In this document: in pieces, positions 1 through 33,226 of the stretch
How the letters are laid out: every line of letters starts with the position of its first letter
Numbering within the stretch: position 1 is the stretch's first letter
Origin: Gemmatimonadaceae bacterium
GTDB lineage: Bacteria; Gemmatimonadota; Gemmatimonadetes; Gemmatimonadales; Gemmatimonadaceae
Assembly (NCBI GenBank): GCA_019186945.1
Contig: JABAQJ010000017.1
Location: 156,175-189,400, forward strand
Length of the DNA: 33,226 nucleotides
Direction: 5' to 3'
The notes under the pieces: model-generated
What the model saw: only the letters and a program-made list of their open reading frames with translations
Told to the model about the DNA's origin: nothing
The model's database searches: none
Made by a program: the position numbers and the translations under genes

Positions 1-36
1 CGAGATCGCTCCGCGCCCCGCCGTTCCCGCCGGCGG

Positions 37-3000
37 CTACTGCAGCAATTGGCACCCCTCGGCTTTCGGGCATTTCGGATCCAGCGGCGGCAGCTTCAAC
101 CGCGCCAGCTCGACGTTTACCGCCGACAGATCGTTGGCCCAAACCTCCTTGAGGCGAGCGCTGTACCCATCGAGCTCCTTGGCGAGAATCTCGAATATCT
201 CCGGCATGCGGCTCGTCGGACGGCCATCGCCGCGCTCGGACATCGAGAGCAATGTCGCCATCCGGTTGTTTACCTTGATCGGGAAGTTCAGCGGATCCTG
301 CCCGCTCTGGTTCCGAACCTGGTACACGTTCTCCTCGACGCTCGACGCATTCGTGCGCAGCGTCTCACCCTTCGACTTGAGCGCGGCATCGTCGGAACGC
401 TTGAGCCGGTCGTCGAGCTGACGCTTCACGTTCCGGATCGAGATGACCGCGTCATTGGCTTCCGTCACCCTGTCCCGCACGCGCTTCCCGAATACGTACT
501 GCGCCCGGAGGTCTGCATCCGTGACGTCGGTGATCCACGGGTTGCGCCTGACGATCAACGGCACCGTCGAAGTCCGGCCATCCGTCGTCAAGCGAACTCT
601 GTATCGTCCCGGCGGAAGGGCCGGGCCCGCCGTCCCAGCGCCCCACAGGATCATTCCCGGGAATGCCGAAGCGTTCTGGGCACGCAGATCCCAGCCAAGC
701 CGGTTGAGACCGGAAGCGGCCGGCATGTAGACGATTCCCAGCCGCCGCGCGGCGGCCTGTGCGGAGTCCGTTCGCTGCGCCGGCGGAGTGGGGTCGGGCT
801 CGTAGCTGCGCAGCACCGCGCCCGTCGAATCGACGATCTCCAGGCGTGCCGTCGTGGGTATTGTCTTCAACCAGTACGAGAGCGCAACCACGGGGCCAGA
901 CCTCACGGCCTCTGGCGGTACGAACAACTTCACGTCCGTCGTCGCGAGATCGGCGGTGACCTGACGAAGCGGTGCGACGTTGTCGAGGATCCAGAATCCT
1001 CGACCATGTGTCGAGATGACCAGCTCGTTACGTTCGACAATCAGGTCCGAGACGGGGACATCCGGCAGGTTTCGCGACAGGGATTGCCATGAAGCGCCAT
1101 CGTCATAGGAGATGTAAACGCCATGCTGCGTACCGGCGTAGAGCATGCCCTTGCGATTCGGATCCTCGCGGACGGCATGCACGTAATCGTCTGCCCGAAT
1201 GCCGTTCACGATCCTGGTCCATGTGGCACCGTAGTCGTGCGTCTTGAAAATGTACGGCGACAGGTCGTTGAGCAGCGGTCTCCTTACGGAAATGTAGGCC
1301 GAGCCGGCGTCGAACGCCGAGGCATCGATCTGACTCACCCGGCCAAAGTCCGGCATGTCTGGCGGCGTCACGTTCTTCCACGTGCGTCCGCCATCGCGCG
1401 TCACGTGCACCAAGCCGTCGTCCGAGCCGGTCCAGATGATGTTGATGTCGCGCTTGCCTGGTCCGACCGAGAAGATCACCCCGTATACTTCCGGTCCGTT
1501 CATATCGCCGGTAATCGGGCCTCCCGATTTCCCCTGGGTCGACGGATCGTGTCTCGTCAGATCGCCGGACAACGGCGTCCAGTTCTGGCCACCGTCGGTC
1601 GTCCGCCACAAACGCTGAGAGGAGACATACAGTGTCCTCGGGTCGAGCGGGGAGAAGATGATCGGAAAGGTCCATTGCCACCGCTCCCTGATATCGCGCG
1701 ACGGCTCGCCCGAATAGAACCACGGGTACGGGTTCACTTCGCGCGACTGTCCGGTGCGGCGGTTGAACTTGTCGACGTAGGCTCCGTTGTTGGTTCCAGA
1801 ATAGAACAGATCAGGGTCGCGCGGGTCCGGTGCGATGTAACCGGGCTCGCCGCCACCGGCGACATAGGACACGGCCATTCCTCCCGCGGTAATGTCGCCT
1901 TGCGGTCCCCTGCCACCGCCTCCACGCCGTCCGCCAGCCCCAAGGCCGAACGCGCCCGCGTTCCAGTCGAACGGCGTACACAACGTGCTATTGTCCTGTT
2001 GCGATCCGCACACGTGATAAGGCACGTGTTTGGTGGTGATCACGTGATAGAACTGCTCGGTCGGAAAGTCCTGTGCGGTCCAGCGCCCCCCCGTGTTGGT
2101 GCTGACGGCGCCACCCCCATCGTTTGCCACAACCAGATGCGTTGCGTCATCGCGGTCGATCCACAGATCATGGAAATCGCCATGGGTGCCGTTGTCGATC
2201 GCCGTCATGGTCTTCCCGCCGTCGGTGGATCGAAACATGGACGTGTTCTGCAGATACACGACATCCGCATCCTTCACGTCGGCGAACACGTGCGTGTAGT
2301 AGAACGCGCGCTGCCTGATCGAACGGTGGTCGTTCATCAGTTTCCAGGTGGCACCTGCGTCGTCGCTCCGAAACAGGCCGCCCTTCTCGTTTTCCACCAA
2401 GGCGTACACGCGGTTCGGCGCTCCACCGGAGACGGATACGCCAATGCGGCCGATGAGCCCTGCCGGCATCCCGGGCTTGCGAGTGATCTCCGTCCAATGC
2501 TCGCCCCCATCATTGCTCTTGAACAGCCCACTCCCGGGACCACCGCTCGACATCTGGTATTCCTTGCGATAAGCCTCCCACAAGGCAGCATACAGGATGT
2601 TCGGGTTGTTGGCATCGAGCGAGATATCGATCGCAGCGCTCTTGTCGTCGCGATAAAGAACCTTGCGCCACGTCTTGCCGCCATCGGTACTCTTGAATAC
2701 GCCTCGCTCCTCGTTAGGTACCGAGTACTTTCCGAAGGCGGCAACCCACACGATGTCCGGGTTGGTAGGGTGGATGCGAATCTTCGCGATTCCGTGCGAC
2801 TCGGCGAGCCCCATGTGTGTCCAGGTCTTCCCGGCGTCGGTGCTCTTGTAGACGCCATCGCCCGGCATGATGTTGCCGCGGATGCAGGTCTCACCCATCC
2901 CGATGTAAATGACGTCAGGGTTGGACTCGCTCACGGCCACGGCGCCGACGGAAGCACTCCTGATCAGGCCGTCGGTCACCGGCGCCCAGTTCTCTCCGCC

Positions 3001-3261
3001 ATCGGTCGTTTTCCAGAGGCCGCCGCCGGTAGCGCCGAAGTACGCCTCCTGCGGACGTCCACGGACGCCACTCGCGGCAATCGACCTCCCGCCACGATCC
3101 GGACCGATGTTCCGCCATCGGTAGCCCGCGAGGAACGTCGAGTCGAGTACCACGGGCTGCATGGACATTGCTTGCGCGCCGAGCGGAGAAGGACCGCGCA
3201 GGGCTGTCAGGAGCAATGCGACCAGCGCCGAACTGAAACGAACCGAGTGCTTCACTGGCAT
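37..3261 (-). CDS. Secreted Asp-box (sortilin/VPS10-like) beta-propeller protein
   Basis: The 1074-residue product starts with a signal peptide (MPVK, then a hydrophobic run ending near LGAQA at residue 31), so it should be exported. From about residue 84 to about 730 it carries at least ten Asp-box (BNR) motifs of the form S/T-x-D-x-G-x-T-W, for example KTTDGGENW, KSTDAGKTW, KSTDGGKTW, RTTDGGQNW and KTHDYGATW, which predicts one or two beta-propellers of the sortilin/VPS10 kind. A glycine/arginine-rich loop (GAGGRRGGGGRGPQG) interrupts the propeller near its middle. The last 200 or so residues are charged and helical. Asp boxes mark a fold and not an activity; glycosidases, sortilins and photosystem assembly factors all have them, so no substrate is proposed. 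The ATG is chosen because it opens the signal peptide and has AGGA 8 bases upstream. The long open frames on the opposite strand are shadows of this gene. Confidence 0.9.
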   Translation of the reverse strand: MPVKHSVRFSSALVALLLTALRGPSPLGAQAMSMQPVVLDSTFLAGYRWRNIGPDRGGRSIAASGVRGRPQEAYFGATGGGLWKTTDGGENWAPVTDGLIRSASVGAVAVSESNPDVIYIGMGETCIRGNIMPGDGVYKSTDAGKTWTHMGLAESHGIAKIRIHPTNPDIVWVAAFGKYSVPNEERGVFKSTDGGKTWRKVLYRDDKSAAIDISLDANNPNILYAALWEAYRKEYQMSSGGPGSGLFKSNDGGEHWTEITRKPGMPAGLIGRIGVSVSGGAPNRVYALVENEKGGLFRSDDAGATWKLMNDHRSIRQRAFYYTHVFADVKDADVVYLQNTSMFRSTDGGKTMTAIDNGTHGDFHDLWIDRDDATHLVVANDGGGAVSTNTGGRWTAQDFPTEQFYHVITTKHVPYHVCGSQQDNSTLCTPFDWNAGAFGLGAGGRRGGGGRGPQGDITAGGMAVSYVAGGGEPGYIAPDPRDPDLFYSGTNNGAYVDKFNRRTGQSREVNPYPWFYSGEPSRDIRERWQWTFPIIFSPLDPRTLYVSSQRLWRTTDGGQNWTPLSGDLTRHDPSTQGKSGGPITGDMNGPEVYGVIFSVGPGKRDINIIWTGSDDGLVHVTRDGGRTWKNVTPPDMPDFGRVSQIDASAFDAGSAYISVRRPLLNDLSPYIFKTHDYGATWTRIVNGIRADDYVHAVREDPNRKGMLYAGTQHGVYISYDDGASWQSLSRNLPDVPVSDLIVERNELVISTHGRGFWILDNVAPLRQVTADLATTDVKLFVPPEAVRSGPVVALSYWLKTIPTTARLEIVDSTGAVLRSYEPDPTPPAQRTDSAQAAARRLGIVYMPAASGLNRLGWDLRAQNASAFPGMILWGAGTAGPALPPGRYRVRLTTDGRTSTVPLIVRRNPWITDVTDADLRAQYVFGKRVRDRVTEANDAVISIRNVKRQLDDRLKRSDDAALKSKGETLRTNASSVEENVYQVRNQSGQDPLNFPIKVNNRMATLLSMSERGDGRPTSRMPEIFEILAKELDGYSARLKEVWANDLSAVNVELARLKLPPLDPKCPKAEGCQLLQ

Positions 3262-3374
3262 GAGTGGAATCCTGTGGAGTCAAAGGGGGTTCGCGGAAAC
3301 TACGTCGCACACGCCGAACACGCACGACCATCGCGCTGCGTTCGCCGCACCTCGGCTCCATCCTGCAATGCAAG

Positions 3375-3403
3375 AGCGGCCCGCGAAGGACGCGCGGGCC
3401 GCT
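3375..3403 (-). terminator. GC-rich hairpin after the lipoprotein gene
   Basis: An 11-bp perfect inverted repeat (AGCGGCCCGCG at 3375-3385 and CGCGGGCCGCT at 3393-3403) with a 7-nt loop lies 19 bp past the stop of the lipoprotein gene and before the Asp-box gene. On the minus strand it is followed by CTTGCATTG, so there is no real T-run. It may stop transcription or protect a 3' end; intrinsic termination is not certain. Confidence 0.5.
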
Positions 3404-3421
3404 TCCGTCCACTTGTCGGGC

Positions 3422-4630
3422 CTACGCCCGTATCCAGAACCTGCGCGTCATCGCCGACTGGAGCGGCTGCTCGCCAAGCGTGCCTGTCGCCGTCAAGGTG
3501 TAGAAGCCAGCAACCGGGATACGAATGTTCGAAACCGTAAGCGTGCCGTCGCTCTGCGTATACCCGGACACCGTCCGTCCTCCGGGGTGAATGGTTACGG
3601 TTACGAACACCCCGCCGACCGGTGTAGCCAAATCGGTCTGAGCCCTGAAGACGACGCTGATCGGCTGTCTCACGATCGCGTCGTTCGGCTCCTGGGCGAC
3701 GACGATCTGATCATTGGACGGCGTCACCAGAACCGCACCTGACGGGCTGAGGCCGCTCAGACTCCCGCCGACACCACCAAGGGCCAGGACGCCGCCCGGC
3801 GACGGCTGCGAGGCACCGTTCCCCGCGCAGAAGGAAAGGGACGCAAGCGGAAGAATCTGCGAACCCGGCGTGTTGTGCAGCAAGCGCGAAAAGCCGTACA
3901 CGAACGGATCGACGCAGATGCCTGCCGTCAGCTGCGACGAGGCCGGGAACGTCAATCCGGACGGGAACGAGGACAACTCAAACCCTGTGAACGGGACACC
4001 CTGATTCAGGACCGGTGGCTCCGTCGTGAAGTCGCTGACCGGACGCTCATAGCCGAAGAGCAACGTTCGCCCTCCCAGAGTCGCCGACCAGGAACCGGCC
4101 TGCGCGCCCCACATTGGGTTTGCCGGCGTCCGATACCCCGGACCAGCAGCGTACGCCAGCACTGGGTCAGCCGCGTCCAGCGGTCCGCCGCGCACTTCGA
4201 ACGCGCCGTTGTCGATCGCCGAATCGAGCGAGTCGACGTCCATTGGGACGGCGGTGCTACTGGAACACCCCATGAACCCCTTGATCACCTGCTCCGCATC
4301 CGCTCCCGTCCCGGCCTGGTCGTCGGTTCCTCGAACCGCCGCCAGTCGCGCGAAGCCGTCGAAGATCTTGGTATCGGCCGCGGGCGCCCCTCCGGGCCGC
4401 CACAGGAGTTCGATGTCGTCGATTATCGGGAAGACCGGATCGCCGGGGGACGCGAAGAATGCGCTCGCTGCCTGCCGCAGTGCTGTGAAGTCACAGGAGA
4501 GCAGCACACGACTCGAGGCGCCAGCCACACCCCGTGTCAGTCCAGGCGCAGTACTCGGGTCGCTCTGGCAAGCGTTGGCCACCAGTACCAGCGACCCGAT
4601 CGCCAGACCGACGTGCACGGGGAATCGCAT
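3422..4630 (-). CDS. Predicted lipoprotein with C-terminal Ig-like domain
   Basis: The 402-residue product begins with a short basic N-terminus and a hydrophobic stretch ending in LVANAC, a good lipobox with the acylated cysteine at about residue 21, so it should be a lipoprotein. The body (about residues 40 to 300) has no family I recognise; it contains a few scattered cysteines and many Gly/Pro/Ser turns. The last 100 or so residues (VTVTIHPGGRTVSGYTQSDG onward) look like a bacterial Ig-like beta-sandwich, with alternating hydrophobic strands and a T-L-T-V-S-N pattern. The ATG is preceded by GAGGAG at 6 bases, a strong ribosome binding site. It lies upstream of the Asp-box gene on the same strand with 160 bp between them, including a hairpin, so the two may be separate units. 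Function unknown; surface adhesion or binding is possible. Confidence 0.8.
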   Translation of the reverse strand: MRFPVHVGLAIGSLVLVANACQSDPSTAPGLTRGVAGASSRVLLSCDFTALRQAASAFFASPGDPVFPIIDDIELLWRPGGAPAADTKIFDGFARLAAVRGTDDQAGTGADAEQVIKGFMGCSSSTAVPMDVDSLDSAIDNGAFEVRGGPLDAADPVLAYAAGPGYRTPANPMWGAQAGSWSATLGGRTLLFGYERPVSDFTTEPPVLNQGVPFTGFELSSFPSGLTFPASSQLTAGICVDPFVYGFSRLLHNTPGSQILPLASLSFCAGNGASQPSPGGVLALGGVGGSLSGLSPSGAVLVTPSNDQIVVAQEPNDAIVRQPISVVFRAQTDLATPVGGVFVTVTIHPGGRTVSGYTQSDGTLTVSNIRIPVAGFYTLTATGTLGEQPLQSAMTRRFWIRA

Positions 4631-4709
4631 ACGTTCTCCTCATCTGAAGAAGCGTGCCGGACCGTGCAAATCATGCAATACAGGTCAGTATTTCGCCAGT
4701 GGGAACTTT

Positions 4710-7244
<2,535 letters not shown>

Positions 7245-7356
7245 GGGTGGCGGGTACACTCGCCCGTGAATCGGGGAGACACCAGATAGTACACGTGCGG
7301 TCAAACATTGTCAGCACCTGCAGCATTCGCGCCTCGCCTGGCGTCCTTGATCGAGG

Positions 7357-7374
7357 CGGTGCCCTCAGGCACCG
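7357..7374 (-). terminator. Hairpin abutting the paaZ stop codon
   Basis: CGGTGCC and GGCACCG form a perfect 7-bp stem with a 4-nt loop (CTCA on the plus strand) immediately after the paaZ stop. No T-run follows on the minus strand, so this is a weak terminator candidate or an mRNA 3'-end structure. Confidence 0.4.
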
Positions 7375-9423
7375 TTACGACGCTTCGGCGCCTCTGCGAA
7401 CGAGCGTGAGGATCGTGTAGGTAGCCACCAGCTCGCTGTTCTGATTCGACACGTTCACGTCCCAGGCGACGACGCCCTGTGGGATGCCATCGGCGGGGGT
7501 GTCTCTCGCTGTCTTCGACTTGCACGTCAGCTTCACCTGGATGGTGTCGCCCGGATATACGGGTTTCACGAACCGCAGGCTCTCCATGCCGTAGTTGGCG
7601 AGCACAGGCCCCGGCGCAGGATCCACGAATAGTCCGGCTGCGGCAGCTATCACGAAGTAGCCGTGTGCCACACGCCGCTCGAAGATCGACTCGCGCGCGG
7701 CGACGTCGTCCATGTGCGCGTAGAAGTGGTCACCGCTGATGCCGGCGAAGTTCACGATGTCCGCTTCCGTGATCGTCCGCCGGTGGGTCGTCAAGGTCTC
7801 ACCGATCTCCAGTTCCTCAAAGAAGCGGCGGAATGGATGCACGCGGTCGGACGGCTGGGCGGCGCCTGGAATCCATTCGTTCGTCACGCGCGTGACGGTC
7901 GTTGGCGATGCCTGGATGGCGGTGCGCTGCATGTAGTGCAGGACGCCGCGGATACCGCCCATCTCCTCTCCACCACCGGCGCGTCCCGGTCCCCCGTGCA
8001 CCAAGTGGGGGAGCGGTGAGCCATGACCGGTCGATTCCTTTGCACTGTGCCGGTCGACGACGTACACTCGGCCGTGGTAGGGCGCGACGCCCAACACGAA
8101 CTCGCGTGCGACGCCATCGTCGGCCGTTACAAGCGAGGCACAGAGACTTCCGTGGCCCAGCTTGGCCAGCTCGACGGCGTCCGTCACCCGATCGTAAGGC
8201 ATGACGGTGTTGACCGGCCCGAATGCTTCCACCGTGTGCGGCGCCAGGGACGAGAACGGCGCGTTGCAGGCGAGCAGCGTAATCGGGAAGAAGGCACCCT
8301 TGCTCGGGTCTGCCCCGACGACCTCGCCGACGTCGCCGCCACCGAAGACGATCTCCGCTCCAGCCCTGATCGCATCCAGGCTTGCGCGAACCTCCCGCAC
8401 CTGTGTTCGTCCCGCGAGCGGGCCCATCTTCACGTTGTCCAACGCGGGGTCGCCGACCGTCACGTCGCGCAATCGTTTGGTGAGTGCGTCGACGACGTAT
8501 TCCATCATGCCAATGGGAACGATCGTGCGCCGGATCGCCGTGCACTTCTGGCCGGCCTTCGACGTCATCTCGCGCACGACTTCCTTCGTGAAAATGTCGA
8601 ACTCCTTGCTACCCGGCGTGACGTCTGGGCCAAGAACAGAACAGTTGAGTGAGTCCGCTTCCATGTTGAAGCGAACGGCGTTGGACACGATCGCCGGATG
8701 GGCCATGAGCGCGCGCCCCGTCGACGCGGAGCCGGTGAAGGCAACGGCGTCCTGACCGTCCAGGTGTTCGAGCAGGTCGCCGGCGCTTCCACAAATGAGC
8801 TGCACGGCGCCCTCGGGCAGGATACCGGACGCGACGATATCGCGGAACACGCGCTCGGTGAGGAAGCTGGTGAGCGTCGCTGGTTTCACGATCGCGGGTA
8901 CACCGGCAAGCAGCGTTGGCGCTACTTTCTCCAGCATCCCCCACACCGGGAAGTTGAAGGCGTTGATGTGCACACCGACACCTTCGCGCGACGTAGCGAT
9001 GTGCCGTCCCACGAAGGTACCTCCTTTGGAGATGCCTTCGACGGGCCCATCGATGTAGAACTTCTCGTTAGGCAGTTCGCGTCGCCCCTTGCTGGCGTAC
9101 ACGAACAGCGTGCCGATTCCGCCGTCGATGTCGATCCAGGAATCGGTCCGGGTCGCTCCGGTCGCCGATGATAGCGCGTAGTAGCTCTCCTTCCGCTCGG
9201 AGAGATACTGCGCCAGCGCCTTGAGCATCCGAGCGCGGGCATGGAACGTCAGCGCTCGAAGAGCGGGGCCGCCGGTTCTGCGTGCGTACACCGTCATGGC
9301 CTTGAAGTCGAGGCCCTCGGACGACGCGATCGCCACGGGCTCTCCGGTGACGGCGTGCAGGAGCGTCGTTCCCTGCCCACTACCCTCCACCCAGACGCCG
9401 CATGCGTAGCTGTTCAGTTTCAC
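7375..9423 (-). CDS. paaZ: PaaZ: oxepin-CoA hydrolase / semialdehyde dehydrogenase
   Basis: This bifunctional cytoplasmic enzyme of aerobic phenylacetate breakdown opens oxepin-CoA with its C-terminal MaoC hydratase domain and oxidises the resulting semialdehyde with its N-terminal aldehyde dehydrogenase domain, giving 3-oxo-5,6-dehydrosuberyl-CoA. The dehydrogenase glutamate is seen in NMEADSLNC (about E255) and the cysteine in KAGQKCTAIRR (about C294), nearly the same positions as in the E. coli enzyme. The hydratase motif SGDHFYAHMD lies around residue 560. The conserved linker KESTGHGSPLPHLVHGGPGR is present. The frame is open to a TTG at 9462. I choose the GTG at 9423, because it gives 682 residues (E. 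coli PaaZ has 681) and aligns the N-termini; the ribosome site (GAGAG) is weak. It is separated from the other paa genes by the divergent DUF5916 gene, so it should have its own promoter between 9424 and 9665. Confidence 0.95.
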   Translation of the reverse strand: MKLNSYACGVWVEGSGQGTTLLHAVTGEPVAIASSEGLDFKAMTVYARRTGGPALRALTFHARARMLKALAQYLSERKESYYALSSATGATRTDSWIDIDGGIGTLFVYASKGRRELPNEKFYIDGPVEGISKGGTFVGRHIATSREGVGVHINAFNFPVWGMLEKVAPTLLAGVPAIVKPATLTSFLTERVFRDIVASGILPEGAVQLICGSAGDLLEHLDGQDAVAFTGSASTGRALMAHPAIVSNAVRFNMEADSLNCSVLGPDVTPGSKEFDIFTKEVVREMTSKAGQKCTAIRRTIVPIGMMEYVVDALTKRLRDVTVGDPALDNVKMGPLAGRTQVREVRASLDAIRAGAEIVFGGGDVGEVVGADPSKGAFFPITLLACNAPFSSLAPHTVEAFGPVNTVMPYDRVTDAVELAKLGHGSLCASLVTADDGVAREFVLGVAPYHGRVYVVDRHSAKESTGHGSPLPHLVHGGPGRAGGGEEMGGIRGVLHYMQRTAIQASPTTVTRVTNEWIPGAAQPSDRVHPFRRFFEELEIGETLTTHRRTITEADIVNFAGISGDHFYAHMDDVAARESIFERRVAHGYFVIAAAAGLFVDPAPGPVLANYGMESLRFVKPVYPGDTIQVKLTCKSKTARDTPADGIPQGVVAWDVNVSNQNSELVATYTILTLVRRGAEAS

Positions 9424-9605
9424 TGGTCTCTCGCTCACAAATGAGGTGACGACTCCGTCCAACCGCTGCGCGCCTGCACAGTTGGCGCGACATTACCCGC
9501 GCCGGCATCGCCGTTGGCGCGTGCCCAGGTAAGCTACTGAGCCGGCGTCCGATCCTCATAATTCGTGTTCTCTGCTCAGCGTGATAGATTGCGCGCCTTG
9601 GCCGA

Positions 9606-9628
9606 GCGCCCTCCAATTCGGGGGGCGC
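9606..9628 (+). other. Leader hairpin upstream of the DUF5916 gene
   Basis: GCGCCCTCC (9606-9614) and GGGGGGCGC (9620-9628) can form a 9-bp stem with one G-U pair and the loop AATTC, followed on the plus strand by GTTTCG. It resembles a terminator but sits 37 bp before the TTG start of the plus-strand gene with no plus-strand gene upstream, so it would lie in the 5' leader or overlap the promoter. Confidence 0.4.
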
Positions 9629-9665
9629 GTTTCGTGAAAGCTCCGACTTTCCGTCTCGAAGGACA

Positions 9666-12296
9666 TTGCGAATAGCGTGTTTTGTGATCGTCGTCGGGCT
9701 CGCCGCCCTGACGATCGGTCCCAGCGTTGCACAGGCGCAGAACTCGTCGAAGAAAGCGACCGCGGTGCGGCTGACGGGAGCGCCGCCGCACATCGATGGA
9801 CGTCTCGGCGACGTCGCGTGGCGGGGGCTTCCCGTCATCGAGGACTTCGAGATGAAGCGTCCCCTCGAGGGTCTGCCGCCGACCGAGCGTACTCGAGTGT
9901 CGATCGCCTACGACGACGACGCCCTCTATGTCGGCGCCCGGATGTTCCGGCAGGACCCCTCCCGGATTCAGCGAGCGATGAGTCGCCGCGATGGCAACGC
10001 CAACGCCGAGTCGATCAGTATTACTCTCGACACGCAGCGCGACCGGCGCACGGCCGTCGGTTTCTCGATATCGGCATCCGGCGTCAAGGGCGACTTCCAC
10101 CACACGCGGGACGACGAGATGCGGGGGCGGGAGAACCAGTACGATCCCGTATGGGAGGGCGCCGCGGTCGTCGACTCTCTGGGCTGGACGGCGGAGATGC
10201 GTATTCCCTTCTCGCAGCTGCGGTTCTCCAACGAGCAGCACCAGGAGTGGGGAATGCAGCTCGATCGCTGGATTCCCGACAAGAACGAGGATGTCATGTG
10301 GGTTGCCGTTCCGCAGCGGGAGACGGGATACATCTCGCGCTTCGGCACACTCGTCGGCCTCGAGGGGATTCGGGCTACGCGTCCTATCGAACTGCTCCCG
10401 TACCTCGCCGGCGATGCCACACGCGCGGCGAACGCGGATCCGGCGGATCCGTTTCGCAATCCATCTGCGCTGCGCGCCGGTCTTGACGCCAAGTTCGGCA
10501 TCGGTTCCAACCTGACGTTGGACGCGACGGTCAATCCGGATTTCGGTCAGGTCGAAGCAGATCCCGCCGAGGTGAACCTGACGGCGTTCGAGACGATCTT
10601 CGACGAGCGCCGTCCGTTCTTCGTGGAAGGGAGCCAGATGATCCGGAGCGAGGGTCCCAACTACTTCTATTCGCGTCGGGTGGGCGGGGCGCCTCATCTG
10701 AGCCTCGATGGCCAGTATGTGGATCAGCCGCGCGCCAGTACGATCCTTGGCGCCGCGAAGCTGACGGGGCGGACGTCCGCTGGCGTGTCGATCGGGGCAT
10801 TGCTGGCGGTGACCGGCGCCGAACGTGGGCGTCGCATCCCAACTGGAGGCGGTGCGACCGAACGTGTGTTCGTCGAGCCGCGCTCGGGCTTTGGGGTCCT
10901 GCGACTGCAGAAGGAGATCGGTGCTCAGGCCTCGACGGTCGGTGGAACGATCAGCGGGATGCGTAGGGAACTGTCAGGCCTCCCGGACCTGGCCGCACTG
11001 CTCACTCGCGAGGCGCTGGCGGGGGGGGTGGACTGGCGGCTCCGCTTCCAGCAGGGGAAGTATGCGATCACCGGATGGGCTGGCTTCAGTTACATCGGTG
11101 GCGACTCCCTGGCGATTGCGCAGCGCCAGCTCTCGAGTGCGCATTATTTCGCGCGACCCGATGCCGAGCATCTGACATTCGATCCTGGGCGGCGATCGTT
11201 GACGGGCTACACCGCGTCAATCCGTGCCGACAAGGACGCAGGGCGCCACATCCTTTGGGGCGCGGAGGTGACGACCGAGTCGCGTGGCTACGATGTAAAC
11301 GACATGGGGCGGTTGCAGTCGGCGGACGACATCGACTACAACGCCGACATACAGTTTCGCGACACCGAACCAGGTCGCTACTTCCGCTCCTGGCGACTCG
11401 GCTTCATGACGCGCGGATCCTACAACTACGGTGGGGATCACGACGGGAACAATTGGAGCCAGAGCACGTCGCTCACGTTGAGGAACCTCTGGAACTTCAA
11501 CCTGAACTCGTCGGTGGATCTGCGGCATCTGGACGATGCGTTGACGCGCGGGGGTCCATTGATGGCGACGGGATTCCGTTGGGGCCAGGAGTGGCGGCTC
11601 AGCAATCCGTTCGGAGCGCAAACCGGGTGGCGGATCCGCTACGCCTGGTCTCGCGACGAATTCGGCGGGTATCGAAATGAGTTGGGAGGGGGCATGACGA
11701 TGCGCCCGTCGCCAAGCTGGCAGTTGTCGATCGATCCATCGTACGAGACAGTAAGAGAACCACGGCAGTACGTGATGCAGCTGGCGGATTCATCGGCCGT
11801 CGCCACTTTCGGTGGACGATATGTTTTCTCCCACGTGGATCGAACGACGATCTCCGTGCGAACCCGGCTCAACTACGCGTTTTCGCCGACGCTCACCCTG
11901 GAAGGATACGGTGAGCCGTTCGTGGCCAGTGGTCGCTTCTACGACTTCGGTGAGTTGCGCGCGCCCCGCAGTCGCGATCTTCGCGAGTACGGGACCGACG
12001 GCACGAGTATCGTTCGGCGCAGCGACGGCGCCTACGACGTCACGGCAGGCACAACGGCCTTCACGATCGACAACAACGACTTCAACGTACTTTCGTTCCG
12101 ATCGAACCTTGTGCTGCGCTGGGAGTGGAATCCCGGGAGCACGATCTACCTGGTCTGGCAGCAGAACCGCCGGTCAGCGGACGCGATCGGGACACGAGTG
12201 AAAGTGGGGGATCTCTGGTCCACGACTCGCGCGGACGGCGACAACTACCTTGCGCTCAAGGTTACCTATTGGTTCCCGCTCGGCGGTCGGCGGTAG
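9666..12296 (+). CDS. CBM9-like / DUF5916 outer-membrane protein
   Basis: The 876-residue product has a signal peptide (MRIACFVIVV through AQAQ, about 25 residues). It then has an N-terminal carbohydrate-binding family 9-like domain (about 35-210), recognisable by PHIDGRLGDVAWRG, the IAYDDDALYVGARMF strand and the WTAEMRIPFSQLRF strand. The rest matches the DUF5916 family: NPDFGQVEADPAEVNLTAFE, FDERRPFFVEGSQ and many amphipathic beta strands, ending ALKVTYWFPLGGRR, consistent with an outer-membrane beta-barrel. In DUF5916 proteins a periplasmic or surface binding/transport role is suspected but not proven. The frame begins at TTG 9666, with AAGGA only two bases before it; a GTG at 9684 would shorten the signal peptide. 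It is divergent from paaZ (243 bp from the chosen paaZ GTG) and convergent with paaY. No TTA codon and no CGTTAGG word was seen in it. Confidence 0.9.
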   Translation: MRIACFVIVVGLAALTIGPSVAQAQNSSKKATAVRLTGAPPHIDGRLGDVAWRGLPVIEDFEMKRPLEGLPPTERTRVSIAYDDDALYVGARMFRQDPSRIQRAMSRRDGNANAESISITLDTQRDRRTAVGFSISASGVKGDFHHTRDDEMRGRENQYDPVWEGAAVVDSLGWTAEMRIPFSQLRFSNEQHQEWGMQLDRWIPDKNEDVMWVAVPQRETGYISRFGTLVGLEGIRATRPIELLPYLAGDATRAANADPADPFRNPSALRAGLDAKFGIGSNLTLDATVNPDFGQVEADPAEVNLTAFETIFDERRPFFVEGSQMIRSEGPNYFYSRRVGGAPHLSLDGQYVDQPRASTILGAAKLTGRTSAGVSIGALLAVTGAERGRRIPTGGGATERVFVEPRSGFGVLRLQKEIGAQASTVGGTISGMRRELSGLPDLAALLTREALAGGVDWRLRFQQGKYAITGWAGFSYIGGDSLAIAQRQLSSAHYFARPDAEHLTFDPGRRSLTGYTASIRADKDAGRHILWGAEVTTESRGYDVNDMGRLQSADDIDYNADIQFRDTEPGRYFRSWRLGFMTRGSYNYGGDHDGNNWSQSTSLTLRNLWNFNLNSSVDLRHLDDALTRGGPLMATGFRWGQEWRLSNPFGAQTGWRIRYAWSRDEFGGYRNELGGGMTMRPSPSWQLSIDPSYETVREPRQYVMQLADSSAVATFGGRYVFSHVDRTTISVRTRLNYAFSPTLTLEGYGEPFVASGRFYDFGELRAPRSRDLREYGTDGTSIVRRSDGAYDVTAGTTAFTIDNNDFNVLSFRSNLVLRWEWNPGSTIYLVWQQNRRSADAIGTRVKVGDLWSTTRADGDNYLALKVTYWFPLGGRR

Positions 12297-12364
12297 TCCG
12301 CCCCTGGATACTGACCGGTCGCGATCACTCGCGGTGCACAACGCTCCCGGCTGCGCGTGGCAAG

Positions 12365-12967
12365 TCAGCCTTCCCTGGTCTCGCTCCAGGTGCGGTACCC
12401 GGCAGGCTGAACCTTGCGATCGAGTGGTCGTTCCCGCAGCGGTTCGCATGGACGCCATCGTGCGCGCAAGTCCCCCGGCAGCCTCTGGTACAGCCGCGTC
12501 CCTTCCGTTTTCCAGGCCAGCATCTCGTCAGTGACGTCCTTGATGACTCGGGCCGGGTTTCCGACGGCGACCGCTCGTTCGGGAATCACCGTGTCCGCAG
12601 CCACGAATGACAGCGCACCCACGATGCTCCCCGATCCGACGATCGCGCGATCCATGACGACGGCGTTCATGCCGACAAGCGCATTCCTGCAGATTCGCGC
12701 TCCATGGATCACGGCGCCGTGTCCGATGTGCGCCGCTTCCTCCAGCACCACCGTCACGCCCGGGAACATGTGAATCGTGCAGTTTTCCTGCACGTTGCAG
12801 CCGTCGGCCACTTCGATCGCTCCCCAATCGCCGCGGAGCGCCGCCCCTGGCCCGACGTACACATCGCGCCCGATGATCACGTTGCCAGTCACGCAAGCGT
12901 GCGGATGGATGAACGCCGTCTCGTGAATGACCGGAATGTACTCGCCGAAGGCGTACACGTTGGACAT
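12365..12967 (-). CDS. paaY: PaaY: left-handed beta-helix thioesterase of phenylacetate pathway
   Basis: The 200-residue product (E. coli PaaY has 196) is a hexapeptide-repeat protein of the gamma-carbonic-anhydrase fold. Repeats such as VTGNVIIGRDVYVGPGAALR and ICRNALVGMNAVVMDRAIVG run from about residue 15 to 155. The candidate metal-binding histidines are in ENCTIHMF and HIGHGAVIHG. The C-terminus has the PaaY-type features AWKTEGTRLYQ and PLRERPLDRK. In the pathway PaaY hydrolyses inhibitory ring-hydroxylated or cycloheptene-type CoA thioesters, together with PaaI. The ATG at 12967 is preceded by GGAGG at 9 bases, a strong site, so the further 28 residues of open frame upstream are left out. 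It is the last gene of the paaGHIJY block, 26 bp after paaJ. Confidence 0.93.
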   Translation of the reverse strand: MSNVYAFGEYIPVIHETAFIHPHACVTGNVIIGRDVYVGPGAALRGDWGAIEVADGCNVQENCTIHMFPGVTVVLEEAAHIGHGAVIHGARICRNALVGMNAVVMDRAIVGSGSIVGALSFVAADTVIPERAVAVGNPARVIKDVTDEMLAWKTEGTRLYQRLPGDLRARWRPCEPLRERPLDRKVQPAGYRTWSETREG

Positions 12968-12993
12968 GGTGCGTTTCCTCCACTCCGGAACGA

Positions 12994-14208
12994 CTACGCC
13001 CGCTCGAGAATCATCGCCATCCCCTGCCCGACCCCTATGCACATCGTGCACAACGCATAGCGCCCACCGCTCCGCTGCAGCTCGATAGCGGCCGTCAGCA
13101 CCAACCGGGCACCGGACATGCCCAGCGGGTGACCAAGGGCTATTGCGCCGCCATTCGGGTTCACGCGCGGGTCGTCGTCGGCTATGTCAAGCTCGCGGAG
13201 ACAGGCAAGTGCCTGGGCAGCGAACGCTTCGTTCAGCTCGATCACCGACATGTCCCGCATAGATAGCCCGGCCCGCGCCAGCACGCGGCGCGTCGCCGGC
13301 ACAGGTCCCATCCCCATAACGCGCGGTTCAACTCCGGCTGCCGCGGTGGCGACTATTCGCGCCGATGCCTTCAGGCCAAATTCGCGGAGTCCAGCATCCG
13401 ACGACACCAGCAGTGCGCACGCGCCATCGTTGATACCAGAAGAGTTGCCGGCGGTGACCGATCCCTTGCCATCGCTGCGAAACGCCGGCCGGAGCCGGGA
13501 CAGCGCTTCGATCGTCGTTTCGCCCTTGATGAACTCGTCCGCCGCGAACTCGCGCGTCATGCCCTTCTTCGGGCCGGCCACCGACATCGGAACGATCTCA
13601 GCCGCCAATCGGCCACTCGTTCCGGCAGCCGCCGCCTTTCGCTGGCTCCGAACCGCGAACGCATCCTGATCCTCGCGCGAGACGCGATAGCTCTCCGCCA
13701 CGTTCTCGGCCGTCTCTCCCATGGAATCCACGCCGTAGGACGCCCGCATCGCCGGGTTCACGAAGCGCCAGCCGATGCTCGTGTCGAACAACTGCGCATC
13801 TCGCGCAAACGGCACGGCGGCCTTCGACATCACATAAGGCGCGCGCGTCATGTTCTCCACGCCGCCAGCGACATACAGGTCCCCCTCGCCAGTCCCGACC
13901 GACCGCGCTGCGCTCGCTACCGCGCTCAGTCCGGAGGCACAGAGGCGGTTCACCGTCTCGCCCGGCACGGATACGGGGAGCCCAGCGAGCAGCAACGCCA
14001 TACGCGCGACGTTTCGATTGTCCTCGCCCGCCTGGTTGGCGCAGCCGACGATCACGTCTGCGATCCGCGACGGGTCGATGGATGTCTGGCGTGCGAGCAG
14101 CGTCCGGATCGCGTGGGCCGCGAGGTCGTCAGCGCGGACACCGGCGAGACTACCGCCGAAAACGCCGATCGGCGTACGGACCCCATCGACAAGAAAGGCA
14201 TCAGTCAT
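12994..14208 (-). CDS. paaJ: PaaJ: 3-oxoadipyl-CoA/3-oxo-5,6-dehydrosuberyl-CoA thiolase
   Basis: This 404-residue thiolase has all catalytic residues: the nucleophile cysteine in [11 protein letters not shown] (about C90), the histidine in [16 protein letters not shown] (about H360) and the second cysteine in [14 protein letters not shown] (about C390). PaaJ thiolases act twice in phenylacetate catabolism, shortening 3-oxo-5,6-dehydrosuberyl-CoA and cleaving 3-oxoadipyl-CoA to succinyl-CoA and acetyl-CoA. The general family also holds acetyl-CoA acetyltransferases, so the specific assignment rests on its place in the operon. Its ATG overlaps the end of paaI by 8 bases (frame CATGACTGA), suggesting translational coupling. 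Confidence 0.93.
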
Positions 14209-14662
14209 GTTCAGCGTCGGGAAAGTGCGGACGGGATGTACGGTAGGCGGTGCCCCTGAAGAGCGCCACCGTCGTCCCGTTCTGGTTCGTGACGTCGACG
14301 CGGTAGTACCCGAGCCGGTTCGACGAGGCCTCTTCGTACGCGACCGCCGTCAGAACGTCTCCCGGGTGAACGGGCGCCGGATACGCGATCGAATTCGCAA
14401 TACTCACCGTGATCTTTCCGTGTGTGTTGCAGGCGAAGGCAAACGCCGAGTCGGCAAGCGAGAAGACAATGCCGCCGTGGGCAACCCCTAAGCCATTGAC
14501 CATCTCCCGGCGGACAGCCATCCGGCAGGTGCAACGTAGTGGCGCGACAGCCACGATAGACAAGCCAAGCCACGCGCTAAGCGCGTCCCGCTCCAGCATT
14601 CGGGCCGCCACCCGCTCGGCAAGCGCCTGAGCGTCGGTGGCGAGATCCGCGTTCGGCTTCAC
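14201..14662 (-). CDS. paaI: PaaI: hotdog-fold hydroxyphenylacetyl-CoA thioesterase
   Basis: The 153-residue product is a hotdog thioesterase of the PaaI type. The signature [20 protein letters not shown] includes the catalytic aspartate in SLAD, and the ending [14 protein letters not shown] is typical of the family. PaaI releases CoA from ring-hydroxylated arylacetyl-CoA dead-end products and so protects the CoA pool. The open frame extends far upstream over paaH but is meaningless there. The real start is the GTG at 14662, which overlaps the paaH stop (GTGA) and has GAGG at 8 bases. One of the rare TTA codons lies in NGLGV, followed by GGG. Upstream neighbour paaH and downstream neighbour paaJ both overlap it. 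Confidence 0.92.
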
Positions 14663-15840
14663 CGGGAGATCCTCGTACCGTCTCGAGCCAGCCGCCGCAG
14701 GAGGACGCTGGCGCGATAGCGTTCCTCGCCGTACTCGGTCCGAAGCGCGTCGAGCGTGGCGAGTATCTGTGCCCAGCCGATCGCCTCGCCCCATGCCAGC
14801 AGGCCCTTCGGATAGTTCATTCCTTTCGTCATCGCCACGTCGATAGCGTCGGCGGTCGCAACCTGGAGGTAGAGCGCGTCGACGGCTTCGTTGATCAGCA
14901 TGGCCAGAACACGGGAGAAAATCGATGCTCCGAGTGACGGATCCTGTGTCGGCGCCGGCGCCACGCTGCCCGCCGCGTAATCGTAGAACCCGCGACCGGC
15001 CTTCCTTCCCAGGAGTCCTGCCTCCAGCAGGCGCTGTTGCACTATCGACGGGCGATATCGCGCGTCGAAGTACATCGCCCTCCAGACGGTCTCCGTCACA
15101 ACGTAATTGACATCGTGCCCGATGAAGTCCATCAGCTCGAACGGTCCCATGCGGAACCCGCCTAGCGTCTTCATCGCCCAGTCGATCGTCGCCGGGGTGG
15201 CGATGCCTTCTTCCGCGATCCGGATGGCTTCGCCATAGAATGGACGCGCGATGCGGTTCACGATGAAGCCCGGTGTGTCCTTGGCGAGGACGACTGTCTT
15301 CCCCCACTCCTCGGCCAGCCTCTTCACGCGCGCTCCGACCGCGGGTTCGGTTCTCGCCCCGGCAACGATTTCCACAAGTGGCATCGAGGTGGCAGGGTTG
15401 AAGAAGTGCATTCCCACCACGCGTTCCGGCCTTCGACATCCACCGGCGATCGATGCGATCGAGAGCGAGGACGTGTTCGTGGCCAGAAGCGTGTCGTCGG
15501 GGACCGCCATCTCCAGCGCGCGCATCACCTCCAGCTTCACGTCCAGTCGCTCGACGACGGTTTCGATCACGATGTCGCATGGAGCGAGGTCGGGCGCGCC
15601 GTTAGGCGATGGCGTGATACGGTCGAGCGTGGCGGCGGCATGATCCGCCGACAGCCGCCCCTTCTCCACCTCGCGCGCCAGCGCGCGGGCGACGTTCGAG
15701 CGTGCGCGGTCGACCGCCCCCTCGGCGGCATCGGCGAGAACGACGCGGTGCCCGTGCAAGGCCGCGACGTGCGCAATGCCGGAGCCCATCGCGCCGGCCC
15801 CGATGACGCCGACGACTGCCTTCTGGGTCACCTCCGTCAT
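14659..15840 (-). CDS. paaH: PaaH: 3-hydroxyadipyl-CoA dehydrogenase
   Basis: The 393-residue NAD-dependent 3-hydroxyacyl-CoA dehydrogenase has the Rossmann motif VIGAGAMGSGIAHVA near the N-terminus. The catalytic elements follow: IETVVERLDVK, TNTSSLSIASIAGG, the histidine region RVVGMHFFNPATSMP and KDTPGFIVNRIARPFYGEA. A second, shorter dehydrogenase-type C-terminal unit follows (about 295-385, with VDALYLQVATADAIDVAMTK). E. coli PaaH is longer (475 residues), so the linker and second unit are reduced. It oxidises 3-hydroxyadipyl-CoA to 3-oxoadipyl-CoA. The ATG at 15840 overlaps the paaG stop (ATGA). The open frame continues upstream across paaG but there is no family homology there. Confidence 0.93.
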   Translation of the reverse strand: MTEVTQKAVVGVIGAGAMGSGIAHVAALHGHRVVLADAAEGAVDRARSNVARALAREVEKGRLSADHAAATLDRITPSPNGAPDLAPCDIVIETVVERLDVKLEVMRALEMAVPDDTLLATNTSSLSIASIAGGCRRPERVVGMHFFNPATSMPLVEIVAGARTEPAVGARVKRLAEEWGKTVVLAKDTPGFIVNRIARPFYGEAIRIAEEGIATPATIDWAMKTLGGFRMGPFELMDFIGHDVNYVVTETVWRAMYFDARYRPSIVQQRLLEAGLLGRKAGRGFYDYAAGSVAPAPTQDPSLGASIFSRVLAMLINEAVDALYLQVATADAIDVAMTKGMNYPKGLLAWGEAIGWAQILATLDALRTEYGEERYRASVLLRRLARDGTRISR

Positions 15841-16625
15841 GTACCCGTGAACGTCGGCTTCCGCTTCTGCTGGAATGCCCGAACTCCCTCGCCGAAATCG
15901 TGCGTGCGTCCAGCCTCGGTCTGGATCGTAGCTTCGGTCTCGAGCTGGGCGTCGATACCCTGTTCGAGGCCGAGATTTACCGCACGCTTGGTGAGGCCGA
16001 TGCCGCGCGTAGGCATCGCCGCCAGTCGCACCGCGAGCGCCATCGCCTGCTCCCGAAACACGGCCGGCTCGAAGGTGCGGTAGATCATGCCCCACTCTTG
16101 AGCCGTGGTTGCCGGCAGCTTCTCTCCAAGCAACATCAGAGCCATGGCTCGGGCCGCGCCGACCAGACGCGGGAGAATCCACGTTCCGCCAGAGTCGGGT
16201 ATCAGTCCGATTCCCGCGAACGACTGGACGAAGTACGCGTCCGTCGATGCGACGACGACGTCGCAGGCAAGCGCGAGGTTGGCGCCGGCGCCAGCGGCCA
16301 CGCCGTTCACTGCGCAGATCACCGGCTTCTCCATCGTCCAGATGGCGCGCAAGATCGGGTTGTACTGCGCCCGAACGATCCCGCCGACATCGACGCCGGC
16401 AGGCTCATCCAGCGCGAGCGCGGCGAGGTCCTGTCCGGCACAGAAGCCGCGCCCTGCTCCCGTCAACAGCACGCACCGAATGGCAGCATCACGAGCCGCA
16501 TCATGCAGCGCGGTCTGCAACGCACTCGCCATGAGGCCGTTGAAGCTGTTCAGTACGTCGGGCCGGTTCAGCGTCAGCGTCAGCACACCCTGCGCCACGT
16601 GCTCGATTACCGGATTGCTGTTCAT
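15837..16625 (-). CDS. paaG: PaaG: ring-1,2-epoxyphenylacetyl-CoA isomerase
   Basis: The 262-residue crotonase has exactly the length of E. coli PaaG and its diagnostic segments: LTLTLNRPDVLNSFN, LLTGAGRGFCAGQDLAAL (first oxyanion loop), KPVICAVNGVAAGAGANLAL (second oxyanion loop), GLIPDSGGTWILPRLVGAAR and the end FQQKRKPTFTGT. PaaG converts the ring epoxide made by PaaABC into oxepin-CoA and shifts double bonds later in the pathway. The ATG at 16625 is chosen by length; the frame is open for another 48 residues without homology. There is no clear Shine-Dalgarno sequence. It is the first gene of the paaGHIJY block and lies 67 bp after the HEAT-cyclophilin gene on the same strand, so read-through from that gene is possible. 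Confidence 0.95.
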   Translation of the reverse strand: MNSNPVIEHVAQGVLTLTLNRPDVLNSFNGLMASALQTALHDAARDAAIRCVLLTGAGRGFCAGQDLAALALDEPAGVDVGGIVRAQYNPILRAIWTMEKPVICAVNGVAAGAGANLALACDVVVASTDAYFVQSFAGIGLIPDSGGTWILPRLVGAARAMALMLLGEKLPATTAQEWGMIYRTFEPAVFREQAMALAVRLAAMPTRGIGLTKRAVNLGLEQGIDAQLETEATIQTEAGRTHDFGEGVRAFQQKRKPTFTGT

Positions 16626-16692
16626 GCGCCAGTCGATGAAGGTGAATGTGGTGATTGCCGATCGATACTCGCCGGCGCGGCAGCCTTGGCGG

Positions 16693-18897
16693 TCACCGCG
16701 GCCGCCCCTCGGGCGCTCCGTATGAGGTAACCGTGACCCGCTCGATAACGTCGCCTTCGAGGATTCCATCGACTACCGACATCCCTTCGGTCACGGTGCC
16801 GGCCACCGTGTAGTCGTGGTCCAGGCGGAAGTTATCCGCGAGATTCACGAAGATCTGGGCATCGCCCGTGTCACGACCACGCGTCGATATGCCGACAGTT
16901 CCGTAGACGTGACTGGCGAGATCGACCTCGTCGCGCATGAACGGGGAGTTGCCGATGTACTCGGTGGCGCCCGGACTACCACCTTGAATCACGAATGCGG
17001 GCTCGACGCGATGAAACGACAAACCGTCGTAGTAACCGCGCTCAGCCAGCTCGATCAGCCGCTGCGCCGTCGCCGGTGCGGCTTCCGTGCGAAGCCGAAC
17101 GACGAACCTGCCTCCACCGCTTGCCGCCGCCATGGTGATCCGGAGATCAATGGGCGAACCCGTCGCGACGCGTGCCAGCTCGGACGACACACGCTCGATT
17201 CGTACGGCTGCCGGTGCAACAGAGCGTCCAGTCCAGCGCGTGACGATCTCTGCGGCCTGCTGTGCAATGGCCGGATCGAAGTCAGTCAGGTACCGCTCCA
17301 CAACCGACTCACTGGATCGATCTCCCAGTTCACCGATGCGCTGCAGCACAGCCGCTCGCGGATCTCTCGAGTTGTCTTCCCCCGTGCTCGTCAGGCGCAC
17401 GAGCGTGCGTAGCAATGCGGGCAGAACGACGCCGGGCGCTCGGGTACCCCGGAGTGCGTTGGCTGCCGCGAGCACGACGTGGTACTCCGAACTCGCGAGC
17501 GCCTGCACAAAGATCGAATCCGCCGCGTGCCCTACGACGGTCGACAGGCCCTGGATGGCGGCCTCGCGCACCCCACCCTTGGCGTCGTCAGACAGCCGCC
17601 AGAGCACCGCCGTGTCGCGAAGCACCGCTGCGGCTCTGGCGGCGTACATCCGCACCTGCCAGATGGGGTGCGCAACGGCGTCGCGCACGATCTGGCGCGC
17701 CGCCGGCGCATCGACTCGGGCGAGGGACACCACGGCGTGCGCGTGGGTGTGCCACGAGGCGCGTCCGCTGACGCGATCCGCCTGGCGCGGCGCGGGCCGA
17801 ACCAGGGATGCCAACACGGACCGGACTTCGTCCGATGGTTCGCAGCCGCCTAGCGCGTCGATCGCCGCCAGCGCGACGTGTGGCGCCGCGTCATGCGCAG
17901 CTGCTGCAACTGGCCTGCAATCGCTCGGCAAGAAGCGCCGCCATGCCCGTACCGCTTCCATGCGCACCAGGAAATGGCTGTCGGCGAGCGCACGGACGAG
18001 GAGTCGCCGTCGTGCGCCGGCATCGACGACATTCGGTGCTGCCAGCACGGCCAGGCGTCGCATCTGCACGTCAGGGTCCGCCAGCGCCAAGGCAGCGGTA
18101 CTGTCCGCGCGCACAACAGCAGCATTGAGCGTCAGCATCGTCAGGCGCCTGATCCGAACTGCGGCGTCGTCGCTGGCTCGTTTGGCCGCGACCCCACGCC
18201 CGTAGCGCAGCAAGTGAAGATCGACAGCGTCGGGCACATGGGTGGGCCGATTCGGCGGCGGCCGCGTTGTGCGCGCCAGGTTGTAGCTCGCGTGCAGGAC
18301 GCCGAACAGTTCCGTCGGGTCGGCGTCGTCGACATGCGCCGGACTGGCAAGCAAGCCCCCGGCGTGCCGGAGTCCGGCCAGCGCCTGGCGGATGCGCTCT
18401 CCACTGGAGTCGGCGCCAGCGATTCGCCCTAACGAGCGGGCAATAGTACCGCGTACCGCTGGATCGCGTTCACGCGACAGCGCCGGGACCAGCAGATCCC
18501 GCACCTGCTCCACCACCCGCGCCGACGCTCCGCGACGCTGTCCATGTGCGATCTGCGCCAGCGCATTAAAGACCTCCTCGCGCACGCGTGGCGATGGATC
18601 GCCGACATGCGCAGCCAGAACATCGATGAACTCGATCCTTTCGAACCGGCCAAGGGCGCGAGCGCCCGAGGCCCGTACGTCGGAATCCGGGCTGTCGAGC
18701 GCGCCCGTGAGGATTCGGAGCGAGTCGGCATTCGAAGTTCGCGCATCCTCGGCCGCGAGGCGCGCCTGCAGCGCCATCACGTCTTGCGCAGCCGCAACGC
18801 GCGTGACGCCGGTCACCGCCAGCAATCCGGCCGCGGCGGACAGACCGAATGTGCGGAAGGCCCTGGGGTGGAACCGTGCCTGCCGTGCGTTCGCCAT
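16693..18897 (-). CDS. Exported HEAT-repeat protein fused to a cyclophilin-type prolyl isomerase
   Basis: The 734-residue product starts with a basic region and a hydrophobic segment ending VAAAQD (about residue 39), a signal peptide. Residues of about 45 to 570 are HEAT-like helical repeats, for instance SDVRASGARALGRF, PRVREEVFNALAQI and PAVRGTIARSLGRI. The last 155 or so residues are a cyclophilin: RFVVRLRTEAAPATAQRLIE, the active-site region YDGLSFHRVEPAFVIQGGSP with the catalytic arginine, DAQIFVNLADN and LDHDYTVAGTVTEGMSVVD. It should act in the periplasm as a peptidyl-prolyl isomerase, with the HEAT scaffold holding a partner or substrate. It lies between paaG and a divergently transcribed E1 gene and has no known link to phenylacetate. 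One TTA codon occurs, in the context TCG-TTA-GGG. Confidence 0.9.
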   Translation of the reverse strand: MANARQARFHPRAFRTFGLSAAAGLLAVTGVTRVAAAQDVMALQARLAAEDARTSNADSLRILTGALDSPDSDVRASGARALGRFERIEFIDVLAAHVGDPSPRVREEVFNALAQIAHGQRRGASARVVEQVRDLLVPALSRERDPAVRGTIARSLGRIAGADSSGERIRQALAGLRHAGGLLASPAHVDDADPTELFGVLHASYNLARTTRPPPNRPTHVPDAVDLHLLRYGRGVAAKRASDDAAVRIRRLTMLTLNAAVVRADSTAALALADPDVQMRRLAVLAAPNVVDAGARRRLLVRALADSHFLVRMEAVRAWRRFLPSDCRPVAAAAHDAAPHVALAAIDALGGCEPSDEVRSVLASLVRPAPRQADRVSGRASWHTHAHAVVSLARVDAPAARQIVRDAVAHPIWQVRMYAARAAAVLRDTAVLWRLSDDAKGGVREAAIQGLSTVVGHAADSIFVQALASSEYHVVLAAANALRGTRAPGVVLPALLRTLVRLTSTGEDNSRDPRAAVLQRIGELGDRSSESVVERYLTDFDPAIAQQAAEIVTRWTGRSVAPAAVRIERVSSELARVATGSPIDLRITMAAASGGGRFVVRLRTEAAPATAQRLIELAERGYYDGLSFHRVEPAFVIQGGSPGATEYIGNSPFMRDEVDLASHVYGTVGISTRGRDTGDAQIFVNLADNFRLDHDYTVAGTVTEGMSVVDGILEGDVIERVTVTSYGAPEGRPR

Positions 18898-18977
18898 GAC
18901 CAGAAGTCCGTGGAAGCGATGGAACCGAAAAGTGCACTCCGATCCGCATCCGCACCATCGACATTCCCATTGCCATC

Positions 18978-19002
18978 GAGGGCAGCGTGAGCCGCTGCCC
19001 TC
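18978..19002. other. Perfect 10-bp hairpin in a divergent promoter region
   Basis: GAGGGCAGCG (18978-18987) and CGCTGCCCTC (18993-19002) with a 5-nt loop lie between the divergent starts of the HEAT-cyclophilin gene (18897) and the E1 fusion gene (19126). A terminator is not expected between divergent genes. It could be a leader structure, a barrier between the two promoters or a protein-binding dyad. Confidence 0.4.
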
Positions 19003-19125
19003 ACCAACGCCAACGACGATTTCCCGGAGCCCTGGTTCGACTCCGCCCTCCGTTCGCCATCTGCCCGTGTGTAGATTCCCTCGCCAGTCGCTTGCCGACC
19101 CTTCGCCCGTCAGACCGCATAACGC

Positions 19126-21258
19126 ATGGCCGCCTCACTCCGGAGACCGCGCGCTCCCCGAGCCAGCACGCACGCCGCCGCACCGTCGATCGACTGGAGC
19201 AAGGTGGCTTACCACACACTGGTCTCCCGTGCGCTGGACGACATCGAGGAACAGACGAACCGGAAGAAGGGTGCTGTACCGAAGGATTACCAGGTACTGT
19301 ACCAGTTCTCCGCCCGCGGGCATGACGTTGCCCAGGCGATCCTCGGCGCCTTTGTGACCCATCCGCGCGATGCCGTCGGTGCCTACTATCGGTCGCGGCC
19401 GCTCCTTCTCTCGTTAGGTCTGTCGATCGAGGATGGGCTTGCATCGCCATTGGGACGGGCAGGGGGCTTCAGCGATGGGCGCGATATCGGCGTCGTATGC
19501 AACATGCCGAATCGCAATACTCCCAAGGTGCTGCCCATGAGCGGCGATGTCGGATCCCAGTACACTCCAACTGCCGGCTGGGCTCAGGCCATCGCCTACC
19601 ATCGCGACCAGCTCGGTGACGAGGCGTACCGCGGGGCGATCGCCATCGCGCTCGGCGGCGAGGCCTCGGTGGCTACCAGCGGCTTCTGGTCCTCGCTGAC
19701 GATCGCCACCACGTTGCAGTTGCCGATGCTCTTCTATATCGAGGACAACGGCCTCGGCATCAGCGTGCGCGGCAGCATGCAGACGCCGGGCGGCGACATC
19801 GCCTCCAACCTCGCCAGCTTCGCCAACCTCCTGGTTCGCAACGGCGACGGTACGAACCCGCCAGAGGCGGCCGCGCTACTGGGAGAGGCCGTCAGGCACG
19901 TGCGTGGCGGCGCCGGTCCCGCCTTGGTGAGGCTGACGGTCCCTCGCCTGAGCAGTCACTCGGGGCCGGATAACCAGAAGGGCTACCGGACCGACGCCGA
20001 GATCGCCGCCGATCGCTCACGCGACCCACTGCCCCGACTCAAGAGCTTCCTGGTGCCTGCCATCATGGCCGAGCGACACTGGAGCGAAGTCGAGAGATCG
20101 GTGGCGCGCGACGTCGATGCCGGGCTCCGGGCTGCCCGCGCACGGCCGGCGCCAGACCCCACGACGATCAAACGCTTCGTCTATGCGGAACCCGGCCGAT
20201 CGGGAGACGCAGACACCATGGGCGGGCTCTCGCTGGCCGAGCGCGAGGCGTTAGGTGGGACGGAGACCGCGGCAGAAGGCGGCGATGCCGTCCGATTCGC
20301 GGAAGCCATCCGACGTACGCTGCGTTCGGAACTCGCGCGCAATCCCAAGGTTGTGGTCTTTGGCGAAGATGTCGGTGTGAAAGGGGGCGTGCACCTGGTG
20401 ACCGAGGGACTCCAGAAGCAGTTCGGCGAGGCCCGTGTCTTCGACACCAGCCTCTCGGAGGAAGGCATTGTCGGCCGTGCCGTCGGGATGGCCATCGCCG
20501 GCCTCGTGCCCGTCGCTGAGATCCAGTTCCGGAAGTACGCCGACCCGGCAACCGAACAACTCAACAACTGCGGGACGATGCGATGGCGCACGGCAAATCG
20601 CTTCGTCGCCCCGATCGTCGTGCGCATGCCCGGCGGCTTCGGCAAGGACGTCGGCGATCCCTGGCACTCCGTGAGCGCAGAGGTAACCTGGGCACACGCA
20701 GTCGGCTGGCAGGTCGCAATCCCGTCAACGGCCGCCGACGCCGCCGGGCTATTGCGATCAGCCATGCGCTCGCCGAACCCGACGATCTTTTTCGAACACC
20801 GCGCCCTCCTCATGACGAGCGACGGCAGCGGGCACTATCCGGGTGACGAGTATGTGATTCCGTTAGGCAGGGCCCGGCGCGTGCGCGAGGGTCGCAGCCT
20901 GACGATCGTGAGCTGGGGCGCCCTCGTCCATCGCTGTGCCGACGCCGCTGAACTTGCAGATGCGGACGTGGAACTCATCGACCTCCGCACGATCGCGCCG
21001 TGGGATCGGGATGCTGTCCTGGCTTCGGTCAGGAAGACCGGCCGCTGCCTGATCGTCCACGAAGACACGGTTACGGCCGGCTTCGGGGCGGAGATCGCGG
21101 CCACGCTCGCCCGCGATGCGTTCTGGTATCTCGATGCACCGATCGACCGGCTCTGCGTCGACGACACGCCGGTGCCCTATCATCCGGCGCTCATGGACGC
21201 AGTCATCCCCACGACCGCCCGAATCGCCGACCGCATCGCGTCCCTGACCAGCGTCTGA
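19126..21258 (+). CDS. Single-chain E1 alpha-beta 2-oxoacid dehydrogenase
   Basis: The 710-residue product fuses the alpha and beta subunits of a thiamine-diphosphate E1 of the branched-chain/pyruvate dehydrogenase type. The alpha part (about 20-350) has the cofactor region ALGGEASVATSGFWSSLTIA followed by LPMLFYIEDNGLGIS, and the loop LSSHSGPDNQKGYR. A linker of about 40 residues follows. The beta part (about 385-710) has VVVFGEDVGVKGGVHLVTEG, VFDTSLSEEGIVGRAVGMAI, AEIQFRKYADPATEQLNNCG and LIDLRTIAPWDRDAVL. It decarboxylates a 2-oxoacid and passes the acyl group to a lipoyl E2. No E2 or E3 gene is in the window, so the partner complex is elsewhere and the substrate cannot be told. The ATG has no clear ribosome site. 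All three TTA codons seen are in the word CGTTAGG. Confidence 0.9.
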   Translation: MAASLRRPRAPRASTHAAAPSIDWSKVAYHTLVSRALDDIEEQTNRKKGAVPKDYQVLYQFSARGHDVAQAILGAFVTHPRDAVGAYYRSRPLLLSLGLSIEDGLASPLGRAGGFSDGRDIGVVCNMPNRNTPKVLPMSGDVGSQYTPTAGWAQAIAYHRDQLGDEAYRGAIAIALGGEASVATSGFWSSLTIATTLQLPMLFYIEDNGLGISVRGSMQTPGGDIASNLASFANLLVRNGDGTNPPEAAALLGEAVRHVRGGAGPALVRLTVPRLSSHSGPDNQKGYRTDAEIAADRSRDPLPRLKSFLVPAIMAERHWSEVERSVARDVDAGLRAARARPAPDPTTIKRFVYAEPGRSGDADTMGGLSLAEREALGGTETAAEGGDAVRFAEAIRRTLRSELARNPKVVVFGEDVGVKGGVHLVTEGLQKQFGEARVFDTSLSEEGIVGRAVGMAIAGLVPVAEIQFRKYADPATEQLNNCGTMRWRTANRFVAPIVVRMPGGFGKDVGDPWHSVSAEVTWAHAVGWQVAIPSTAADAAGLLRSAMRSPNPTIFFEHRALLMTSDGSGHYPGDEYVIPLGRARRVREGRSLTIVSWGALVHRCADAAELADADVELIDLRTIAPWDRDAVLASVRKTGRCLIVHEDTVTAGFGAEIAATLARDAFWYLDAPIDRLCVDDTPVPYHPALMDAVIPTTARIADRIASLTSV

Positions 21259-21291
21259 AAGCCGGAAGCCGGACTGAGCGAAGAGCTCGAA

Positions 21292-22560
21292 TCAGGGGCC
21301 GTCACCTGCCTCAGCACCGCGCCGCCCACGGCTGAGGATCGAAACTGCGGTGAGATGCCCGGTTACATTCAGCAGCGTCTTGAACACGTCTGGTAGCGCG
21401 TCCAGCGCAATCAGGATTCCCACGCCTTCGACCGGAAGGCCAACGGTTGGAAAGAGGGGAGCGACGATGAACAAGCTCCCGCTGGGAATCCCCGGTACGC
21501 TGAAACTCATGGCCACCGATGCCACCCCGATCGTGACGATCGCTGCGGCTGGCAACGGCACGTTGTACAGCGCGCCTATGAAGAGAGCTCCCACGATCCA
21601 TGACACAGCCACGTTCAATCTGAACAGCGATACGGCAAACGGCACAAGGAAACCCGCCGTCGCCCGCGGTACGCCGAATCGCTGTTCGGCGGCTTCGAGC
21701 ATCGCCGGAATAGCGGCCAGGGAAGATCGCGTCCCCATCGCGACCGCCTGGGCCGGAATCGCCGCGCGCGTGAAGGTTGCGATGCCAACGCTTCCGAAAA
21801 TGGCGATAAGCAGGTAGAGCACTCCCAGCACTGCAAACAGCATCGCAACGTGAACGCCAAGGTAGTATGCGACCGCGCCGGCAGCAGAGACTCCCAGTTT
21901 CGCGCCTAACGCTGTCGCCAGGCCAGCGATACCGATGGGAGCGAGGGCAAGCGCCCACCGCACCAGCACCAGCATCGCGTCCCCAGCAGACCTGAAGAAA
22001 CCGACTACCGCCTCTCGCTCGTTACGCGGAATAGCCCGTACCGCCAGACCGAACGCGGCGGTAAATGCGAGCAAGGGCAGCATTGTGCCGTCGACCGCGG
22101 CCTTCACCGGATTGCTCGGGATTAACCCGGTGACCCAGCTGGCGAACGTCGGCAATTCCGGGATCGTGCCGGCGCTCGTGGCGACCGAAGATCTCAATGC
22201 GTTGGCCGACGTCGGATCTACCCGCAGGAACGCGAACATTGCCGGCGCCAGCAGCGCCGTCATCGCGGCGGCAGTCGTCAGTAGCAACGCAAAGACGCCG
22301 AGGGATCGGCCGCCCAGCCGCGCTACCGCACCGGTTCCGCCACTCTGGGCGATGCCGGTGATCACCAGCGATACCATCAGCGGGATCACCGTCATGCGGA
22401 TGGCGTTGACCCACAGAGTGCCCACGGGTTCGGCGACCGCAAGGACCGCGGACGTCGCACCCGGACCGATTGCGCGGAGCGCTATCCCAAAGGCGAAGCC
22501 CAACACGAGCGCCGCGATCGCTAGGACGCCCTGAGACGAAGAACTCCTCGCGTACGGCAC
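21292..22560 (-). CDS. Dicarboxylate/amino acid:cation symporter (GltP/DctA family)
   Basis: The 422-residue membrane protein has multiple hydrophobic helices and the DAACS/SLC1 features: the early NAIRMTVIPLMVSLVITGIA segment, GLIPSNPVKA, the serine-rich hairpin TRSSLAAIPAMLEAA, and the substrate-binding helices near FLVPFAVSLFRLNVAVSW and SFSVPGIPSGSLFI. Members take up glutamate, aspartate or C4/C5 dicarboxylates with protons or sodium. The start is a GTG at 22560, 24 bp after korB on the same strand, so it is probably the last gene of the kor unit. Co-transcription with a 2-oxoacid oxidoreductase fits uptake of 2-oxoglutarate, succinate or glutamate, but the substrate is inferred only from context. 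It ends 33 bp from the convergent E1 gene. Confidence 0.9.
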   Translation of the reverse strand: MPYARSSSSQGVLAIAALVLGFAFGIALRAIGPGATSAVLAVAEPVGTLWVNAIRMTVIPLMVSLVITGIAQSGGTGAVARLGGRSLGVFALLLTTAAAMTALLAPAMFAFLRVDPTSANALRSSVATSAGTIPELPTFASWVTGLIPSNPVKAAVDGTMLPLLAFTAAFGLAVRAIPRNEREAVVGFFRSAGDAMLVLVRWALALAPIGIAGLATALGAKLGVSAAGAVAYYLGVHVAMLFAVLGVLYLLIAIFGSVGIATFTRAAIPAQAVAMGTRSSLAAIPAMLEAAEQRFGVPRATAGFLVPFAVSLFRLNVAVSWIVGALFIGALYNVPLPAAAIVTIGVASVAMSFSVPGIPSGSLFIVAPLFPTVGLPVEGVGILIALDALPDVFKTLLNVTGHLTAVSILSRGRRGAEAGDGP

Positions 22561-22584
22561 TGGCGTCGTGCGTTGCCAGTGCGC

Positions 22585-23640
22585 CTAGCGGAACTCCTCC
22601 ATCAACTCGTCGAGCGCCGCACGGCCGGGGCAGAGCGACGCAAACGGCACATCGACGAGCGGCGTTGACACCGTCCTGTTGGACGCGTGCATCTCGAAGC
22701 CGCGTTCGTCCAGATAGAGCAGGCCGGTAGCGATCTCGCCTCGCTCCTGGGCATGGCGCACGTATGCGTACGCCGCGTCGCGATCCGTCGGATCGTACCC
22801 CTCCTTCACGCGGCGAAAACGAACCGTGCTCCCGTCGTGCATGGTGACCGACATTGCCGTCCCCTCGGCGCTCTGCGCCGTGATTTCGCGACGCAGCGGG
22901 ATGAAATCCACCGGCGCCACTTCCTCCGCATGCTCCCGGGTGTAACGGTAACTCTTCGTGCTGCCCTCGTGATCGTTGAAGCTGACACACGGCGAGATCA
23001 CGTCCACGAGCGCGAACCCGTTGTGCGCCAGGCCGGCCTTGAGGATGGGAATCAACTCGTCCTTGTCACCGGAGAAGCTGCGGGCGACAAACGTGGCTCC
23101 CAGCGAAAGCGCCAGCAGCACGGGATCGATTGGCGGTTGCAGGTTGGGCTCGCCGCGCTTGGCCGTCGACCCGACGTCAGCCGAAGCGGAAAACTGGCCC
23201 TTGGTCAAACCGTAGACGCCATTGTTCTCGAGCACGTACAGAAGGCGCAGGCCACGGCGGATTGCGTGACAGAGCTGCCCCAGTCCGATCGATAGCGAAT
23301 CGCCGTCGCCGGAAATGCCGACATAGGTAAGGCTGCGATTTGCCGCGTTGGCTCCCGTCGCTACCGACGGCATGCGTCCGTGCACGGCGTTGAAGCCGTG
23401 CGACTGCCTCATGAAGTACGCGGTGGTCTTCGACGAGCAACCGATGCCGCTCATCTTGGCGGCGCGATGCGGCGGAATGTCCATCTCCCAGAATGCCGTG
23501 ATCAGCGCGCTCGTGACCGAGTCGTGCCCGCACCCGGCGCAGAGCGTCGACATCGCCCCTTCATAATCGCGTCTCGTCAATCCCAGTGCGTTCTTCTGCA
23601 GGCCGGGATGCCGAACCGGAGGTTTCGCGATCGACGTCAT
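22585..23640 (-). CDS. korB: KorB: 2-oxoacid:acceptor oxidoreductase, beta (TPP) subunit
   Basis: This 351-residue subunit carries thiamine diphosphate and a [4Fe-4S] cluster. It shows LCAGCGHDSV and KMSGIGCSSKT (cluster cysteines), the TPP motif ISGDGDSLSIGLGQL followed by LYVLENNGVYGLTKGQ, and the conserved ALSLGATFVARSFSGD and LVDVISPCVSFNDH. With KorA it oxidatively decarboxylates a 2-oxoacid to an acyl-CoA, reducing a ferredoxin or a flavin partner. Closest in type to the oxygen-tolerant KorAB of mycobacteria and to the aromatic-degrading Azoarcus/Thauera enzymes, going by architecture. Its start overlaps the korA stop (ATGA). Specificity (2-oxoglutarate, pyruvate or aryl-pyruvate) cannot be read from the sequence. 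Confidence 0.92.
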   Translation of the reverse strand: MTSIAKPPVRHPGLQKNALGLTRRDYEGAMSTLCAGCGHDSVTSALITAFWEMDIPPHRAAKMSGIGCSSKTTAYFMRQSHGFNAVHGRMPSVATGANAANRSLTYVGISGDGDSLSIGLGQLCHAIRRGLRLLYVLENNGVYGLTKGQFSASADVGSTAKRGEPNLQPPIDPVLLALSLGATFVARSFSGDKDELIPILKAGLAHNGFALVDVISPCVSFNDHEGSTKSYRYTREHAEEVAPVDFIPLRREITAQSAEGTAMSVTMHDGSTVRFRRVKEGYDPTDRDAAYAYVRHAQERGEIATGLLYLDERGFEMHASNRTVSTPLVDVPFASLCPGRAALDELMEEFR

Positions 23641-25454
23641 GCGGGCACTCCAGCGAAGTGTTGGCTGACAGCGGCCACGACCACACCGGCGGTCAGCGGC
23701 TCACCGCCATAGTCGAGGATCGAGAACAACCGATCGCGAGCGATACCGGTCTCCAGCGCGAGTAGCGACCGCAGCTGTCCGTCACGATTCTGTTCGACGA
23801 CGAATACGGTCTCATGCTCTTCGAGGAAGTCCGTCACGCTCGACGGGAACGGAAAGCCGCGGATCCGCAAATAGTCGCAGCGCATGCCGCGATCCCGGAG
23901 ACGGTCCACCGCCTCGACCACGGCCGCGTTGCAGCCGCCGATGGCAACGATGCCGATACTTGGGCCCACCGAACCGTCGGCGTCACTCGCGATGCGAAGG
24001 ATCGGCGCGGGCACGTGGTCGGCGGCCGCGTCGATCTTCCGCTTCAGCCGATCGACGACCTCCTGGTACGCAGCCGCATCCTCCGTGTATGCCGCATGCC
24101 TGTCGTGGCCAGAACCGCGCGTGAAGTACGCCCCTTTCGCTCCCACACCCGGGAGCGTGCGGGCTGCAACCCCGTCGCCGTTGGTCGCCAGATAGCGCGA
24201 GAAGCGCGGGAGCTTCTCGACGTCGGCTGCCGTCAGCACCTTGCCGCGGTCCGGTACGAACCGATCGTCCCATCTTGGACGTTCGATCATCCAGTCGTTC
24301 ATCCCGATGTCCAGATCGGACACGACGAACACAGGCGTCTGGAAACGCTCCGCCAGATCCAGCGCCTGCATCGCCATCGTGAAGCATTCCCCCGGATCGG
24401 CCGGGAAGAGCATGATGTGCTTCGTGTCGCCGTGCGATGCGTACGCGATCGACAACAGGTCGCTCTGCTGCGTACGCGTGGGCATCCCCGTGGCCGGTCC
24501 GGCGCGTTGCACATCGAAGAATACGGCGGGGATCTCCGTGTAGTAGGCGAGTCCGATGAACTCCTGCATCAGCGAGATGCCCGGGCCCGACGTGGATGTG
24601 AACGCCCGTGCGCCCGCCCATCCGGCGCCGATCACCATGCCAGCGGCGGCCAGCTCGTCTTCCGCCTGCACGATGCAGTACGCCTTCTCGCCTGTTGACT
24701 TGTCTGTCCGATAGCGTCCGCAATATCCCTTGAACGCCTCCATCAACGACGTCGCCGGAGTAATCGGGTACCAGGCGCCAACCGTGGCTCCACCCCACAC
24801 GCAACCCAGCGCGGATGCCGTATTGCCGTCCAGCAGTACGTGCCCACCGGTTGCGTCCATCCTCTCGAGGTGGAAGGGCAGCGGCGAAGAAAAATGCTCG
24901 CGCGCATAGTCGTACCCCATGTGCAACGCACGGAAGTTGGAGTCGAGCAGCTTCGGCTTCCGGCCGTACTGCTCCTTCAGCATTTCGCTTATCACGTCCA
25001 TGTCGATCGCGAACAGCGCCGCGAGCGATCCAGCGTAGGCGATGTTGCGCAGCAGCGTGCGCTCGCGATCCCCTGTGAAAGCCTCGGCGCACATCTCGCC
25101 GAAGGGAATGCCCAGCACGTCGATGCCGTCACGCGACAGCGTGCGCTCCATCGGCCAGGTGGAATCGTACAGCAGATACCCACCCGGACGTACCTTGGCG
25201 ACGTCACGCGCGTACGTGCCGGGGTTGAGCGCCACCACAAGGTCGAGACTCTCGGGCCGAGCCGTGTATCCGTCCTTGCTGACGCGGATCTCGTACCAGG
25301 TGGGCAGCCCCTGGATGTTCGACGGGAAGATGTTCTTGCCCGTCACGGGAACGCCCATGCGGAAGATCGACTGCATCAGGAGAGTGTTGGCGCTGGCTGA
25401 ACCAGTGCCGTTCACCGTGCCGATCCGGAACGCGAAGTCGTTGATGCCAGACAT
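23637..25454 (-). CDS. korA: KorA: 2-oxoacid:acceptor oxidoreductase, fused gamma-alpha subunit
   Basis: The 605-residue subunit has the gamma domain at its N-terminus (about 1-190, with GTVNGTGSASANTLLMQSIF and GLPTWYEIRVSKDGY) and then the alpha pyrimidine-binding domain (about 225-460), including GAWYPITPATSLMEAFKGY, AEDELAAAGMVIGAGWAG and STSGPGISLMQEFIGLAYY. A C-terminal transketolase-like domain follows (about 490-600). This gamma-alpha fusion is standard for two-subunit KorAB enzymes. The ATG at 25454 is chosen because the gamma domain begins right after it; the 29 upstream residues of open frame lie in the gap and in the preceding gene. It sits 28 bp after the flavoprotein subunit gene and overlaps korB by 4 bp, so the three should be one transcript. 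Confidence 0.92.
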   Translation of the reverse strand: MSGINDFAFRIGTVNGTGSASANTLLMQSIFRMGVPVTGKNIFPSNIQGLPTWYEIRVSKDGYTARPESLDLVVALNPGTYARDVAKVRPGGYLLYDSTWPMERTLSRDGIDVLGIPFGEMCAEAFTGDRERTLLRNIAYAGSLAALFAIDMDVISEMLKEQYGRKPKLLDSNFRALHMGYDYAREHFSSPLPFHLERMDATGGHVLLDGNTASALGCVWGGATVGAWYPITPATSLMEAFKGYCGRYRTDKSTGEKAYCIVQAEDELAAAGMVIGAGWAGARAFTSTSGPGISLMQEFIGLAYYTEIPAVFFDVQRAGPATGMPTRTQQSDLLSIAYASHGDTKHIMLFPADPGECFTMAMQALDLAERFQTPVFVVSDLDIGMNDWMIERPRWDDRFVPDRGKVLTAADVEKLPRFSRYLATNGDGVAARTLPGVGAKGAYFTRGSGHDRHAAYTEDAAAYQEVVDRLKRKIDAAADHVPAPILRIASDADGSVGPSIGIVAIGGCNAAVVEAVDRLRDRGMRCDYLRIRGFPFPSSVTDFLEEHETVFVVEQNRDGQLRSLLALETGIARDRLFSILDYGGEPLTAGVVVAAVSQHFAGVPA

Positions 25455-25482
25455 GAAGACCGAAAGGATCGAGGGACGTGCG

Positions 25483-27297
25483 TCAGGCGGAGACCGCTGC
25501 CAGCGGGAGGGATCGCGCGGATCCCGCCGGACGACCGGCATATGGTTGCAGCAGATCGAACCTCCGCATGTCCCACGCTGCGGTGGGACAGCGCTCGGCG
25601 CACAGGCCGCAGTGCAGACAGAGGTCTTCGTCCTTGACCATGATGCGGCTCGTCTGCGGCAGCTCGGCCGATGCGTAGAGCGCCTGCGTCAGGTTTTCAG
25701 CCGGCGCCGACAGCCTCGTGCGGAGGTCCACTTCGTCGCCATTCGCCGTGATAGTCAGGCAGTTGACCGGACAGACGTCGACGCAAGCGTCGCACTCGAT
25801 GCACAAGTTCGCCGTGAAGTGCGTCTGAATATCGCAATTCAGACAGCGCTCGACTTCCCGCGCCGTCTGTTCGGCATCGAAGCCCAACTCCACTTCCACG
25901 GAGAGCGTCGAAAAACGAGTCGAAAGCTCCGCGTGCGTCATCGACGTGCGCGCCGCCGGGCTGTAGTCGTTGCTGTAGCTCCACGCGTGCATGCCCATCT
26001 TCGAGGAAGCCAGCGTCATTCCTTGCGGCGGACGATCCTCGACCGGAATGCCCTGGCAGTGGTTGTGGATCGAGATCGCAGCTTCATGTCCATGAGCGAC
26101 TGCCCAGATAATGTTCTCCGGACCCCACGCCGCATCTCCTCCGAAGAAGACACCGGGCCGGCTGCTCTGCATCGTTCCCCGGTCCACCTTCGGCATCCCC
26201 TGCTGATCGAAGTCGATACCTATGTCGCGCTCGATCCACGGGAAGGCGTTCTCCTGACCGATCGCGAGGATTACCGCATCGGCCGGGATTGCCACCGTCT
26301 CGATTACGCTGCTGCGCTGCTTGCCACTCGCGTCGGTCGTCCATTCGAGGCGCTCGAACTCCATCGCAACGAGCACGCCATTCTCGGTAACGAAGCGCTT
26401 CGGAGCGTGGTTCTCCACGATCTGCACGCCCTCCTCCTCCGCGTCTTCCAGCTCCCACGGCGACGCCTTGAAGTAGGGACGCGATCGGCGGGCGACTACC
26501 TTGATGTCCGTCCCGCCTAACCGGCGCGACGTGCGACAGCAGTCCATCGCAGTGTTCCCGACCCCGATGATCAGGACGCGCTTTCCGATAGACTCCACGT
26601 GGCCGAAATGAACATTGGCCAGCCATTCGATGCCGATGTGTATCTGGCTCGGTGCGTCCCAGCGGCCCGGCACGTCGAGTTCCTTTCCTTTCGGCGCGCC
26701 GCTTCCCACGAACACCGCGTCAAAGCCCTCGGTGAGAAGTCGGCGCATGCTCTCGACCGGCGTGCCAAAGCGCGCGTCCACACCCATGTTAAGGATGTAT
26801 CCCACTTCCTCGTCGAGTACCGATTCGGGAAGCCGAAACGAGGGAATGTTGACCCGCATCAGGCCCCCGGCCCGCTCGTGCTTCTCGAAGAGACTGACCT
26901 CGTAGCCCAGTGGCATGAGATCGTTCGCCACCGTTAGCGATGAAGGGCCGGCACCGATCAGGGCCACTCGCTTCCCATTCTTCTTCGCCGGAACCGCCGG
27001 AAGCATGGCCTGGACCTCGTCCTTGTGGTCGGCAGCCACCCGCTTCAGCCGGCAAATCGCGACCGGCTTGCCCTCCACTCGCGATCGGCGGCAGGCTGGC
27101 TCACATGGACGGTCGCACGTCCGGCCCAGGATACCGGGAAAGACGTTCGTCTCGCGGTTGAGCAGGTACGACTCGGTGTATCGACCTTGGGCAATGAGCC
27201 GGATGTACTCGGGCACATTCGTGTGCGCGGGACACGCCCATTGGCAGTCGACGACGCGATGGTAGTACTTCGGGTCCGATACGTTCGTGGGCTGCAA
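25483..27297 (-). CDS. GltD-like FAD/NAD(P) oxidoreductase with two [4Fe-4S] sites, Kor partner
   Basis: The 604-residue product starts with a GltD-type cysteine-rich helical domain (VDCQWACPAHTNVPEYIR, GRTCDRPCEPACRRSRVEG). It continues with FAD- and NAD(P)-binding domains (VALIGAGPSSLTVANDL, VLIIGVGNTAMDC, RPGVFFGGDAAWGPENI). It ends with a ferredoxin-like module with two four-cysteine sets (CIECDACVDVCPVNCLT and CLHCGLCAERCPTAAW). It lies first in the unit with korA and korB, so it probably moves electrons between KorAB and NAD(P). A third flavin/Fe-S subunit of this kind is, as I recall, described for the Azoarcus evansii 2-oxoglutarate:NADP oxidoreductase. The start is TTG 27297, supported by a strong AGGAGG 4 bases upstream. 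One TTA codon occurs, followed by GGC. It could also be a stand-alone NADPH-dependent dehydrogenase subunit. Confidence 0.88.
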   Translation of the reverse strand: MQPTNVSDPKYYHRVVDCQWACPAHTNVPEYIRLIAQGRYTESYLLNRETNVFPGILGRTCDRPCEPACRRSRVEGKPVAICRLKRVAADHKDEVQAMLPAVPAKKNGKRVALIGAGPSSLTVANDLMPLGYEVSLFEKHERAGGLMRVNIPSFRLPESVLDEEVGYILNMGVDARFGTPVESMRRLLTEGFDAVFVGSGAPKGKELDVPGRWDAPSQIHIGIEWLANVHFGHVESIGKRVLIIGVGNTAMDCCRTSRRLGGTDIKVVARRSRPYFKASPWELEDAEEEGVQIVENHAPKRFVTENGVLVAMEFERLEWTTDASGKQRSSVIETVAIPADAVILAIGQENAFPWIERDIGIDFDQQGMPKVDRGTMQSSRPGVFFGGDAAWGPENIIWAVAHGHEAAISIHNHCQGIPVEDRPPQGMTLASSKMGMHAWSYSNDYSPAARTSMTHAELSTRFSTLSVEVELGFDAEQTAREVERCLNCDIQTHFTANLCIECDACVDVCPVNCLTITANGDEVDLRTRLSAPAENLTQALYASAELPQTSRIMVKDEDLCLHCGLCAERCPTAAWDMRRFDLLQPYAGRPAGSARSLPLAAVSA

Positions 27298-27460
27298 ACC
27301 CCCTCCTGACGCGGGCTAGGCTCGCATCTTCGCTGCGAGCACGAGGACTTTCAAGTCCTCACCGCGCTCGTCGTCCGTCGCCTCTGCGCCTCCTGTGTGC
27401 TATTCCCGTATCGCGAGACGGCAAAATGCTGGTAGTCCCAAGAGGACGGCGTACGACAAA

Positions 27461-27489
27461 CGCCGCTCCCGTGGCGTCCCGGAGCGGCG
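27461..27489 (-). terminator. Intrinsic terminator after the dienelactone-hydrolase gene
   Basis: CGCCGCTCC (27461-27469) and GGAGCGGCG (27481-27489) form a perfect 9-bp stem with an 11-nt loop, 27 bp after the stop of the hydrolase gene. On the minus strand the stem is followed by TTTGTC, a short T-run. It separates the hydrolase gene from the kor unit. Confidence 0.6.
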
Positions 27490-27516
27490 CGGAAACCGGC
27501 GGCGACGCGCCTAACG

Positions 27517-28536
27517 CTACTCCCTGAGGCTCTTCCGGAGGAACGCGATCGTCCTGGGCCAGGCATCCTTGGCAGCCGCCAGGTTCGCCTGTTCCTCGGT
27601 TTCGTCGCGTGTTGCCTTGGGATCGGCCTGCGCTCGAAGGAATCCGTGTACGGCACCCTCGTAGTTCATCGCCGAGTAGTCTTTCTTGAGCGCCTTCATG
27701 ATGGAGTCGAGCGCTGGCATGGCGGCGCTGATGCGAGCATCCTTCGATCCGTTTAGCAACATGACTGGCACCTTGATCTTCGCGATCGAATCGGCCACGA
27801 TCGACGCGGGGACGGCCGGACTCGTCGCGGTCGCGGATGAGCCACCGCTGGTATATGGCAGGCCGTAGAAGGCGACCCCTCCGGAGAAGCCTTTCACGCC
27901 TCCATTGATCGCGTGATAGAACGTCGTCGATCCACCCCAGCAGTATCCGATCACCGCATACTTCTGAGTCGCCGCCGGCAGCATCATGGCGTAATTCGCC
28001 GCTGCAGTGACGGCGCGATTGCGTTCCGCAGCGTCCACGCCGCGAATCAGCTTTGTCGCCGAGTCGGACTGGAGTTCGTCCGTGCTTGGGCCGCCGCGCA
28101 CGCGCGAGAGGAAGTCCGGTGCAATGGCAATGAATCCGTCGGCTGCAACCTGGTCGGCGACACCGCGCACCCATGTGGAAAGCCCGAAGATCTCGTGCAC
28201 GACGACCACTACCGGTGCCTTTCGCGATGTCGACGGATAGACGATCCATGCCATCAGGGAGTCGGCGGAACCAGGTTGCCAGGCGATCTTCACCCATTCA
28301 CCGTGCCGAGGGCTCGAGGCGAGGCGAGCTCTCGCGGTCTGGTTGCTAGGCGGGAGCCCTGTGGTTCCTTGCTGATCGGTGGCATTGCCGGCAAGCAGAG
28401 GGGCGGGTGGTGTCGCATCGGCGACGCTCATGTGCGACACGTGTTCGTCGGACGCAGACTCGGCCATCTGCGTGGAGCGCGGCAAGGCGCACGCGGCTGC
28501 TAGGGACAGAGCGAGAAGCGGCAGGCGACGCGTCAT
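27517..28536 (-). CDS. Dienelactone hydrolase family lipoprotein
   Basis: The 339-residue product has a lipoprotein signal (RRLPLLALSLAAACALP, lipobox LAAAC) and a low-complexity linker of about 70 residues. An alpha/beta hydrolase of the dienelactone hydrolase family follows. The family triad and helper residues are visible: glutamate in VVVVHEIFGLS, the nucleophile cysteine in AVIGYCWGGSTTF, aspartate in NGSKDARIS and histidine in GAVHGFLRAQ. The ATG at 28536 has GAGGA 7 bases upstream and opens the signal, so the upstream open frame is left out. Cytoplasmic dienelactone hydrolases act on chlorocatechol lactones, but exported versions have unknown substrates. It lies between the kor unit and the paaABCD block, 135 bp after paaD; no functional link is shown. 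CCTAACG lies directly beyond its stop codon. Confidence 0.88.
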   Translation of the reverse strand: MTRRLPLLALSLAAACALPRSTQMAESASDEHVSHMSVADATPPAPLLAGNATDQQGTTGLPPSNQTARARLASSPRHGEWVKIAWQPGSADSLMAWIVYPSTSRKAPVVVVVHEIFGLSTWVRGVADQVAADGFIAIAPDFLSRVRGGPSTDELQSDSATKLIRGVDAAERNRAVTAAANYAMMLPAATQKYAVIGYCWGGSTTFYHAINGGVKGFSGGVAFYGLPYTSGGSSATATSPAVPASIVADSIAKIKVPVMLLNGSKDARISAAMPALDSIMKALKKDYSAMNYEGAVHGFLRAQADPKATRDETEEQANLAAAKDAWPRTIAFLRKSLRE

Positions 28537-28671
28537 GGGCGCAGTCCTCAGGAAAGATTGAGATACAAGGCGACTTAAGCTAGACGGGAGCGGCCATGCC
28601 TGAAAGGGAGGCGGATGCTGGTCGAACAATGGTGATCCTTCGCGCGACCTCAGCAGTGCTTCACGCGCCGG

Positions 28672-29190
28672 TCAAATTGCTTTGAAGTGCTCGAACGGCT
28701 GCCGGCAACCGTTGCAGAAGTGAATCGACTTGCAGGCCGTCGAGCCGAAGTGGCTTCGCTCCTCCGTGCTTTGCGATCCGCAGAACGGGCAGGGTACCGT
28801 CAGAGGCCGCCGCCGCAACTGGGTCAGCGTCGGGTGCTCGGCGGCGGATGCGGCCCCGGGCGGGGCGATGCCGAAGGCACGCAGGCGTTCGCGCGCGTCC
28901 GGCGCGATCCAGTCCGTCGTCCACGCCGGCGAATAGACCGTGCGAACGTGAACCGTCGCTGCGCCGGCGCGCCGCAGAGCCTGGACGATACCGCTCGCCA
29001 TTTCGCTCATCGCCGGACAACCCGAATACGTCGGAGTAATCTCGACCGCAACGTCGCCAGCTGCATCGACACGAATGTCGCGAACCACGCCAAGGTCCAC
29101 GACGCTCAGGACCGGTATCTCGGGATCGGAGACACCATCGAGCGCGCGCCAATAGCGTGCGGTTGCGGGATCCGTCGCCCGCGCTACCAC
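28672..29190 (-). CDS. paaD: PaaD: Fe-S assembly-type factor of the phenylacetyl-CoA epoxidase
   Basis: The 172-residue product joins an MIP18/DUF59-type domain (VSDPEIPVLSVVDLGVVRDI, TPTYSGCPAMSEM) to a C-terminal zinc-ribbon-like segment (VPCPFCGSQSTEERSHFGST, CKSIHFCNGCRQPFEHFKAI). This is the layout of PaaD, needed in vivo for the epoxidase and thought to help Fe-S maturation of its reductase. The frame is open well into paaC, but a valid start appears only at the GTG 29190, which overlaps the paaC stop by 7 bases and has GGGGG close upstream; it gives a length near the 165 residues of E. coli PaaD. It is the last gene of the paaABCD block, and no paaE follows it. Confidence 0.93.
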   Translation of the reverse strand: MVARATDPATARYWRALDGVSDPEIPVLSVVDLGVVRDIRVDAAGDVAVEITPTYSGCPAMSEMASGIVQALRRAGAATVHVRTVYSPAWTTDWIAPDARERLRAFGIAPPGAASAAEHPTLTQLRRRPLTVPCPFCGSQSTEERSHFGSTACKSIHFCNGCRQPFEHFKAI

Positions 29191-29936
29191 TTTGCCCCCG
29201 GAAACGACCGGGCCACGATCTGCATTTCTGCGAGCATATGGCCCAGGTGTTCGGTATGGCGGCCGACGCGTCCGCCGCGCATCATGTAGCCGTCCGCCGG
29301 CAGCTTCAACGTCGCGCGCTCCACCACTTCGGCCACCTGCGCTCGCCACTCGGCAGCCAGCGTCGACGAGTCGACGCCGATACCGCGCTCGACCAGTCGG
29401 CGCTCCACGCCGTCCGTATCGAACAGTTCACCCGTATACCGCCAAAGGTCGTCGAGCGCGCGTTGCGCCCTGCGGTGCGACTCCTCGGTGCCGTCGCCGA
29501 GCTTCACGATCCAGTCCGCACTGTGCCGAGCGTGATAGCGCACTTCCTTGAGCGCCTTGGCGGCGATACCGGAGAGATCGGAACGCGCGCTGTGGGCCAG
29601 CCGGTCGAACAGCAGCATGTCGCGAGCGGCTACCACTAGCTGACGGACGATCGTGAAGGCGAAATCCCCCCGTGGCAACTCGCAAATCAGCGCATTGCGA
29701 TACTCGACGGCTTCGCGGAAATACGCCAGCCGATCCTGATCCCGGCCCGCCCCCTCAACGCTGCCGGCCAGTTGCAACAAATGGTTCGCTTGCCCGACGA
29801 GGTCGAGCGAGATGTTGGCGAGCGCGATGTCTTCCTCGAGGATCGGGCCGTGGCCACACCATTCGGACAGGCGGTGGCCAAGCACCAGTCGGTCGTCAGC
29901 AATCCTGAGCAGGTACGCAAACAGATCGGCGTCCAT
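29184..29936 (-). CDS. paaC: PaaC: structural subunit of phenylacetyl-CoA epoxidase
   Basis: The 250-residue product (E. coli PaaC has 248) is a helical ferritin-like protein with the PaaC features ADDRLVLGHRLSEWCGHGPI, LEEDIALANISLDLVGQA, DRLAYFREAVEYRNALICEL and KEVRYHARHSADWIVKLGDG. PaaC pairs with the catalytic PaaA subunit as the scaffold of the PaaAC core and has lost a working di-iron site. Its ATG lies 3 bp past the paaB stop and its end overlaps paaD, typical of one polycistronic message. Confidence 0.95.
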   Translation of the reverse strand: MDADLFAYLLRIADDRLVLGHRLSEWCGHGPILEEDIALANISLDLVGQANHLLQLAGSVEGAGRDQDRLAYFREAVEYRNALICELPRGDFAFTIVRQLVVAARDMLLFDRLAHSARSDLSGIAAKALKEVRYHARHSADWIVKLGDGTEESHRRAQRALDDLWRYTGELFDTDGVERRLVERGIGVDSSTLAAEWRAQVAEVVERATLKLPADGYMMRGGRVGRHTEHLGHMLAEMQIVARSFPGAKW

Positions 29937-29939
29937 CGC

Positions 29940-30224
29940 TCAGAAGACTTTGACGCCGCGTGGCGTCCTGTAGAACTGCGGATGCCGGTAGACCTTGTCG
30001 TTCGCCGGGTCGAAGAATGGCCCGGTGTCGGCCGGTACTGTCGCGGTGATGTTAACGCTGGGCACGACCCACATGGATAGCGCGCCCCGACGGCCGTACA
30101 CATCGCGCGCGTTCTGGAGCGCCTGTTCCGGGTCCACGGCGTGGACGCTCCCCGCATGGAAGTGCGGTGCACCCTGCTCCTCCTGGACAAAGACCTCCCA
30201 CAGAGGCCATTGGGAATCGGTCAT
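29940..30224 (-). CDS. paaB: PaaB: bridging subunit of phenylacetyl-CoA epoxidase
   Basis: The 94-residue product (95 in E. coli) has the family sequence WPLWEVFVQEEQGAPHFHAG, then HAVDPEQALQNARDVYGRR and the C-terminal FYRTPRGVKVF. PaaB links PaaAC dimers in the epoxidase and is required for activity. It lies 50 bp after paaA and 3 bp before paaC. The leader has no clear Shine-Dalgarno sequence but contains the palindrome GTGATCAC about 6 bases before the start. Confidence 0.95.
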   Translation of the reverse strand: MTDSQWPLWEVFVQEEQGAPHFHAGSVHAVDPEQALQNARDVYGRRGALSMWVVPSVNITATVPADTGPFFDPANDKVYRHPQFYRTPRGVKVF

Positions 30225-30274
30225 GGTCGTGTGATCACGTGCAAGGGTAGCATTATTCTATGGGCACGATCTCG

Positions 30275-31246
<972 letters not shown>

Positions 31247-31340
31247 GGACACTGTCGCGGAAGGTCGTGGGCAGGTGGCGCGTGCAGGAGAGAATCTAAC
31301 GCGGGAATGGTCGTCTGGGCGCAAGTCGCTCCGCTTAACT

Positions 31341-31383
31341 ATTGTATTCCGAAACGAGCCGGAAACGAACGATGCCGGTTCGT
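31341..31383 (-). promoter_or_regulatory. Candidate paaA promoter with overlapping operator dyad
   Basis: On the minus strand TACAAT (31346-31341) matches five of six bases of a sigma-70 -10 box and lies 94 bases before the paaA ATG. A 17-bp spacer would put the -35 at TTCGTT, which is poor. The perfect inverted repeat ACGAAC-N7-GTTCGT (31365-31383) covers that -35 position, as a repressor site would. AAACGA is also repeated at 31352 and 31363. PaaR/PaaX-type repressors are known to control such genes, but no regulator gene is in the window. Confidence 0.4.
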
Positions 31384-31439
31384 CTCACCACGCGGACGTT
31401 CTCCGGTAATCACCGTCACAACAGCACCGCACCTGCCCG

Positions 31440-32225
31440 ATGACTGAGCCCCTTTTTTCCGCGCACTCCCTCGCCGACGGATATGTCGATGTCGCGACGT
31501 CAGACGGCATCGCCACGATGTTGTTCGGGCATCCGAAGGGCAATTCACTGCCTGCCGCGTTGCTCATGCGCATGGCAGCGACATTCGACGACATGGCTGG
31601 CCGCTCCGATGTGCGGGTCATCCTGTTGCAAAGCGGTGGCGCTGGTGCGTTCTGTGCCGGCGCGTCGTTCGATGAACTCCGAGCGCTGCAAAGCGAGCAG
31701 GATGCTACGCGGTTCTTCAGCGGATTTGCCCATCTGATTCTGTCGATGCGTCGATGCCCGAAACCGATAGTGACCCGTGTGCACGGAAAGGCTGCCGGTG
31801 GAGGAGTCGGAATCATCGCTGCGTCCGACTACGCCATTGCCACACCGAACGCAGCCGTCCGTCTGAGCGAGCTGGCGATCGGCATCGGACCGTTTGTCGT
31901 GGGACCGGTGATCGAGCGGCGGATCGGACCCGGCCCATTTTCGGAGATGGCGTTGGACGCGGACTGGCGCGATGCAGCCTGGGCGCAACACCACGGCTTG
32001 TACGCGCGAATCGTGGACGCGACCGCTGCGCTGGACCAGGTGGTCACGGCCTTCGTGAGTCGCCTGGCGGCATCGAGTCCTGACGCCACGGCTGCTCTCA
32101 AGCGCATCTTCTGGGAAGGTACGGACGCCTGGGACGCGATGCTGTTCGAGCGCGCAGCGATCAGCGGCCGTCTCGTATTCACCGATTTTGCAAGACGCGC
32201 GATCGACGCGTTCATTTCGAAGTGA
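31440..32225 (+). CDS. Crotonase-family protein, possible PaaF-type enoyl-CoA hydratase
   Basis: The 261-residue crotonase has the first oxyanion loop in AFCAGASFDELRALQ and the second in GKAAGGGVGIIAASDYAIAT. RLSELAIGIGPFVVGPVIER follows, and the C-terminus has FWEGTDAWDAMLFERAAISG. It is clearly a different subtype from PaaG; it resembles crotonases that accompany paa genes in Bacteroidetes. The position of the first catalytic glutamate of classical hydratases is glycine here (GGGVG), while the second (in LSELAIG) is kept. It begins 193 bp from the divergent paaA start. The pathway needs a 2,3-dehydroadipyl-CoA hydratase (PaaF) that is otherwise missing, so this gene is the best local candidate, by inference. 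Its end overlaps the convergent GxxExxY gene by 14 bp. Confidence 0.88.
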   Translation: MTEPLFSAHSLADGYVDVATSDGIATMLFGHPKGNSLPAALLMRMAATFDDMAGRSDVRVILLQSGGAGAFCAGASFDELRALQSEQDATRFFSGFAHLILSMRRCPKPIVTRVHGKAAGGGVGIIAASDYAIATPNAAVRLSELAIGIGPFVVGPVIERRIGPGPFSEMALDADWRDAAWAQHHGLYARIVDATAALDQVVTAFVSRLAASSPDATAALKRIFWEGTDAWDAMLFERAAISGRLVFTDFARRAIDAFISK

Positions 32226-32676
32226 GGTCTACCGCCTGTCCCGTCCGACGAAGCGGTCGCTTGCGCTCATTCGAATAGACAAGACGTTTCAACTCCGGCG
32301 TGCGACCGAAGTTCAGCAACAGGCCGATCTCGAAGGTGGAGGCGCGGAGATAGTTGATCAATTGCGCCTGGTGCTCAGGCAGCAAGGAGCGTACGGCCTT
32401 GAGTTCCACGACGACCTGACGCTCGACGACGAGATCGGCGAGAAATCTGCCGATGATGGCGCCGCGAAAATGCACGTGGACAGAGCGTTCCTGCTCGACG
32501 CAGAGTCCCCGTTCTGTCAGGACTTCAGCCATTGCGCGCCGGTAGACGGACTCGAGGAAACCTGTCCCGAGCTCGTTGTACACGTCGAAAAATGAGCCCA
32601 GAATGGCGTGAGTCAGGCTACCGTCATTCGCACCGTTTACCTGCTGCGTCCCTGAGTCCTCAGTTTCCTGTCCCAA
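32212..32676 (-). CDS. GxxExxY family protein
   Basis: The 154-residue product contains the motif that names the family (GFLESVY within FDVYNELGTGFLESVYRRAM). It also has RFLADLVVERQVVVELKAVR, which has the D...ExK order of the PD-(D/E)XK nuclease fold, and the typical end LLLNFGRTPELKRLVYS. The family is widespread in accessory regions of environmental bacteria and has no settled function. The real start may be internal, since the first 20 or so residues are not conserved-looking. The 3' end overlaps the convergent crotonase gene. Just upstream of it the window changes to non-coding repeated DNA, which suggests the edge of a variable region. Confidence 0.82.
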   Translation of the reverse strand: MGQETEDSGTQQVNGANDGSLTHAILGSFFDVYNELGTGFLESVYRRAMAEVLTERGLCVEQERSVHVHFRGAIIGRFLADLVVERQVVVELKAVRSLLPEHQAQLINYLRASTFEIGLLLNFGRTPELKRLVYSNERKRPLRRTGQAVDLTSK

Positions 32677-32878
32677 GCCCTTCGTCTCCTCGTCGAATGC
32701 GTCCCAAGAACCTCTTCACAGCAGTCGGGCGCCCACAGAAGCGTCACCCAACAAATCTGGCTACCGGGTGTCACACCGCCGCTTCGTTGGGCTTGTCTCA
32801 ATCCGTGTCGAACAGCGTCTCGCAATGCCCAGCGGCCTCAGTGCCAGCAGCCGATGCCTTTAGTATTTTGGGCTGGCC
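32677..32878. other. Non-coding stretch with short inverted repeats
   Basis: No gene is supported here. It holds the palindrome GGGCGCCC (32728-32735) and two interleaved inverted repeats: GAAGCG (32738-32743) with CGCTTC (32780-32785), and CCCAAC (32747-32752) with GTTGGG (32786-32791). A locally AT-rich spot (TTTAGTATTTTG) lies just before the tandem repeat. Confidence 0.5.
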
Positions 32879-33226
32879 GCTGATCGCGCCGATGGAACTG
32901 GCGTGGCAATCCCGGTGCATCGCTCACTTGGCGCCCACAACAGGCAACCGCTGCCTCATGGCTCCATCAGCTTACATCTGCGGCTGGTGTGTCCGACATA
33001 TCGTGTGGTGCAGCTGATCGCGCCGATGGAACTGGCGGGGTCCCGGTGAATAGCTCACCAGCCGCCACGCCAGGCAACCGCTGCCTCATGGCTCCATCAG
33101 CGGACATCTGCGGCTGATGTGGCCGACATCTCGTGTGGTGCAGCTGATCGCGCCGATGGAACTGGCGGGGCAATCCCGGTGCATCGCTCACCTGCCGCCA
33201 CGCCAGGCAACCGCTGCGTCTTGGCT
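32879..33226. repeat. Tandem array of about 130-bp units, cut by the window end
   Basis: Three head-to-tail copies begin at 32879, 33013 and 33143, with lengths of 134, 130 and at least 84 bp. The first 25 bases of each are identical, and the later parts differ by substitutions and 1- to 3-base gaps. Unit lengths are not multiples of three, so the units cannot encode a protein repeat. Each complete unit holds a small hairpin AGGCA-ACCGC-TGCCT and a dyad CATCAGC...GCTGATG with an 11-nt loop (33095-33119 in unit 2). In unit 1 the right arm is GCTGGTG, which keeps pairing through G-U. The function is unknown. Confidence 0.85.

Follow-up and report, generated by a model that had tools for sequence, protein, structure and literature searches.

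A fused 2-oxoacid dehydrogenase E1 in the phenylacetate cluster of Gemmatimonadaceae is a candidate phenylpyruvate dehydrogenase that would bypass PaaK

The aerobic phenylacetate (Paa) pathway is usually sought through its ligase, PaaK. A bypass of this enzyme is already known in principle. In the available text of PMC7089894 and PMC10685826, PglB/PglC of Streptomyces pristinaespiralis, a PDH-like E1 (alpha and beta), is proposed to convert phenylpyruvate to phenylacetyl-CoA for phenylglycine biosynthesis, and the available text of PMC7497051 describes a direct route in Phaeobacter inhibens from phenylalanine through phenylpyruvate to phenylacetyl-CoA, in which free phenylacetate is skipped. 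The protein considered here, E1-P, is likened to PglB/PglC by proposed function rather than sequence: the latter are biosynthetic, each encoded by its own gene within an antibiotic cluster, whereas E1-P is encoded by one fused gene in a catabolic paa cluster. The Phaeobacter enzyme is reportedly an indolepyruvate:ferredoxin-type oxidoreductase, whereas E1-P belongs to the E1 proteins of 2-oxoacid dehydrogenases. By analogy with these systems, E1-P in the paa cluster would be a variant of the bypass. In the literature searched we recognised no phenylpyruvate dehydrogenase with a catabolic role encoded within a paa cluster; as its coverage left out most subscription journals, absence from print is unproven.

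The window, a stretch of 33,226 nucleotides from the 3.95 Mb, 100% complete genome of a Gemmatimonadaceae bacterium, contains the following features.

7375..9462, minus strand: PaaZ, oxepin-CoA hydrolase/semialdehyde dehydrogenase (TIGR02278, 1016.2 bits, cut-off 562.8)
12365..13051, minus strand: PaaY-like protein (212.2 bits, below the PaaY cut-off of 319.6)
12994..14208, minus strand: PaaJ, 3-oxoadipyl-CoA thiolase (TIGR02430, 627.5 bits, cut-off 597)
14201..14662 (start approximate), minus strand: PaaI, thioesterase (TIGR02286, 121 bits, cut-off 118.9)
14659..15840, minus strand: PaaH-like 3-hydroxyacyl-CoA dehydrogenase (TIGR02279, 458.2 bits, below 669.4; NF006124, 518 bits, above 508)
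15837..16625, minus strand: PaaG, isomerase (TIGR02280, 332.9 bits, slightly below 345.15)
16693-18897: HEAT-repeat/cyclophilin gene, within the span initially annotated
19126..21258, plus strand: E1-P, fused alpha-beta E1 of a 2-oxoacid dehydrogenase (from domains, co-occurrence, linkage, catalytic residues and tree)
21292..22560, minus strand: SDF-family symporter (insertion)
22585..23640, minus strand: KorB (insertion)
23637..25541, minus strand: KorA, gamma-alpha fused subunit of a 2-oxoacid:acceptor oxidoreductase (insertion)
25483..27297, minus strand: GltD-like flavoprotein with Fe-S domains (insertion)
27517..28629, minus strand: dienelactone-hydrolase-like gene (insertion)
28672..29190 (later of two candidate starts), minus strand: PaaD (TIGR02159, 184.7 bits, cut-off 108.15)
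29184..29936, minus strand: PaaC (TIGR02158, 299.1 bits, cut-off 133.35)
29940..30224, minus strand: PaaB (TIGR02157, 102.3 bits, cut-off 85.45)
30275..31324, minus strand: PaaA (TIGR02156, 510.1 bits, cut-off 280)
31440..32225, plus strand: crotonase-family gene, divergent from paaA

The genome thus shares PaaABCD, G, H, I, J and Z and a PaaY-like protein with the canonical pathway, the epoxidase part of which is represented by PaaA, B, C and D, all four above their model cut-offs. The initial annotation had placed a fused E1 and a KorB-KorA-flavin/Fe-S set between paaG-H-I-J-Y and paaD-C-B-A, an arrangement borne out by the domain and profile matches and their coordinates. A homologue of the crotonase-family gene lies beside paaA in 19 of 20 paa loci of relatives. 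The Kor operon, the symporter and the dienelactone-hydrolase-like gene are a local insertion into an otherwise conserved paa cluster and stand outside the route proposed below.

While the canonical pathway includes PaaK and PaaE, this genome has neither. Searching the whole genome, as the initial annotation had suggested, returned five candidates for PaaK (TIGR02155), of which the top-scoring reached 26 bits (cut-off 646.3), and no match to PaaE (TIGR02160) at E 0.001; the absence noted for the window therefore extends to the genome. The PaaE model works in this group, since in the relative G010 it detects a gene with a full score (455 bits). Among 151 genomes of the order, G010 is the only one in which PaaE exceeds its cut-off, while PaaA does so in 70; weaker PaaE matches occur at 203 bits in G130 and at 100 bits or less in 19 further genomes. 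The combination of a missing PaaE and a flavin/Fe-S protein close by could suggest that the Kor flavoprotein substitutes for PaaE as the reductase of the PaaABC epoxidase. This is exceedingly improbable, given that PaaE is rare with or without Kor, that 31 of the 70 PaaA genomes have no Kor, and that the controls Thermus composti and Deinobacterium chartae likewise have a PaaA match and no PaaE match. The initial suggestion of the flavoprotein as an electron source fails on these counts and on the lack of Kor-paa linkage described below.

Across the order, E1-P and PaaA occur together with few exceptions. We counted PaaA in the 70 genomes above cut-off (leaving out 42 with matches of 127 bits or less), E1-P in 70 genomes at 555 bits or more (a few, G140, G085 and G092, cut by contig ends; weaker matches were treated as other E1 enzymes) and PaaK in 16 genomes at 545 bits or more (12 above cut-off, three at 88-197 bits left out). 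Both PaaA and E1-P are present in 68 of the 151 genomes, PaaA alone in 2, E1-P alone in 2 and neither in 79; within the family the numbers are 58, 2, 1 and 12, respectively, and as the sampled genomes are related, Fisher values for such counts overstate independence. The two genes share a contig in 56 of the 68 genomes and lie within 15 kb of each other in 52. Assembly gaps may account for three of the four exceptions: in G134 the contig stops right after a MATE gene, at the place E1-P occupies in relatives such as L094; in G097 E1-P sits on a 6.7-kb contig together with paaYJGH; and in G148 the SucA match is missing too. The fourth exception, G090, carries PaaK. E1-P belongs stably to the paa cluster, and it occurs, as would a phenylpyruvate dehydrogenase, with the pathway that consumes phenylacetyl-CoA.

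PaaK is lacking from 55 of the 70 PaaA genomes, and 54 of these 55 have E1-P; the presence of PaaK in the other 15 counts against a bypass. Conceivably, free phenylacetate is activated by a different AMP-forming ligase or by a CoA transferase, and E1-P plays another role in the pathway. PaaK was the sole ligase model searched, and its five low-scoring candidates in this genome leave room for such an enzyme. However, acetoacetate-CoA ligase is the sole ligase among the orthologue groups listed for the paa loci of relatives, and PaaK, where present, can sit in the cluster, adjoining paaA in G074 (L137) and near paaZ and E1-P in G005 (L148). Since this explanation also leaves the co-occurrence of E1-P with PaaA unaccounted for, we consider it quite improbable.

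E1-P matches E1_dh, Transket_pyr and Transketolase_C, all three above the Pfam cut-offs, as do E1 proteins of the PDH/BCKDH type. The cofactor and acyl-transfer residues (an acid and an Asn 29 apart, two His, and a Glu of the beta part), whose roles and positions we assign on the assumption that they correspond to those of BCKDH, are kept in 18 of 18 alignment rows. E1-P scores below the curated PDH E1 cut-offs (NF006667, 238.4 against 321; NF008854, 229.2 against 454; TIGR03181, 103.8 against 411.35; TIGR03182, 88.1 against 393.85), and hence no library names its substrate. The solved proteins nearest by sequence are PDH/BCKDH chains, and the structure model (mean pLDDT 73) has a predicted fold that matches PDH/BCKDH and says nothing on substrate. 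By sequence, a second fused E1, 37-42% identical to E1-P and found in at least 80 of the 151 genomes including this one, is a separate paralogue. In the tree, 30 E1-P rows from several phyla form one supported group (95/93) apart from this paralogue; the outgroup rows L267 and L272 have very long branches, probably from a wrong reading frame, and the letter composition of row L209_P is unusual.

These similarities would also fit a 2-oxoacid dehydrogenase E1 of the ordinary branched-chain, or of a broad, type whose place beside paa reflects no more than a shared neighbourhood of amino-acid breakdown genes. The branched-chain E1 proteins of Thermus (1um9) and Pseudomonas (1qs0) have the same domains, fold and catalytic residues, and in some relatives the neighbouring genes include acetoacetate-CoA ligase, HPPD and a Leu/Phe-dehydrogenase-like gene. 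Unlike them, however, E1-P has its alpha and beta parts fused and its occurrence is tied to PaaA. A generic enzyme would be expected in genomes without paa as well, yet among the 81 that lack paa only 2 have E1-P, each of them showing signs of gaps, and the other fused E1 is already widespread in the order. Moreover, no typical branched-chain catabolic gene was recognised by eye among the orthologue groups present in at least 4 of 20 paa loci. An ordinary branched-chain or broad E1 thus appears unlikely.

The association of E1-P with paa genes extends beyond the order. At least two strong paa genes lie near E1-P in 69 of 80 loci in named genomes, including Rhodothermota, Bacteroidota and Gammaproteobacteria, and fewer than two in the other 11. 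PaaA is present in 15 of the 18 E1-P genomes found outside Gemmatimonadota; two of the remaining three (G159 and G168) have PaaK. An E2-like gene lies near E1-P in 19 of the 80 loci, four of which were scanned and confirmed; taken alone, the 26 loci of the more distant set L209-L234 give a count of 19 as well. In a set of 40 stretches, four of them neither paa nor E1-P loci, only six contain an E2 homologue, four of these from the sister family. This genome has three E2 genes, none adjacent to E1-P: one SucB above cut-off and two below cut-offs, for which the best fits are SucB-type and, from the scan of a fragment, PDH-type. Their identity to the E2s that adjoin E1-P is 27-45%, and none is a close orthologue of these. 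Genes of phenylalanine and tyrosine breakdown (ELFV-dehydrogenase-like, HPPD and homogentisate-dioxygenase-like) occur in 12 of 20 paa loci of relatives; none was found in the 30 kb to the left of the window in this genome. An Lrp/AsnC regulator adjoins E1-P in L214 and L227, and a HisC-type aminotransferase in L219 and L233.

The Kor operon behaves differently. KorA exceeds the cut-off of the alpha-subunit model (TIGR03710, 552.8 against 482.75), and for KorB the best-fitting family is TIGR02177 (204.8 bits, below the cut-off of 261.9). A GltD-like Fe-S flavoprotein adjoins korAB in all 20 kor loci examined and also accompanies KorA here, unlike in 6n2n, the solved protein closest to KorA, a 2-oxoacid:ferredoxin oxidoreductase of Magnetococcus marinus that acts on 2-oxoglutarate. 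We counted KorA in 45 genomes (61-100% identity; seven at 31-35% left out). Of the 39 that also have PaaA, 6 carry both genes on the same contig, and the present genome, G000, is the only one in which they lie close together; within the family no association is seen (both 38, PaaA alone 22, Kor alone 6, neither 7; p=0.35). Kor as a component of the paa system was therefore rejected. A replacement of 2-oxoglutarate dehydrogenase by Kor in the TCA cycle was rejected as well: SucA is found at E 1e-100 in 148 of the 151 genomes, 140 of them above cut-off and this genome included.

Oxidation of phenylpyruvate to phenylacetyl-CoA by KorAB and its flavoprotein nevertheless has points in its favour. 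The kor set lies inside the paa cluster, ferredoxin-type 2-oxoacid oxidoreductases active on aryl pyruvates are known, and with SucA in this genome Kor might not be needed for 2-oxoglutarate. Against this stand the proximity to paa in a single genome, the 22 of 60 PaaA-bearing family genomes that lack Kor, the lack of Kor genes from the 80 named E1-P loci at the score thresholds used, and the fact that 6n2n is a 2-oxoglutarate enzyme, which together make it very improbable. The initial annotation had let phenylpyruvate enter through either Kor or the fused E1, and had named linkage of kor and paa in relatives as one check; this linkage is not conserved, and both readings that involve Kor lose their support. 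The part that concerns E1 is well supported by the co-occurrence and linkage with PaaA, the absence of PaaK, and the proximity in relatives of genes for E2 and for Phe/Tyr breakdown.

We consider it likely that E1-P serves as the E1 component in a phenylpyruvate dehydrogenase complex and supplies phenylacetyl-CoA independently of PaaK, phenylpyruvate being its predicted substrate. In such a route, phenylalanine would be converted to phenylpyruvate by an aminotransferase or an amino-acid dehydrogenase. E1-P, a thiamine-diphosphate enzyme, would decarboxylate phenylpyruvate, a lipoyl E2 would take over the phenylacetyl group from it and transfer this to CoA, and E3 would reoxidise the lipoyl group with formation of NADH. 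Phenylacetyl-CoA would then enter PaaABC(D), PaaG, PaaZ, PaaH and PaaJ directly, making PaaK and free phenylacetate unnecessary. The sequence does not fix the 2-oxoacid; this, the E2 and E3 partners in this genome and the upstream transaminase are what we infer.

A 2026 survey of the Paa pathway (PMC13186573) was built on 853 PaaK predictions; in its available text, the classes named in the distribution section exclude Gemmatimonadota, and the main text contains no words starting with phenylpyruvate or Gemmatimonad. If E1-P makes phenylacetyl-CoA, the Paa pathways of the PaaK-less PaaA genomes would be complete and fed by phenylalanine. The ATP of the ligase would be spared and NADH gained, as follows from the established chemistry of both enzyme types. 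This would also give a function to an E1 paralogue that sequence libraries name no further than 'pyruvate dehydrogenase E1-like'. On balance, we somewhat favour the broader view that E1-P, with its own E2 in most of the distant loci, represents a catabolic phenylpyruvate dehydrogenase complex common to several phyla and the main, often sole, entry to the Paa pathway in Gemmatimonadaceae, where the 'phenylacetate pathway' would really be a phenylalanine pathway without free phenylacetate, overlooked by surveys anchored on PaaK.

The window forms the final 33 kb of contig 9 in a 3.95-Mb genome of 20 contigs that is 100% complete. Its genes are arranged as follows.

7375-16625, minus strand: paaZ, a paaY-like gene, paaJ, paaI, paaH and paaG
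16693-18897, after paaG: HEAT-repeat/cyclophilin gene
19126-21258, plus strand: fused alpha-beta 2-oxoacid dehydrogenase E1 (E1-P, a name also used for its orthologues)
beyond E1-P, minus strand, in this order: SDF symporter, korB, korA, GltD-like Fe-S flavoprotein, dienelactone-hydrolase-like gene
beyond the dienelactone-hydrolase-like gene, minus strand: paaD, paaC, paaB and paaA
31440-32225, past paaA and divergent from it: crotonase-family gene

The genes and gaps reported in the initial annotation, an E1 and a kor set inside the phenylacetate (paa) region that lacks PaaK and PaaE, were borne out, and a search for these two proteins found both to be absent from the whole genome rather than merely from the window. 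Between paaZ and paaY, the plus strand encodes a DUF5916 protein of 876 aa (9666-12296). The crotonase-family gene, which fits no curated PaaF/PaaG model among those listed, has a homologue at the same place in 19 of the 20 paa loci read in relatives. GxxExxY-like proteins lie near the paa cluster both in the window (32212-32676, recognized by eye) and in locus L091 of a relative (7437-7934, TIGR04256).

Searches for PaaA, KorA, PaaK, PaaE, SucA, and fused E1 all covered one set of 151 genomes from the order Gemmatimonadales. Every genome has at least one fused E1 match at 1e-50, and the strong matches split into two groups: E1-P, with 58-100% identity and a single copy in each of 70 genomes, and a second fused E1, with 37-42% identity, in at least 80 genomes. 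In a tree, all 30 E1-P rows fall into one group (95/93), separate from the second fused E1. E1-P and PaaA are both present in 68 genomes and both missing from 79, with two genomes having PaaA only and two E1-P only; the corresponding numbers for the window's own family, Gemmatimonadaceae, are 58, 12, 2, and 1. Since genus g3 is divided into genomes with both proteins (G007, G076, and G096) and genomes with neither (G004, G048, and G104), the two travel together even among close kin.

PaaA occurs alone in G090, where PaaK is present, and in G134, whose paa contig stops right after a MATE gene; in L094 and other relatives, E1-P comes after this gene. E1-P occurs alone in G097, on a 6.7-kb contig also bearing paaY, J, G, and H, and in G148, where the SucA match is missing as well. 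Counted at 545 bits or more (12 of 16 such genomes lie over the curated cut-off), PaaK accompanies PaaA in 15 of 70 genomes; 54 of the remaining 55 possess E1-P. PaaE exceeds its cut-off in only one of the 151 genomes (G010, with a paa set of another type), as against 70 for PaaA; weaker matches were obtained in G130 (203 bits) and in 19 further genomes (at most 100 bits). In two genomes of the window's family, G096 and G007 (L145 and L146), E1-P is of the form found in the sister family, 62-63% identical to the window's, and is accompanied by the E2 of that form, which suggests that E1-P has moved between families.

The association is also one of position. For relatives, we read 20 kor and 20 paa loci, picked from those found by KorA and PaaA searches. 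E1-P is present in 16 of the paa loci. In 14 of these it is flanked by the paaG side and by paaD; in the other two, L099 and L104, the stretch stops short of paaG. In two further paa loci, L085 and L095, it lies just beyond the fetched stretch. Of the 68 genomes of the order that have both PaaA and E1-P, 56 carry them on a single contig and 52 no more than 15 kb apart. The E1 nearest to the window's in the tree, that of G072 (L151), stands in the order paaY-J-H-G, HEAT/cyclophilin, E1, paaD-C-B-A, crotonase. This is identical to the window's order minus symporter, kor, and hydrolase, so that the window represents the usual paa order with an insertion of about 7 kb. The HEAT-repeat/cyclophilin gene adjoins E1-P in the window and four relatives (L091, L099, L104, and L151), and a MATE-family efflux gene does so in L086, L093, L094, L103, L137, and L140. 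Genome G010 (L101 and L142) has a second-type paaABCDE that includes PaaE, with a PaaA of 68% identity, and an E1-P-paaGHJYZ block 939 kb away from it; the second-type set looks acquired.

The initial annotation had proposed that phenylpyruvate is converted to phenylacetyl-CoA by either Kor or the fused E1, bypassing PaaK. Although korA, korB, and the flavoprotein form one unit in all 20 kor loci, none of these loci, of which 15-20 kb each was read, contains paa genes. Counted at 61% identity or more, KorA is present in 45 genomes. Its association with PaaA looks strong over the whole order (p=6e-11), but 44 of these 45 genomes come from a single family, where PaaA is common as well; within that family, 38 genomes have both, 22 PaaA only, 6 KorA only, and 7 neither (p=0.35). 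Among the 39 genomes having both, the two share a contig in six, in five of which they are more than 1 Mb apart, and are close only in the window's own genome. The linkage is thus not conserved in relatives, and we reject Kor as a component of the paa system. A role in place of 2-oxoglutarate dehydrogenase is ruled out by the presence of SucA in 148 of the 151 genomes. The top match of KorA among solved structures is 6n2n. Four of the 20 kor loci, L072 among them, have genes close to kor that by eye resemble subunits of NAD-dependent formate dehydrogenase. Three of the 20 (L065, L066, and L073) have, several kb from kor, a symporter of the SDF family with 43-47% identity to that of the window, so the two may have moved together.

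Nor is Kor a general answer to the electron supply of the epoxidase, because 31 of the 70 PaaA genomes are without it. A review states that epoxidase reconstitution in vitro needed PaaE (PMC9493321). In the controls Thermus composti and Deinobacterium chartae, PaaA was matched and PaaE was not.

We scanned named genomes with the E1-P alignment and kept the best 80 loci, more being present. These belong to Gemmatimonadota, Rhodothermota, Balneolota, Bacteroidota, Acidobacteriota, Planctomycetota, and Pseudomonadota (Oceanospirillaceae, Lysobacterales, Chromatiales, and Sphingomonadales). By score limits that we set, 69 of the 80 contain at least two strong paa genes, including L215, L220, L224, L221, L230, and L231 from outside Gemmatimonadota. 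Outside that phylum we reached 18 genomes with E1-P, phyla being taken as labelled (L209, 'UBP9', groups with the window's own family in the tree), and 15 of them have PaaA; PaaK at 590 bits or more occurs in 7 of the 18 and in 5 of the 15 with PaaA. An E2-like gene was found in 19 of the best 80 loci, all in L209-L234 and mostly directly after E1-P, and the four scanned against Pfam have lipoyl, E3-binding, and acyltransferase domains. In the sister family (L147 and L100), this E2 lies within the paa cluster, flanked by E1-P and paaD. Named carriers of E1-P include Roseisolibacter sp. H3M3-2 (L187) and Marinobacterium ramblicola (L214), the latter with an E2 adjacent to it. Neighbours of E1-P include an Lrp/AsnC-type regulator gene (L214 and L227) and a HisC-type aminotransferase (L219 and L233).

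The E1-P gene of the window is intact. All 18 aligned rows keep the acid and the Asn that lie 29 residues from each other, the alpha-loop His, the beta-part Glu, and the beta His, residues whose roles we presume by likeness to the branched-chain enzyme. The predicted model (mean pLDDT 73) matches the beta chains of pyruvate dehydrogenase and branched-chain E1. E1-P probably serves as E1 in a phenylpyruvate dehydrogenase complex, although neither sequence nor model reads out its substrate. In the window's genome, which has three E2 genes, it would have to borrow an E2 encoded elsewhere.

A PDH-like pair, PglB/PglC, has been proposed to convert phenylpyruvate to phenylacetyl-CoA (PMC7089894, PMC10685826); E1-P, embedded in a paa cluster, would carry out this reaction in catabolism. 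For Phaeobacter inhibens, PMC7497051 describes a route bypassing free phenylacetate. The portions of the literature covered by our search contained no catabolic E1 embedded in a paa cluster.

Three further genes occur in the relatives' paa loci, 12 of the 20 having one or more of them. An ELFV-dehydrogenase-like gene (8 loci) has weak Pfam matches; among solved structures, it is related to leucine dehydrogenases (best 2.9e-7). 4-Hydroxyphenylpyruvate dioxygenase (6 loci) scores 453.8 bits with TIGR01263 (cut-off 277). A homogentisate-dioxygenase-like gene (6 loci) scores 30.4 bits with PF20510 (cut-off 20.2), covering part of the model, with no NCBIfam match at 1e-20. Acetoacetate-CoA ligase adjoins these genes in some of the loci. 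In the window's own genome, they were not found among the window's matches or in the 30 kb to the left. The gene content of the relatives' paa loci is what would be expected of a region for aromatic amino-acid breakdown, in which tyrosine would be degraded via homogentisate and phenylalanine via phenylacetyl-CoA.
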